From: a virus
Length of the DNA stretch: 45,072 nucleotides
Strand: one strand, 5' to 3'
Virus record (IMG/VR): IMGVR_UViG_3300005830_000063
Span: 1 to 45,072 of that record
Each line of letters opens with the position of its first letter. The first letter of the stretch is position 1. Shown here piece after piece: positions 1 through 45,072 of the stretch. The notes under the pieces are model-generated. The model worked only from the letters and a program-made list of their open reading frames with translations, made no database searches and had not been told where the DNA came from. The translations under genes and the position numbers were made by a program.

Positions 1-654
1 CTTGAAAAAAAGACTCCAGTTTCCACTGATGTTGACGAGTCGGCGGCACAAACGGCAGGTCATGGCCAGACAGAAACGGTAGAGCGCGCAACTGCTCTCC
101 CTGCCAAGCAGGCCCTTCAGCCTAGAGACCAGAATCCTATCATCAACAGCGGGAAAAACGATTATCCAGACATTTCCGCGCTGATCGAGGAACATCTGAA
201 GTATCAGGCCGAGGAAGTCAGCAAGGCTTTTGAGGCATTTGCGGCATTTATCGCTCCTGCGATACAAAGCCACACTACTGCGTCGATGAACGAGAGAGAG
301 GCAGCAGTGGCCAAGATCCACTCAGACTTTCAAGCACTCAAAGAAAGCGGCTCCATTCAGCAATGGATTGACGAGCAGCCGGATTGGAAAAAGAAGGGCT
401 ATATATCTGCGTGGAATAACGGATCTGCCGAGGATATGGCAGAGCTCGTAAGCGATTACAAGCTCAAAATGGGAATCAAAACACCTTCTGTCAAAAAAGA
501 AAGAACGGCAGAAGATGTTGAACGCGAAAGAAAACTTTCCGGCATGGAGGATGTTTCCGTAAGGCGATCCCCGGCCGGAGGCGGTAAGAGGATTCAGGCC
601 GCCAAAGATGATTATGAAGGGGCCTTTGATGAAGCTCTTACCGTTAGGAAATAA
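1..654 (+). CDS. Scaffold-like capsid assembly protein (5' end missing)
   Basis: The frame is open from the first base of the window to the TAA at 652-654, so the gene is truncated at its 5' end and 217 residues are visible; the internal ATG at 286 is probably not the start. The visible part is hydrophilic, with an acidic helical middle and a basic C-terminal region rich in K, R and E. It contains no catalytic motif. It lies 17 nt upstream of the major capsid gene, the usual position of scaffolding or capsid-assembly proteins in tailed phages, and the charged helical composition fits that role. The function is inferred from position and composition only. It could instead be another head-morphogenesis protein. 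Confidence 0.6.
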   Translation, partial: LEKKTPVSTDVDESAAQTAGHGQTETVERATALPAKQALQPRDQNPIINSGKNDYPDISALIEEHLKYQAEEVSKAFEAFAAFIAPAIQSHTTASMNEREAAVAKIHSDFQALKESGSIQQWIDEQPDWKKKGYISAWNNGSAEDMAELVSDYKLKMGIKTPSVKKERTAEDVERERKLSGMEDVSVRRSPAGGGKRIQAAKDDYEGAFDEALTVRK

Positions 655-671
655 TTCAGGAGGATAAAACT

Positions 672-1661
672 ATGATAACCACGTATGGAGATATAAGCCC
701 TCGTACAGCCGCATATGCCGCAAAAGAAATGCTCGAAAGGGGCCTGCCGCTGCTTGTGCTCGAGAAGTTCATGCAGGCGAAAGCGCTGTCCGGCAACAGC
801 ACAAAATCAATGACGTTCAGGCGTTATAACGCTCTTGCGCTTGCAACGACACCGCTTACCGAAGGCGTTACGCCGACGAGCAAGAAGATCACGCATACCG
901 ACGTCACCTGCACGCTCGTACAGTATGGCGATCTCGTCGAGATAACCGACGTTATCGAAGATACCCACGAAGACCCTGTTCTCATGGAATTCTCTGGAAT
1001 CATTGGGGAGCAGGCCGCCCAGACAGTCGAGACAATACGGTGGAACATCCTGAAAGCAGGGACGAACAAGTTTTACAACAACGGATCGGTGAGGACCGAT
1101 GTAAACACTGCTCCGACCCTGGCAAAGCAGAAGCTTATTGTACGGGCCCTGAAGCGGCAGAACGCGATGCCGATCACGAGCATTGTAAAGTCAACACCGG
1201 CTTTCAATACCGAATCGGTCCTGCCAAGCTATGTCGGTATCTGCCACACAGACCTTGAAAACGATATCCGGGCAATGTCGGGATTCATCGATGTAAAGGA
1301 CTATGGGCAGACAAGGCCTTATGAGGGAGAGATCGGCGCGGTAGGTCCTGTCCGGTATATCCTTTCGAACATTTTCGCGCCATTCACAGATGCCGGAGGC
1401 GCAAAGGGCACCATGGTATCAACAACGGGAACGTCGGCAGACGTTTATACGATCATCGTTTTGGGAAAGAACGCCTGGGCCGGTGTAGCTCTGAAGGGTA
1501 AATATGGCATTACCCCGATGGTTATCAATGCCAATAAGCCTTCGAAGTCTGACCCACTTGGGCAGCGCGGATTCATTTCATGGAAGACCATGCAGACGGC
1601 CGTTATTCTTAACGACGCATGGATGGGCGTCTGGGAATGTTGCGCTACTGATCTTACATAA
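672..1661 (+). CDS. Major capsid protein, N4-gp56 family
   Basis: This 329-aa protein would form the icosahedral shell. The N-terminal third has the pattern I recall for N4-gp56-type capsid proteins: an AAYAAKEML helix, a LEKF segment, then the TPLTEGVTP loop (about residues 59-67), a QYGD motif followed by ITDV, and an acidic EDPVL stretch leading into a GEQAAQTVE helix. The length is close to the family norm. An AGGAGG sequence lies 7 nt before the ATG, as expected for a highly expressed gene. A scaffold-like gene precedes it, and a stable hairpin follows its stop codon. Family membership is by motif recall. A capsid role is the confident part. Confidence 0.9.
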   Translation: MITTYGDISPRTAAYAAKEMLERGLPLLVLEKFMQAKALSGNSTKSMTFRRYNALALATTPLTEGVTPTSKKITHTDVTCTLVQYGDLVEITDVIEDTHEDPVLMEFSGIIGEQAAQTVETIRWNILKAGTNKFYNNGSVRTDVNTAPTLAKQKLIVRALKRQNAMPITSIVKSTPAFNTESVLPSYVGICHTDLENDIRAMSGFIDVKDYGQTRPYEGEIGAVGPVRYILSNIFAPFTDAGGAKGTMVSTTGTSADVYTIIVLGKNAWAGVALKGKYGITPMVINANKPSKSDPLGQRGFISWKTMQTAVILNDAWMGVWECCATDLT

Positions 1662-1668
1662 GCAAATG

Positions 1669-1685
1669 GGGGAGCTTTGCTCCCC
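1669..1685 (+). terminator. Hairpin after capsid gene (weak terminator or mRNA stabiliser)
   Basis: GGGGAGC (1669-1675) and GCTCCCC (1679-1685) form a perfect 7-bp stem with a TTT loop just after the capsid stop codon. Only two T residues follow it, so full intrinsic termination is doubtful. A hairpin here could set the step-down in transcript level after the capsid gene or protect its 3' end. The next gene starts 35 nt later with its own AGGGAGG site. Confidence 0.55.
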
Positions 1686-1720
1686 TTAACGAATATCTTT
1701 GACAAAGGGAGGTCATCACT

Positions 1721-2194
1721 ATGATCACCAAGGTAAATGACGCGGTAGTACATCAGCCGTTGAGGGATCTGCTTACCCTCGGCCTTACCAACCGCAACCA
1801 CAACAAGAAGAACGTCGGGAGCGTCACCGCCTCGGATACCGGCCTCAGAATTTCCACGGCAGGCGATTTCGCCATAGGCGGCGTCATGTATAACAAGGCC
1901 GCATCGAGCGCGGTATTTGCCCTTACAGGCGTAAATATCGAGGCAGGGAAAACCAAGAGGATCGCCCTCATGCTCGACACCTCAGGGGCGGGCACGGTGC
2001 TTGCCGGAGATGCCGTAGCCAACGGATCGACGCCCGGATTCGGTGAAATCCCTGCGACGAAATGTTGTATCGCGGATGTCGTTATCGCGGCTGCAGCGGC
2101 CTTCACTGGCGGCACGACAACCTTCAGCCAGGTCATTTCTGCCGGTGGCTCTGTAACAATCAGAGATCTCGCCGGTGGAGCGACCATAAGCTAA
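1721..2194 (+). CDS. Small virion protein, possible head decoration
   Basis: This 157-aa protein directly follows the capsid gene and has a strong AGGGAGG site before its ATG. It is rich in Ala, Gly, Thr and Val and predicted to be mostly beta-strand, with a helical N-terminus (HQPLRDLLTLGL). There is no signal peptide and no enzymatic motif. Small beta-rich proteins encoded right after the major capsid gene are often decoration or head-completion proteins, and that is the inference here. I do not recognise a named family. Confidence 0.65.
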   Translation: MITKVNDAVVHQPLRDLLTLGLTNRNHNKKNVGSVTASDTGLRISTAGDFAIGGVMYNKAASSAVFALTGVNIEAGKTKRIALMLDTSGAGTVLAGDAVANGSTPGFGEIPATKCCIADVVIAAAAAFTGGTTTFSQVISAGGSVTIRDLAGGATIS

Positions 2195-2206
2195 GGGGGG
2201 TGACAC

Positions 2207-2332
2207 ATGGCCCTCAATCTTAGCAGGCTTGTAAGCGAGCAGATCAGCAATGCTATCAGCCAGGCCGCAAGTACCTCTATGAGCCTGGCAAAAAGCACAG
2301 TGGCCTCGCACGTTACGAGCTCGGCTCATTAA
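2207..2332 (+). CDS. 41-residue small protein
   Basis: A short frame starts at ATG 2207 with a purine-rich GGGGGG site 6-7 nt upstream. It encodes a 41-aa Ser- and Ala-rich, probably helical peptide beginning MALNLSRLV. Its TAA overlaps the ATG of the following glycosyltransferase gene (TAATG), which would couple their translation. No function is recognised. The ribosome binding site, the tight overlap and the absence of any other gene in the gap support it as real. Confidence 0.55.
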   Translation: MALNLSRLVSEQISNAISQAASTSMSLAKSTVASHVTSSAH

Positions 2333-3345
2333 TGCGAGTAGTCCACTGGTCTCTCAATAACGGATCGGGGCTCAACCGCGTTGCCGTCAATATGGCGGCA
2401 GCGGAAAGACGGATGGGCCTCGATTCCGTTTTGTCTCTCACAGGGCAAAATGCAGATCAAGTAGTAGCTTCCATGCAGAAAGATGTTCCAGTATTAACCG
2501 AGGAAGAGGCTTCGGTATCTGACATCCACGTAATTCACTCCCATAAACCAGACCATATCAAAGGGAAAACCATTTTTTTACCCCATGGCACTCCCGAGCA
2601 CTGCTTTACAGGAGCGATCGAGCAATACTCCATGCAGGGACACATAGCACATGATCCATTCATGCTGAGCATGTACCGGATAAACCACTGCGATATGACG
2701 GTGACTTTCTGGCGGCGGCATAAATACATATGGCAAACTCTTTGCCCGAAAGCAGATATACGAGTTATCCCGATGGGCGTAGATTATGAATTCTGGCAGG
2801 GAGGCCCTCAGAGCTTGGGTAAATACGTCGGAACGCCTAGCTTTTTGACGAGCGAAAATTGCCACACAATAAAATGGCCCCTCGATGTCATACTGGCGTT
2901 TCCGCGCGTCATGGACGCTAACCCTGGGGCAGTTTTCCATATTCACTATCTCCCGGTAGATCAGCATCGATGGTGGTATCCTCTTCTTTTTTCCTCAGGA
3001 GTAGCCTACAAGTCTTATACGAGCGGACATTGTTTATCCCATGAAGAGCTCAGAAATGCCTTTCGCTCTGTAGATTATTACGTCAGCCCGGTAAGGTATG
3101 GCGATTTCAACAATACATGCCTCGAGGCGAAAGTGGCCGGATGCAAGGTTATATCGTATCGAGGGAATGAATATGCAGACTTCTGGATAACAGAAGGAGA
3201 TCAGCAAGTAATGGCTGATGAAATCACAGATATCATACAGGGAAGGACGCTGCCAAGAGAGCTTGTTGGCACTCCTGAACCGATAAGCGCAATGGCCGAG
3301 CAAATGATATCCATATACGAGGAAATTGCATGTTTGAAAGGCTGA
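2332..3345 (+). CDS. Glycosyltransferase, GT-B fold (GT4-like)
   Basis: This 337-aa protein resembles GT-B glycosyltransferases, which transfer a sugar from a nucleotide-sugar donor. The N-terminus has the GSGLNRVA segment typical of acceptor-domain loops (about residues 11-18). The middle carries IRVIPMGVD, like the VIPNGVD motif that opens the donor domain. Near residues 255-275 SPVRYGDFNNT leads into LEAKVAGCKVI, which matches the GT4 pattern of a Glu-containing LEA helix followed by GxxVI. The gene is coupled to the 41-aa gene upstream and overlaps an acyltransferase gene downstream. It sits inside the structural module, so it could glycosylate virion proteins or modify host surface glycan. 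Donor and acceptor cannot be read from sequence. Confidence 0.8.
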   Translation: MRVVHWSLNNGSGLNRVAVNMAAAERRMGLDSVLSLTGQNADQVVASMQKDVPVLTEEEASVSDIHVIHSHKPDHIKGKTIFLPHGTPEHCFTGAIEQYSMQGHIAHDPFMLSMYRINHCDMTVTFWRRHKYIWQTLCPKADIRVIPMGVDYEFWQGGPQSLGKYVGTPSFLTSENCHTIKWPLDVILAFPRVMDANPGAVFHIHYLPVDQHRWWYPLLFSSGVAYKSYTSGHCLSHEELRNAFRSVDYYVSPVRYGDFNNTCLEAKVAGCKVISYRGNEYADFWITEGDQQVMADEITDIIQGRTLPRELVGTPEPISAMAEQMISIYEEIACLKG

Positions 3346-3773
3346 AAAGATATATAGACTTCAAAAAAAGAAATATTAAGGTATGGCCAGGAGCATACGT
3401 TTATCCTACCGCGGTTATCGGAGATAACGTAAGCATAGGCAGGGGAGCCGAAATTGGAAACAATGTAGTCATTGGCAAGTGTACGAGAATAGGGGCAGGC
3501 TCTTTTATACCCGATGGTGTTTCGATCGGGGAATTCTGCTTTATCGGTCCTCATGTCATTTTCAGCAATGATATGTATCCTCCCTCGCCGAAAGATAGAT
3601 GGCAGGCTACGATCGTGAGATCCGGGGCTTCAATAGGCGCAGGAGCATGTATAAGGCCAGGCGTTGTGCTTGGAAGTTACTGTCTCATAGGCATGGGAGC
3701 GGTTGTTACAAAAGACGTTCCTGATCATGAGAAGTGGGCGGGAGTTCCCGCTAAAAATTTGGAAACTTCATAA
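3330..3773 (+). CDS. Left-handed beta-helix acyltransferase (hexapeptide repeat)
   Basis: This 147-aa protein is built from hexapeptide repeats of the LbH acyltransferase superfamily: AVIGDNVSIGRGAEIG, then VVIGKCTRIGAG, and later SIGAGACIRPG. It ends with a GAVVTKDVPDH segment and a WAGVPAK motif characteristic of sugar O- or N-acetyltransferases. A loop between repeats (ISN-like FSNDMYPPS) resembles the extended active-site loop of the family. The start overlaps the end of the glycosyltransferase gene by 16 nt, so the two are probably co-translated and act on the same glycan. Acetyl-CoA is the likely donor. The exact sugar substrate is unknown. Confidence 0.82.
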   Translation: MFERLKRYIDFKKRNIKVWPGAYVYPTAVIGDNVSIGRGAEIGNNVVIGKCTRIGAGSFIPDGVSIGEFCFIGPHVIFSNDMYPPSPKDRWQATIVRSGASIGAGACIRPGVVLGSYCLIGMGAVVTKDVPDHEKWAGVPAKNLETS

Positions 3774-3782
3774 GGAGGATGT

Positions 3783-4319
3783 ATGTCTGAAAATGAGAAG
3801 GCCTCGGAGGGTAAAGACCTCGCCAGTGAAATGGTAGATGGACTCACTGGAACAAAGGCGGAGCCGAAGAAAAAGGAAAAAGTTGTTCTTGAAGTAAAGC
3901 CTCAGCCTGATGAGGGAGCCATGCCGGATAACGAAGAAGTTCTAAGGCAGGCCGCAATGCTGATACGCCTTGCAGGCAAACTCGGCATTGATCTCATGGG
4001 GAAAACGCAGGGCGTCAATATCTTCAAAGATCACGAAGATGAAGGCGTGAGCTCCGAGCCTCTTGAATCAAAAAGGAAGTTCAAGATCGTTATTTCAGAA
4101 CAGCAAAATACCGACGATCCGAATCAGGTTTTTGTTTCCTGTAACGGCAATGCCTTCCTTATTCAGAGAGGCCAGGAAGTCATTATACCGGAAGGTATCC
4201 TAAACGTACTGAAGGAATCCGTCTACGAAATACCGTATAAAGACACGGAAACAGGAGAGGACAAAATACGGTATGTCAAGAGATTCGCCATTTCCGAGTT
4301 AGGAGAGGTAATACAGTGA
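3783..4319 (+). CDS. Conserved virion-module protein of unknown function
   Basis: This 178-aa protein has a lysine- and acid-rich, probably disordered first 45 residues, a short helical stretch (about residues 50-70), and a beta-rich C-terminal domain. That domain contains VFVSCNGNAFLIQRG followed by a PEG turn and a helical NVLKES segment. I recall this arrangement (FVxxNGxxxxIxRGxxVxxPE) in small proteins near adaptor genes of other phages, but no function is established to my knowledge. A GGAGG site precedes the ATG, and the TGA overlaps the start of the adaptor gene. It may be a head-tail connector accessory, by position. Confidence 0.6.
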   Translation: MSENEKASEGKDLASEMVDGLTGTKAEPKKKEKVVLEVKPQPDEGAMPDNEEVLRQAAMLIRLAGKLGIDLMGKTQGVNIFKDHEDEGVSSEPLESKRKFKIVISEQQNTDDPNQVFVSCNGNAFLIQRGQEVIIPEGILNVLKESVYEIPYKDTETGEDKIRYVKRFAISELGEVIQ

Positions 4320-5239
4320 AAGCATCTGACATACTGGCACTGGCACGCAGTGAATATCTTGATGATGCCGGTACGATTCAGCTTTGGGGAGACACTTCTT
4401 TATTGTCAAAGCTCAACGATGCAGAAATAGAGGCTGCTACACGAGCTGAGCTTATCAGGGACACTGATACCCTTGTTGACGCATACGGCCGGCCAGTATG
4501 TCAGATCCCCGTTGTTTCCGGTACGGGCGAGTATATCATGAGCCCAAATATAATCAGGGTTCATAGCTTAAGGCTATTATCTCAAGAGCCTTATTTCCTC
4601 ACTCACGTTACCCTTGGATGGTTACGAGAATTCTATCCTCAATGGGAAACAGCTTCAGGCTCCCCACTTTTTTATATCACCGACAAGGGGAGAATACGCA
4701 TCATACCGGCACCGGACGAAGATGATACAGCATACATGGACGTCAGACGGCTTCCTTTGAATGAGATGGTTCTGACCGAGATCTCTATACAAGGAGTGTC
4801 CAATATCAGCTTTGATGCGGCTACAAAAACAATAAGCATGTCTTCAGGAAATTTCATATTGGCAGGTCTTCGCCCTGGCTTCTCTATAACAGTTGAAGGT
4901 TCGACAAGCAACAATTCAACATTTTATCTTCAAAAAGTGAACAAGACGGAGCTCGTAACGCTGGAAGCTCTGACGGATGAAGCAGGTACATCTGCCACTA
5001 TAAAGGCATATAGCAGGCCAGAAATCCCGGAAGAATATCACAAAAAGCTCATCGATTGGATATGTCACCTTGCTTACAGCAAGCAGGATGCTGAAACAGA
5101 AGACGCCAGAAAAACAACGACACACGAGGCAAGATTCGAAAGAACATTCGGGCCGCCTCCGTCAGCTCGAGCCATGAAAAACCGCTTAACACGGCCGAGG
5201 AATACCGAGGCCAGATCAAAGGAATTCGGGTTCACGTAA
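4316..5239 (+). CDS. Head-to-tail adaptor protein (SU10-adaptor-like)
   Basis: This 307-aa protein has an N-terminal helical region (ILALARSEYLDD, then a Leu/Asn-rich helix with EIEAATRAE), a beta-rich middle with YITDKGRIRIIPAP (around residues 120-133), and a helical segment near residue 240 (YHKKLIDWICHLAYSKQD). It ends with a basic tail. Helices flanking a beta insertion and a WICHLAYSKQD-like helix are what I recall of the phage SU10 adaptor family, which bridges portal and tail in podoviruses. It lies between an accessory gene and the nozzle-like gene, consistent with the connector region. The portal itself must lie outside the window. Confidence 0.65.
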   Translation: MKASDILALARSEYLDDAGTIQLWGDTSLLSKLNDAEIEAATRAELIRDTDTLVDAYGRPVCQIPVVSGTGEYIMSPNIIRVHSLRLLSQEPYFLTHVTLGWLREFYPQWETASGSPLFYITDKGRIRIIPAPDEDDTAYMDVRRLPLNEMVLTEISIQGVSNISFDAATKTISMSSGNFILAGLRPGFSITVEGSTSNNSTFYLQKVNKTELVTLEALTDEAGTSATIKAYSRPEIPEEYHKKLIDWICHLAYSKQDAETEDARKTTTHEARFERTFGPPPSARAMKNRLTRPRNTEARSKEFGFT

Positions 5240-5250
5240 AAGAGATCGTA

Positions 5251-6168
5251 ATGGTTAAGATTAAGCCAATAACATATAGCAGATTCAAGGGGATAGATAA
5301 TATATCCTCCACAAATAGAATAGAAGCTCGCCACAGAGCATCAGACGGCCGATATTACACATATCTTCCTGATGCTACAAATTGTGATATCGATGCCCAA
5401 TATGCAATAAAAAGGCGGGCTGGATATTCAACCGCTGTCCTTTCCGGTAATTTCAAAAGCATTTGGAGTGATGGAAAGAACATATATGCCGTCAGATCAG
5501 GAGATCTTGTTCGAATAGTTCCTGGAAGCACGTATTCATACGAAACGCTTTTGCCGGGCATAGGCCACAGGAATTGTGCTTTTGTAGCCATCGGCCTCAA
5601 TGTCTACTTCACGAACGAATTGGTTATAGGATCGATCAAGAGCGGCGTGGCCTCATTGCTTTCAGAAGTGACGGAAACATATAAAAAGACCATGCCTGCA
5701 GGTCACATCATGGAACACTACAAAGGAAAGCTGTATGTTGCTCAAGGCAGAATGGTTTTCGATTCTGATTCCATGGTATATGAAAGGCTCGATACCCGAA
5801 AAGCGTTTATGCAATTTCCTGGGCGCATAACCATGATTCAGGCCGTAACTGACGGTCTATACCTGTCTTACGAAGGCAAGACGCTTTTCCTTCGAGGAAA
5901 CAATAAGGCTGATTTTCTTCATGAACAAGTAGCCCTTCAGCATGCAATAGAAGGCACTGCCCAGAAAGGTAGGAATCTCGTCCACGAAGGAAGGACGTTC
6001 GACAGCTATGTTATATGGCTATCTGAAGATGGCATATGCATAGGAGGGGAGGGAGGCCAGTTCCTAAATGCGACACAAGATAAGTATGGTCTTCCCGGAG
6101 TAATCAACGGAGCTTCAATCATCAAAAGTGGTGCTCCCGAGCAATATATTTCAGTGATAAATTCATAA
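5251..6168 (+). CDS. Tail nozzle-like protein
   Basis: This 305-aa protein is made of repeated short beta strands with small residues and aromatics: KSIWSDGKNIYAV, CAFVAIGLNVYFTN, MEHYKGKLYVAQG and MIQAVTDGLYLSYEG are about 40-60 residues apart. Each resembles a blade of a beta-propeller. Podoviral nozzle proteins downstream of adaptors contain such propellers, and the gene starts 11 nt after the adaptor gene. It is shorter than the 600-800 aa typical of T7-type nozzles, so it may be a minimal version or a different beta-propeller tail component. Confidence 0.55.
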   Translation: MVKIKPITYSRFKGIDNISSTNRIEARHRASDGRYYTYLPDATNCDIDAQYAIKRRAGYSTAVLSGNFKSIWSDGKNIYAVRSGDLVRIVPGSTYSYETLLPGIGHRNCAFVAIGLNVYFTNELVIGSIKSGVASLLSEVTETYKKTMPAGHIMEHYKGKLYVAQGRMVFDSDSMVYERLDTRKAFMQFPGRITMIQAVTDGLYLSYEGKTLFLRGNNKADFLHEQVALQHAIEGTAQKGRNLVHEGRTFDSYVIWLSEDGICIGGEGGQFLNATQDKYGLPGVINGASIIKSGAPEQYISVINS

Positions 6169-6185
6169 TTTAGGAGGATGCAGAG

Positions 6186-6998
6186 ATGATTTACTCAACA
6201 GGTTTGGTTAATTTTCTTCAGCAGTTCGGAAGTTTGGCTCAGGCCCTTATCAATGGTACGTTCGAGATCTTTAGCGGATCGGCACCTGCTACTGGTGACG
6301 ATGCCGAAACTGGCACAAAACTCGTCACGGTATCTCTTGCTTCGGGAGCCGTAACAAAGGAAGTTCTCGCAACATGCCTCGTCGCGCTCACTGGCGGAGC
6401 TTCCGGCAATGTCAGCTCCATTACGATCGGTGGCTATGAAGTGCTTGGGGCCACGGTAAACTACGATACGAGTCTAGCAAATACGGCCTCGCTGATCGTT
6501 GCACAGATCAATAGATATAGCGCTGAAAGCGTCCTGAAGTGCAGTGCTTCCGTGTCCGGGACCGATATCACCATTTCTGCGCCTCCTGGCACCGGAACGG
6601 CATTGAACGGGAAAGCCGTTGTAGTGACGTCTTCAACCATCACCACGACGATAAACGGTGGATCTGCCGACAACATGGGCGAGGGAGCCGGGGGATCAAC
6701 CGCAGGAGTGGCGGCTGTAAACGGTCTGAAGTTCGGCAATGTCAGTGCAGGGAAACTGGCAAAGGGAACCTCTGCATGGTCCGGAGTTATTGCGAATACC
6801 GGAGTAGCGGGATATTTCCGAATCAAGGGCAGCATTACGGACGCAGGCGGAGTAAGCACTACAGCAATACGCCTGCAGGGCACTTGCGGAACATCAGGAT
6901 CAGGCGCCGACTATATCATGGCGAATACAACCTTGACGGCAACACAGACTCATACGGTGGATACCTGGGAGCATACGTTAGATAAAACTCAGGTCTAA
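6186..6998 (+). CDS. Tail structural protein, beta-rich
   Basis: This 270-aa protein has a strong AGGAGG site upstream. It is rich in Gly, Ala, Ser and Thr with a beta-strand pattern. An early segment (IFSGSAPATGDDAETGTKL) resembles the short beta modules of tail and neck proteins that I recall as beginning with YSG.P..AD. The middle carries an Ig-like domain (about residues 75-150), and the C-terminal half contains further beta hairpins. No enzymatic residue pattern is seen. Its place between the nozzle-like and fibre-like genes supports a virion role. Confidence 0.6.
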   Translation: MIYSTGLVNFLQQFGSLAQALINGTFEIFSGSAPATGDDAETGTKLVTVSLASGAVTKEVLATCLVALTGGASGNVSSITIGGYEVLGATVNYDTSLANTASLIVAQINRYSAESVLKCSASVSGTDITISAPPGTGTALNGKAVVVTSSTITTTINGGSADNMGEGAGGSTAGVAAVNGLKFGNVSAGKLAKGTSAWSGVIANTGVAGYFRIKGSITDAGGVSTTAIRLQGTCGTSGSGADYIMANTTLTATQTHTVDTWEHTLDKTQV

Positions 6999-7006
6999 GG
7001 TAGGCT

Positions 7007-7888
7007 ATGGCTAATACGTTCAGCAATACGCAGAACGACGCTACCATTAACTTTTCAGGGAGTGGTACGTTCTCTGGCTCTTTTGTCAATACACAGCGCA
7101 ATATCACCGTAAATTTTGCCGGAGACAGCAAGGGATCTTTCAGCCATGTTACCGGAAGATCGTCGCTTAATGCTAAATCTGGCGGCATATTCTCGAAATC
7201 TGCGGCCGCGACAACAATAGCATTTTCGTCTTCCGCTGTAAGTACGGGGGTATTTTCTCGCACATCCAGGAAAGCTCGTCTCAATATCGGAGGCTACAAT
7301 GTATCGTCCGGTAGTTTTTCTGCTCGTCAGAGATCTTCAGGTATTCTGATAGAAGGAGGCGAAAGCACATCAGGGACGTTTACCGGCACGGCAAGTCATG
7401 TAACCACATTATTCAGATCGCTTTTATCATCGGGATGTGTAGCCGTATGCCTCAGTAATCTTGCAAACACGGAATATAATAATTTCCCATTCAATTCGTT
7501 CGCAAATTTCAACGGCACTATTCTGGCCGCAAATGGAAATGGCATATATGTTTTGGGTGGGAATAATGACGCCGGAGCAAACATTTTAGCTACACTTGAG
7601 ACGCCTCAAGACGACTTCGGATCGTCGAAGCTGAAGAGAGTTCCTGATATCATTGTCGGGATCGAGGCCGGGGCCATGCAGGGGTATATCGTTCAGGATG
7701 GGGTAGCATCGGCGGCAGAGACTACAGCATCAACAAGCGGAAAGACGAAATCCGTAAGATTCAGGCCGGGCAGGGGAGCAGAACACAGGTATTGGGGCGT
7801 AAGGCTTCAAAACGTTGCAGGATCGGATTTCAAACTGGATACCATAGAGTTGTTCCCGGAAATCCTAAAAAGAGAGCTGCATGAATGA
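7007..7888 (+). CDS. Fibre-like virion protein with N-terminal short repeats
   Basis: This 293-aa protein begins with about six repeats of 17-21 residues (residues 5-135), each opening with Phe after a small residue (GSFVNTQ, GSFSHVT, GIFSKSA, GVFSRTS, GSFSARQ, GTFTGTA). The spacing suggests a repetitive beta structure, as in trimeric fibres or beta-solenoids. The second half is a globular beta domain that includes VPDIIVGIEAGAMQGYIV and a VRFRPGRG stretch. Its ATG lies 9 nt after the previous stop, and the end overlaps the next gene by 4 nt. A fibre or short tail-spike role is inferred. Confidence 0.6.
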   Translation: MANTFSNTQNDATINFSGSGTFSGSFVNTQRNITVNFAGDSKGSFSHVTGRSSLNAKSGGIFSKSAAATTIAFSSSAVSTGVFSRTSRKARLNIGGYNVSSGSFSARQRSSGILIEGGESTSGTFTGTASHVTTLFRSLLSSGCVAVCLSNLANTEYNNFPFNSFANFNGTILAANGNGIYVLGGNNDAGANILATLETPQDDFGSSKLKRVPDIIVGIEAGAMQGYIVQDGVASAAETTASTSGKTKSVRFRPGRGAEHRYWGVRLQNVAGSDFKLDTIELFPEILKRELHE

Positions 7889-9627
7889 TACCTGTAAAAA
7901 TAACTCTCCAGGGAGATAAATACAAGGCTCGGTATTACGTTCAGCATGCACTACGCATGCTCGCAGAATTCGGCAGGCAGATCAGGGCTACAAATAATCT
8001 TATCAATTCTCCCTCCATGAGCCAGTTGAAAAAACAAGTTGTCCTCGATAGCGGCAACGTAATAATAACCGTTCAAGAGATATTCGGGTTAAGGGAAATT
8101 ACAATATTTGCGGCAGCAGAGATACCGGTATCTGGCTTAGAATTAGAAAAGCAGGGATTGTTTCTTTATATCGTTACCGTGGCCAAGCCTTATCCTACCG
8201 AGAAAATTTGCACCTTAGATGAAATGGGCAACAGCATTTATAAATATTACGTCTACAAAATATTGAAAAACGGGGGAGTAATTATCCCGGCAAAAGGACC
8301 CAAAATTATCACAAATATCGGCAGGAATTTAACATGCCAACAGGGTGAAAATCGACTCTATTGCGACCTTTCCGTGTTCAATCTTCATAGCCATGACATA
8401 GGGGGAATTATCCCGGCGAATCCTCTTGATTGTGATATGAATACCTATTGGGGATATCCAAAGCAGAATTCGACGGTATGCTTCTTGCCATTTGATGCCT
8501 ACTGGGGAAGCGATAGGGCAGAGCAGAAACCTGCAGGTCCTTTGCTGCCTGAAGGATATAGGATGGCTCGGCATAATTATTCGCTTGATGCTGAAGGCAA
8601 ATTTGACGGAAATCAGTTTCTTTACAGTATCGTAGAAACAATATATGACGATGGCTGTTTATGGCTTCCTGATCGCGTTGATGCTCAAAGTCTCTATAAG
8701 CGTCTTGGGGGGCATAGAATTTCCCATTTCGATAAAGCTGGCGCATGGATACACAACGTTGTTTTGACCGATCATTATACAGACAAACATAACTGGATAT
8801 ACCATATTCCAATTATGGCAATAGCAAAAGATAAATTCTTGTATCGTTCTCATGAAAAGATAGGGACCAATGCACAATACGGAGATCCGAGTGGATATGT
8901 TGGTTCTTTTCAGGATTGGTCATGTTATGAGGCGGAGCTTACAGAGAAACTCGTTGTCGGAGATGAGGTTGTGGATACCTTCATTGGGACTGTATCTAAT
9001 AAGGTTGTTGGTCAGGTATTGACAGGAAGTGATACCGTAACAAGACCAACAACATCATTATACATATTTGATGGTTGTCCCGAGGTCGAATGGTCAGTTA
9101 GCGGTGGAGGTGGAGCTGTAACTATAAATCAAAGCGGGGTTGTTACGGTAGGGAGTAGTGCTTGCGGGACATTCACAGTAGTTGCATCATGTCCGATGTG
9201 TGGCACATCTGATAGCATGGATGTGTTAATAACAAATGCAGGACAATGGAAACCTCTTCCTTATGCAGGAGGGCTTTCGAGTGATATTTGCTGGACTTAT
9301 CATTATTGGGCGGGGCATGAAACAGTCGGCCTAGAGAAAAAATGCTTTACACAGATTATTGAGGGAATACGGCATCAGGTCTCTTATGGCCGTCAAAGTT
9401 TTAGTATATCAGACCCATCATGCCATTGTGGGAACTACGAATGGAAGGGCAATCCATCTGTACCTGGAAGTTTTTGCGGTAGTGACCCGAAATCTCCGGA
9501 GGGAAGTTGTTTTCCTTATACTCCCTGTGGTACACCATGCTTTTTTGAATGGAGAAAATATAGAGGACAGACTTGTGAATGGTTATGCTCATGGTCTGGA
9601 GGAGGTTGCGGTCTTGGAGAGTGTTAA
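7885..9627 (+). CDS. Virion protein with Ig-like domain and Cys-rich C-terminus
   Basis: This 580-aa protein starts in an ATGA overlap with the previous gene. Residues 1-350 have no recognised family. Around residues 400-450 a BIG2-type Ig-like domain is suggested by VEWSVSGGGG, NQSGVVTVG and GTFTVVASC. From there to the end are about 15 cysteines, including CPMC, CHC and several CG pairs, with many aromatics, ending GGGCGLGEC. Such cysteine density is unusual for a phage structural protein and could reflect metal binding or extracellular disulfides. The region is also more AT-rich than the capsid genes. By position it is a tail protein, perhaps host-contacting. Confidence 0.6.
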   Translation: MIPVKITLQGDKYKARYYVQHALRMLAEFGRQIRATNNLINSPSMSQLKKQVVLDSGNVIITVQEIFGLREITIFAAAEIPVSGLELEKQGLFLYIVTVAKPYPTEKICTLDEMGNSIYKYYVYKILKNGGVIIPAKGPKIITNIGRNLTCQQGENRLYCDLSVFNLHSHDIGGIIPANPLDCDMNTYWGYPKQNSTVCFLPFDAYWGSDRAEQKPAGPLLPEGYRMARHNYSLDAEGKFDGNQFLYSIVETIYDDGCLWLPDRVDAQSLYKRLGGHRISHFDKAGAWIHNVVLTDHYTDKHNWIYHIPIMAIAKDKFLYRSHEKIGTNAQYGDPSGYVGSFQDWSCYEAELTEKLVVGDEVVDTFIGTVSNKVVGQVLTGSDTVTRPTTSLYIFDGCPEVEWSVSGGGGAVTINQSGVVTVGSSACGTFTVVASCPMCGTSDSMDVLITNAGQWKPLPYAGGLSSDICWTYHYWAGHETVGLEKKCFTQIIEGIRHQVSYGRQSFSISDPSCHCGNYEWKGNPSVPGSFCGSDPKSPEGSCFPYTPCGTPCFFEWRKYRGQTCEWLCSWSGGGCGLGEC

Positions 9628-10072
9628 TAATTTTAAGATTGTTCAGATAATAACTTATCTTGAGCATACATACCCTGAATTAAAACATTTCTTTTCTGCA
9701 TATAACTTTGAAGATATTGCGGAGGCAATACGAGAGTGGATGAAGATAAAGACGTTAGTGGAGTCTGCTGCTAACTTAGGCTTTGATGTTACTGCAGAAC
9801 CACCGAAAGATAGTGTCCCTTATGTAATGTATGAAGGAAAATATTTTAGTGAGATACCGACATTAAAAATAGATACTATTGTATGTGAAGATTGTGGAAG
9901 TAATATGATTGAGATTACCGGCGTGCCAGTTGGTTGTCATAGGAGCAATCCTAATAGGTGGAAAAGTTATATAGAGTGCCATGCGTGTGGAAAATCATAC
10001 TATACCACGCAAGGTTTGTATCAACTTAAACATACACACATAAAAGATGGCAGAATTAATAAGAGCATATAG
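9614..10072 (+). CDS. Zinc-ribbon-like small protein
   Basis: The frame could be extended upstream to 9359, but that stretch lies inside the preceding gene. The TTG at 9614 has a GGAGGAGG site just upstream and overlaps the previous stop, so I chose it, giving 152 aa. The N-terminal half is helical (AIREWMKIKTLVESAA). The C-terminal half has CEDCGSNM and, about 35 residues later, CHACGKSYY: two CxxC pairs as in a zinc ribbon. Base composition is AT-rich like its neighbours. The role is unknown. Confidence 0.6.
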   Translation: MESVNNFKIVQIITYLEHTYPELKHFFSAYNFEDIAEAIREWMKIKTLVESAANLGFDVTAEPPKDSVPYVMYEGKYFSEIPTLKIDTIVCEDCGSNMIEITGVPVGCHRSNPNRWKSYIECHACGKSYYTTQGLYQLKHTHIKDGRINKSI

Positions 10073-10508
10073 CGGCGAAGGTTATTTACAGGTTATGGCA
10101 TGTGATAACAGACCTGAGGATGGGGCCTTCATTGTTATCTATTCTTACAGGAAATTACAGGATTTGAACAAAAGATTAACAAAATTAGCGTATAAAACAA
10201 AAAAGGATGTAGCTACGGTGATAATTGATATCCTATATGGCGATGAAATTAATTCTGCATCCTGCCATATCAATTTCCCGTATATGTGCTACACCTACCG
10301 GATCGGCGCAATAGGTTCAACAATGGATACAGACCAGACAGATAGAAAGGTCGGCATTATCTATATGGAAACGGGAGAGCATTTCTTATATAATGCCGGT
10401 GATTTGAAGATCGAGGATATTTCATTGTTTAATGGAATTTCCGTTCCTCGGTGGAAGGCTCTGGCAGGGATAGGAATTCTGAAGACAGAAAAGGAGAAAA
10501 TCTTATGA
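10047..10508 (+). CDS. Hypothetical 153-aa tail-region protein
   Basis: The gene overlaps the end of the zinc-ribbon gene by 26 nt and ends in an ATGA overlap with the next gene. The 153-aa product alternates beta strands and helices, including VMACDNRPEDGAF, a lysine-rich RKLQDLNKRLTKLA helix and a YRIGAIGSTMDTDQTDR segment. No signal peptide or catalytic motif is visible. I do not recognise the family. Its place between tail genes suggests a virion or assembly role. Confidence 0.5.
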   Translation: MAELIRAYSGEGYLQVMACDNRPEDGAFIVIYSYRKLQDLNKRLTKLAYKTKKDVATVIIDILYGDEINSASCHINFPYMCYTYRIGAIGSTMDTDQTDRKVGIIYMETGEHFLYNAGDLKIEDISLFNGISVPRWKALAGIGILKTEKEKIL

Positions 10509-11608
10509 ATAACGTACCGCAGATTGAGCCGGGTGGAGATTCAACGGCCGTTGACCTCGTTGCCTCTAAGTTTACACTTGCAACAGGGTATGCAACAACG
10601 GCTTTTAGTTTGGCCATGGATTTTTTGACAGATATTAAGAATATAGTAGCGAATCTCCCGACCGTTAATGTAGATGATGTTATCCTCGATAACGTAGACT
10701 TCCATATTGATTTCAATGTCGAAGATCTCATAACAAATAGGCCAGTAAACAATGTAGTAGATGATATCATTGTCCCTACGAATCTGTTTACCTACAATGA
10801 AGATCCGTATGTATCTTCGCTCCTAGATGCCTTAAAAACAAAGCTATATAACATGATCATTTTCGGGGAAGGCCTCGGGGCCGATATAGAGCAGGCCCTT
10901 ATCGATCGGGAGACGGAAAGAGACCGCCTTATCAACCAGGACGCGAAAGACAAAATAGCAGATGAGCTATCAAAGCGAGGGCTTGAAATGCCGGATGGCG
11001 AGATATTCAATGCCTTTGCTCAGGTCGAGACAGAATACCAGAACAAGCGTCTTGATAAATCACGCGAAATTGCAGTTGAAAGCAGGAAGATCGCCCTGGA
11101 TAATCTTCGCTTTGCTCTCGAGCAGACCAAGGCCCTTGAGGGCACGCTCATGGAATATACCGGAAAGTCATGGGAAAGGAAATTGCAGGCCGCCAAGGAA
11201 CTTATGAATGGAGCAATAGCTACCTTCAATGCAATGCTTGAGCGGTACAAGGGAAGGATCGAGCTTTATAAAACCGAAGCAGACGTATACAAGGCCTCGG
11301 CCGACGCGGCAGCGGCCATCATGAACGCCAAGGTATCGGAAATCAGGGCGAGATTGGAGTATGCATTGGGGAAGGTTAATCTCGCCATACAGAAAATAAC
11401 TGCGAGGCTGAAAGAGCTTGAATTGAAATACGGCCTCAATCTTGAAGCCACGAAAGCCGGTGCCGGGCTCGCCGCCCAGATCGCCGCATCTTCATTGTCT
11501 TCTATCAGCGCTGCGGCTCATATCCAGTACGGGCATACTGATAGCCATCAGTCGAGCATAGCGGCTTCAGAACAGTGGTCGCATAGTGAAGATATTACGC
11601 CTGCATAA
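10505..11608 (+). CDS. Helical coiled-coil virion protein (candidate ejection protein)
   Basis: An ATG at 10505 (ATGA overlap with the upstream stop, GGAG site before it) gives 367 aa; a start further upstream would read into the previous gene. Residues 1-100 contain a mildly hydrophobic helix (FSLAMDFLTDIKNIV) and strands. Residues 130-330 are almost entirely alpha-helical with coiled-coil heptads, for example NKRLDKSREIAVESRKIALD and KITARLKELELK. The tail is rich in Ala, Ser and His. Helical proteins just before the ejection module are often internal virion or ejected proteins, and that is inferred here. It is the last gene before a promoter and terminator-like element. Confidence 0.6.
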   Translation: MNNVPQIEPGGDSTAVDLVASKFTLATGYATTAFSLAMDFLTDIKNIVANLPTVNVDDVILDNVDFHIDFNVEDLITNRPVNNVVDDIIVPTNLFTYNEDPYVSSLLDALKTKLYNMIIFGEGLGADIEQALIDRETERDRLINQDAKDKIADELSKRGLEMPDGEIFNAFAQVETEYQNKRLDKSREIAVESRKIALDNLRFALEQTKALEGTLMEYTGKSWERKLQAAKELMNGAIATFNAMLERYKGRIELYKTEADVYKASADAAAAIMNAKVSEIRARLEYALGKVNLAIQKITARLKELELKYGLNLEATKAGAGLAAQIAASSLSSISAAAHIQYGHTDSHQSSIAASEQWSHSEDITPA

Positions 11609-11617
11609 TGGTATAAT
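11609..11617 (+). promoter_or_regulatory. Extended -10 promoter candidate
   Basis: TGGTATAAT is a perfect extended -10 (TGnTATAAT), starting one base after the stop codon of the previous gene. No good -35 is seen 16-18 nt upstream, which extended -10 promoters can tolerate. It is followed by the conserved leader box and hairpin, and by the ejection-protein genes. A second promoter candidate stands in the same relation to the element at 35986. Confidence 0.5.
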
Positions 11618-11636
11618 GGCGGTGTGACATAAATTG

Positions 11637-11655
11637 GCTGCAGGAATTCCAAGGC
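11637..11655 (+). repeat. Leader box copy 1
   Basis: GCTGCAGGAATTCCAAGGC matches the sequence at 35986-36004 at 17 of 19 positions. Each copy sits between a promoter candidate and a terminator-like hairpin, and the last bases enter the 5' arm of that hairpin. Noncoding sequence otherwise differs between the two loci, so the shared box suggests selection or a common origin. It may be a processing or protein-binding site. Confidence 0.6.
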
Positions 11656-11692
11656 CCTATGAACCGATTGGACGGTTCGAGGGCCTTTTTTT
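11651..11692 (+). terminator. Terminator-like hairpin 1 (attenuator?)
   Basis: AAGGCCCT (11651-11658) pairs with AGGGCCTT (11680-11687). After a small internal loop, GAACCG pairs with CGGTTC around an ATTGGA loop. Seven T residues (11686-11692) follow directly. This is a canonical intrinsic terminator shape. It lies only about 35-40 nt downstream of the promoter candidate and just before the ribosome binding site of the next gene, so it may also act as an attenuator that phage antitermination must overcome. Confidence 0.75.
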
Positions 11693-11707
11693 GTGAAGGA
11701 GAAAGCT

Positions 11708-12862
11708 ATGGCAACTGACAAGAAAGACATCAATGGCCCGGATTTTAATGCCTTAGGTAAAGCTATATGGAGCATACCTGATAACGCCATCAAAGCGATC
11801 GCCAATGCAACAGGGACCCCGTTACAGGTGCCTTCTCCTTCTTCCATAGAATCTGCCAATCCCATAACAAAAGGGCCGAGAAGCGTTTCCCCTCCTTCCC
11901 CTGCGGCAGTAGTGCCAAAAGTTCCGGCGATCGTACCGAGTGCGGAGGCGGCGGCATTGGCTACTAGCGTACCTAACAGCCTTGATACAATATCAGAAAG
12001 AAAAGCCGCATCAGGAATGACGTCACAGATCTTCAAGGATAATCCTCTTCTTTCTGGCGTAAACCTTAACCCTGCTCCGACGTCGGCCGGGACCATTACG
12101 GCAGATGGGAAAACCTATAACGTTCCCAAATCGTCACTGAGCAATGATGCCAACCTTGACATTATCAACCAGAACCGTGAAGCATCTGCAGGCCTTAATC
12201 CTGATATCATGGGAGCATTGAGGGCTTTCGGTGGGGATATTAACAAGGCTTCAAACTATCTTGCAACGAGAAGTCTGGAAGCAGAAAGAGCGTCAAGAGA
12301 TACCGGTCCCGATCTTATGACGAGATGGCAAGATGCAATCAAACAGGCCGGAATAGGAGCGACTACCGGGGGAATAAAATATGCTCGACAGGCCCAAAAC
12401 GCTATTGCTATACTTCAAGGGCTGATGCGTGAGGATACGGCAAACAGAGCTATAGATGCGAGAGAAAGAACTGATTTCGCCAATATAGATTCTAACGACG
12501 CTTATAGATCGGCTCAGCTTTCGGAATTGGCAAAGAAGGGGCCCCAAGTTGTCCAGGGCGAGGATAATATATATTCCTATAATCCAAAATCGGGGCAGTT
12601 TGAACCCACAGGCATAAAGCCGAGATCGAAAGAGTTTAAGCCTGATACCGTCCTTGACAATATCAAGAAGATATCAGATATCAGGAAAAACTATGCAGAA
12701 TCCGGTCAGGAACCGCCAAAGTGGCTTGCAGATCTCGAAACTCAGCTAACAGGCTCTACCAAGGGCAAAGAAGAAACACCGCCATTAGAGGGCGCAAGGC
12801 GCGCGCCCGATGGCAACTGGTACATACAGAGGAACGGGAAGACTTTTAAAGTGGAGAAATAG
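11708..12862 (+). CDS. Internal virion protein candidate, 384 aa
   Basis: The ATG at 11708 has a GAAGGAG site upstream; a GTG at 11693 is in frame but lies in the terminator tail. Residues 30-130 are rich in Pro, Ala and Ser and probably disordered. Residues 150-280 are helical and include PDIMGALRAFGGDINKA. The C-terminus carries GARRAPDGNWYIQRNG, a basic APDGNWY-type motif that I recall at the ends of several phage internal virion proteins. The next gene begins 1 nt after the stop. An ejected or internal virion role is inferred from this motif and from the polyvalent gene that follows. Confidence 0.6.
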   Translation: MATDKKDINGPDFNALGKAIWSIPDNAIKAIANATGTPLQVPSPSSIESANPITKGPRSVSPPSPAAVVPKVPAIVPSAEAAALATSVPNSLDTISERKAASGMTSQIFKDNPLLSGVNLNPAPTSAGTITADGKTYNVPKSSLSNDANLDIINQNREASAGLNPDIMGALRAFGGDINKASNYLATRSLEAERASRDTGPDLMTRWQDAIKQAGIGATTGGIKYARQAQNAIAILQGLMREDTANRAIDARERTDFANIDSNDAYRSAQLSELAKKGPQVVQGEDNIYSYNPKSGQFEPTGIKPRSKEFKPDTVLDNIKKISDIRKNYAESGQEPPKWLADLETQLTGSTKGKEETPPLEGARRAPDGNWYIQRNGKTFKVEK

Positions 12863-12863
12863 A

Positions 12864-15800
12864 TTGCCGAAACTCACGCCAGTTGACTATGATCCTTTTG
12901 CCGATGAGCAGAAGGGCAAGGCAGAGCCCAAGCTTACTCCGGTAGATTATGATCCTTTTGCAGAAAAACCCCAAGAAACGCCTTCGGCCATTCCTGGCCC
13001 TGATGCTTCTCTCGCTGATCGTGTCGTAAGCACCTTAAAGGCCGGAGGGAAGGGAGCATACCAAGGCCTTACTACAGAACTTCCGGGCATGGTCGGCAAA
13101 GCCATGGAGTTTATCGGCCGACCTTCAAATCCCCTAGATGGCGTCGGAGGAGCAATTCAGCTTCCCTTGCCCGGCATGCCGGCCGTTACAGCAGTCACAA
13201 AAGCTGTACCTTCAGTTGGAGATTTCATAGCCGAAAAAGGCAAGGAACTCAGCGGTTGGGCAGAAGAACGAGCAAAAAAAGAGCCGCTTGAACAGGCCGA
13301 TCTTTATACTCCTGAAGGGATGGTATATCAGGCAACCAAGATGCTCGCCCCTTCCCTTATACCGGGAGGGATAGCAACAAAGGCCGGAAAGATCGCTCTG
13401 GGCGTCAAGGGCCTCGCGGAAGCCGGGAAGGTAGCAGAGGCTACGGCGGCGGCCAAAAAGGCCGTAGATATCGGCTCAGCGGCCGCAGCGGGATTATTCG
13501 GACTATCTCAGGCTCAGCAAACAAAAGAAACGGCCGAAGAGGCCGGACAGCAACCAGGAATCACTCCATACCTTACAGGAGCCATAGAAGCACTCGGGGA
13601 ATTCCTCGGGACCAAATACTTCGCCAAGCTCCTTAAGCTCGATGAGGGCGGCATAACAAAGCCCGGAATGAAAGATTTCCTGAAAACCCTCGGCGTCGAG
13701 ATAGGTACGGAAATGGGCCAGAGTGGAGGCGAGGCGGCCGTAGAGAAGTATTCAGGCGTAAGACCGGGCGCAGATCCCATTAAAGAGGCCATTGACGTCA
13801 TAGGCCCCACAGCAATTATGACAGCCTTAACCGGAGGGCTCGGCCACATTGCAGGGCAAAAGCCTCAGGAGCAGGAAAAGGGTGCTCCTAAGGGCGAGCC
13901 TGGCACCACTGAAGGCAAAGAAATATCTCCGGCAGACATCAGAGTAAGGGAAGCTCTGGAAAAGGCCGCAGGCCGTCCATTGACAGATGAGGAATGGGGC
14001 AAGCTGACCGAGGCGGCAGCGGCAGAACAGAATCCGACAGAAATAGATGAGGCGGCGCACGAGGCCGCTACATCTCCACTTAACGATATCGAGCAACCTT
14101 CCGAGGCCCAGAAAAAGGCGGGCAATTACATTAAAGGGCACGCGACAATAGCAGGCCTCGATGTCACCATAGAAAATCCTCAGGGATCTATACGTTCCGG
14201 CGTATCTCCTGAAGGGCAGCCATGGCAGACAGAGATGCAATCACATTATGGCTATTTCAAGCGCAGTGAAGGAAAAGACGGTGATCAGGTAGATGCGTTT
14301 ATTAAACCCGGAACCCCTAAAAATTATGACGGTCCGGTATTCATCGTAAATCAGATAGACCCCAAAACAGGGAAATTTGACGAGCACAAGGTCATGGTAG
14401 GATTCGAGAGCCAGGCCGATGCAAACATAGCCTACCATGAGAATTACGAGCCCGGATGGAGGGGGATGAAAGATATCGTTCCCCTATCCATGGATGAGTT
14501 TAAGACATGGCTGAAAAGCGGAGAAACGAATAAACCTTTCGCTCCAAAGATACCGGCCGACCTGAAAGCCGATTTAAAGCCCTCTTCCGGGGAGAAAGTG
14601 CCTGATCATATAACGAGAGCCCTGCAGGAAGAAAGACCAGTGCCGCTCGCGGTATCGGTTAAAACAAAGCAGCTCACGAAAGATACCATCCAGGAACATA
14701 TTTCTTCCGGCGCGATCGCCGCGACGGCACCAATCAGGCTTACGACCGTTGACGAGATAAGAAGCATCATAAAGAACAACGGCCTTTCGGAAGGCAAAGA
14801 CTTCGAAGGCAAGGCCGGGATCTCGGCGCAGGTCGTTGAAGGCGGCAAGCCAGTTGTAGCATATGGAGCCAATGACAAAATAAGCGCGGCGATCGTCTTC
14901 CCGGAAAGCTCGATCGAGGGCAAAGGGCAGGCTCCGAATGAAGTAAAGATAAGCCAGAAAACGAATTTGGCAGATCTCCGATTCGTTGTCGATGGATACA
15001 GAGAGCTCATGACCGCAGAAGATCTCATGAAGATCATAGAGGGAGAGAAGGCGGCTCAAAAAGAAAGAAAGACATATCCCAAACAGGAAGCCATAAAAGC
15101 AAAGCAGAAAGAGGCGAAGCCTGCAGAAGAAGAAAAAATAAAAGTTATACACCATCCCATAACCGAGGACGAAAAACGGTTCGATACTCCCGAAGGCGAA
15201 GATAGACACGATTGGGAAAATAAGCAAGCGTTTAATAGGGCCAAGAAGCTCGGCTTTACCAAGATGGAGATAGATAGTGACGATTGGGCTAGATTCGAAC
15301 TTACTGATGATTTCGAAGTTGAAATACCCGGTAAAAAAGGTTGGGCCAGCTTCAATCATATCAATGTAGCAAAAGCTCCTAATGGTGAATGGGCCGCAGA
15401 TATTTCATATGTGCTCGGCAATCAAGGCGGTGGTGCATCACCTAGCATATGGAATACTGATTGGTATGCCGATCGAGATACGGCAATAAAAGCCGGGATA
15501 AAGAAGCTCAGGGCCGCTATTAAAGGCCGCATGAAAGACGATCTTTCCAAGACTGAAGAGGCCGATGCAAACAGGATTCTGAAGTATCTCGACGATCTGG
15601 AAAGCGGAAAGATAGAACCTACCCAGAGCGAAAGACAAAAAGAGCATAATGCTATACAGGCCAGGATAGATAAAATTGCCGAAAAGCTTCCTCCTGTCAA
15701 AAAAGGCACATATATGGCTGATATCCTCGGGGAAGAGGAAGAAAGCGAATTCAAGTATCATTATGAAATAGATGTCGATGGAAAGCCGGTATATGTCTTT

Positions 15801-17351
15801 ATAAAAACCGATGGCATAGTCGCAAGCATGGGCTCGATCCCTATGGAGCTGCACGTACCATCGAAAGACATAATTACGGAGACAGGATACAGAAGCGACC
15901 ATGTAAACATTGACGCATTAGAAGCTCCCGATGTCGAAAAAAGACTGAGGGCTTACCTTGAAGATCAGGCCGATAAAACTAAGCTTCCCAAGAAAAAGAA
16001 ATTCCCCAAACAGGAAGCACTGAAAGAAAAGCAGAAATCTAAGGCCAAACAAAAAGATATCAAACCTGGGACCGTAGGCATGATGTTGGAAGAGGGAGAA
16101 GTTGTAACTACCGTAACAGGCAGGGAAACTACACCATTCCCTTCTCTTAAATTTGGCAAGGGAACAAAAAGGACTTTGGCCCTTGTAGATAGATGGCTCG
16201 TTGATAATGCAGAAGCCGAGGCAGAATCAAGGGGTGATGAATTTAACCTGCTTCAGTTTAGGAATATGAACAGGAAGAATTTAAGCCCTGCAGATAAAGA
16301 CAGCGCGGAGATGTATCTTTTTGACAAGGAGGCCAAAGATGATAGTACCCGCAGGAAAGGACAGCCAGGGGAGACCGTTGTTCCGAGTGAAGAGCCACAG
16401 CGGAAAGAACCTGTCAAAGCCCATGCCGAGGAAGCAGGCGGAGCTAAGGCTGAAACAGGTAGAGATGTTCAAGCACATGAAAAAGTAGAGGGCCCCGTAG
16501 CGAATGAAAATGAAGTATATGAGAAAGATGATCCCCGAAATGAGAAATTCATGGAGGTCGTTGAGTATAGGACAAAGAAATACAAGGCCAAGATAACACT
16601 GCTTCATATTCCGGGAGAGGGATGGATTAGCGCTCTTGATCAGGGCCACTTGCAGGGCACCTATTCAGGAGGCGGTAGCCCTCTCATGAAAGGTGATGAA
16701 GCATTTTTAACCAGGGAGGAAGCCCTTGCCGAAGACCTGAATCGCTTGATAACGATACAATCTAGTTTCCTTTCCGGGCCTCAACCTAGCAATGCGACTG
16801 AAAATCAGATCAAAGAGGCGAAGAAGGCAGTAGAATGGGCCAAGGCTGAACTGAACAAGATTGGAAAGAAGGAAGGCCCGAATGAAGAGGAAACGCAGGA
16901 CGAGGCAGGAGGCTTCAAGGTTGGTGATTCCGTAACTGCGGTAAGTGTATTTTCTGGCGGCCTTATTGGGACGATTAAAGAAATTACCGATCATCCCGAA
17001 TTCGGCCTAAGGGCAAAGATAGAATGGGAGAAAAAGCCTGGATTTCATGCAAGCGAATCAGTATTACCGTTAGACAGATTGACGAAGGAGGCGAAGACTG
17101 ATGAAGTGCCCGAAGTGCGGAGCGAGGATGTTGGGGAACAAGTGCAAACGTTGCGGGAAGAGGGTATAGAGGGGAAACAAACAGAGATAAATATCGACGA
17201 GATCCCGGCCGACTTGATTGTGGAAGTTACGGCTATAAGGGAAAAAACAGGCAAGACCGTAAAGGTCAAGGAAAGTGCTCGGCGTGCGATCGCCGATCTA
17301 AATGCCAGTATTGAGCAATATAAAAAGCTTTTGGAGTGTCTAAAATCATGA
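12864..17351 (+). CDS. Polyvalent virion protein, 1495 aa, pyrophosphatase-like domain
   Basis: The frame extends upstream to 12810, but the TTG at 12864 has a GGAG site and follows the previous stop, so it is the chosen start. Residues 2-13 and 22-33 are tandem PKLTPVDYDPFA motifs. Residues 60-330 are Ala/Gly-rich helices, possibly amphipathic or membrane-interacting. Residues 418-554 match the pyrophosphatase-like domain described in phage and conjugative-element polyvalent proteins: GNYIKGHATIAGLDV, ENPQGS, HYGYFK, DGDQVDAFI, DEHKVMVGF. Further globular segments follow (about 583-728, 783-891 and 965-1020). A KOW/SH3-like segment (FKVGDSVTAVSVFSGG) lies near 1352-1402. Two small genes are nested in its linkers in the +1 frame. 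The protein is probably packaged and ejected with DNA. Confidence 0.8.
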   Translation: MPKLTPVDYDPFADEQKGKAEPKLTPVDYDPFAEKPQETPSAIPGPDASLADRVVSTLKAGGKGAYQGLTTELPGMVGKAMEFIGRPSNPLDGVGGAIQLPLPGMPAVTAVTKAVPSVGDFIAEKGKELSGWAEERAKKEPLEQADLYTPEGMVYQATKMLAPSLIPGGIATKAGKIALGVKGLAEAGKVAEATAAAKKAVDIGSAAAAGLFGLSQAQQTKETAEEAGQQPGITPYLTGAIEALGEFLGTKYFAKLLKLDEGGITKPGMKDFLKTLGVEIGTEMGQSGGEAAVEKYSGVRPGADPIKEAIDVIGPTAIMTALTGGLGHIAGQKPQEQEKGAPKGEPGTTEGKEISPADIRVREALEKAAGRPLTDEEWGKLTEAAAAEQNPTEIDEAAHEAATSPLNDIEQPSEAQKKAGNYIKGHATIAGLDVTIENPQGSIRSGVSPEGQPWQTEMQSHYGYFKRSEGKDGDQVDAFIKPGTPKNYDGPVFIVNQIDPKTGKFDEHKVMVGFESQADANIAYHENYEPGWRGMKDIVPLSMDEFKTWLKSGETNKPFAPKIPADLKADLKPSSGEKVPDHITRALQEERPVPLAVSVKTKQLTKDTIQEHISSGAIAATAPIRLTTVDEIRSIIKNNGLSEGKDFEGKAGISAQVVEGGKPVVAYGANDKISAAIVFPESSIEGKGQAPNEVKISQKTNLADLRFVVDGYRELMTAEDLMKIIEGEKAAQKERKTYPKQEAIKAKQKEAKPAEEEKIKVIHHPITEDEKRFDTPEGEDRHDWENKQAFNRAKKLGFTKMEIDSDDWARFELTDDFEVEIPGKKGWASFNHINVAKAPNGEWAADISYVLGNQGGGASPSIWNTDWYADRDTAIKAGIKKLRAAIKGRMKDDLSKTEEADANRILKYLDDLESGKIEPTQSERQKEHNAIQARIDKIAEKLPPVKKGTYMADILGEEEESEFKYHYEIDVDGKPVYVFIKTDGIVASMGSIPMELHVPSKDIITETGYRSDHVNIDALEAPDVEKRLRAYLEDQADKTKLPKKKKFPKQEALKEKQKSKAKQKDIKPGTVGMMLEEGEVVTTVTGRETTPFPSLKFGKGTKRTLALVDRWLVDNAEAEAESRGDEFNLLQFRNMNRKNLSPADKDSAEMYLFDKEAKDDSTRRKGQPGETVVPSEEPQRKEPVKAHAEEAGGAKAETGRDVQAHEKVEGPVANENEVYEKDDPRNEKFMEVVEYRTKKYKAKITLLHIPGEGWISALDQGHLQGTYSGGGSPLMKGDEAFLTREEALAEDLNRLITIQSSFLSGPQPSNATENQIKEAKKAVEWAKAELNKIGKKEGPNEEETQDEAGGFKVGDSVTAVSVFSGGLIGTIKEITDHPEFGLRAKIEWEKKPGFHASESVLPLDRLTKEAKTDEVPEVRSEDVGEQVQTLREEGIEGKQTEINIDEIPADLIVEVTAIREKTGKTVKVKESARRAIADLNASIEQYKKLLECLKS
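12867..12962 (+). repeat. Tandem coding repeat PKLTPVDYDPFA x2
   Basis: The segments 12867-12902 and 12927-12962 encode the same 12 residues with several synonymous differences, separated by eight codons. Conservation of the peptide rather than the bases suggests selection on the motif. Short VDYDPFA-like motifs at N-termini of polyvalent proteins are plausible packaging or docking signals (inference). Confidence 0.75.
16339..16488 (+). CDS. Nested gene A: 49-aa basic protein in +1 frame
   Basis: AAGGAGG (16326-16332) stands 6 nt before ATG 16339, and the frame runs 49 codons to TAG 16486-16488, wholly inside the 1495-aa gene in its +1 frame. The product is strongly basic and looks folded: GRPLFRVKSHSGKNLSKP, then a helix with RKQAELRLKQVEMFKHM. 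I recall small phage proteins with the same V-K-S-x(2)-G-x(2)-L-S-K core followed by an A-E-x-R-L-x-Q-V-E helix. The overlapping host segment (residues 1159-1209) is low-complexity, rich in E, A, G, K and P. Near-optimal initiation signals plus a family-like product argue for a real overlapping gene. Confidence 0.65.
   Translation: MIVPAGKDSQGRPLFRVKSHSGKNLSKPMPRKQAELRLKQVEMFKHMKK
17101..17169 (+). CDS. Nested gene B: 22-aa zinc-ribbon peptide in +1 frame
   Basis: AAGGAGG (17085-17091) lies 9 nt before ATG 17101, and the frame ends at TAG 17167-17169. The 22-residue product has four cysteines at positions 3, 6, 15 and 18 (MKCPKCG, then CKRCGK), a textbook minimal zinc ribbon or knuckle. It is in the +1 frame of the 1495-aa gene, whose own product there (residues 1413-1436) is an acidic linker. 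It is shorter than normal gene-calling cut-offs. The full CxxC-x8-CxxC pattern with a good ribosome binding site makes chance unlikely but not excluded. Confidence 0.55.
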   Translation: MKCPKCGARMLGNKCKRCGKRV

Positions 17352-17755
17352 AGAAAATTAAAGAAGAAGACATACCAGAACTCCTAAGGGATAAAAAAGT
17401 AAGCGAAAAAGATATTATCGATTCCGCGAAAGAAGATTCCGAGGACTTGTTGCCAGAAGAGCGCCAAGTGCAACTACTGGAAGATATTAAAGAAGGCATA
17501 ACGTCACTCGGGATAAGCTTAGACAATAAAAATACTGATCTCATAACTACGATCAGCGATAACCAAAAAGAAATGTTGTCTGTTATCAAGAAGATGGAAG
17601 AGGTAATAATCGAACTCGTAAAAGACAAGAAAAGGGCAATAAAGATCGAACCACGAAATGAACAATGGGAATTCACGCCGATCCGCGATCTGACAGGGAG
17701 GATTGATAAGATCATAGGCAAGAGCTCAGCCGGGAAAAAAATTACCATACATTAG
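17348..17755 (+). CDS. Hypothetical acidic helical protein, 135 aa
   Basis: ATG 17348 overlaps the stop of the polyvalent gene; an in-frame GTG at 17336 is an alternative. GGAG lies upstream at 17333-17336. The 135-aa product is highly charged and mostly helical, with a coiled-coil-like middle (KEMLSVIKKMEEVIIELVKD) and a basic C-terminus (DLTGRIDKIIGKSS). No catalytic motif or membrane segment is visible. It belongs to the ejection/tail operon by spacing. The function is unknown; a chaperone for a virion protein is possible. Confidence 0.6.
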   Translation: MKKIKEEDIPELLRDKKVSEKDIIDSAKEDSEDLLPEERQVQLLEDIKEGITSLGISLDNKNTDLITTISDNQKEMLSVIKKMEEVIIELVKDKKRAIKIEPRNEQWEFTPIRDLTGRIDKIIGKSSAGKKITIH

Positions 17756-17763
17756 GATAAAAC

Positions 17764-17931
17764 ATGAATTATAAAGGGAAAGAATACGCTTTAGTTACGG
17801 TGATAGGAAAGGTTAAATATTACAGAAGCACCGAGAGCTATGCCGGGAGAGGATTGTCAGATGAAATAGAACTCGGCTCAAATGGTAAAATCACGAAAGT
17901 TAAAATAAAAGATAAGGTGAAGATAAAGTAA
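17764..17931 (+). CDS. Hypothetical 55-aa basic protein
   Basis: ATG 17764 follows an AGGA site and the frame runs 55 codons to the TAA that directly abuts the ATG of the tail appendage gene. The product is lysine-rich and beta-patterned (YALVTVIGKVKYY, then KITKVKIKDKVKIK), probably a small beta-barrel or hairpin protein. It fills the gap between two genes exactly, which supports it being real. No family is recognised. Confidence 0.6.
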   Translation: MNYKGKEYALVTVIGKVKYYRSTESYAGRGLSDEIELGSNGKITKVKIKDKVKIK

Positions 17932-20900
17932 ATGGCGACTTATTCTTCTGACGTTACAGACCCTACCCCGTTATCCGCTGGAGAAACCGTAGCTGTCGAT
18001 AGCAACGCTACGGTGATAATTACCGGTGGGGCATGGGGAGCGGCTGGCGCGGGTTCGATAACTGTAACCTATGGCAGACTTATCTTGCGCAACACCTCGA
18101 CTTCGGCTGGATGGGTTTTGACTTGCACACCGTCAGGCGTAGGAGCTTTCACTGTCCAAGACCAAGGCATTTTAGAGATAGACGGAGACTGGATTTCCAT
18201 TGGGACAGGCACGGGTTCAGCTTCGTTGACACTGAATGGAGCACTGACCAGTTCCGCGACTTCGGTGGTGGTAAATGAAGACATTTCAGCTTTGTCAGCT
18301 GATGGACAACTTTTGATAGATTCTGAGTATATGTATTATTCATCGAAAAACAATGGAACTAAGACCTTTACGGTGGTTAGAGGCAAAGGCGGGACGAAAG
18401 CGGTAGCTCACTTGAACGCTGCGGCAGTCAAAGCGTCCAACGCCGACCAGACCGCTACACACTGGGAATCGACCATTAACGATTATTGCCCCGCCATCTG
18501 GGTGGAAACGGCCGCTGGCAGCGGAGTATATGAAAGATTTTTAAATTTGGCAGGTGGTTACGCTACCAACAATCTGGCGTGGGCGAATGTGGGTTCAGGA
18601 AAATACGGAAAGTTTTTTACGCAATCTGGAGCAACGCTTACTTTTGGCGATGGTTCGACAGGAAAATGTCCGCCTCCGGGGGCCAATATCCGTGTTCCGA
18701 ACATCATCCTACGGAGCGGAAACACGAAAAGTGCCACGGGTCTTAGCATAGCCGGAACAGGCAAACGTATTTTCGACACCGGTACATTGATAGATATCTA
18801 TACTTCCGATTCTTTCGCTAAATCCGCCTATTCACACGTAGCTTTCGGGTTGCCGGTAACTACTGTTTCCGGCATCGACCAACTTGACTTTATCGACTGT
18901 GCTTGGGGCAACTGGTCCGGAGAGGGAGCGAACAGCGGGTGCGGGTCTTATACAAGCGTTAAAGTTTTAAATATGACAGACTGTTCAGTCTATAATAAAC
19001 CAGCCAGCTCTTCCCAATATGCCATTAACCTGAATGGCAATGTCATTTTCACCGCAGATAATTGCGAGTTTATTTGCATGCTCACTGCCTCCAATAATAA
19101 CAATGTCGGATTTTATTCAGGCGCTACCAGCAATGAACTCTATATGACTGACTGCTTGTGCGTGGGGGCTGGTTCATATTACGGACGATATATCAAGATC
19201 ATCGACCATGAGATAGCCGAAAATGTCCTTTTGAATGATACCAACACCGGAAGCTCTAAACGAGCCATGGCGTTTTCTGGTATGACTGATGGAGTTATCA
19301 ACGGTCTTTACCAACCGGCAGGCGGTAGTTTCCCCGGCACCAACGGTGCAGCCTTATATTTCCTGTCCGGGATCACCCTAAAAATTTATAATGTCGATAT
19401 ATCTGCGACGGAAAATACCTATGTAGCGTCGTATGCTTCCAGCGGCTATTTCGTCAATATGAACTTTAGAAATTGGCAGGTGCAGGGCTATAAGACCAAC
19501 CTGTTCCAGCAGGGTTCTTCCGTGCAACATTACGGGCAACTGATGTCTGATATCATCTGCTATGAAACAGGTGCAGGGACAACGCTCGCAGCGTTCAAAT
19601 TTTCTAACTCGCCCATCATGAGAAAAATTACCTGTTCCAGTCTTCCTGTTACTACGGCTCTGACCGTCTATGATTCCCCAATGTGGTATATTTTGGACGA
19701 TACCACGGGCGGCACGCTGTCTATAAACCCCGTGGCAGTCTCGGTCAATAATCCCAATGTTACCATTAGCGGTTCGGTAAAGTTCGCCCCGTCCTATGGT
19801 CGGGTATATATGCCTGTTGAAGCTGACGAGGTGGAATATGTCTTTCCCTACCTGATTTACGGCATATCCTCGATGGACACCGCAGCTTATACGGTCGCTA
19901 ACAGCGTTATTTGTGAATATGCGATAGACACGGGCGGGGGATATGGCTCATGGAAAGAACTCACGACCGGAAATGTTTCCGGGGAATCGGTAGATGAAGA
20001 AACTGGCTTTTATCTTAAAATCAGATTTAGGGCTACGGCTTCAAATACGGGCAATTATTACACCGTTGCCAATATTGCCTGCACAACGGTCAAAACGGTC
20101 ATGTACCCCGTGCAGACGGTCACACTTCAACTCGAAAATGTAGTCACCGGCAGTCAATACTGGATAAAGAAAAACAGCACGGGAGAGATTCTTGCTAACG
20201 GTACGGCAGCGGCCTCAACCGTGAATATCCCTGATATAAATTATGCTGCAGATTTCGGAATAACAATCAGGGTAAGAAAAGCAGGTTACGAGCCGTTTGA
20301 AACAGGGGGAACCGTAACAAGTGGGGGCATCTCTTCATGGATTTCCCAGGTAGCAGATACCGCAAAGGGAACGGCAGCGGCCTCGGGGGTGAGCTATAAC
20401 TATTCGACCAAGGAGATTGCTGTCACATCAGCGAACACCGTGAATGAGGTTTACTCTCATATCATGGAAACATTCGATGATGCTGCCCAAATGGATGATA
20501 CCATTCCCATGAGAGCCGATACGCCGACACAATACACGCTTCTTAATTCATGGGTATTTACTTCTTCATCTATTCAGTATCTCTCGGGAGGGGCACTGCA
20601 GGATGATGCAGGAAACAACATCTGGACGAGAGTTAAGACCTTAGGCAGCATCGTTGCAGGGACCACGCTTTATATAGAACAGGATGGGGCGGTCGTATGG
20701 ACGGCAGGGTCTACAGGCCATATCGATATGCTTCTCCAGACAAAAAGCGGTGGTTCGGAGATCGATGGCCAGAACTTTACCGTTTATGCGAGATTGTTCC
20801 AACAAACATATGACAGCAATTCAGCAACAGGAGGTTTCTTTACAGCGTATCTCGCCCTTGCTACCCAAGCCGATCCGGAACTGACGATAGCTTCTGCTGT

Positions 20901-23271
20901 CCTCGATGCTTATACCGGAGTATCTATAGAGTGGGGTTCTTTCCTCGAAGATATAGGGGATGGCGATGGAGACAAACCCTATTCGATCTTTATTGAGTGC
21001 AATAATTACACGCTTGCTCAGATCTATAACTGGCTGCAATATCAATTATTGTCGGCATCTGACATCGATGCAGGAGCAGGGACGCACATTGGCAAGATAA
21101 CTGCCGAGTTTGGTTCTTATAAAGGCGGGACATTTATCGGCGCTATTGGAGTATGGCTGAATAATGTCGCCACTGCAGATATTAATAATTATATTGTCCA
21201 CGACGATAATGGAGACCCGCATGAGGCTCCTGTACCTCCAACAAGCATAGCCGTCAACAATATCGTTTCCGGGTCCACGGTCTATATGTACGATGTGACG
21301 AATACGACGGAACTTTGTAATGAAGTCGTTGTCGGGACATCGAAGAGCGTTGTTTATGCAGGAGGATCCGGCAATACCATCATAATCAGGGTCAGGCATA
21401 AGGATTATGTGCCATGGAAAACTACGGGCGTTACAACTACTTTGGGCATGTCGGCTACTGCCGATCAGGTTCTTGATGGAACGATATCTTCTTATACTGC
21501 ATCTATCGCTACCGATTACGATGTTGATACCGGGACAAAGATCATTACCCATGTAACTGGCAGCACGGTCTACACAGTTCGAGAATTCCATTCCTGGCTG
21601 AATGATTTATTTGCCGGCACAGGGTATATGGAGTTCGATTATGCTTCCGTTGCCTTTACGAAATACAATATTCAGCTTGTCAACGCCTATTACTTCTCGG
21701 ATGATGCGGATACGCAATATCTCAAAACAGGTTCGGTGATATGTCATGATGGCGACCGACTCTATGGCTCGGTAATCACGATAGGAACAATCGGGGCGCA
21801 GGATATCTATATTGTTCAGAATTCAACAAAACTCACATCTTTCTGGGGTTCTGGCCCTATTGACGTTCTTATCAAGGTTAAGGATTCAGGCGTATTGATC
21901 GATTCCGGCAAGCTGAGTATCTTTACGCGCGATTGGGGAGAGCAATTCGACCATACCATAGTCACCATTACCGAGGGAGGGAAGAACTACGCCGCAATTT
22001 CTACCGGGACCGATGCCAATAACGATACAGCATTAGGCACAGTGGCGACATATTCAGACATTACGCTCACGGAAGGCACGGCGAATAAGCAGATCGACGC
22101 GGCAGACTCGGCGGCAGATTACGATGTTGTCATTGACTGTAATGGCAGAACGCTGAAGGAAGTCTATGAATACCTGAAATATGTCACCAGGGCAGGCTCG
22201 ACCTTTACGATTCTCTCCGATAATGGAGAGGAATATTATGCCATGGACCCCGGCTATGCCGAGACAAAGAACGGGCCTTTTGGTTCTTTCGCGGGAGGTA
22301 AATTCTTCGGAGCGCAGGGAGTATGGATAGAAAACATGGCTCTTGCAGACCGTATGAATTATGAGCTGATCGACAGCGCAGGGGTAACGCATATGCCAAC
22401 GGTGGTAACGGCGTATATCGCGGTCTCGAATATTGTGGATGGTTCGAGAATCCAGCTTTATGATATTACCGCCGATGCTGAATTAGCTAATGAGATCGTA
22501 TCGGGAACATCATTCAATTTCGGATATACCTATTGGGGCAGTGATCATGATATCCGGGTAAGGCTCACAATGGTTTCAGGGGCCTCGACAGCCTATAAGT
22601 GGTATGAATCTCAGGGCACTGCCACAATTAACGGCATGAGCCTCAGAGCGAGCCAGGAAGCCAATACGATATATACAACAAATAATGTAGACGGCTCAAC
22701 GGTTACGGAATGTTCGGTATCGGGAACCACGATCAGGATTTATGTGGACGATCCGGATAACACCACGACAGCGCAAAGGATTTATAACTGGTATCAGTAC
22801 ATGCTCTTTACCGAGGACGGCATACGGGACCAGGACGGAGCTTATGTGATCGGCAATGATTCGACGCATTATACCCTTGATAACAGCATGAAAATAATCA
22901 ATCAGGATACGCTGAATCCTCTCAACATTACAGGAGCCAATATTGTTCCGCAATCGGGACCGGCAACGAATATTTTTGATTTGAGCAATGGGGCTTCGAT
23001 GTGCCTCAACTTCAACCGCGTTGAAGGCTTTGCCTATTCCTCCGGCTCGGGATTATCTACAGAAGAACATAATACCCTGCTTGCTATTGATAACGTTGTC
23101 GATGCCATGAGCGGCAAAGTAATAGACATTCACGATACAAGCATCGGGAAATGGGTGCTCGATCGCGTTGCCCTTACCTTGACCCATTACCGTGCCGATG
23201 GCGTAACTGTTCTTAAAACCTTCAATCTTACTGAAGAAGAAGGCGTATATGTAGCGAGAATCCCGGCATGA
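17932..23271 (+). CDS. Large modular tail appendage protein (beta-helix plus repeats)
   Basis: This 1779-aa protein has an N-terminal half (about residues 30-720) with the Asn/Ser/Thr/Gly-rich short-strand pattern of a right-handed beta-helix, as in tailspikes and pectate-lyase-like domains. From about 725 it has at least two to three long repeats of 375-390 residues. Each opens with a strand motif such as ENVVTGSQYWI (731), NNIVSGSTVYMYD (1105) or SNIVDGSRIQLYD (1496). Each contains a YNWLQY-like helix, and two contain GxxGGxFxGAxGVW. The C-terminus has THYRADGVTVLKTF, a short module I recall at the ends of phage appendage proteins. It is likely a receptor-binding or surface-degrading fibre. 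Catalytic residues cannot be assigned. Confidence 0.7.
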   Translation: MATYSSDVTDPTPLSAGETVAVDSNATVIITGGAWGAAGAGSITVTYGRLILRNTSTSAGWVLTCTPSGVGAFTVQDQGILEIDGDWISIGTGTGSASLTLNGALTSSATSVVVNEDISALSADGQLLIDSEYMYYSSKNNGTKTFTVVRGKGGTKAVAHLNAAAVKASNADQTATHWESTINDYCPAIWVETAAGSGVYERFLNLAGGYATNNLAWANVGSGKYGKFFTQSGATLTFGDGSTGKCPPPGANIRVPNIILRSGNTKSATGLSIAGTGKRIFDTGTLIDIYTSDSFAKSAYSHVAFGLPVTTVSGIDQLDFIDCAWGNWSGEGANSGCGSYTSVKVLNMTDCSVYNKPASSSQYAINLNGNVIFTADNCEFICMLTASNNNNVGFYSGATSNELYMTDCLCVGAGSYYGRYIKIIDHEIAENVLLNDTNTGSSKRAMAFSGMTDGVINGLYQPAGGSFPGTNGAALYFLSGITLKIYNVDISATENTYVASYASSGYFVNMNFRNWQVQGYKTNLFQQGSSVQHYGQLMSDIICYETGAGTTLAAFKFSNSPIMRKITCSSLPVTTALTVYDSPMWYILDDTTGGTLSINPVAVSVNNPNVTISGSVKFAPSYGRVYMPVEADEVEYVFPYLIYGISSMDTAAYTVANSVICEYAIDTGGGYGSWKELTTGNVSGESVDEETGFYLKIRFRATASNTGNYYTVANIACTTVKTVMYPVQTVTLQLENVVTGSQYWIKKNSTGEILANGTAAASTVNIPDINYAADFGITIRVRKAGYEPFETGGTVTSGGISSWISQVADTAKGTAAASGVSYNYSTKEIAVTSANTVNEVYSHIMETFDDAAQMDDTIPMRADTPTQYTLLNSWVFTSSSIQYLSGGALQDDAGNNIWTRVKTLGSIVAGTTLYIEQDGAVVWTAGSTGHIDMLLQTKSGGSEIDGQNFTVYARLFQQTYDSNSATGGFFTAYLALATQADPELTIASAVLDAYTGVSIEWGSFLEDIGDGDGDKPYSIFIECNNYTLAQIYNWLQYQLLSASDIDAGAGTHIGKITAEFGSYKGGTFIGAIGVWLNNVATADINNYIVHDDNGDPHEAPVPPTSIAVNNIVSGSTVYMYDVTNTTELCNEVVVGTSKSVVYAGGSGNTIIIRVRHKDYVPWKTTGVTTTLGMSATADQVLDGTISSYTASIATDYDVDTGTKIITHVTGSTVYTVREFHSWLNDLFAGTGYMEFDYASVAFTKYNIQLVNAYYFSDDADTQYLKTGSVICHDGDRLYGSVITIGTIGAQDIYIVQNSTKLTSFWGSGPIDVLIKVKDSGVLIDSGKLSIFTRDWGEQFDHTIVTITEGGKNYAAISTGTDANNDTALGTVATYSDITLTEGTANKQIDAADSAADYDVVIDCNGRTLKEVYEYLKYVTRAGSTFTILSDNGEEYYAMDPGYAETKNGPFGSFAGGKFFGAQGVWIENMALADRMNYELIDSAGVTHMPTVVTAYIAVSNIVDGSRIQLYDITADAELANEIVSGTSFNFGYTYWGSDHDIRVRLTMVSGASTAYKWYESQGTATINGMSLRASQEANTIYTTNNVDGSTVTECSVSGTTIRIYVDDPDNTTTAQRIYNWYQYMLFTEDGIRDQDGAYVIGNDSTHYTLDNSMKIINQDTLNPLNITGANIVPQSGPATNIFDLSNGASMCLNFNRVEGFAYSSGSGLSTEEHNTLLAIDNVVDAMSGKVIDIHDTSIGKWVLDRVALTLTHYRADGVTVLKTFNLTEEEGVYVARIPA

Positions 23272-23498
23272 TCATTACTCAGGGATACGGTGCCAAAACA
23301 GTAATAACGAGCGGTTATGGCAGTTATGTCCCTTCAATTATCGTTCCTCCACCGGCAGAAAGCAAAATTCCAAGTGGAGGATCTTACATCCCAGACGGCG
23401 TTATTCATCCAACAAAGCCTAAAATAAAAAGGCCGTATATTGACGACGACGAAGTTTTTGAGATTTTAGCAAAGATATTCGTGGAGGTAATTTCATGA
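23268..23498 (+). CDS. Hypothetical 76-aa proline-rich protein
   Basis: The gene begins in an ATGA overlap with the appendage gene and ends in an ATGA overlap with the giant polyvalent gene, so it bridges the two. The 76-aa product starts with Gly/Tyr-rich turns (ITSGYGSYVPSIIVPPP), has a Pro-rich middle, and ends with an acidic helix (DDDEVFEILAKIFVEV). It may be an attachment or trimerisation accessory for the fibre or a small virion protein. No family is recognised. Confidence 0.6.
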   Translation: MIITQGYGAKTVITSGYGSYVPSIIVPPPAESKIPSGGSYIPDGVIHPTKPKIKRPYIDDDEVFEILAKIFVEVIS

Positions 23499-26400
23499 GC
23501 TCATTAGCGAACTGCTTAAAAATACATAATATATCTCCTGCTGAGGCAAAGCTTATTCGCCAGAAAGCAAAGGATTACAAAAGAGAGAAATTCAGTGCCA
23601 AGGAAGCCAACGAGGGCGCAGTACAGGACGTTATCAATCAGTTTATCCAGGAGAGAGAAAACATAATCCGGCAGATCGAGGCGGCGAAGAAAGGAGGCAA
23701 AGAAAATGCCAAAGTGCAAGAAACCCAAAAAACCGTAACCGAAGTAACTCCATTCACAAGGGGATACATTGTCAAGGATCGGCTATCCGGCCGCATCGGT
23801 GTTGTTGTCCGTCCGACATATCCGGGGCGAGTGGAGGTAATTTTCAATGACGGCCGGCGAGATGAGTTTGGGCAGGTTCAGCTTATAAAAACTGAAGAAT
23901 TCGCCGTCAGCGATCAGGCTATAGATCTGCAAAAATTTGTCCTGAGCAAAGAGCCAGGCCAGCTCCCCCATGAAAAGCTGAAGTCTTTAAAAGCAGGAGA
24001 TACCTTCTCACATGGATTACATACCTATAAGATTACGGACATTTACGAGGATGGTTCAGTCAAAGCGCTCGATATAACCAACAAGAAGAAGCCTATCGAA
24101 AGAGTATTCCATGATTTCGAGAAAGAAACCCATCTCAAGCTAGACACTTCAGAAGCGAAGAAGCCGGAGGAATATGGCACCAAAAATACCGTGTTCACAA
24201 AGGAGAGGGCAGACGCGGCCAGGGAGAGATTACGCAAGAAGCTCAACCGGGTATATATGGGCCTCGATCCAGAGATTGTCAGGGATGGCATTGAAATAGC
24301 CGGATTCCATATTGAGGCAGGGGCCAGGAAGTTTAAGGATTATTCCCTTAAGATGATTGAGGATTTCGGGGAGGCTATCAGGCCTTACCTGAGGTCGTTT
24401 TACATGGCAGTAAGAAATTATCCCTCCTTTGATAACGAGGGAATGAATACCGAGGCCGAACTGGATTTGATCGAGAAGCAGGCAGAAAAGGGCGAGGAAA
24501 CAAAGCCGTATTTTATTTACCAGAAAGAAACACGGAATTTTATGGAGGTGGACGGCAAAAAGATAACGTTCGAAGGCTTTGAAACCAATGATCTTTTTAT
24601 CTACCACCATCCTAAGGATACGATCGATAATTGGGCTATCTACGAGGGCCATTCTGGAATAAAAGTCTCTGGCGGCCGCACGAGGAAGGAAGCCATTGAA
24701 AATACACGCAAGTTATTGGAAAAGAACAAAGATAGAATCGAAGAAGCTATTAACAGGGCAATAGAAAGTACCGGAAGATCTCCGAGGTATGCAGGTGTTG
24801 ACTTCGGGGAGCAAAGTGCTAAAATAAAGCCAGAAGGAGTTATTGATGAAAGCTTGGGTACAGCAGGCAATCAACCACTGGAAGGAGTTTCAGCCGAAGA
24901 GGTACGAGGAACTTCAGAAGGCGGGCCAACTACAGCAGGAGGCGGAGAGCGCGGCAGAGCTGACCGAGAAGGCACTGGAAGAACTGATGTCGCAGGGAGC
25001 GACGTTCTCGGAGGCGTGGGAGCAGGTGAGAGAGTTATACCTATTCCCGAAGGAAGAGCCGAACTTGGAGACGTCAGAGAAACAGGACGACCTGAGCGCA
25101 CACAAGATAATAAGCTCGGAAATGCAGAGCCTTCAGGAAGCACTGAACGAAGCGGATTAACCCCCACTCCCGGAGAAATAACCCCGAAGCAAAACTACAC
25201 GATCACCGATGCCGATAATCTAGGCAAAGGGTCTCAAGCACAGAAATTCGCTGACAACGTAGCGGCTATCAAGCTGATCAAGAAACTTCAGGAAGAGGGC
25301 AGGCAGGCCACGCCTGAAGAGCAGGCCGTCCTTGTTCGATATGTAGGGTGGGGCGGTATCAAAACTGCCTTCCCAGACGAAACCGGGAAATTCAATAAAG
25401 GATGGGAAAAGAAGGGTCAACTACTTAAAGATCTGCTCAGCAAAGAAGAATGGGACGCTGCATATAGCACCATTCTTGACGCCCACTACACATCACAAGC
25501 TGTAATTAACTCCATGTACGAGATTGTAGACCGGCTCGGTTTCAAGGGCGGCAATGTCTTGGAGCCATCTATGGGCACCGGTAATTTCTTTGGCCTCATG
25601 CCTCTTAGCATGAGAAACGATTCGGCCCTTACCGGAGTGGAATTCGACAATATTACCGGAGCCATAGCGAAACAACTATACCCGAATACGCATATCATGG
25701 CTCCAATGGGATTTGAGGATGCAAGATTCGCTGATAATTTCTTTGATCTCACAATAGGAAATCCACCATTCGGCAACAGGCCGATACCGTATGGTACGAG
25801 TAAACACCTAAAGGGATTCACCATCCATAATTATTTCTTTGCGAAATCATTGGATAAACTGCGCCCTGGCGGTATTCAGGCAATGGTAGTTTCGAGATGG
25901 TTTCTTGATAAAAAAGACGCATCACAAAGAGAATACCTGGCCCATCGAGCTAACTTCATCGGGGCGATCCGGCTACCGAATACGGCCTTTCAGGAAAATG
26001 CACTCACAGAAGTAACCACGGATATTGTTATTTTCCAGAAACTTCCCGAAGAGGCATATGGCAGTGCAGATAAATCATGGACGAAGACCGGGATGGTACA
26101 GGACCCACTCGGCGGCGAGGACATAGAGATCAGCCAGTATTTCATAGATAATCCCGTGATGATGCTCGGCCGCATGGAGCGCAGCGGGAAAATGGTAACT
26201 GGCATGGAGCCCACTCTTGCATACATAGACGGTTCAGATATCAACGCCATGATGCAGGACGCCATTAATCAGCTTCCCCAGAATATATACGGAGAGACCG
26301 GGACCGTATTGCCAACCTATGAGCTTACAAGGGAAAGTGTCGAGCCTGCGCCGGAAGGCTACAACATTGGGTCTTATATCGTAGAGGACGGCAAGTTAAA

Positions 26401-29400
26401 GCATATCGAAGAATCTCCGGACGGCTCGCAAGTATCCGTAGAACTAACTCCGGAGACGCAATGGACAGAAAAACAAAAACTCGGGCAAGGAAGATATGAA
26501 AGGCTGATGAAGCTCGCTGAATTGCGCGATTCTGTACGAAAACTTCTTCGTCATGAAGTCCAGGACGATGCTAAATCCGTCATGGAGGAGGAACGGGAAA
26601 AGCTCAATAAGCTTTATGACGAATTTGTAAAGGAGCATGGATATCTCAACAATACCGCCAATGCCTCTCTTTTCCATGACGATCCTGATAGCCCTCTTCT
26701 TCTCGCTTTAGAAAACAATTATGAGAGGGGTATCAGCAAGACAGTGGCGGCAAAGCTCGGTATCAAACCTGAAAAGCCGACAGCCAGTAAGGCAACGATA
26801 TTCAAGAAAAGGGTTATTTCTCCATATGTTCCAGTAAACAGCGCTGATACGGCCGAAGACGCCTTGATGATCACGTTATCTCAGCTTGGAGAGGTAAACA
26901 TCACTCACATGGCAAACCTTACCGGCAAGGAAAATAGCGAGATAATAAAGGAACTTCACGATGATCTTGAAAACCCGATCATCTTCCTGAATCCTGAAAC
27001 CGATACCTGGGAGCAGGCTTCGAAATATCTGAGCGGCAATGTCAAAAAGAAAGAGAAGATCGCGCGTGAGAAGGGCCTGATAAAAAACGCTGAAGCTTTG
27101 AGGGCCGTATTCCCTCCTGATATAAAAGCCTCGGATCTATCCGTTAAGCTCGGGGCGTCCTGGGTCAACGAAAAGACATATGAGGATTTCGCTAAATACC
27201 TGTTCGGAGATGAGGCCGACGTAGTAGCAAAATATATAGCTACAGACGGCAGAATTATCATCGACATAAGGGGAGGCAATGAAGGCAAATTACGCAAATA
27301 CAGCACGCCGCGCATAGATGGGCCAACCCTTCTTAAGAAAATCCTCGGATCAGCGAACATCGCAGTGTATGACGTCCTCGATGATGGTTCACGGCAGATC
27401 AATAAAGATGCAACGGTAGCGGCCATTGCAAAGGCAGATGAGATCCGGCAGGAATTCGAAGATTGGATATTCAGTGAAGCCGGGAGAAGAGATTCACTGC
27501 TCCAATTCTATAACGATAACTTTAATACTGATGTCGAGCCTAAATACGATGGTGAACACTTACTGCTACCCGGCAAGGTGCCTGATGCCACTATTCAGCT
27601 ACGCAGACACCAGAAAAACGCTATATGGAGAATCATTCAGGATCAGAAAGCATTACTCGACCATGTAGTAGGTGCAGGCAAGACCTATACCATGGTAGCA
27701 GCAAGCATGGAAATGAAGCGCATGGGAATTGTAAGGAAGCCCATGATAGTAGTCCCTAACCATCTGGTAACTCAATGGGCGAAGGATTTCTATACCTTGT
27801 ATCCGGGAGCAAAGATCCTCGCCATGAAAAAGAAGGATTTCGAAAAGAGAAACCGGAGAACTATGCTTTCCAGAATCGCTACAGGAGATTGGGATTCCGT
27901 CATTGTAGCACATTCCAGTTTTGGCTTTATCAACGTAGATAAAGAGTGGGAAGCATCATTTATCAAGAAACAAATCGACGATCTGATGGAGGCTGCCAGA
28001 ATCACCAGAGAGACGGAGGGGAAGAGAAGCCGGAGGGCGAGCGAATATCAGAAGGCGGTCGAGCGCCTTCAGGCAAAACTAAAGGCCCTGCTTGATAAGC
28101 CGATCGACAATATTCTTACCTTTGAAGAGCTCGGCGTCGATCATCTGTTTGTAGATGAAAGCCACGAATTTAAGAATCTTTTCTTTACAACGGCAAAGCG
28201 CATGCTCGGCCTCGGCAACCCCATGGGAAGCCAGAAGGCAATGAATCTGTATATGAAAGCCCAATGGTTACAGCAGAAGCACTCTGGCAAGGGAGTGGTA
28301 TTTGCAACCGGCACTCCGGTCAGCAATAGCCTCAGCGAGCTTTATACGATCCAACGCTATCTCGGGCTGCAGGATCTTGAAAACAGAAACATAAAGTCAT
28401 TCGATGCATGGCTGAACAACTTCGGGCTAGAGCAGAGCGATTACGAATTGGACAGCACGGGAGTAAAGTTAAAGGCCGTGAATCGCCTCAGAAGCCTTAC
28501 CAATATCCCTGAAATTATGTCGCTTTATAAGCAATATGCTGACGGAGTGACAAACGATGATATCAAAAAGGCCTACAAAGAACAGACCGGCAAGGAATTT
28601 CCCATACCCGGTATCAAGGGCGGCCAGAGACAGAATGTTGTCGTAGATCGCTCAGATGATCAGGCCGCATATTTCGCAGATATAGTACAAAGGGCAGACG
28701 CCGTAGAGAAAAAAGATGTAGAGCCAGAAGAAGATAATATGCTGAAGATCACCACTGATGCTCGAAAAGCGGCCCTTGATATCAGGCTCGTAGATCCAGG
28801 AGCAAGCGATCATCCCGGCAGCAAGACTCACGTAGCCGCTGACAGGATAAGGGATATTTGGGAAAAATGGTCGGCAGACAAAGGGACGCAGCTTGTTTTT
28901 CTCGATCTGTCAATCCCTCTCAGCGCATCAAAGAGAGAACAGGCCAGTATCATAGATCTTATCAACAAAGCAGACGCGGGAGATGAAGAGGCTCAGCTTG
29001 CCCTTGATAAGCTAAATCCTGATGATCTTGTTGCCGCAGAATCAGCAAAAAGCGGATTCAGTGTATATGACGACCTGAGATCAAAGCTTATTGATCGTGG
29101 AATTCCTGCAGGGGAGATAGCTTTCATCCATGACTACAATACGGACAATAAGAAGCAGGATCTTTACGATATGGTCAACGCCGGGAAGATAAGGGTGCTT
29201 CTCGGGAGCACTTCCAAATTGGGCGCAGGGACGAACGTTCAAAAGAAGTTGGTAGCGGAGCATCACCTTGACTGTCCTTGGAGGCCTTCCGACATTGAGC
29301 AGAGAGAAGGAAGGATTATTCGCCAGGGCAATGAGTTAGTTGAAAAATATGGTGTCGGTAAATTCGATGTCGAGATTCATGCGTATGCTACAGAACAGAC

Positions 29401-32400
29401 TTATGACGCTCGTATGTGGCAGGTTCAGGAGCAAAAACTGATTGCTATAGGAGCATTGCGGAGCTATAAGGGAGAAAGAGAGATTGAAGAAGTAGCCGCG
29501 GCTGCCGCGACCGCCGCAGAGATGAAGGCCGCTTCAACCGGGAATCCTCTCATTCTTGAGGAAGTTAAGTTAAAGGATTCAATCAGAAAGCTCGAAATAA
29601 AGCAGAAGTCTCATAAGAGGCAGATATGGGACGCTGAAAGCGATATCAAGAAATTCGAACGGGCCCTCGAGGTCTTCCCTGAAGAGGTGAAGGATCTGGA
29701 AGTGGACGCCGAAAAAGTACGCAAGTATAAAGATAATCCATATGGCGAAGACAGGCCTTCCGTCAAAATACAAGGCAAAGAATACACAGATAGACAGGAG
29801 GCCTTAAAGGCGGCCAACGATGAAAAACTACGGCAAATCGGAGGCAAGGATGTAGAAACCCTTGTCAGAGAAACTCTCGTATTGAACATAGACGGAGAAG
29901 ACTATAAAGGCTTCGATACGATCAAGCAGTATATCGTCGATCATATTTCAGAAGGCTTCAATGTTTTGGTCGATGGAAAGAAAAAGCATGTATCAACAAA
30001 GGATAGAGCAGAGAGCATAGTTTCTGACGCCATGGATGTAAGAGAAAAAGAGGTAATGAAATCTCTTCCGAAGTTTTCTATCGATATCAATGGCACGCCA
30101 GCGACAAGCTCAACTGCAATAACGAAAGCCATACATGACGCCTTTGGTGACATGGACCCTTTTGCTATGGAGATCGGAGGCAAAGCCTACATAAAGAGAT
30201 CTGATGCCGGAAAGGCCGCCCAGGACATGATCGACGATCAGTTGCCAACGGTAAAGGGAGATATGCTGTCAAATTATCGTGTTGGTACTTTTGCAGGCAT
30301 GGAAGTCTTCATAGACGCCTTGAATCATCCAAAAGAATCACATGGGAGGATGTACGAATTCGAGGTATCGATAAAACTCAGGGGGAAGTCTACCCAAATA
30401 GATTCCGGCATTGTAAGCAATACGCCGGGAATGGAGATATCCAGAGTAGAGAGATTGGCTAAGCATATTATTTGGGAACTGAGCACGAAGAAAGCGACCT
30501 TGAAATCAGCCAAAGAGCAAATGCCTGTTCTACAACAGATTTTATCTAAGACATGGCCGCAGCAGCAGGAGCTTGACGAAAAGAAGGCGAGGCTCGCTGA
30601 GGTACAAAAAATACTTTCCGAGAAGCCGAAAAAGCAGGAAGAAGAGGGCGGTGAAGCACCTGCGCTATCCCTATCCGAAGATGAAGACCTGAAGGCCTTC
30701 GCGCAATCCATAGAGGCGAAAAATGCTTTCGGATCGGCAATGAATCCGGAAACTTCTGACGATTACCTGGCCCTTCTGAAGAAAGACTATATGACGCTTT
30801 CAGACCGGGAGAAATTCATTGTAGACAATCTGATGAGCCCGGAATACAGTCTTGGAGACAGAAAAGCCGCAGGCCTCGACATGGGAGAAGTTAAGGCCTC
30901 GATCGTTGATCTTCAGAAGGAATGGAAGAATGGTCCGGATATCCGCGTGGTTCAATCCCAAGCGCAATTACCGGATCGCCTGCAGAAATACATATCTTCC
31001 TCAAAGGGCAAGGGAGCCGTGGAGGGGATATTCGATCCCAACACCAAAGGTATTTATCTTGTAGCTGACAACCTTAGATCGATCGGGAGAGCTCATGTTG
31101 TTCTATTTCATGAGGCAGTAGGGCATTACGGCCTTAGGGGTATCCTGGGCGGTGATATCGCTCCTATCTTGAATCAGGCCTACATAGCGAAGAAGAAGGA
31201 AGCCGATCAGATAGCCAAAAAGTACGGCCTCGATGTCAGCACTCAGGAGGGAAAGCAGCGCGCTGCCGAGGAAGTGCTTGCTCGTATGGCAGAGAAAAAT
31301 GAAAAGTCACCGTTCCTTCAGAAAGTCTATGCAGCGATAAGAAACTGGCTCAGGAAAATAGGCTTTAATATCAACCTGTCAGACAACGATCTAAGGGTAA
31401 TGGTATCCCAGGCTCGCCAGTTTATCGAGGAAGGCAAGAAACCCTTGAATCTTAGCGGCCTAGCCGCCATGAGCAGGAGAGAGGCAAGGGGAGGTTTCTA
31501 CTCTCAGCTTTATAAGGTACTCGACAATAAGTTGCCTGATCAGGTTACTCCTACACTGTTCAATAAGGTGATCGGCCAGCATCGTGAAGGCATACTCGGC
31601 ATAAAGCCGGAAGAGATAGCAGACACCAAGGCAACCGTCTCAGCGATCTTCGGGGATAAGAAGATCCTGCCGAAACAAGAGATATTGGATTATCTGAGAG
31701 CATCGGACAGGACCGATGTTCAGGATGTTGTTTTGGGAGGCGATTCTAAATATAAGAAATTATTGGATAAATTTTCCAGAAAAGTTAGTAAGAGACTAGG
31801 CCGCCAAGGATGGACATTTGAAGATCTAACAGAGGAAGAATATAAAGAGTATTACGAAATTTATAAGCGAAAAGATGTGTCTTATTACACTACTCTTATA
31901 GCTGAAACAAAAGCAGAGAAAGATAAGGTACTGGAAGATTTTAAGGAGGCAGAAAATGTTTTTGATAGGATTTCCGAAAACTTAAAAAAAGGTATCCCAG
32001 TAGGTTCGTCAAATAAGAAATTTTATGATGACTATTTTAAGAATGGGAATCCGTTTGAAGCTGAACTATATAGATTATATGACAAGATAAAGATGCTGGA
32101 AGAGGAAAAGGAAAGGTCAGCAATTCAAGGAACGCATTTCTCGGAATATAGCATACCTGGATATATAACTGATAGTTATAGAGAACAATTTGTAACGGCG
32201 AAGAAAATATCCGGAGAAAAATTAAAAGATAATCCGGAGCAAAACTGGAAAGACGGCCATTCGGCATATTCAAATATCGAGAATCCGATTGTGCGAATAC
32301 GCTACAACGATCGAACGGATGCTGATGGCAACATCATAAGATTTATAGAAGAACTTCAGGGGCCAAACCCTGAAAACGAAAAGAAGATGCCAGAAATATA

Positions 32401-35400
32401 CCGGAAGTATAAATATCAGATAGGACTAAAGCGAATCCTTCAAAATATTGCTGAAGAGAACGAAACGAGAAAAGCTAATTTTGAAGATACAATAGATGCT
32501 ATCGCATGGACTACCGGAGATACGCAAGCTTACAGGTACAATCTCAGTACATATATCGATGAGATAGGTTATGCCGTTAATGACGATGGAACCTATGAAA
32601 TACATTCATATAAGCATGGAGAAGAATTATCTCAACTGACACAGAAAAATGTACCATCAGAAAAACTTGAAAATATTGTTGGCCTTAATCTTGCCAAGAG
32701 AATAAGGGCAGGAGAAGGTGCTAAAGATGGTGATCTGAAAATGTTTGGAGGCCTCGATCTTAAAGTTGGAGGAGAAGGCCTGAAAAGAGTATATGATGTC
32801 ACGATACCTAAATTCCTCAATAAATACGGAGAACAGTGGGGCGTGAAGGTCAAGGAGGTTGAGATTACCTTGGCGGGGATGAAGGATGCTGGCGACAGAG
32901 TTTTTGACACTAAGGCTGCCGCTATTGATTGGGCCGATGAGAACCTTGGAAATCACCAATACGAGATACAAAAGCGTGAGAACATCGGCGGATTTATTAT
33001 CTACGATTCCTACGACCATAAATATATTCAAGGGGATTCTGTGATACTAGCCTCTTCCATCCCTATCACTCCCGAGATGCAGGCCGATATCCTCCAAGAA
33101 GGGCAGCCGCTATTTGCGCGCCAGGAGATGAGCGTGGCCGAGCTCGAAACATGGAAGAAACAGACGGAGGAATTATACGCGGCCGAGCCGCTAACCGAAA
33201 CTGACGCGGTAGGACGGCTGAATCGCAGGCTTACTCTCCGGGAACTGGACAATGCCATTAAAAAAGCAAGGGAACGCGAAAAAACAGCGCCTATGTTCTC
33301 TCGTGGCGATATCGATCCTGTATCCTCGGACTTCGCGGAAGTGGAGCAAAGAATTCAGGCGTCCAAGGGCGCACCAAAGGCGGGGCTTAAAGAGAAGATA
33401 ACCAAAGGTATCGAAAGAACTGCCCATTCCTTTACCAGACATTTCCCTCTTCTGGACCCGAAAAGAGACGGAGCAGAATCGGATATCCTGAGAAGAGCGG
33501 AAAGCATACCGGAATATGCCAAGAAGACCGCGACGAAAGACATAGCGGCCATTGTCGGTAATTTAAGAAAAAATCAGGCCGAAGTGTTTACTCGCGTACT
33601 GATACTGGACGATATGCTGAAGGATATCGAAAGCGGCCTCCTGAAAGGCGAACTGCCGTTCGGGTATGGCAACGAAGAGCAGGTAAGGGCTGATCTCGAA
33701 AAGTTTCAGCGCGCGGCAGATGGTAATGCCGAGATCCGGGCGGCACTGGAAAAACGTAAGCAATACATGGATAACCTTCGCAATCGTCTTGTCGGCAGGG
33801 GTTTACTCCATGAATCCGTCAATGAAGACGATCGCTATTTCCATCATCAGGTTCTTGAATATATGGCAATCCGGGCAGAGGGAGGCCAGTATACCGGCTT
33901 ATCTTCCGGGGATATGAGGCTGAAGAAAAAGGGATGGCAGCTCGCCAGAAAGGGCTCATATCTCGATTACAACACCGATTATCTTCAGTCTGAATTCGAG
34001 GTAGTATCACAGGCCCTTTCACAGATCGAGACGGCTGATACCATGAAAAGACTCAAAAGGACGGCCGATATTTCCGGCCAGGTGAGAGCCGAAGCAAGAG
34101 ATCATGACTTGGATAACTGGCAAGAGGCAATACCCGAGGGCTATACGATATGGCAGCCGGAAAAGGGGAATCACTTCTACCGCGTGCATGTCCTTACGGA
34201 AAGGGTCCTTGATCAACTCCTAGCCGATATCGACACATGGGATACAACCAAGAGTTTCGATGAACTCATGGAAAGCAACGAGGTTCGGCAAGTATTGGCC
34301 CTCGGAGGGAAAAAAGAACAGTGGGTTATCCCGGACAGGCTTGCAAAGACGCTCGATAATTTCAGGGCCTTTAAAGATGAGGGGCCGGTCGGCAAAGCCT
34401 CCAAATCTATTCTTAACACTTGGAAGCAATGGACGCTTTTAAATCCATTCAGGATCGTCAAATACAACCTGAACAACATGAGCGGCGACCTTGATATTGC
34501 TCTTGCATATAGCCCGAAGATCCTGAAATATGCGAAGGGAGCAATGGCCGATCTCTTAAGAGACCAGAGGAATAAAGCCGTTACTCCTGAGCTTCAGAAG
34601 GAACTGGATATAGCCCTGAAGAAAGGCGTCATAACATCAGGCATAACTATCCATGAGATTACGGACATAAACGAATCCGGCCTTTTCAGTATCCTTACAG
34701 GAAAAGATCATAATCTTATTCAAAAGATATGGAAAACCGCGAAAGATTATACGAACTGGCGCGAAAACATCCTGCGCCTCGCGGCCTACCGTCACTTTAA
34801 AAATGAGATCGACAATGGCAAAAAGGTATACGGAGCATCGAAAAAGGCCGAGATAGACAAGATCACGAATCCTGACGATCGTGCCGCTAAACTGGCCAGA
34901 GAGCTGATAGGAGATTACGGAAATGTCTCTGAGGCCGGCCAGTGGATCAGGGCCCATATGATTCCCTTCTGGTCGTGGGCTGAAATCAATGCTCCAAGAT
35001 ATGTTCGCCTTATGAGAAATCTAAAGAATGAAGGACGTACCACAAGAGATGCTCAGGGGATAATAGCCTGGAAGGCAACCAAACTCGGCCTGAAGGCCTC
35101 TATCTTGTTTGCCCTGATAAGCCTTTGGAATGGTACGTTCTGGCCGGACGAAGAGGAAGAGCTTGGCATAGGAGGCAGGAGACAGCTTCATATCATCCTC
35201 GGCAGAAATGAAGATGGCACGATCAGAACGCTAAGATTTCAAGGTGCCCTCTCTGATGCGCTTTCATGGTTTGGCCTTGAAAATCTTCCCCAGGATGTAA
35301 AGGATGTGACGAGCGGCAGAACAACCTTTAGCAAGAAATTCGAAGAGGCTTACAAGGCTCCAATAAACAAGGTGATTCAGGGAATGAGACCGCTTGAGAA

Positions 35401-35929
35401 GGTAGGCTATGAAGTGGCTACCGGGAAAACGCTTTACCCGGACGTTTTGAAGCCTCGGCCGATCAGAGATAAAGCCGAGCATATCTTTAAATCCCTATCT
35501 CTTGATATGCCGTACCGAGCAGCGACCGGAAAGCCGTCTCGGGGAGACGAAGTTGCAGGCTTCATTTCTTATAGAGTAGATCCGGGAGAGGCGGCCTATT
35601 ACGATACCTTGTCGGATATCAGGGATTTCCTTAAAGAGCATGACGTCGATGTTCCCGATATTTCTCCGACAAAACGCTCTAATGCCCTGTATTATTACAA
35701 GCAGGCAAAAAAATATGGAGATCAGGAAGCCAAAGAAAAATACCTGAAAGAATATCTCGATGCAGGAGGAAGGCGGCAGGATATTCTAAAGAGCATAAAG
35801 AAAAGCGATCCTCTTTCTTTTGTTCCAATTAAGCTCAGGGTTGAATATATGAAATCTCTGAACGGAGAGGACTTGAATACCCTGAATAGAGCAAGAGAAT
35901 GGTGGAGATCGACGTATTTTAACCAGTAG
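23495..35929 (+). CDS. Giant polyvalent protein, 4144 aa: methylase + SNF2 helicase + others
   Basis: Domains in order: N-terminal helices; SH3-like strands (86-130); a KLNRVYMGLDPE / AGFHIEAGARKF region (230-310) that I recall from many polyvalent proteins; a linker with a nested gene (451-556); an adenine-N6 methylase with LEPSMGTGNFFG (about 688) and NPPF (756-759); an SNF2-type helicase with GAGKT (1393-1397), DESH (1554-1557), ATGTPVSNS (about 1604) and a QREGRIIRQG motif VI (about 1935); coiled coils; an HEAVGHYG segment (2539-2546), possibly a metallopeptidase; a WTTGDTQAYRYNLS module (about 3005) in an AT-rich stretch; and a long helical C-terminus with one hydrophobic segment near 3870. 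Such proteins are proposed to be ejected and to protect or process incoming DNA. It is the last gene before a terminator. Confidence 0.85.
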   Translation: MSSLANCLKIHNISPAEAKLIRQKAKDYKREKFSAKEANEGAVQDVINQFIQERENIIRQIEAAKKGGKENAKVQETQKTVTEVTPFTRGYIVKDRLSGRIGVVVRPTYPGRVEVIFNDGRRDEFGQVQLIKTEEFAVSDQAIDLQKFVLSKEPGQLPHEKLKSLKAGDTFSHGLHTYKITDIYEDGSVKALDITNKKKPIERVFHDFEKETHLKLDTSEAKKPEEYGTKNTVFTKERADAARERLRKKLNRVYMGLDPEIVRDGIEIAGFHIEAGARKFKDYSLKMIEDFGEAIRPYLRSFYMAVRNYPSFDNEGMNTEAELDLIEKQAEKGEETKPYFIYQKETRNFMEVDGKKITFEGFETNDLFIYHHPKDTIDNWAIYEGHSGIKVSGGRTRKEAIENTRKLLEKNKDRIEEAINRAIESTGRSPRYAGVDFGEQSAKIKPEGVIDESLGTAGNQPLEGVSAEEVRGTSEGGPTTAGGGERGRADREGTGRTDVAGSDVLGGVGAGERVIPIPEGRAELGDVRETGRPERTQDNKLGNAEPSGSTERSGLTPTPGEITPKQNYTITDADNLGKGSQAQKFADNVAAIKLIKKLQEEGRQATPEEQAVLVRYVGWGGIKTAFPDETGKFNKGWEKKGQLLKDLLSKEEWDAAYSTILDAHYTSQAVINSMYEIVDRLGFKGGNVLEPSMGTGNFFGLMPLSMRNDSALTGVEFDNITGAIAKQLYPNTHIMAPMGFEDARFADNFFDLTIGNPPFGNRPIPYGTSKHLKGFTIHNYFFAKSLDKLRPGGIQAMVVSRWFLDKKDASQREYLAHRANFIGAIRLPNTAFQENALTEVTTDIVIFQKLPEEAYGSADKSWTKTGMVQDPLGGEDIEISQYFIDNPVMMLGRMERSGKMVTGMEPTLAYIDGSDINAMMQDAINQLPQNIYGETGTVLPTYELTRESVEPAPEGYNIGSYIVEDGKLKHIEESPDGSQVSVELTPETQWTEKQKLGQGRYERLMKLAELRDSVRKLLRHEVQDDAKSVMEEEREKLNKLYDEFVKEHGYLNNTANASLFHDDPDSPLLLALENNYERGISKTVAAKLGIKPEKPTASKATIFKKRVISPYVPVNSADTAEDALMITLSQLGEVNITHMANLTGKENSEIIKELHDDLENPIIFLNPETDTWEQASKYLSGNVKKKEKIAREKGLIKNAEALRAVFPPDIKASDLSVKLGASWVNEKTYEDFAKYLFGDEADVVAKYIATDGRIIIDIRGGNEGKLRKYSTPRIDGPTLLKKILGSANIAVYDVLDDGSRQINKDATVAAIAKADEIRQEFEDWIFSEAGRRDSLLQFYNDNFNTDVEPKYDGEHLLLPGKVPDATIQLRRHQKNAIWRIIQDQKALLDHVVGAGKTYTMVAASMEMKRMGIVRKPMIVVPNHLVTQWAKDFYTLYPGAKILAMKKKDFEKRNRRTMLSRIATGDWDSVIVAHSSFGFINVDKEWEASFIKKQIDDLMEAARITRETEGKRSRRASEYQKAVERLQAKLKALLDKPIDNILTFEELGVDHLFVDESHEFKNLFFTTAKRMLGLGNPMGSQKAMNLYMKAQWLQQKHSGKGVVFATGTPVSNSLSELYTIQRYLGLQDLENRNIKSFDAWLNNFGLEQSDYELDSTGVKLKAVNRLRSLTNIPEIMSLYKQYADGVTNDDIKKAYKEQTGKEFPIPGIKGGQRQNVVVDRSDDQAAYFADIVQRADAVEKKDVEPEEDNMLKITTDARKAALDIRLVDPGASDHPGSKTHVAADRIRDIWEKWSADKGTQLVFLDLSIPLSASKREQASIIDLINKADAGDEEAQLALDKLNPDDLVAAESAKSGFSVYDDLRSKLIDRGIPAGEIAFIHDYNTDNKKQDLYDMVNAGKIRVLLGSTSKLGAGTNVQKKLVAEHHLDCPWRPSDIEQREGRIIRQGNELVEKYGVGKFDVEIHAYATEQTYDARMWQVQEQKLIAIGALRSYKGEREIEEVAAAAATAAEMKAASTGNPLILEEVKLKDSIRKLEIKQKSHKRQIWDAESDIKKFERALEVFPEEVKDLEVDAEKVRKYKDNPYGEDRPSVKIQGKEYTDRQEALKAANDEKLRQIGGKDVETLVRETLVLNIDGEDYKGFDTIKQYIVDHISEGFNVLVDGKKKHVSTKDRAESIVSDAMDVREKEVMKSLPKFSIDINGTPATSSTAITKAIHDAFGDMDPFAMEIGGKAYIKRSDAGKAAQDMIDDQLPTVKGDMLSNYRVGTFAGMEVFIDALNHPKESHGRMYEFEVSIKLRGKSTQIDSGIVSNTPGMEISRVERLAKHIIWELSTKKATLKSAKEQMPVLQQILSKTWPQQQELDEKKARLAEVQKILSEKPKKQEEEGGEAPALSLSEDEDLKAFAQSIEAKNAFGSAMNPETSDDYLALLKKDYMTLSDREKFIVDNLMSPEYSLGDRKAAGLDMGEVKASIVDLQKEWKNGPDIRVVQSQAQLPDRLQKYISSSKGKGAVEGIFDPNTKGIYLVADNLRSIGRAHVVLFHEAVGHYGLRGILGGDIAPILNQAYIAKKKEADQIAKKYGLDVSTQEGKQRAAEEVLARMAEKNEKSPFLQKVYAAIRNWLRKIGFNINLSDNDLRVMVSQARQFIEEGKKPLNLSGLAAMSRREARGGFYSQLYKVLDNKLPDQVTPTLFNKVIGQHREGILGIKPEEIADTKATVSAIFGDKKILPKQEILDYLRASDRTDVQDVVLGGDSKYKKLLDKFSRKVSKRLGRQGWTFEDLTEEEYKEYYEIYKRKDVSYYTTLIAETKAEKDKVLEDFKEAENVFDRISENLKKGIPVGSSNKKFYDDYFKNGNPFEAELYRLYDKIKMLEEEKERSAIQGTHFSEYSIPGYITDSYREQFVTAKKISGEKLKDNPEQNWKDGHSAYSNIENPIVRIRYNDRTDADGNIIRFIEELQGPNPENEKKMPEIYRKYKYQIGLKRILQNIAEENETRKANFEDTIDAIAWTTGDTQAYRYNLSTYIDEIGYAVNDDGTYEIHSYKHGEELSQLTQKNVPSEKLENIVGLNLAKRIRAGEGAKDGDLKMFGGLDLKVGGEGLKRVYDVTIPKFLNKYGEQWGVKVKEVEITLAGMKDAGDRVFDTKAAAIDWADENLGNHQYEIQKRENIGGFIIYDSYDHKYIQGDSVILASSIPITPEMQADILQEGQPLFARQEMSVAELETWKKQTEELYAAEPLTETDAVGRLNRRLTLRELDNAIKKAREREKTAPMFSRGDIDPVSSDFAEVEQRIQASKGAPKAGLKEKITKGIERTAHSFTRHFPLLDPKRDGAESDILRRAESIPEYAKKTATKDIAAIVGNLRKNQAEVFTRVLILDDMLKDIESGLLKGELPFGYGNEEQVRADLEKFQRAADGNAEIRAALEKRKQYMDNLRNRLVGRGLLHESVNEDDRYFHHQVLEYMAIRAEGGQYTGLSSGDMRLKKKGWQLARKGSYLDYNTDYLQSEFEVVSQALSQIETADTMKRLKRTADISGQVRAEARDHDLDNWQEAIPEGYTIWQPEKGNHFYRVHVLTERVLDQLLADIDTWDTTKSFDELMESNEVRQVLALGGKKEQWVIPDRLAKTLDNFRAFKDEGPVGKASKSILNTWKQWTLLNPFRIVKYNLNNMSGDLDIALAYSPKILKYAKGAMADLLRDQRNKAVTPELQKELDIALKKGVITSGITIHEITDINESGLFSILTGKDHNLIQKIWKTAKDYTNWRENILRLAAYRHFKNEIDNGKKVYGASKKAEIDKITNPDDRAAKLARELIGDYGNVSEAGQWIRAHMIPFWSWAEINAPRYVRLMRNLKNEGRTTRDAQGIIAWKATKLGLKASILFALISLWNGTFWPDEEEELGIGGRRQLHIILGRNEDGTIRTLRFQGALSDALSWFGLENLPQDVKDVTSGRTTFSKKFEEAYKAPINKVIQGMRPLEKVGYEVATGKTLYPDVLKPRPIRDKAEHIFKSLSLDMPYRAATGKPSRGDEVAGFISYRVDPGEAAYYDTLSDIRDFLKEHDVDVPDISPTKRSNALYYYKQAKKYGDQEAKEKYLKEYLDAGGRRQDILKSIKKSDPLSFVPIKLRVEYMKSLNGEDLNTLNRAREWWRSTYFNQ
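24846..25160 (+). CDS. Nested gene C: 104-aa helical protein in +1 frame
   Basis: AAGGAG (24834-24839) lies 6 nt before ATG 24846 (a TTG at 24843 is an alternative start), and the frame is open for 104 codons to TAA 25158-25160 inside the 4144-aa gene, in its +1 frame. The product is a soluble helical protein with native-like composition: AWVQQAINHWKEFQPKRYEE, then a Leu/Glu-rich helix, then FSEAWEQVRELYLFPKEEP. I recall stand-alone phage and prophage proteins with an HWxExxPxxYxxLxxxGxL opening, but cannot verify this. The host product there (residues 451-556) is a Gly/Arg/Glu/Thr linker of low complexity. This is the strongest of three nested genes. Confidence 0.72.
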   Translation: MKAWVQQAINHWKEFQPKRYEELQKAGQLQQEAESAAELTEKALEELMSQGATFSEAWEQVRELYLFPKEEPNLETSEKQDDLSAHKIISSEMQSLQEALNEAD

Positions 35930-35936
35930 AAAATGC

Positions 35937-35965
35937 TTGATATTATGGTAAATTTATGGTAATTT
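35937..35965 (+). promoter_or_regulatory. Promoter candidate upstream of lysis module
   Basis: TTGATA (35937-35942) and TAATTT (35960-35965) are separated by 17 nt, and TGG precedes the -10 as in extended -10 promoters. It lies 8 nt after the stop of the giant gene. The spacing and the following leader box mirror the arrangement at 11609-11692. The -10 hexamer itself is only a partial match to consensus. Confidence 0.5.
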
Positions 35966-35985
35966 GAGCGAGTTAATATAGAGCG

Positions 35986-36004
35986 GCCGCAGGAATACCA
36001 AGGC
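35986..36004 (+). repeat. Leader box copy 2
   Basis: GCCGCAGGAATACCAAGGC matches 11637-11655 at 17 of 19 positions and is placed identically: downstream of a promoter candidate, with its 3' end entering the hairpin. The two hairpins that follow have different sequences but the same AAGGC...GCCTT base. Confidence 0.6.
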
Positions 36005-36043
36005 TATTGAGATCATAATAATCTCGATGGCCTTATTTTTTTT
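36000..36043 (+). terminator. Terminator-like hairpin 2
   Basis: The arms 36000-36013 and 36021-36034 form a 14-bp stem (two G-T wobbles) around a CATAATA loop, followed by a T-rich run to 36043. It would terminate the transcript of the giant gene efficiently. Because a promoter candidate and the leader box lie just upstream and an AAGGAGG site just downstream, it may also attenuate transcription into the lysis module. Confidence 0.8.
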
Positions 36044-36054
36044 AAGGAGGAATT

Positions 36055-36480
36055 ATGAAAAAGCTTCTTTTAGTTGTCGGTTTCATTTTCATAGGGATGG
36101 TGATATTAATGGGCATGGTCGGCATATCATCTGCTCATGATGCGGTTCTTTTGGAATGGGACACGCCAACAACAAATGACGATGGCACTCCAATATCTGA
36201 TTTTCTGGATGCCAACGGATTTGCAAACTATATTATAAAGTATGGACCGTCAAGCAAGGTTTATGATACCGAGCTTCAGGCAAGTATCCATTCGATAAAT
36301 CCTCAAACATCTCTTCTCATTCCCGGTCTTATAGCAGGGAAAACCTATTGTTTTACTATTCAGCCTGTAAATCAAAAAGGGAAGACGGCTCCAGGTTGGT
36401 CTCCGGAAGCGTGCGCGACGCTCGATATTCAGCCGTCTTCAATTATGGTCATAAAGGCCACTAAAGCATATTCGAAATAA
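36055..36480 (+). CDS. Secreted fibronectin type III domain protein
   Basis: This 141-aa protein has a strong AAGGAGG site. It begins with MKKLLLVVGFIFIGMV and a hydrophobic stretch to about residue 25, a signal peptide or N-terminal anchor, with a probable cleavage near SSA-HD. The rest is one fibronectin type III-like domain: VLLEWDTPTTNDDGTPI, then ANYIIKYG, TSLLIPGLIAGKTYCFTI and VNQKGKTAPGWSPE, with the Trp, Tyr and Leu positions of FN3 in place. It is the first gene of the lysis/host-interaction module. It may act in the periplasm or at the cell surface; superinfection exclusion or surface adhesion are possibilities only. Confidence 0.75.
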   Translation: MKKLLLVVGFIFIGMVILMGMVGISSAHDAVLLEWDTPTTNDDGTPISDFLDANGFANYIIKYGPSSKVYDTELQASIHSINPQTSLLIPGLIAGKTYCFTIQPVNQKGKTAPGWSPEACATLDIQPSSIMVIKATKAYSK

Positions 36481-36495
36481 GGAGGAAGTGAAGAA

Positions 36496-36759
36496 ATGTT
36501 TAAGAGAAGTGCGCTTGTTATTCTTGCAGTTTTGGCTATTACCTGCACTTATTATTATCCGGCAGAGTGTGAGAAATATGATCATTCATTTAGATTTAAA
36601 GAAAATGAGACCGGGATAGAAGTTGTTGGTACTTTTTTCTGCGGCGATCATGATAAGAAAATCGAAAGAGTATTTGCCGTTGATAAAAAGACGCCATCAA
36701 ACAAAGTAACGATAGAATTTGTAAGAGGTTCAAATTTTCAGTTAAATTGCGATAAATAG
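36496..36759 (+). CDS. Small secreted protein, 87 aa
   Basis: A GGAGG site precedes the ATG. Residues 1-20 (MFKRSALVILAVLAITC) look like a signal peptide; the Cys is not in a canonical lipobox, so lipidation is doubtful. The mature part has two or three further cysteines (CEKYDHSF, FFCGDHDKK, LNCDK) and a beta pattern, suggesting a small disulfide-linked periplasmic protein. It follows the FN3 gene by 15 nt and may be expressed with it. No family is recognised. Confidence 0.6.
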   Translation: MFKRSALVILAVLAITCTYYYPAECEKYDHSFRFKENETGIEVVGTFFCGDHDKKIERVFAVDKKTPSNKVTIEFVRGSNFQLNCDK

Positions 36760-36765
36760 TAAAAA

Positions 36766-36954
36766 TTGCGGACAAGATCTTTGAAATTTCGGCTCATTAA
36801 GGCATGCTTCCAATGTAATCATCAGACTATGGCTTCTGGCTATGGGTACTGTGCTAGAGCGCAAAAGGAAATAAGAGATATTCAGGATATCCCGCCGTGG
36901 TGTCCGTTGCCTGATCTGCCGAGCAAGTGCCAGTGCGGTAAAATAAATAAATAA
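36766..36954 (+). CDS. Cys-rich mini-protein, 62 aa (start uncertain)
   Basis: The frame has no upstream ATG before its first CxxC, so a TTG at 36766 or 36781 is the probable start; the ribosome binding site is weak for both. The product contains CFQC, a lone Cys, a CPLP motif and KCQCGK, giving about six cysteines in 62 residues, with WCPLPDLPSK near the end. This resembles small zinc-binding phage proteins of unknown role. An alternative start at ATG 36829 would remove the first CxxC. Confidence 0.45.
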   Translation: MRTRSLKFRLIKACFQCNHQTMASGYGYCARAQKEIRDIQDIPPWCPLPDLPSKCQCGKINK

Positions 36955-36970
36955 AAAAGGAGATTGGAGC

Positions 36971-37309
36971 ATGAGCGCGCAAGGGGTAACTGTTTTAGGA
37001 GATCGTATAGCCAGTCTCACGATTGCAGATGCCGTTATATTATTTGTTGCCTGGCACATGATCAAGGAACTCATAGCTTGGTTCAAAACAAAGGTTTTCC
37101 GTAAACTGGACGTCGATGATACACAATTTGTCACATTGTCAAAATGCATGGAACGCCAAAGCAACTGTAGCGCACTGGTCAATGTCGCAGCCAGTATACA
37201 GGCGATAAAGACAGCAATGTATATAATCGTCTTACATTCGCAGATCGCAGAGGCAGATAAAGAGAGGGCCCTAAACGCCCTTGAAAGAAGATCAGAACCC
37301 AGAACGTAA
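36971..37309 (+). CDS. Membrane-anchored protein, 112 aa
   Basis: A GGAGATTGGAGC stretch provides the ribosome binding site. Residues 20-37 (DAVILFVAWHMIKELIAW) form one hydrophobic helix, followed by a basic segment and a long helical region ending in KERALNALERR. A second, weaker hydrophobic helix (AIKTAMYIIVLH) lies near residue 85. Its place upstream of the endolysin suggests a lysis accessory such as a holin-like or pinholin-like protein, but one clear membrane helix plus a long soluble part is not diagnostic. Confidence 0.55.
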   Translation: MSAQGVTVLGDRIASLTIADAVILFVAWHMIKELIAWFKTKVFRKLDVDDTQFVTLSKCMERQSNCSALVNVAASIQAIKTAMYIIVLHSQIAEADKERALNALERRSEPRT

Positions 37310-37313
37310 TCCA

Positions 37314-37490
37314 ATGGCGGAGGACACGCTACCGGAAATTCTAGTTTACTGTCAGAAGTGCAGATGGCGAGAAGTCAAAGATGCCCTGCGATTGTTTAAA
37401 TGCACTGATGCCGTCTGTAAAGATACTATAATGTGCATTGTCGTAAGAAACTGCCAGAAATGCAGAAAGGAAAGAAGAAATTATGGCTGA
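37314..37490 (+). CDS. Cys-rich mini-protein, 58 aa
   Basis: ATG 37314 lies 5 nt after the previous stop; an in-frame TTG at 37281 would overlap that gene. The 58-aa product has CQKC near the start, CTDAVC in the middle and NCQKCRKE near the end, seven cysteines in all, arranged as a probable zinc-binding fold. The last 8 nt overlap the endolysin start. The ribosome binding site is poor, so expression may depend on coupling to the upstream gene. Confidence 0.5.
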   Translation: MAEDTLPEILVYCQKCRWREVKDALRLFKCTDAVCKDTIMCIVVRNCQKCRKERRNYG

Positions 37491-37995
37491 TTTCAATAAG
37501 GCTTTCCCCCGTCTGATCGACATCGAGGGCAAGCTGTCTAACGATAGCAATGATTATGGAGGCCTTACAAAATACGGCATAGCGAAAAGATTTTATCCGG
37601 AACTGGATATAGCGAATCTCACGCTCGAAGATGCAAAGGCCATATACAAAAGAGATTTTTGGGACAAGATGCGCCTGGATGAGATAGACGATCAGCGCAT
37701 AGCCTTTGAGATGTTCGAGATATCCGTCAATATGCATTGGTCCCGTGCGCTCAAATTTGCTCAGGAAGCCTGTAATCTGCTCGATCGTAAGGTAGTTGAT
37801 CAGCTTGTCGTTGATGGCCTCATTGGCCCAAAGACGCTCTCTGCTATCAATACGGCCACATATCCTCAGGCAGTGGTTATCTTTCTGAATGGATGCCAGT
37901 TTATGCATTACCGGCAGCGCGCGATCGAGGATAAATCCCAGGAGAACTTTTTAAACGGTTGGCTCCTGAAAAGAGTCAGCTTCAAGGAGGAATAG
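37483..37995 (+). CDS. Endolysin, GH108-type N-acetylmuramidase
   Basis: This 170-aa protein fits the glycoside hydrolase 108 (DUF847) muramidases that cut peptidoglycan between MurNAc and GlcNAc. The N-terminal motif is IEGKLSND followed by DYGGLTKYGI, corresponding to the family's EGG-x(3)-D...GGxTxxGI, with Glu15 as the likely catalytic acid. A substitution of G to K follows that Glu, which is mildly unusual. The C-terminal half contains VDGLIGPKTLSAIN, the peptidoglycan-binding segment typical of the family. There is no signal peptide, so release would need a holin; a candidate lies 350 nt downstream. A muramidase of this type usually comes from phages of Gram-negative hosts. Confidence 0.85.
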   Translation: MADFNKAFPRLIDIEGKLSNDSNDYGGLTKYGIAKRFYPELDIANLTLEDAKAIYKRDFWDKMRLDEIDDQRIAFEMFEISVNMHWSRALKFAQEACNLLDRKVVDQLVVDGLIGPKTLSAINTATYPQAVVIFLNGCQFMHYRQRAIEDKSQENFLNGWLLKRVSFKEE

Positions 37996-37999
37996 CCGT

Positions 38000-38188
38000 A
38001 TGGCCAAAGCTCGGCAGCCGATAGTGAGAAGGAAAGTGCTAACGCTCGAGATCGACACCATCCATCCGAATAGTGCTTTCAAGGTGCCTTCCCTCAATCT
38101 GCTATTACAGAGGGAGAATGGCGAAAAGTCTGACATAGGAATTATTATTCGTCAGGCCAGTATCAACTCAGTGAAAAAGGAGGTATAG
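38000..38188 (+). CDS. Hypothetical 62-aa protein
   Basis: AAGGAGG lies 9 nt before ATG 38000, just after the endolysin stop codon. The 62-aa product is basic at the N-terminus (MAKARQPIVRRKVLTLEID) and mixed alpha/beta after that, with no cysteine, membrane or catalytic motif. The ribosome binding site and tight placement in the lysis operon support it. The role is unknown. Confidence 0.55.
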   Translation: MAKARQPIVRRKVLTLEIDTIHPNSAFKVPSLNLLLQRENGEKSDIGIIIRQASINSVKKEV

Positions 38189-38191
38189 ATC

Positions 38192-38344
38192 ATGACAATG
38201 GGAACTTTCTTGGTAATAATGTTGGTCGTTGCAGTGGCGTCTTTCGTGGCCGGGGCCCTCGTAGGCAGGAGAAATCGCAAGAAGCTTGAGACCGGAGTTG
38301 CCTATGGCAAGGATTACCTGAACAAGCTGAACAAAAAAGGGTAG
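38192..38344 (+). CDS. Small single-pass membrane protein, 50 aa
   Basis: AAGGAGG lies about 10 nt before ATG 38192. Residues 3-25 (MGTFLVIMLVVAVASFVAGA) form one transmembrane helix, followed by a basic RRNRKK stretch and a short amphipathic helix. The arrangement (N-out short end, basic cytoplasmic tail) fits a small accessory membrane protein of the lysis cassette, for example a pinholin-like or antiholin-like peptide. No family is identified. Confidence 0.6.
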   Translation: MTMGTFLVIMLVVAVASFVAGALVGRRNRKKLETGVAYGKDYLNKLNKKG

Positions 38345-38348
38345 AGCC

Positions 38349-38675
38349 ATGAATTTCTTATCACTTGCCCTGCCCCTAACGTCCCTCGGCCTCGGTATAG
38401 TCTTTGGCATGATGATCACCAGAACAGATTTCGTTCGCGCTCTATTCAGCGAGAAAGGCGATGTATCATGGGGCAGGGTAGGATCTTTCATCATGCTGAA
38501 CTTCCTGATCATATGGGTAAACTACGCCATATTTACCGAGCCTTCCCCTCTTGCTGTGCTTAAGGAGCTTCCCTGGACGGCTTTTGCGCTCTTCCTCGGA
38601 GCTCTATACGGGATAAGCAAGGCAGGAGAGACAATCCAAAACCTGAAGAAAGATGCCAATGATACAAAAATATAA
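38349..38675 (+). CDS. Holin candidate, 108 aa
   Basis: This 108-aa protein has three hydrophobic helices: residues 3-22 (FLSLALPLTSLGLGIVFGM), 46-61 (SFIMLNFLIIWVNYAIF) and 74-91 (WTAFALFLGALYGISKAG), with a charged C-terminus. A GDVSWGRVGSFIM segment before the second helix resembles what I recall in phage holin families with WGRVG. It follows the endolysin gene by about 350 nt and would form the inner-membrane hole that lets the endolysin out. The start of the next gene lies inside its 3' end. Confidence 0.7.
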   Translation: MNFLSLALPLTSLGLGIVFGMMITRTDFVRALFSEKGDVSWGRVGSFIMLNFLIIWVNYAIFTEPSPLAVLKELPWTAFALFLGALYGISKAGETIQNLKKDANDTKI

Positions 38676-39216
38676 GCATATCCTCATTTCAATCCTTATT
38701 GTTCTTCTCGGCGCTTCTGCGCTTTGGGGATGGTTTCGGCCGAATCCACCGGGAGCGTCAAAAACCGAGTATATACCGGTTCCTCAGGAAAAAATTGTCA
38801 CGAAGATAAAGACCGTCACGGTGCCGGGACCGGAGCGGATCGTCACCATCGATAAGCCGACGATCGTTGAAAAGCTCAAACTTCCTGATTGGCTGAAAGA
38901 AGACAAGGACAAGCAGGTTATAGCAAATGCAGATATCGTTCCGCACAAAGGGCATACTAGCGCGGTCGCAATCATCGACGTAAAGACCGGAGAGGCCCAA
39001 ATACTAGCGAAGCAACTGCCGCCGCCATTCTTCGACTTTGAGCAAACAAAAGAAATAGGCATGAGGTATGGCGTGTCTTCTGATAGTGGTACTGCGGCCG
39101 CTATATATGGCCGATGGACGTTTGCTAGAGTAGGGAATATCAAGGCCGCTCTATACGGAGAAATTGACAATGACGCCAAGGGAAAAGCTCAATTAGACCT
39201 TCGTTATGAGTGGTAA
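38653..39216 (+). CDS. Membrane-anchored periplasmic protein, 187 aa (spanin-like context)
   Basis: ATG 38653 overlaps the holin candidate by 23 nt; an ATG two codons later is an alternative. Residues 8-28 (HILISILIVLLGASALWGWF) form an N-terminal anchor. A Pro/Val/Lys-rich stretch follows (YIPVPQEKIVTKIKTVTVPG), then a mixed domain ending in alternating strands GIYGRW-like AAIYGRWTFARVGNIKAALYG and a terminal aromatic residue. I recall similar proteins near holins in other phages but not their function. It could span the periplasm in lysis, although it lacks the lipoprotein partner and coiled coil of a classical spanin. Confidence 0.55.
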   Translation: MPMIQKYKHILISILIVLLGASALWGWFRPNPPGASKTEYIPVPQEKIVTKIKTVTVPGPERIVTIDKPTIVEKLKLPDWLKEDKDKQVIANADIVPHKGHTSAVAIIDVKTGEAQILAKQLPPPFFDFEQTKEIGMRYGVSSDSGTAAAIYGRWTFARVGNIKAALYGEIDNDAKGKAQLDLRYEW

Positions 39217-39257
39217 TTCCAATAAGTATCTCTAATAAGCAAATAAGAATTATTTAA

Positions 39258-39285
39258 TTGACTGTCCTGCCTTTTTGCCTTTAAA
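39258..39285 (+). promoter_or_regulatory. Promoter candidate for the recombination module
   Basis: TTGACT (39258-39263) and TTTAAA (39280-39285) are 16 nt apart; the -35 matches consensus at five of six positions and the -10 at four of six. It lies in the noncoding gap about 50 nt before the hairpin at 39333, so the hairpin would be in the 5' leader of the transcript. It is the only credible sigma-70-type site found in this gap. Confidence 0.4.
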
Positions 39286-39332
39286 CTTACCTTAGTCATG
39301 CTAACATCATTCTTAATCTGTAATAACAAGTT

Positions 39333-39396
39333 GGCCGATCGCAGGGCTAAAAACCTTCCTCCTAGTTGGTGTTTAGCATGACGCCTGTGATCGGCC
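39333..39396 (+). ncRNA. Structured element with anti-SD loop
   Basis: GGCCGATCGCAGG (39333-39345) pairs with CCTGTGATCGGCC (39384-39396) over 13 bp with one G-T wobble. Directly inside it GCTAAAAACC (39346-39355) pairs with GGTGTTTAGC (39368-39377) with one mismatch, leaving a 12-nt loop TTCCTCCTAGTT and a 6-nt bulge on the 3' side. The loop displays CCTCCT, complementary to Shine-Dalgarno AGGAGG. It may be a regulatory RNA, a leader structure, or a DNA element such as an origin or recombination site. There is no T-run directly after it. Confidence 0.5.
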
Positions 39397-39409
39397 GCCT
39401 TTATAGAAA

Positions 39410-39461
39410 GGTCCGTCCTCTCCTGATTCCCCTCCCATGTCGTCGGGAGATGCGGCGGACC
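39410..39461 (+). other. Second hairpin of the intergenic region
   Basis: GGTCCGTC (39410-39417) pairs with GGCGGACC (39454-39461) over 8 bp with one G-T wobble, and CTCCC (39432-39436) pairs with GGGAG (39445-39449) inside. A run of C and then five T residues follows. This could end the transcript of the first hairpin as a weak terminator, or form a two-hairpin RNA with it. Confidence 0.4.
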
Positions 39462-39647
39462 CCCCCCATTTTTAACATTGATAATATTGTATTTATCATG
39501 GTTCTCATTAATACCATATTTGATTTATGGTTTATGATGCACGATAATTATCGTTTTGCTTTGTTGTGTTCAAATCTTAGTGTAGTCGCACTTGTTATAA
39601 AAGCCACGGTAGAAGAGCGAAGAAATCTTAGAAACGCCAAATATTAG
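39450..39647 (+). CDS. Small two-helix membrane protein (start uncertain)
   Basis: The frame is open from TTG 39366, but that part would overlap the hairpins. ATG 39450 gives 65 aa, and a later ATG (39498) gives a shorter product; none has a well-spaced ribosome binding site. Two hydrophobic segments (NIVFIMVLINTIFDLWF and FALLCSNLSVVALVIKA) are followed by a charged, basic C-terminus. The stop codon is 5 nt before the ASCH gene. It may be a real small inner-membrane protein. Its function is unknown. Confidence 0.45.
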   Translation: MRRTPPIFNIDNIVFIMVLINTIFDLWFMMHDNYRFALLCSNLSVVALVIKATVEERRNLRNAKY

Positions 39648-39652
39648 GTAAC

Positions 39653-40267
39653 ATGAAAGAACATCCGATTTTATTCTCAGGTTCTATGGTTCGTGCCATC
39701 CTTGAAGGTCGCAAGACGCAGACCAGAAGGGTAATGAAGCCTTCACCAAAGGTCAGCATTATGCCATTGCCTCTTGATTTGTGTCCTTACGGCTCTCCCG
39801 GCGATAGGCTTTGGGTAAGGGAGACATGGCAACCAATAAATAGGGAGGAACATTTCTTAGGGTTGATAGCATGCCTTTATAGGGCAAATTGCTCTAACGA
39901 CATGAAAACCTTCACTTTTATAAGTAGATTTGATGGTTCACATATAACTATTCCTGTTGCTAAGTGGAAACCACCCATCCACATGCCACGATGGGCGTCT
40001 CACATTACCCTTGAAATCGTCAGCATCCGGGTGGAGAGGTTGCAGGAGATAAGCGAAAAAGATGCGGTAGCCGAAGGCATTTTTTATCATCGGCATATGG
40101 AAGGATATGTCAGCGATGAAGAAGGCAGAAACTTTTACGTTTCCGACCCTCGGAGATCATTTGACAAACTATGGGACTCTATCAACGCCAAAAAAGGTTT
40201 TGGATGGGACGCTAACCCGTGGGTATGGGTAATTGAATTTAGGAGATATAAGGAGGACGTATGTTAA
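39653..40267 (+). CDS. ASCH domain protein
   Basis: This 204-aa protein begins with PILFSGSMVRAILEGRKTQT followed by RRVMKP, the signature start of the phage-type ASCH (PUA-like) proteins. YGSPGDRLWVRETW follows near residue 46, then HMPRWASHITLEI and VRVERLQEIS-type segments, and the C-terminus has KLWDSINAKKG and NPWVWVIEF. All are typical of the family. ASCH domains bind RNA and some hydrolyse modified nucleosides; the substrate here is unknown. It is the first well-supported gene after the structured intergenic region and overlaps the ATPase gene downstream by 7 nt. Confidence 0.85.
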   Translation: MKEHPILFSGSMVRAILEGRKTQTRRVMKPSPKVSIMPLPLDLCPYGSPGDRLWVRETWQPINREEHFLGLIACLYRANCSNDMKTFTFISRFDGSHITIPVAKWKPPIHMPRWASHITLEIVSIRVERLQEISEKDAVAEGIFYHRHMEGYVSDEEGRNFYVSDPRRSFDKLWDSINAKKGFGWDANPWVWVIEFRRYKEDVC

Positions 40268-41790
40268 TCACAAAGTTAGGTATTAAATATGTATTGGGAA
40301 TTTCAGATCAGGAAATAGACCCTGATAGCCGCCTCAATCTTTTTGTCGGTAAGAACGGGGAGGGCAAGACATCCATCCTGAAGGCAATCGAATTAGGCCT
40401 CAAGGGCTCTTCTGATGTAAACATTATTCACCGTGGCGCAGATCGCGCCGACATTCTCTTGGAACTCGGAGACGTTAAGGTACACAGGACGCTGAAGACA
40501 AAGGGCGCAAATACCCTGAAAGTTACTGCTCCTGTATCCCTGCCGGGAGGCGAACAGAAGGTTATGCCAATACCTGCCCCCCAGGATTATCTCGACGGCC
40601 TTCTCAGCGATTTCAGTTTTGACCCTATCCATTTCATTACCATGGATTCAAAGGAGCGATCGAAGTACATCAGGGAACTTTTCAAAACGTCCGTTACGCC
40701 GGAAATGCTTTCCTTTATACCTGATCTTCGAGCCGGTATTGATTTCAGCAGAGACGGCCTCGACATTCTGAAAGAACTTCACGACGAATACTATAAAAAG
40801 AGGACCGTGGAGAACAAAGAAGAAAAACGCTTGTCGGTTCTGGCTTCCGAGGCGGCAGAGAAGGTAAAGGGCTTTACGGTCGAGGATTATGGCGTCAACG
40901 ATGTAAAAACAGCTTCCGACAAGATAACCGAGATAGACAAGGAGATATCAGCGGCCCAGGCAGTAGAGAGGCAGGCAAAGGGTACTCAGGCATACTTTGA
41001 AAAGCTCGAAAAGAAGATCAAGGATCAGGAAGGGAAGCTACGCCTGATAGACGATCAACTCATTGACATGATCGTTCCACTGAAGGCAAGCATAGAGACT
41101 ATCGAGCAGGAAATAGCCATGCTATCAAAACAACTTGCCGACAAGACGGAGATGTTAGTCAAAGCCGTGGCAGAAAATCAGGTCAAGGCTTCTCTTATCA
41201 AGACAATAGCTGAAGACAACGCGACACTGGCCGCCCTTCCTTCGGTCAAGGATATCCCGGATTTAAACGCGCTCGAAGAACGCAAAAAAGGTTTTGTCGC
41301 TGAACTGGCCGAAGCAGAGAGAAAGGAACGGTTATATTCAGAATTCCTTGTTGCTGAAGCCCAATCAAAAGAGTATGCCAAGCAAAAGAAGATTGCTGCA
41401 GACCTCGACATTATAGTAAACAAGCTCGGAAAGGAACTCCCCGATCAGATCACCAGAGATGCCAATATACCCATACCAGGTATAAAATTCGATGGCGATA
41501 AGATCTACATAGGAAATAGTAGCCTCGACACCATGAGTACGTCAGAACAGGTTAAATTCGCCGTGGATATCGTTGAAATATTCAACTCAAACAAGCCATT
41601 GAAACTTCTTTGCCTCGATCGCGCCGAAAGCTTGGACGATGAGACGATCAAGGAGTTTGTTGCTCAGATACCCGAGGGATATCAATTCTTCATTACGATG
41701 GTACAGCACGGCAAAGACGAGGATATCCCGGAGGGCTCTTTTCATGTTAAGGGCGGCAAGGCCATCAAGAAAAAAGGGGGAAAGTCATGA
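40261..41790 (+). CDS. SMC/RecF/SbcC-like ATPase
   Basis: This 509-aa protein has an N-terminal Walker A, GKNGEGKT (residues 30-37), as in Rad50/SbcC/RecF ATPases. A helical middle (about residues 165-390) has coiled-coil heptads (EKLEKKIKDQEGKLRLIDD and EQEIAMLSKQLADKTEML) but no CxxC zinc hook. It ends with an ABC-type signature (MSTSEQVKFAV) and a Walker B (LKLLCLDRAESLDD). It is much shorter than SbcC and has no nuclease partner in view. It lies upstream of RecT in the same operon, so it may handle DNA ends in phage recombination or replication. Confidence 0.82.
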   Translation: MLITKLGIKYVLGISDQEIDPDSRLNLFVGKNGEGKTSILKAIELGLKGSSDVNIIHRGADRADILLELGDVKVHRTLKTKGANTLKVTAPVSLPGGEQKVMPIPAPQDYLDGLLSDFSFDPIHFITMDSKERSKYIRELFKTSVTPEMLSFIPDLRAGIDFSRDGLDILKELHDEYYKKRTVENKEEKRLSVLASEAAEKVKGFTVEDYGVNDVKTASDKITEIDKEISAAQAVERQAKGTQAYFEKLEKKIKDQEGKLRLIDDQLIDMIVPLKASIETIEQEIAMLSKQLADKTEMLVKAVAENQVKASLIKTIAEDNATLAALPSVKDIPDLNALEERKKGFVAELAEAERKERLYSEFLVAEAQSKEYAKQKKIAADLDIIVNKLGKELPDQITRDANIPIPGIKFDGDKIYIGNSSLDTMSTSEQVKFAVDIVEIFNSNKPLKLLCLDRAESLDDETIKEFVAQIPEGYQFFITMVQHGKDEDIPEGSFHVKGGKAIKKKGGKS

Positions 41791-42755
41791 ACAGAAAGAT
41801 TATCAAAAGCATCTGTGTAAGGAAGCATCAGGCTCTTTGTGAATCTATCGAAGACCCGCGCGTGAAGGAACTCGTGCAGAAGAACACGATCATTACCGGA
41901 GGGGCTATACCGTCCATGCTTGCCGGGGAAAAGGTAAATGATTTCGACCTTTATTTTACCGATCTGGAAACCGTCAAGGCCGTGGCTGAATATTACGTCC
42001 ACAAGTTTATCGTAACCAAGCCCTTGACCGACAACGACAAAACGAAAACCCCGCGCGTCGTGGTAGACGGCGACAGGGTAAGGATTCGAGTGCAAAGCGC
42101 CGGGGCCGTCAGCGAGACAACCGATACCGGCCAGTATCAGTATTTCGAGAGAGAATTAGGCTCAGGTGATGAGTATGTCAAACAGATGATGGAAAGTCTT
42201 GTCACGGATGGAGACGATGTTGACGGCACGAAATTAGAGGGCGCTGCCGACGCCAAGGATAAGGAAGGCGAGAAAAAGAAATTCCGGCCGATCTTCCTGA
42301 CGGATAATTCCATAACCCTTTCCGACAAGATACAGCTTGTTATTCGTTTCTATGGAAGCCCTGAAGAGATCCACAAGAATTACGATTTTGTTCATTGCAC
42401 AAACTACTGGACTTCCTCAGAAAACAGGCTCGTCCTGCACGTAGGAGCTCTTGAAAGCCTGATTACCAAGCAACTTTTCTACATAGGCTCGAAGTATCCG
42501 CTTTGCTCCTTTGTTCGCATGAGAAAGTTTATCAAGAAGGGATGGCATATCAACGCCGGGCAAATCCTGAAGATGTCGTATCAGCTATCCGAACTCGATC
42601 TGAACAATATTGAAGTTTTGGAAGATCAGCTTACCGGAGTTGATACGGCCTATTTCGTTGAGATGATAAACCATATGAAGAAAGAGCAGGCGGAGAACCC
42701 TGATTTTCAACTGAGCATGCCCTATCTCGTCTCGCTGATCGATCGGATATTTTAG
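41787..42755 (+). CDS. Nucleotidyltransferase-like phage protein
   Basis: This 322-aa protein starts in an ATGA overlap with the ATPase gene. It has a pol-beta-type nucleotidyltransferase signature: TGGAIPSML (Gly38-Gly39) followed by NDFDLYF (Asp52, Asp54). A charged insertion (about residues 130-165, rich in D, E, K and G) interrupts it, then LTDNSITLSDKIQLVIRFYG and a HCTNYW segment that I recall in a widespread but uncharacterised phage family. The substrate is unknown; tRNA, nucleotides or DNA ends are possibilities. Co-transcription with recombination genes is its only context. Confidence 0.65.
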   Translation: MNRKIIKSICVRKHQALCESIEDPRVKELVQKNTIITGGAIPSMLAGEKVNDFDLYFTDLETVKAVAEYYVHKFIVTKPLTDNDKTKTPRVVVDGDRVRIRVQSAGAVSETTDTGQYQYFERELGSGDEYVKQMMESLVTDGDDVDGTKLEGAADAKDKEGEKKKFRPIFLTDNSITLSDKIQLVIRFYGSPEEIHKNYDFVHCTNYWTSSENRLVLHVGALESLITKQLFYIGSKYPLCSFVRMRKFIKKGWHINAGQILKMSYQLSELDLNNIEVLEDQLTGVDTAYFVEMINHMKKEQAENPDFQLSMPYLVSLIDRIF

Positions 42756-42777
42756 GGTCTAAAAGAAGGAGGGTACT

Positions 42778-43008
42778 ATGTTGCAGTGGATCGACATAAA
42801 AAATCAGGCGCCCCCTGTAAATGTAGGGGTGTTAGTTACAGACGGCAAAAGCATCACGGTATGCATTTTGGAATATCTAAGTTATCCAAATTCGGGAATG
42901 AAAATTTTGTTAATGGGCGCACATGGATGGGGCGGTCCTGAATGGGAGTTTGATTTCCAGACAGAAGAAATAACACACTGGATGCCTTTACCTGAATTAC
43001 CTCAATAA
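42778..43008 (+). CDS. DUF551-like protein
   Basis: A GGAGGG site precedes the ATG. The 76-aa product has the arrangement of the DUF551 family found in phages of Gram-negative bacteria: an N-terminal WIDIKNQAPPVNVGVLVTDG strand pair, a Gly/Trp-rich turn (HGWGGPEWEFDFQT) and the closing ITHWMPLPELP motif. The function of the family is unknown. The next gene starts 2 nt later, so it is part of the recombination operon. Confidence 0.85.
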   Translation: MLQWIDIKNQAPPVNVGVLVTDGKSITVCILEYLSYPNSGMKILLMGAHGWGGPEWEFDFQTEEITHWMPLPELPQ

Positions 43009-43010
43009 TA

Positions 43011-43202
43011 ATGAGAAAGCATCTCGTGATAAGCGAAAGATACTGGAACTATCAGAAAGAAACGATCGCCGGAATCAACATAGACGAATCTATTAAGCAA
43101 GACCCCAAAGAGTATCCGTGTATCGCCATAGTGACGTATAGCGGAGCCGGGTTTGATGAAATTGATTTCGTATATTTGTCTGATTTTGCAGGAATAAAAT
43201 AA
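43011..43202 (+). CDS. Hypothetical 63-aa protein
   Basis: ATG 43011 follows the previous stop by 2 nt, so translation probably depends on coupling, since no good site is visible. The 63-aa product is mixed: a basic N-terminal helix with WNYQKE, an acidic loop, and two strands (YPCIAIVTYSG and EIDFVYLSDF). No family is recognised. It sits between DUF551 and RecT genes. Confidence 0.55.
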   Translation: MRKHLVISERYWNYQKETIAGINIDESIKQDPKEYPCIAIVTYSGAGFDEIDFVYLSDFAGIK

Positions 43203-43224
43203 CAAAAAAGAAAGGAAAGAAAAA

Positions 43225-44265
43225 ATGGGAGAGCAAGAAGTTGTAGCAAAAACGATACAAGGATATCTCAACGGGGATAAGGTTCGGCAATACCTGGAAG
43301 GAATACTTAAAGAAAGAACCGGGCAATTCATCACGACACTGGTTTCACTGAGCAATCTCACTCCGGCCCTTGCCAACTGTGAGCCGAAAACGCTCATGAT
43401 GTGCGGTCTCAAGGCGGTAAGCCTTAACCTGCCGCTCGATAACAATCTCGGATTCGCCTATGCCATACCCTACAAAAACAGGGAGAAGGGTATTGTCGAG
43501 GCGCAGTTTCAGATTGGAGCAAAGGGATTTGTTCAGCTTGCGCTCCGGACGAGAGAATATAAGAGCCTCAACGTATTGTCCATTAAAGAGGGAGAGCTTG
43601 TAAAATGGGACCCACTCACGGAGACGATTGATCTAAACCTGATCAAAGACGAGGATAAGAGGGCGAAGGCCGCGACGATCGGTATTGTGGCCTATTTCGA
43701 GCTTCTTAACGGATTCAAGAAGACGCTTTACTGGCCGATCGAGAAGATACGCAACCACGCCAAACGATTCTCCAAAACATTCGACCAAAGCAAAGGCCAA
43801 TGGAGATCCGGCTCGGTATGGGCTTCTGACGAAGACGCCATGGGCGAGAAGACACTGATAAAGGCCGTGCTGACGAAATGGGGCCCACTTACGACAGAAA
43901 TCATGGAAGCGGCAAAATTCGATCAATCGGTTATCAGGCAGAACGAAGGAGGGACCGAAGAGCCTGAATACATCGACTACAAGGATGAGCAAAAGGAGCC
44001 AAAAGAGATCACCTACGATATCCCGCCTGAAACGCTCGAAGATATCAACAATATGTGTGACATCCTCGGAATCAGCGAAGCCGACAAAAGCATGCGGCTC
44101 GGGCAGTGCAAGGGCGATCTAAACCTTGTCAATGATTACCGGAAAGAGCTTTTGGATAAGCTTGGAGTAAGACAGCAGGAGCTTTCCGGGGATGGTAATC
44201 CGCCAGCGGAAAAAACTGAGACTGAGCTTTTTGGCAATGATCAGAAAAAGGGCAAGGGAAAATGA
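43225..44265 (+). CDS. recT: RecT-family single-strand annealing protein
   Basis: This 346-aa protein would anneal complementary single strands during phage recombination. It has the RecT arrangement: an N-terminal helical segment with SNLTPALANCEPKTLMMCGL followed by KAVSLNLPLDNNLGFAYAIP, an EAQFQIGAKGFVQLALRT core, and WASDEDAMGEKTLIKAVLTK, the last being a family signature in its C-terminal half. The tail (about residues 240-346) is acidic and helical, then disordered (PPAEKTETELFGN), possibly for binding a single-strand-binding protein. A purine-rich AAAGGAAAG stretch precedes the ATG. No RecE or lambda-exo-type nuclease is visible nearby. Confidence 0.92.
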   Translation: MGEQEVVAKTIQGYLNGDKVRQYLEGILKERTGQFITTLVSLSNLTPALANCEPKTLMMCGLKAVSLNLPLDNNLGFAYAIPYKNREKGIVEAQFQIGAKGFVQLALRTREYKSLNVLSIKEGELVKWDPLTETIDLNLIKDEDKRAKAATIGIVAYFELLNGFKKTLYWPIEKIRNHAKRFSKTFDQSKGQWRSGSVWASDEDAMGEKTLIKAVLTKWGPLTTEIMEAAKFDQSVIRQNEGGTEEPEYIDYKDEQKEPKEITYDIPPETLEDINNMCDILGISEADKSMRLGQCKGDLNLVNDYRKELLDKLGVRQQELSGDGNPPAEKTETELFGNDQKKGKGK

Positions 44266-44564
44266 AAAAGACAAAAGAACAGATACAGAAGGAATTTAAG
44301 AAGTATCGGCGCGATCATGCCTTTGATGTATTTGATCTTCGTAGAGCCCTTACCGCATCCCAGGAAGAAAATAAGCAACTCAGGGAAGCTCACGACCTTA
44401 TGGAAAACCTGGCTTCCAAAATAGGAGCGGCCATTAAGGAAGAGATCATAGCCATGTTTAAATCCGGAGCTTTCAATACTCCGGAGCTTCAAGCCTATAA
44501 GGATTATTTCGAGGTTACGAAAGTGCTTATTTTAAATTCAAAAAAGGAGCTAAAGAAAAAATGA
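44262..44564 (+). CDS. Hypothetical 100-aa helical protein
   Basis: The gene begins in an ATGA overlap with recT and ends in an ATGA overlap with the DHH gene. The 100-aa product is nearly all helical with a coiled-coil middle (SQEENKQLREAHDLMENLA), a basic N-terminus and a basic C-terminus (NSKKELKKK). It has no catalytic motif. Coupling on both sides suggests that it works with RecT or the phosphoesterase, for example as a small DNA-binding or adaptor protein. Confidence 0.6.
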   Translation: MKKTKEQIQKEFKKYRRDHAFDVFDLRRALTASQEENKQLREAHDLMENLASKIGAAIKEEIIAMFKSGAFNTPELQAYKDYFEVTKVLILNSKKELKKK

Positions 44565-45072
44565 TATGTCTCTACCACAATGCAGATCTTGACGGAAAAT
44601 GCTCGGCGGCGATCGTTAAGCATCGTTATCCGGCATGCCATCTTGTAGGAATGGATTACGGCCCTATCGATGTTGAGGCGCTTGCCGAGGCGTGCAATGG
44701 CCAGGGGATTGTTTTCATGGTAGATTTTTCCCTTCAGCCTATTCAGAACATGGCGCGGTTTCAATCAATACTCGAAAACATGGATATACAGCTTTTTTGG
44801 ATTGATCATCATATCAGCGCCATAAAAGGGTGTGGAGAAACCGGCCTTTATATTCCGGGGCTTCAGGTGGAAGGGCGGGCGGCATGCGAATTAACTTGGG
44901 CCTTTATGTTTCCTGACGAGCCAATGCCGCGTCCGGTATTTTTGCTCGGCCGCTATGATGTTTGGGATATCACAGTAGACGAGAATATCCTGCCCTTTCA
45001 ATATGGCATGAGGGCTCACAATAATGAGCCTGATACCGATATATGGAAAGATCTTTTAACTTCGAGCCCTAA
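44561..45072 (+). CDS. DHH-family phosphoesterase (3' end missing)
   Basis: The frame is open from ATG 44561 to the right edge, giving 170 visible residues. The N-terminus HNADLDGKCSAA carries the DHH family's D-x-D-G motif (Asp9, Asp11), VDFS follows near residue 54, and Asp82-His83-His84 form the DHH motif. It would use Mn2+ to cleave phosphodiester or phosphoanhydride bonds. In RecJ-type members the family includes 5'-3' exonucleases, so it might supply single strands for RecT. It might equally be a small oligonucleotide phosphodiesterase, and the C-terminal DHHA1 region that would help is off the window. Confidence 0.8.
   Translation, partial: MICLYHNADLDGKCSAAIVKHRYPACHLVGMDYGPIDVEALAEACNGQGIVFMVDFSLQPIQNMARFQSILENMDIQLFWIDHHISAIKGCGETGLYIPGLQVEGRAACELTWAFMFPDEPMPRPVFLLGRYDVWDITVDENILPFQYGMRAHNNEPDTDIWKDLLTSSP

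Follow-up and report, generated by a model that had tools for sequence, protein, structure and literature searches.

A likely small-protein gene of a widespread phage family nested out of frame in a polyvalent-protein gene

Introduction

Rz and Rz1 are functional partners encoded at one locus. In tailed phages, Rz1 may lie within Rz, an arrangement known as the embedded class (PMC9144972). A second described case is the ShiLan domain, a hidden HNH endonuclease in a phage methylase (Arsenault et al. 2025, PMC11855218). Polyvalent proteins have been treated by Iyer et al. 2017 (PMC5512222), whose main text, in a word search, touched on neither overlapping genes nor alternative frames. In the open-access literature on nested genes in polyvalent or DarB genes, only the ShiLan case was found.

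Here we analyze a 45,072-nt stretch of viral DNA (IMG/VR record IMGVR_UViG_3300005830_000063, positions 1 to 45,072; the window), in which a 49-codon reading frame at 16339-16488, hereafter the mini-gene, lies inside a long gene. As with Rz1, a small functional gene appears to sit wholly within another in an alternate frame; unlike Rz1, the mini-gene is unrelated to its varied hosts, which are of the polyvalent kind (InPase, ddrB-ParB, ART-PolyVal and DarA_C domains). The mini-gene has the ShiLan-type layout, i.e., a nested ORF out of frame in an insertion with the host frame open, and also resembles ShiLan in that the host reads the insertion as a poorly ordered loop and that the distribution is sporadic. 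In contrast, ShiLan is a 195-aa nuclease in a conserved methylase site with no Shine-Dalgarno (SD) sequence detected, whereas the mini-gene belongs to a 45-49-aa non-nuclease family that also occurs free-standing and in many unrelated polyvalent hosts, with a recognizable initiation signal.

With a probability of roughly 0.86, we consider 16339-16488 a genuine gene, one member of a small-protein family widespread in phages, carried as a cassette in a polyvalent linker and internally initiated. The same nested layout is present in at least 48 other contigs.

Results and Discussion

The mini-gene and its host gene

The features of the locus are as follows.

12810..17351, plus strand: host polyvalent gene, 1513 aa from the first ATG
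16326..16332, plus strand: Shine-Dalgarno sequence AAGGAGG, 6-nt spacer to the mini-gene ATG
16339..16488, plus strand: nested mini-gene, 49 aa, 5.7 kDa, computed pI 11.2
16341..16488, plus strand: mini-gene DNA in the host frame, a stop-free hydrophilic linker

According to the sequence and the ORF lists, the nested frame runs for 49 codons from the ATG at 16339 to a TAG ending at 16488, is shifted by +1 relative to the host ORF and encodes MIVPAGKDSQGRPLFRVKSHSGKNLSKPMPRKQAELRLKQVEMFKHMKK. No other out-of-frame ATG ORF inside the host gene reaches 40 codons. The initial annotation had reported AAGGAGG 6 nt before an ATG, 49 codons and a +1 frame, and re-reading the sequence gave the same; its placement within a larger gene likewise stands, while its host size of 1495 aa assumed a later start than the first ATG.

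The host gene carries an InPase domain (PF18823, aa 432-569, E 3e-53) and also matches PHROGs of DarB-like and other polyvalent families. It is thus a polyvalent-protein gene by being very long and multidomain with conflict-type domains. Over the mini-gene, the host frame reads DSTRRKGQPGETVVPSEEPQRKEPVKAHAEEAGGAKAETGRDVQAHEKV, with 10% bulky hydrophobics, a hydrophilic linker that agrees with the disordered linker proposed earlier for this frame.

Relatives and predicted fold of the mini-protein

The 49-aa product alone, used as query, retrieved relatives in 23 IMG/VR contigs, and alignment-based searches extended the family to 200-328 relatives, bearing out the earlier suspicion of a family-like basic mini-protein gene; MAGs of bacteria or archaea contribute 28 loci. 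Members share the motif YxVxSxxGKNLSKP...AxKRLxQVE[MY]FKH. The window product is homologous along most of its length and carries the C-terminal motif, and R37, Q40, V41, E42 and F44 are invariant in 66 family sequences. AlphaFold modeling on these 66 sequences gave a pLDDT of 93.6 with two strands and a C-terminal helix, so that a beta-beta-alpha fold is predicted with confidence. A homing endonuclease was rejected as the identity of the mini-gene (49 aa, no nuclease domain recognized, beta-beta-alpha model).

Searches of PHROGs, Pfam and INPHARED with the single 49-aa product returned no match at the thresholds used. With the family consensus, tblastn against INPHARED gave one good match, in Aeromonas phage 1233, the others being weaker and partial. 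In this phage (OR359403, L107:7001-7132) the mini-gene is free-standing and unannotated and is followed by a terminator-like inverted repeat. PHROG 3684 and PHROG 2859, both of unknown function, were matched weakly by 11/22 and 7/22 family members (best E 2.2e-5 and 1.5e-6, respectively), the PHROG 3684 matches in fused proteins spanning only part of the 262-position profile; the window product itself matched neither.

A PDB sequence search with the mini-protein gave one chance-level match, and fold searches gave no significant match (best Z 4.6). Among the best PDB matches with both aligners were DUF1508/UPF0339 proteins (NMB1088, YegP, ATU0232), which have a similar small beta-alpha layout. 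The likeness is weak, with a Foldseek E of at least 0.1 and Z of at most 3.7, the value of 4.6 being the top score over all chains. DUF1508/UPF0339 was not matched by sequence, and no A1 family member had a Pfam match to it.

Free, fused and nested copies

The family was resolved into 138 distinct loci, of which 71 are free-standing, 18 are fused in frame and 49 lie nested within a long ORF in another frame. L092, L096 and L098 were dropped from the nested class, as the mini-gene there only precedes the ORF or the overlapping ORF is short, while L181, L189 and L190 were added as truncated or near-5'-end cases. The 71 free copies, many in phage operons, agree with the proposed kinship to free-standing phage mini-proteins. 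They are often tightly spaced with their neighbors, which frequently belong to the terminase, portal/head-tail adaptor and major head protein families. In two fusions (L064 and L022), the family domain sits close to the beginning of a head-maturation-protease protein, in one case fused to capsid. From the free copies beside terminase, portal and capsid genes, and from some fusions to head-maturation-protease/capsid proteins, we tentatively suggest that the mini-protein may act in head assembly or DNA packaging.

The ORFs that harbor nested copies range from about 800 aa to over 2700 aa. These copies come from uncultivated contigs and one MAG, with none seen in INPHARED. Among 25 hosts scanned for polyvalent domains, InPase was found in five, and ddrB-ParB, ART-PolyVal and DarA_C in one each. 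All 49 nested copies have the same relative frame (host offset 2), across 25 contexts that are unrelated on both flanks. Similar small proteins therefore exist and the frame is conserved, two points on which the initial annotation had staked its proposal. TAG is the commonest stop codon of the nested copies (32/49) and TGA is absent from them, unlike in free copies, where TGA ends 28 of the 74 counted for stops.

Cassette behavior and distribution

Where unrelated hosts carry near-identical copies, the match begins about 8-14 nt ahead of the ATG and ends at the stop. In the pair L186/L187, 135/138 positions of the gene are identical and the flanks fall to near-random similarity once past about 8 nt on the upstream and 9 nt on the downstream side; identity in L151/L152 is 171/177. 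Over 42 cross-context pairs, mean identity is 0.85 in the mini-gene and 0.32 in the flanks beyond 30 nt. With the match limited to leader through stop, the gene behaves as a discrete cassette. A tree on 43 columns gives no count of nesting origins. De novo birth by overprinting of the host gene was rejected, since the family is free-standing and fused in many phages and near-identical copies occur in unrelated hosts.

Around the window's own copy, no relatives were found for the host segment downstream of the mini-gene. Upstream, L025-L027 share the same host domain and then continue with other sequence and no mini-gene. The mini-gene was absent from all records of the window's relatives by capsid protein (0/32, many of them fragments), and for this reason it looks accessory in the window's lineage. 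The codon-level conservation that had been proposed as a check is accordingly found in the nested copies of other phages and rests on these, the window's capsid relatives lacking the gene.

The mini-gene could instead serve mainly as a recombination anchor for swapping the flanking halves of polyvalent genes, its protein being dispensable. L142 and L168 are identical upstream and as far as nt 65 of the mini-gene, diverge over its remainder and carry different sequence directly after it, which suggests a crossover inside the mini-gene, and several pairs share one flank only, directly at the mini-gene. We nevertheless find this reading unlikely: an anchor has no need of the strong amino-acid constraint described below, and flank homology often resumes further on, so that local insertions or deletions could account for some cases.

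Sharp cassette edges at unrelated sites, absence from the capsid relatives and the out-of-frame, host-open layout (PMC11855218) would also suit a selfish mobile element, comparable with ShiLan, the hidden homing HNH endonuclease of mycobacteriophage methylases. This is less probable still, as the product has 45-49 aa and no recognized nuclease domain, target sites differ, a single copy per contig was found in 28/28 nested contigs searched, and many free copies lie in structural operons.

Probable initiation at the nested start

Start codons of the nested copies are ATG (45) or GTG (4). An SD sequence precedes 10 of the 46 copies then classed as nested, namely those of the window (W), L014, L039, L065, L095, L109, L163, L178, L191 and L197. 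In the window, AAGGAG overlaps host D-K-E codons that relatives lacking the mini-gene share (L025, GATAAGGAG); as these codons are native in such homologs, the host appears to have supplied the SD sequence.

The 36 distinct SD-less leaders, some of them from related copies, are rich in A, with frequencies of 0.83-0.92 at -12 to -14 and 0.81-0.94 at -5/-6, and outscore the out-of-frame ATGs in their host genes by a wide margin (p 1.5e-13). In Flavobacterium johnsoniae, A at -3, -6, -12 and -13 favors initiation (PMC6847099). The A-rich leaders partly match this pattern, and the bacterial hosts may accordingly belong to the Bacteroidetes. An Rfam search and RNA folding at the nested start revealed nothing notable.

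Programmed frameshifting, by which the N-terminal half of the polyvalent protein would alternatively end in the mini domain, is geometrically possible where the nested frame is open upstream, as in some copies including that of the window (18 codons), and in-frame fusions of the domain do exist. It is, however, very improbable: in 6/49 nested copies the start follows an in-frame stop at a distance of 0-1 codon, which leaves no room for frameshifting there, and the conserved ATG or GTG starts are preceded by SD or A-rich leaders.

Under internal initiation of a genuine nested gene, ribosomes would start at the mini-gene's own signal, an SD sequence in the window and A-rich, Bacteroidetes-type leaders in many relatives, and would yield a small basic protein with the predicted beta-beta-alpha fold. 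Ribosomes translating the giant gene would decode this DNA with a one-base shift, into a flexible linker.

Selection on the two overlapping frames

A host-type frame (offset 2) without stops was counted in 49/49 nested copies, 15/71 free copies and 0/18 fused copies. No family copy has an open third frame: each carries stops there, such as the ATGA at the start where the second codon starts with A. This fixes the relative frame of nesting. With codons drawn from each host gene's usage, the probability of an open host frame over the 25 contexts averages 0.026 (log10 of the product -64), in line with the earlier remark that such an arrangement is hard to obtain by chance.

Over 84 nested pairs, pN/pS is 0.18 in the mini-gene frame and 3.0 in the host frame, approximate values from simple counts in overlapping frames, measured on nested copies other than the window's. 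The host-frame value above 1 results from constraint on the nested frame and is no sign of positive selection. In the pair L058/L036, the nested frame has 16 synonymous and 0 nonsynonymous changes, and all 16 are nonsynonymous in the host frame. At 20-30% amino-acid difference, third-position divergence is 0.46 in nested and 0.62 in free copies. The host-frame peptide over the nested copies contains 17% bulky hydrophobics versus 28% in the rest of the host, and the start and stop codons of the mini-gene are kept across nested copies. Strong purifying selection thus preserves the nested protein, and what is retained of the host peptide is chiefly its open frame.

Another reading takes the nested frame for a chance product of a linker DNA module, with selection acting on the host-frame linker and the mini-protein not made. 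This reading can draw on a host-frame peptide recognizably alike between hosts (nD[KQ]EN..G..S..G.GQEPV.T.P...GG..QA.EE[VI]), but we give it next to no credence, because substitutions fall on synonymous sites of the nested frame and alter the host peptide, start and stop are kept, and the protein is also encoded by free and fused copies, of which most free ones and every fused one have stops in the host-type frame.

A second hidden gene in the DarB-like giant gene

Another nested gene, at +1 inside a gene of 4144 aa, emerged when the window's long genes were scanned.

23495..35929, plus strand: giant DarB-like gene, 4144 aa, host of the second nested gene
24846..25160, plus strand: second nested gene, about 104 aa, predicted all-helical, unrelated to the mini-gene, with the SD sequence AGAAGGAG ahead

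Its product matches the C-terminal end of PHROG 938 (E 1.5e-9) and is predicted to be helical, with a pLDDT of 92-98 over residues 1-70. In IMG/VR, 64 of 69 loci of this second family are nested in a DarB-like gene at offset 2, 61 of the 64 with an SD sequence; over 94 pairs, pN/pS is 0.29 in the nested frame and 1.62 in the host frame.

Matches were also found in the cultured phages Pavtok, PEp14, Stean, LASTA, SopranoGao, SJM3, VvAW1, POI1126, Atu_ph08 and Itty13. The frame was checked against the annotated giant CDS in eight phages (Pavtok, PEp14, Stean, LASTA, VvAW1, POI1126, Atu_ph08 and Microcystis phage Mwe-JY07); the ORF is offset by 1 in all of them, and none of the eight records annotates it. 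ORF analysis gave the nested layout for Itty13 too, whose record annotates the other strand. In Sinorhizobium phage PBC5 (L293 / L358), the DarB-like gene is split into two CDSs, with the second-family domain in frame at the end of the first, shorter one, which may reflect a real frame change or a sequencing error.

The window therefore holds two unrelated nested examples, the second of which also lies in the DarB-like gene of cultured phages of several genera. We lean towards the view that polyvalent genes are recurrent docking sites for hidden out-of-frame cassettes, conserved small genes that predate the arrangement and occupy the only relative frame able to stay open, and that the disordered linkers between polyvalent domains are in part the shadow translation of these genes. 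The usual course of overprinting would then be inverted: an existing conserved gene becomes nested and the giant gene gains a linker. Such nesting offers a concrete explanation for some polyvalent linkers and for how polyvalent modules can be exchanged. Since standard annotation assigns one gene per stretch, conserved genes inside the largest phage genes are missed; the second family makes the hidden-gene pattern directly testable in cultured phages.

Further candidate nested ORFs

All-against-all comparison of out-of-frame ORFs in a small set gave two more small clusters of interest. A fourth candidate nested ORF, basic and of 50-55 aa, is common to two polyvalent genes (L039:6327-6479 and L178:6117-6284) and had no match in INPHARED. 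A third nested ORF, of 76 aa with GGAGG ahead (L288:23-253, L295:257-487 and L296:242-472), was found only in Erwinia phages Pavtok, PEp14 and Stean, where it lies in the DarB-like gene and is 68-74% identical.

Follow-up and report, generated by a model that had tools for sequence, protein, structure and literature searches.

Genes nested out of frame within longer genes are a known kind in phages, and behind the case described here lies a more general pattern. Rz1 of phage lambda, nested in Rz, and E of phiX174, nested in D, encode lysis proteins, and both have experimental proof. The open reading frame (ORF) studied here is like them in that it is small, lies out of frame inside a phage gene and has a start site of its own. 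Unlike these lysis proteins, its product is a 22-residue putative zinc ribbon, placed in the linker of a polyvalent protein. The Pfam families Zn_Ribbon_1, Zn_ribbon_3, and DZR (PF13240, PF13248, and PF12773) also show a pair of CxxC knuckles and Gly after them; they differ in that here the ribbon is the entire protein, with scores under the family cut-offs. The C-x2-C-x8-C-x2-C spacing of the cysteines is also that of archaeal Nop10 (PDB 2aqc) and of RNA polymerase subunit P/Rpo12. Nop10 itself is longer and acts as part of an RNP.

The window, the whole stretch of DNA that was analysed (45,072 nt), is a 45-kb virus record carrying phage head genes. The gene holding the nested ORF encodes a long phage protein with a match to the phage-type inorganic pyrophosphatase domain (InPase, PF18823; E 3e-53) and is classed on these grounds as a polyvalent-protein gene. 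InPase has been described as a domain of phage polyvalent proteins (PMC5512222). We infer a virion context, and the host protein is probably injected from the virion. The following features were recognized:

Positions 12810 to 17351, plus strand: host polyvalent gene, 1513 aa, with the InPase domain at aa 432-569.
Positions 16326 to 16488, plus strand: another +1 ORF nested in this host gene, with AAGGAGG at 16326-16332 and ATG at 16339, 49 aa, carrying a GKNLSK...RLKQVEMFKH domain.
Positions 17085 to 17091, plus strand: Shine-Dalgarno sequence (SD) AAGGAGG, a perfect 7-mer with a 9-nt spacer to the ATG.
Positions 17100 to 17168, plus strand: acidic host-frame linker beneath the nested ORF, DEVPEVRSEDVGEQVQTLREEGI.
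Positions 17101 to 17169, plus strand: nested ORF of 22 codons and a TAG stop, encoding MKCPKCGARMLGNKCKRCGKRV.
Positions 24846 to 25160, plus strand: third nested +1 ORF, 104 aa, inside a 4144-aa gene at 23495-35929.

Our preferred reading is that 17101-17169 is probably a genuine mini-gene nested out of frame in the polyvalent-protein linker. The ORF starts 4291 nt from the host start (17101-12810) and so is in the +1 frame; it lies wholly within the coding gene at 12810-17351, on the same strand and in a different frame. The initial annotation had placed an AAGGAGG 9 nt ahead of the ATG, and this was exact, the motif occupying 17085-17091. Together the motif, the 9-nt spacer, and the ATG make up a putative initiation signal belonging to the nested ORF itself. 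The annotation had also described a CxxC-x8-CxxC peptide of 22 residues with no cysteine missing, in the +1 frame over an acidic linker; both points were borne out by translation of 17101-17169, which gives MKCPKCGARMLGNKCKRCGKRV and then a stop, and of the host frame, which gives DEVPEVRSEDVGEQVQTLREEG. The two canonical knuckles, KCPKCG and KCKRCGK, contain all four Cys and have Gly after both CxxC pairs. The peptide has eight Lys/Arg and no acidic residue. AAGGAGG also precedes the window genes at 3783, 36055, and 40261, with spacers of 4 nt; the longer spacer of the nested ORF counts against its being a gene. Spacers of 8 nt are found at the SDs of the window genes at 672, 1721, and 6186. 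The SD at 17085-17091 is predicted to be unpaired in the local fold, and a folding test of the start site gave no sign of unusual RNA structure (z 0.7).

The same SD could serve another event. A +1 slip near 17085-17100, aided by AAGGAGG, would give a shorter polyvalent protein ending in a zinc ribbon. An open stretch of the +1 frame begins at 17083, and frameshifting in prfB and dnaX is stimulated by internal SDs. However, no slippery site was recognisable by eye in the host codons AAG GAG GCG AAG ACT GAT, and ordinary initiation is sufficient, because the spacing between SD and ATG is one that ribosomes can use. Programmed frameshifting was considered unlikely for want of a slippery site on this inspection, and we rate a frameshifted tail as highly improbable.

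The host gene is considered real because the InPase domain lies upstream of the overlap and the ORF continues downstream into a weakly phage-like tail. A weak similarity (E 0.09) links this C-terminal tail to the end of the InPase polyvalent protein in another viral locus, L027, and gives modest support to the view that, beyond the overlap, the host frame goes back to encoding a real C-terminal module. The linker under the nested ORF is apparently unstructured; a single-sequence AlphaFold model of the host end was poor (mean pLDDT 43), and confidence was lowest where the overlap lies. The polyvalent protein has a short repeated motif, LTPVDYDPFA, close to its N-terminus (window 12810-12960), and the corresponding proteins of L082-L084 begin with similar VDxDPFA or NPFA repeats. 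The gene just upstream has at its C-terminus (window 12740-12862) a motif like APDGNWYIQ...YFKV, which is common to the upstream genes of L032 and L082-L084, phages that are otherwise unrelated.

The peptide had also been called a zinc ribbon. The CxxC knuckles and the Nop10-like spacing are consistent with this assignment, whereas the Pfam matches are weak (best 19.7 bits versus a cut-off of 25, for a very short sequence); no score over a curated cut-off was reached with Zn_Ribbon_1, Zn_ribbon_3, or DZR, which counts against it. Nop10, for which structures have been solved, gives an ungapped match over 20 residues (2-21 of the peptide) with the same Cys spacing, but the E-value is about 0.06 and descent is not claimed; RNA polymerase subunit P gives a match of comparable strength. 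The spacing would therefore fit a zinc-binding fold that is known and very small. Viral contigs were found to carry mini zinc-ribbon ORFs of 25-36 aa that stand alone (L087, L138, L154, L157, and others). They begin with MKCPxCG and are SD-led like the nested peptide, but none is nested in a long gene. Zinc ribbons were also seen within a longer protein: at 1700-3064 of L085, a phage protein of 454 aa has two in-frame ribbons in its long acidic linker, and its gene is directly followed by one of 400 aa, possibly the capsid gene.

Relatives of the host C-terminus were searched for with several query ranges in viral contigs (IMG/VR), and in GenBank phages and GTDB genomes; none was found. The gene downstream of the host, used as query, likewise led to no relative of the linker region. 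The InPase domain was the main part shared by the 80 viral loci that were recovered. No homologue keeping the linker, in which the four Cys could be compared, was found in these searches, and this counts against the nested-gene reading. Searches of phages and plasmids with the nested peptide gave weak matches in unrelated genes only, and in the 48 records behind the fetched loci the only zinc ribbons were the in-frame ones of L085.

It has to be considered whether the ORF arose by chance. An acidic linker rich in E, V, Q, and R might happen to give a Lys/Cys/Arg-rich peptide in the +1 frame, and K-E-A codons might happen to give an SD; AAGGAG does arise often in K/E-rich linkers. As a class, SD-led nested +1 ORFs fit the shuffle expectation (40 versus about 32 in synonymous shuffles, no clear excess), which counts against the nested-gene reading and implies that most such ORFs are due to chance and that each needs evidence of its own. 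Nor was any nested homologue of the peptide found in the 48 records and fetched loci. The codons of the linker argue the other way. Each TGC in the +1 frame needs a host codon pair NTG CNN, so all four Cys codons depend on such pairs. At these sites the host linker uses TTG for Leu and GTG for all three Val concerned; GTG is rare outside the overlap (4 of the 77 Val codons elsewhere in the host gene), yet three of the seven GTG codons in the host gene fall in the 66-nt overlap, and all three yield Cys. Synonymous resampling of the linker gave a probability of four Cys, given the host amino acids, of 2.5e-6 under host codon usage and 1.9e-4 under local usage. Scored for synonymous codon use in the host frame, the linker stretch falls within the lowest 1-2% of the host gene, and atypical codon use is general toward the end of the host gene, not confined to the overlap. 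We therefore rely on the local figure, which weakens the codon argument. The host codon choice is thus skewed toward the four Cys, as judged on a single sequence.

Of 500 synonymous shuffles of the host gene, 0.2% carried the four-Cys pattern in one of the alternative frames, and in no case did an ATG precede it. When all genes of the window were shuffled synonymously and read in six frames (300 rounds), an ATG with four Cys within 60 aa occurred in 2.7% of rounds, but SD-led or strict CPxCG...CxxCG equivalents in none. Among 484,221 host codons of the fetched phage loci, the only nested ATG ORF of this kind was the one in the window. All of these tests, the resampling of the linker included, were devised with the peptide already known, a circumstance that bears least on the whole-window shuffle and the cross-locus count. 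Against chance also stands the fact that the knuckle residues are correct beyond the Cys (CPKCG and CKRCGK). A chance origin of the nested zinc-ribbon ORF is considered unlikely.

The codon data also bear on a third possibility, in which a zinc-ribbon mini-gene or an in-frame module landed recently in the linker, was shifted out of frame, and is no longer translated or useful. Anomalous host-frame codon use in the stretch would be expected if the DNA had first been selected in another frame, and the long phage protein of L085 does have ribbons in frame in its acidic linker. A phage search with 17050-17200, however, found no donor DNA. Moreover, the SD, the ATG, the four Cys, the open frame, and the clean end are all intact, and decay would soon destroy these. 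We regard a relic as quite unlikely, though less so than frameshifting.

The nested mini-gene would not be alone in this phage. The ORFs at 16339 and 24846 share with the zinc-ribbon ORF the phage, the frame relation, and the linker position; they are unrelated to it in sequence and, unlike the zinc ribbon, which is so far single, they are conserved between phages. The ORF at 16339-16488 was found again in the InPase polyvalent gene of L011, nested in the +1 frame at 7822-7968, behind AAAGGAGG. In Aeromonas phage 1233 its domain is encoded alone, as an ORF of its own, whereas Vi II-E1 and other phages have a similar segment at the start of head-protease-type genes, where it makes up the N-terminus. 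Homologues of the ORF at 24846-25160 are nested in the +1 frame in giant genes of L022 (at 9433) and L079 (at 6738), between conserved host segments, while the giant proteins themselves do not align across the stretch that holds the ORF; phrog_938 contains a relative in frame. The SD is strong at the nested ORFs of the window, L011, and L022, and weaker in L079. Identities in the nested frame versus the host frame of the same alignments were 47 versus 29%, 42 versus 24%, 54 versus 41%, and 49 versus 26%. Because identity is higher in the nested frame, nested linker genes are very likely real in this phage group. A further pair of SD-led +1 nested ORFs, of 98 aa, was observed in L015 (11395-11688) and L025 (12961-13254), with identities of 76% in the nested frame versus 67% in the host frame. 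An entry sequence common to two nested ORFs, TTGAC.AAGGAGGC, was rejected: the site at 16321 needs three mismatches, and there are many such sites.

The nested-gene reading of 17101-17169 rests on the frame, the SD, the start, the stop, the four Cys, the codon bias, and the conserved nested neighbours. The initial proposal of a short nested gene below normal annotation size is supported by most of these same features, codon statistics and both neighbours included. Internal initiation of the ordinary kind on the polyvalent-gene mRNA is most likely. Ribosomes would load at AAGGAGG and start at the ATG at 17101 to make the 22-residue peptide, while others would go on reading the linker in the host frame. 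Folded round a single Zn(Cys)4 site, the product may form a minimal zinc ribbon. Since it carries eight Lys/Arg but no acidic residue, it is predicted probably to bind nucleic acid; nucleic acid or an acidic partner, for example the host protein's own linkers, is our leading guess for a ligand.

It is conceivable, though tentative, that in tailed phages the linkers within polyvalent genes and giant virion-type genes serve as landing sites for swappable mini-genes, with the same small domain occurring stand-alone, fused in frame, or nested in the +1 frame behind an SD of its own. Of such cassettes, the 22-aa zinc ribbon would be the smallest, and the phage would make it from mRNA that encodes a polyvalent protein, one that is probably injected. 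A gene within a gene of 22 codons is under the length thresholds of routine annotation. If the reading is true, few zinc-binding phage proteins would be smaller, and the peptide and its two conserved neighbours would together indicate that the linkers of polyvalent virion-type genes repeatedly hide a further layer of genes, one that could be searched for across phage genomes.

Follow-up and report, generated by a model that had tools for sequence, protein, structure and literature searches.

We found that two giant genes of a phage each enclose, in another reading frame, a small gene that is almost certainly real and was missed by annotation, because relatives of both small genes hold the same hidden place in many phages and mobile elements. 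Taken as a whole, the explanation that both are genuine overprinted genes with their own predicted starts, and that they belong to small folded families which became enclosed, is very probable from the sequence comparisons reported here. The window, by which we mean the whole stretch of 45,072 nucleotides analysed, is a 45-kb tailed-phage fragment marked by a major head protein (phrog_1357; window 672-1661) and a RecT-like annealing protein (phrog_148; window 43225-44265). Host gene 1 (12810..17351, + strand) is an ORF for a polyvalent protein of 1513 aa that contains an inorganic pyrophosphatase (InPase) domain, residues 432-569 matching Pfam InPase with an E of 3e-53. Host gene 2 (23495..35929, + strand) is an ORF for a 4144-aa DarB-like methylase-helicase polyvalent protein, matching PHROG 10089 (DarB-like antirestriction) with 2001 bits and carrying the methylase-SNF2 helicase dyad of DarB-like polyvalent proteins, an SNF2-related domain being present. 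A scan of viral contigs returned no close relative of the window's host methylase segment.

Both small genes are complete ORFs lying wholly inside the larger one, in the +1 frame relative to the host, and each has its own initiation signal. Nested gene A (16339..16488, + strand) encodes 49 aa from an ATG that follows the Shine-Dalgarno (SD) sequence AAGGAGG (16326..16332, + strand; anti-SD duplex −11.4 kcal/mol); it lies within a low-complexity segment of host gene 1 and is supported by its translation and by nested relatives in other viral contigs. AlphaFold2 with alignments models its product as a small beta-beta-alpha protein (mean pLDDT 92.2), for which we found no Pfam family at E values up to 0.1. 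The top Foldseek matches of the model have the UPF0339/DUF1508 (YegP-like) fold (3bid, 2k7i, 2k49), with an E of 0.12 at best and a TM of about 0.4, so that neither Pfam nor Foldseek gave a significant sequence or fold match to UPF0339/DUF1508 and a relationship is not demonstrated. Nested gene B (24846..25160, + strand) encodes 104 aa, also from an ATG, behind the SD AGAAGGAG (24832..24839, + strand; anti-SD duplex −8.3 kcal/mol), and is supported by its translation, by nested relatives and by a phase test. It lies just upstream of the methylase of host gene 2, and its trace in the host frame (24845..25159, + strand) is a low-complexity linker ahead of that methylase. The AlphaFold2 model with alignments has four helices, with a pLDDT of about 90-97 over residues 1-70 and a low-confidence tail. 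A fold search of the PDB with this model gave no match, while a search of BFVD gave one strong match, which, judged by length and identity, we take to be the in-frame protein of phage PBC5 described below.

The earlier note had proposed three such SD-preceded, ATG-started +1 genes in low-complexity host segments, two of them in one host gene. This arrangement stands for 16339-16488 and 24846-25160, one per host, and falls for the third, which was left unnamed and whose best candidate, 24174-24299 (+ strand, 41 aa), is not conserved. We rejected that candidate as a nested gene; it sits over a conserved host domain (residues 218-324 of host gene 2, matching phrog_938) and not over a linker, and of the 37 loci that have this domain, counting the window, just 7 keep the candidate frame open.

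We next consider whether such frames could be open by chance, since A/G-rich linker codons rarely give +1 stops and would produce long +1 ORFs with SD-like purine runs without any selection. When the host codons of this genome were shuffled with the protein held fixed, 29% of the shuffles of host gene 1 contained an SD-ATG +1 ORF of 49 aa or more, and 4.8% of those of host gene 2 contained one of 104 aa or more. The excess over codon-shuffled controls by which the earlier note would have judged the nested genes is thus absent for the 49-aa ORF and borderline for the 104-aa ORF in what is a weak test, and the 24174 ORF behaves as chance would have it. Single-genome shuffles cannot alone establish nested genes, and the case for A and B therefore rests on other genomes: the nested ORFs hardly exceed chance within this genome alone and clearly exceed it across genomes. 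Against a chance origin stand protein families conserved in the same frame over many genera, a match to a curated Pfam family, the substitution pattern of the nested frame, the enrichment of SDs over control ATGs and confident predicted folds. We consider chance exceedingly improbable for A and B, and on sequence grounds it is already refuted by conservation across genomes.

Upon searching phage records by tblastn with gene B, 21 records were matched. The gene annotated as DarB-like contains the match, shifted by +1 relative to its own frame, in Pavtok, PEp14, POI1126, LASTA, SopranoGao, Stean, VvAW1, Mwe-JY07 and Atu_ph08, and none of the DarB-like phage records examined annotates the small gene at this locus. 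A further 90 family B loci came from scanning viral and genome contigs. Across 102 loci, 94 are nested +1 in the same relation (some are copies of one phage, the non-redundant number being 54-56), two are in frame, both from the single phage PBC5, and six are of other kinds. The phages concerned are those of Erwinia, Klebsiella, Agrobacterium, Ochrobactrum, Vibrio and Microcystis. The nested loci have ten upstream contexts and nearly all have the methylase region downstream, with a GWGG-type methylase motif in the host frame at 90 of 93 loci, a median of 78 aa away; at one locus of the nested class, L029, the host frame spans just 245 codons. In the record of phage Itty13 (NC_070969, L004), gp01-gp03 are annotated on the strand opposite the long DarB-like open frame, and the annotation appears inverted there.

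Of the six remaining family B loci, five are solo or decayed copies and the sixth encodes a free-standing protein of 262 aa in Pseudidiomarina (L093), so that free-standing members beyond decayed copies are rare. In L093 (3980-4768) the gene-B-like domain is fused to a hydrophobic, membrane-like segment, and the neighbours are an HTH gene and a gene for a McrB-like AAA ATPase, a possible defence-island context. In the bacterial contigs L086, L087, L089 and L090 the small ORF is mostly intact and the host frame around it is decayed, which could reflect chance survival or retention for its own use. We found no gene B relatives in a plasmid search, and phylum- and order-wide genome samples held no further copies (1/398 and 1/149, seed genomes only).

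Next, we investigated the starts of family B. Of the 101 loci scored, 95 begin with ATG, in a scoring that asked for an SD and is partly circular; when starts were chosen blind to the SD, a strong SD preceded 46 of 56, compared with 17.7% of control ATGs, namely the other +1-frame ATGs of the same genes (p-value 2e-16). These starts bear on programmed frameshifting, by which ribosomes would slip from the host into the nested frame and yield the N-terminal part of the host with the small domain as its C-terminus. SD-like sequences can stimulate ribosomal frameshifting, and in PBC5 (L010 / L013) the upstream ORF runs in frame into the gene-B domain and ends there, an arrangement that phrog_938 and the BFVD entry apparently mirror as a fused PBC5-type protein. 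Compared with its kin, PBC5 apparently has one frame change, which may be genuine or due to a sequencing error. Its DarB-like gene is annotated as two parts, gp22 and gp21, and the gap between them is unannotated. We regard frameshifting as quite improbable, however, given that SD and ATG are kept at a spacing of 6-9 nt in most family B loci and that similar starts are used by free-standing relatives. Furthermore, a shift site would have little space, because the nested frame is closed by a stop 1-2 codons before the start codon at 13 of the 93 loci and no more than 12 codons before it at 33.

Besides their predicted starts, the small genes show constraint on what they encode. Across 24 non-overlapping family B pairs, substitutions in the overlap fall on host codon positions 1/2/3 in the numbers 576/306/304, equal to 306/304/576 at nested positions, whereas downstream host codons in the same test give 547/325/2238 (overlap versus downstream, chi-square p-value 1e-166). 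Nested position 3 changes fastest, and the wobble position of the overlap is thus that of the nested frame. Over the same codons, mean amino-acid identity among the 54 non-redundant loci is 43% in the nested and 30% in the host frame, nested identity being the higher in 1421 of 1431 pairs. Phase-specific rates and identities alike show that purifying selection acts on the nested frame. Of the two coding layers it is this one that is more tightly constrained, and the host frame is kept open under weaker constraint.

That the host frame is kept open also bears on whether the long host frame is one protein at all, or whether two genes flank the small one and agree in frame by accident or through sequencing error. 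One Bacillota record, discussed below, lists a small ORF of this kind without the 1678-codon frame that surrounds it, its gene table being incomplete, and at the decayed loci L086, L087, L089 and L090 the small ORF has persisted, the host frame being lost. A split host is nevertheless very improbable: for a host frame to be free of stops, given the nested B protein and the codon usage of the host, the median chance is 1.1% per locus (0/1000 for the window). Yet 94 loci have it uninterrupted through the overlap, and stops occur in the corresponding frame of free-standing relatives. In addition, a DarB-like protein was detected in the virions of a Bcep22-like phage as the product of a single giant gene (PMC9144972).

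Upon examining the relationship of gene B to known families, we observed that the window protein scores 14.4 bits against Pfam TnpV (PF14198), below the gathering cut-off of 27 bits, that the best of 11 family members reaches an E of 1.8e-4, and that hhalign gives a weak match (E 0.001, probability 21%). When DarB-like methylase records that had no gene-B match were searched, TnpV-like ORFs with SD and ATG were found nested +1 in long methylase-helicase-type frames of gut elements, which are probably of Bacillota. Four of the nested ORFs lie in records with the DarB-like methylase. The four nested ORFs that were scanned match Pfam TnpV over nearly its full length with 87 to 142 bits (E 1e-24 to 9e-42), above the gathering score of 27 bits. 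Roughly ten of the classified TnpV-type loci are nested and roughly eight are free-standing. Divergent nested ORFs occur at the same place in BcepMigl (SD AAGGAGGT) and USP_25, the BcepMigl match being weak (E 0.06). In a plasmid record (L201, 3989-4342), the TnpV protein is annotated and the enclosing 1678-codon frame omitted, the mirror image of the phage annotations. A role of TnpV in excision has been postulated from its similarity to lambda Xis (PMC3158075). TnpV, known from Tn4451-like transposons and related elements, and gene B are both small and helical and have a weak common core, although TnpV also occurs free-standing near recombinases. Gene B is, on these sequence scores, a probable, not a proven, remote relative of TnpV.

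Family A was found in three states, nested at 14 loci (window included), free-standing at about seven and fused in frame at about nine. Around the nested copies we distinguished about nine host contexts upstream and ten downstream, which have no detectable homology to one another, and in several host pairs the block around the nested gene is the main or sole shared stretch near that position. Terminase and connector genes surround the free-standing copies of L114, L140 and L153, and that of L151 is near structural genes; free-standing copies carry 1-4 stops in the host-equivalent frame. In L153, directly upstream of the gene-A relative, the gene for the terminase large subunit (1441-3873) has a LAGLIDADG-type insertion, a probable intein. 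In L154 the free-standing copy begins 5 bases past the end of a 1638-aa ORF with weak similarity to ART-PolyVal, a polyvalent domain; L154 and L152 have the domain in common and not the junction, hence they do not form a clean before-and-after pair. Strong SDs precede the copies of the window, L143 and L147 (GC 0.47-0.64), whereas several AT-rich copies have A-rich leaders instead. Where nested copies are AT-rich, a host frame free of stops would be expected, given the nested protein, with a chance near zero. Substitutions at nested positions 1/2/3 number 54/26/128, counted over all pairs among five related contigs and thus not independent.

Free-standing homologs thus exist for the 49-aa family and for TnpV, where the earlier note had allowed that there might be none. 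Its view of the linkers as by-products of the small genes is upheld by the fast nested third position, the higher nested identity and the stops in free-standing relatives, and these stops make that the best reading of the low-complexity linkers. Its suggestion of a single common origin is not supported, since families A and B are unrelated and have different folds; their shared arrangement would be convergence. Each nested gene is a member of a small folded-protein family that also exists outside the overlap. Small genes of a late, polyvalent or mobile-element neighbourhood may have been enclosed as flanking long frames joined across them in another frame, and the host frame running through the small gene, under weaker constraint, would then read as a repetitive linker of disordered appearance that joins folded domains. 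Most likely, enclosure of this kind recurred, and did so in two families that are unrelated. The step itself may have been growth of the host frame through a neighbouring gene or insertion of the small gene. We infer this enclosure of existing small genes by frame joining from the comparison of loci, and both products would come from one mRNA, with the small protein made in cis with its giant host.

With respect to function, the most plausible role of gene B, by analogy, would be that of a dedicated partner of the DarB-like methylase-helicase, such as a folding, packaging or ejection adaptor. DarB of P1 works with the partners DarA, Hdf, DdrA, DdrB and Ulx (PMC12810830), and podoviruses with related proteins appear to have no such small partners: in the virions of a Bcep22-like phage the DarB-like protein is a single giant product and homologs of the P1 partners are stated to be absent (PMC9144972). 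This contrast between the small Dar proteins of P1 and their stated absence beside a virion DarB is the ground for the partner idea, and a nested ORF occurs where it would be expected in BcepMigl, which is of the Bcep22-like group. P1 DarB and host gene 2 are both DarB-like, and the small gene is closely tied to host gene 2; Ulx of P1, in contrast to nested gene B, is a separate gene after darB, and a six-frame search of the first 16 kb of P1 gave no gene B relative. More speculatively, and rather doubtfully, dual-coding linkers, whose second frame stays free of stops, may be joints of giant ejected proteins and, through their conserved DNA, seams for domain exchange, with the small products serving as packaging or ejection partners.

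Rz1 within Rz is a fully nested phage gene. Overlapping genes are also known in phage Fc02 (PMC9936078). In these systems, as with genes A and B, a small gene lies in another frame of a larger gene and the overlap is functional, but unlike them genes A and B have relatives outside the overlap and occupy linkers, and family A recurs in non-homologous hosts. We found no earlier report of these nested genes in the open-access literature, and their novelty is provisional. The two protein families stayed hidden because annotation usually reports one of two overlapping frames. Their recognition offers an explanation for the puzzling low-complexity linkers of polyvalent proteins, ties the orphan transposon family TnpV to phage DarB-like genes, and supplies candidates for missing antirestriction partners. 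Overall, it would provide a system in which overlap arises by enclosing existing genes and not by the birth of new ones, and in which free-standing, fused and nested states can be compared.

Follow-up and report, generated by a model that had tools for sequence, protein, structure and literature searches.

A conserved small gene nested out of frame in the linker of a phage DarB-like polyvalent gene

Introduction

Can the linker of a giant phage protein owe its sequence to a second, smaller gene read from the same bases in another frame? This question is raised by a locus in a 45,072-nucleotide stretch of viral DNA (IMG/VR record IMGVR_UViG_3300005830_000063; hereafter the window), where an earlier note, made from the letters alone, had described a 104-codon frame with a strong start signal inside a 4144-codon gene. 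Outside small viruses, few fully nested genes have strong comparative proof. The features concerned are:

23495-35929, plus strand: host gene for a 4144-aa DarB-like polyvalent protein (methylase plus SNF2/DEAD helicase), assigned from its ORF, Pfam matches and identity to known proteins
24825-24827, plus strand: TAA, stop codon in the +1 frame, 18 nt before the nested ATG
24834-24839, plus strand: Shine-Dalgarno (SD) sequence AAGGAG, 6 nt before the nested ATG, read from the sequence
24846-25160, plus strand: nested gene in the +1 frame relative to the host gene; product of 104 aa, 12.1 kDa and pI 4.5, helical and TnpV-like
24845-25159, plus strand: linker of the host protein, rich in Gly, Arg, Glu and Thr, from the same DNA in the host frame; assigned from composition and a host dN/dS of about 1.7 in relatives
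25193-26497, plus strand: methylase region of the host protein, directly after the overlap; the synteny anchor, matched by tblastn to 95 phage records

Results

The host gene and the start of the nested frame

The host gene fuses an adenine methylase to an SNF2-type helicase, the combination by which DarB-like proteins are recognised. Its Pfam matches are Eco57I methylase (at about 25727-25960), ResIII, SNF2-rel_dom and Helicase_C, and its product is 44-49% identical to the DarB-like proteins of Atu_ph08, VvAW1 and PBC5. A methylase followed by an SNF2-type helicase is likewise the order in P1 DarB and the Bcep22/PBC5-type giants (PMC5512222). Packaging into the virion and protection of DNA from restriction have been reported for P1 DarB, and packaging for JC1 gp69 (PMC9024508, PMC9144972). 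Gly makes up 22% and Arg 10% of the host frame over the overlap (7% and 6% gene-wide), a composition in line with the linker described earlier.

Read along the window, the start region consists of TAA (24825-24827), AGCCAG, AAGGAG (24834-24839), TTATTG and the ATG at 24846, followed by 104 codons and a TAA at 25158-25160; the earlier description of AAGGAG lying 6 nt before an ATG with 104 open +1 codons was therefore correct. The +1 frame is open from 24828, and the TAA before it argues against entry from farther upstream in that frame. This AAGGAG-ATG start is the best of its kind in the 12.4-kb host gene. Of the out-of-frame ORFs on the sense strand of that gene with 60 or more codons, no second one matches it in length and SD sequence together, in keeping with the impression, first gained by eye, that such signals are rare here.

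Long out-of-frame stretches also arise by chance. Synonymous shuffling of the whole host gene gave an out-of-frame stretch of at least 110 codons somewhere in 36% of trials, so an argument from length or 'quality' in one genome alone is suggestive only, and we dropped it as proof of a nested gene. With host amino acids and codon usage kept, the probability of an open +1 frame over the window linker is about 0.02; in the relatives this frame is often still open after shuffling (median P 0.54). The case for a nested gene comes from the comparative data.

Selection on the two frames

We compared 15 close pairs, which are not all independent, as one phage was used twice and some are related. Differences at host codon positions 1, 2 and 3 were.145/.122/.308 upstream of the overlap and.051/.029/.282 downstream of it, as against.168/.066/.062 within it. 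Nested positions 1, 2 and 3 are host positions 2, 3 and 1; the variable position has thus shifted to the nested wobble base, which is host position 1. All 15 overlaps showed less variation at host position 3 than at position 1; none of 437 control blocks of 105 codons each, taken from elsewhere in the same genes, did so. The same inversion was seen in two gut TnpV pairs and in JC1/DC1 (Lessievirus).

Consistent with this, the nested frame had a median dN/dS of 0.15 and the host frame one of 1.7, that is, purifying selection on the nested frame exceeds what the host frame imposes. On these values the host frame over the overlap is a passenger, which mainly has to stay open. The earlier note had proposed measuring substitution in both frames, and the depressed host-synonymous change that it looked for is present in every overlap. 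Its claim that an inverted quality of the two frames reveals selection on the nested one held with respect to selection, by comparison, but not with respect to length and quality, which are insufficient alone. We are almost certain that 24846-25160 is a functional nested gene.

Homologs

A tblastn search with the product matched 20 phage records, in which the matched region carries no annotation other than that of a DarB-like, methylase, transglycosylase or hypothetical gene. None of the annotated phage records that we examined lists the nested gene separately; it has been overlooked because annotation pipelines drop long overlaps. Homologs were found in 11 named phages at 29-51% amino acid identity. 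In Pavtok, PEp14, Stean, LASTA, SopranoGao, POI1126, VvAW1 and Atu_ph08 the homolog lies +1 to the giant CDS, as it does in the DarB-like gene of Microcystis phage Mwe-JY07. Itty13, whose record annotates opposite-strand ORFs there, has the same nested arrangement, and PBC5 is included with a frame difference upstream. A search of IMG/VR with the window protein as a single sequence gave no match. Searching with a profile instead brought in 71 viral and 20 bacterial contigs, nearly all with the gene nested; some of the viral ones among these 91 contigs, drawn from IMG/VR and bacteria, duplicate named phages. Same-frame homologs overall come from the 11 named phages and about 85 viral or prophage contigs.

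Homologous linkers were checked for +1 stops, and at about 96 of 102 loci (60 of 66 at <90% identity) the ORF is open and nested +1 inside a large open host frame. An ORF wholly within another frame is, in other words, conserved among homologs. Eighteen columns are invariant among the first 11 sequences. The position of the start codon is conserved (ATG, rarely GTG), and an SD match of at least 5 nt precedes 66% of nested homologs, compared with 8% of 4958 other +1-frame ATGs in the same genes; at the sequence level, then, the nested gene has a conserved initiation signal of its own.

The gene is kept in phages of Proteobacteria, Cyanobacteria and gut bacteria. A search of plasmids for the family gave no match, and genome surveys of three bacterial groups yielded almost no further copies, so the family is mostly phage-borne. 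Relatives that exist as independent proteins, which the earlier note had also proposed looking for, were found as a Corticibacter copy lacking the host gene, a Pseudidiomarina fusion and standalone TnpV genes.

Several chromosomal loci deserve separate mention. In Corticibacter populi (L117:8717-9016; L085) the small gene is intact, with the SD sequence AAGGAG, and the host frame is truncated; this copy may be a prophage relic or a domesticated gene. The Pseudidiomarina domain (L118:8781-9569, minus strand; the same gene as L092) belongs to a 262-aa fusion with a hydrophobic C-terminus and a membrane segment, adjoining type I restriction-modification-like genes. A divergent standalone relative in a Burkholderiales genome (L115:4084-4392, minus strand) adjoins a small membrane-protein-like ORF, and a distant member in a Burkholderiales prophage (L116:9490-9792) is nested +1 in an ORF of more than 3200 aa and has the SD sequence GGAGG.

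The product and its relation to TnpV

AlphaFold2 predicts helices at residues 2-15, 17-25, 29-49 and 54-65, with pLDDT above 90 over residues 1-70, followed by an acidic low-confidence tail with one weak helix. The window product has a net charge of -12 over 104 aa and a pI of 4.5. The family as a whole is acidic (median pI 5.1; median charge -4.6 per 100 aa), with some members near neutral, and conservation falls on W, H, P, R and aromatic residues.

Only one family is matched repeatedly, Pfam TnpV (PF14198), a transposon-encoded protein known from mobile elements of Firmicutes. Of 63 members 25 reach it at E<=0.01 (best 3.6e-5); the window protein itself scores 14.4 bits (E 0.038), below the Pfam gathering cutoff of 27 bits. 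Comparison of the family with TnpV by hhalign gave E 4.8e-5 and a probability of 68% with diverse sets, and 22% with other sets. The predicted TnpV fold has its helices in the same order as the model of the nested product, both are small helical proteins with an H/Y..P/R..Y..L..G.L core pattern, and undisputed TnpV is also found nested +1 in DarB-like genes of gut phage contigs. On the other hand, two elements of TnpV are missing from the window protein, the beta hairpin at the N-terminus and the W..MN.I..AEE..ELIY helix at the C-terminus; the window protein also has an R-E-x-Y-L-F-P motif of its own, and most IMG/VR TnpV genes are standalone. On balance, a distant kinship of the nested family with TnpV is likely. 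Other Pfam/NCBIfam names (AATF-Che1, FomD etc.) were rejected as coiled-coil noise. A TnpV search in 60 genomes of one phylum found no match, and the controls were silent as well.

By sequence, the PDB gave designed helical proteins only; by fold, the best match was 2apl (PG0816; Z 7.6, 62 residues, rmsd 2.2), a level expected of helical bundles. The TnpV model had other, weak matches, and we therefore drew no function from folds.

What occupies the linker in other DarB-like genes

The methylase region right after the linker served as a synteny anchor and yielded 95 phage records. Where no family member is recognisable, another +1 ORF with a start signal is often present, as in DC1 and JC1 (start signals AAGGAGGT/AAGGAG), Y7, USP_25 and, weakly, 8P. 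These divergent ORFs, several with a strong SD sequence, lie at L129:5627-5950 (DC1), L121:5627-5965 (JC1), L122:4187-4483 (Y7), L123:3546-3932 (USP_25) and L120:3657-3929 (8P).

In phage contigs from the human gut, the nested ORF is TnpV beyond doubt (E 9.8e-42 and 1.2e-24). Undisputed TnpV thus occupies the same +1 position in a DarB-like gene, lying inside the methylase-encoding frame in L125, L126, L127, L132, L134-L137, L139, L141 and L166; the exceptions are L133, L138 and L131, where the host frame either starts within TnpV or is broken. The other TnpV genes of viral contigs stand alone in the ordinary way. At L140:8001-8351 TnpV is nested +1 in a 1231-codon open frame that has no methylase match and is possibly another host gene or part of a truncated contig.

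Discussion

Taken together, our data are very probably best explained by a genuine nested +1 gene that is translated by internal initiation, derives from an engulfed TnpV-type gene and has an accessory role. Internal initiation, judging from the start region and its conservation, appears well supported: ribosomes would initiate at AAGGAG-N6-ATG on the polyvalent mRNA and yield a four-helix protein of ~12 kDa, and those making the giant protein would translate these bases as well, into a flexible linker under weak constraint that joins the N-terminal domains to the methylase-helicase.

As to what the product does, it is co-encoded with the DarB-like protein, and we tentatively suggest that it may be an accessory made with that protein, perhaps aiding its folding, virion loading or action. 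The analogy is with P1 Ulx, a small protein from a gene beside darB that is packaged and aids DarB localization/packaging (PMC9024508), and in Thermus Lalka phages darB is likewise paired with a Ulx gene (PMC11437467). The likeness is that of a small protein encoded with darB; Ulx differs in coming from a separate gene downstream. Homology to Ulx was considered and dropped, since three family profiles gave no match to it at E<=10.

A second and on present evidence unlikely scenario is that the product is an independent DNA-transaction or excision-type factor that shares only an mRNA with the DarB-like protein. Precedent comes from TnpV of Tn4451, for which a role in excision was postulated by analogy with lambda Xis (PMC3158075), and standalone TnpV genes do occur in integrative elements and prophages. 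However, that excision role is itself merely postulated, the host gene is of a virion/ejection type that comes late in the order of morphogenesis, and the acidity of the family is atypical of a DNA binder.

The acidity might instead point to a DNA mimic that, like Ocr or ArdA, inhibits restriction enzymes and so complements the DarB-like methylase. The charge of the window product would suit such a role, the host gene is of an antirestriction type, and overlapping antirestriction genes have a precedent in ardD of Tn5053 (PMC3533173). We nevertheless consider this improbable, as the charge is modest across the family and in some members nearly absent, the conserved residues are those listed above instead of acidic arrays, and there is no structural match to Ocr/ArdA.

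With regard to how the product is made, programmed frameshifting from the host frame would give a truncated polyvalent protein with a helical C-terminus. The idea draws on PBC5, in whose genome as sequenced the upstream domains share the frame of the nested ORF, so that gp22 ends with it, and on the PHROG profile phrog_938, which has the nested segment at its C-terminus. Yet no other genome shows this arrangement, which in PBC5 looks like a change of one base relative to its neighbours, a +1 stop lies a few codons before the ATG in the window and in several relatives, and the conserved SD-ATG pair sits at the start of homology; we regard frameshifting as very improbable. In PBC5 (L008/L075; about 5718-6294 of L008) the apparent single-base frame change is upstream. 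This misplacement is probably the reason that phrog_938 ('endolysin') and the structure entry Q8W6J4 match the nested product, and we rejected the 'endolysin' label as an artefact of the annotated gp22 running into the nested frame.

Weakest of all, and scarcely credible, is the notion that the +1 ORF is a by-product of host-protein constraint or codon bias and encodes no functional protein: a Gly/Arg/Glu-rich linker in a biased genome does tend to leave +1 open, and the shuffling results show that long stretches are to be expected in a gene of 4144 codons, but this would leave unexplained the dN/dS values of the two frames, the codon-position inversion, the conserved SD sequence and start, the invariant residues and the homologs outside any host ORF, and as far as sequence comparison can tell the substitution pattern has already refuted it.

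If the gene is a functional nested one, which of the two frames came first? The earlier note spoke of a gene overprinted on the larger one, and here the distribution suggests the reverse. TnpV is nested in gut DarB-like genes and standalone elsewhere, from which it is probable that the small gene is the older of the two frames, the giant protein's linker being the derived reading. In the simplest history, a small gene beside a methylase gene would have been engulfed when upstream domains fused to the methylase through it, out of frame. The locus is then a clear example of a giant protein whose flexible linker looks like the shadow, cast in another frame, of a smaller gene that is better conserved.

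The Rz/Rz1 spanins of lambda are a precedent, one gene lying within the other in the +1 frame and being translated by internal initiation, although these are unrelated proteins and both partners act in lysis. The nearest known concept is that of the ShiLan-type hidden HNH endonucleases, in which an intact gene lies out of frame in an open segment of a phage methylase gene (PMC11855218). The ShiLan-type genes are insertions of homing endonucleases that start with GTG and have no detectable SD sequence, whereas the nested family is not an endonuclease, has a conserved ATG and SD sequence and is retained across distant phages. P1 darB has its methylase near the N-terminus with no long linker before it, and a search found no member of the family inside. 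In open-licence PubMed Central, preprints excluded, we found no paper that describes a gene within a DarB-like gene or an overlap of TnpV with a methylase; given that scope, this absence is not proof of novelty.

The nested gene adds an unstudied component to a known antirestriction system, and TnpV, a family whose role has merely been postulated, gains a testable context. A bolder reading, which we hold to be possible and rather doubtful, is that DarB-like genes across distant phyla are constitutive two-gene units in which a TnpV-type protein is a true partner of the methylase-helicase, the +1 frame being fixed because joint synthesis and delivery of the pair is required. TnpV, which has long been taken as a transposition protein, would then be the partner of an injected methylase-helicase.

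Elsewhere in the window, a 1779-aa ORF lies 5' of the host gene (17932-23271); a PHROG scan of part of it (17932-21531) gave a single weak match, to a PHROG without an assigned function. A second large polyvalent-type gene (12810-17351; 1513 aa) has a domain common to DarB-like/transglycosylase PHROGs, and a gene for a RecT-like annealing protein lies close to the right end (43225-44265).
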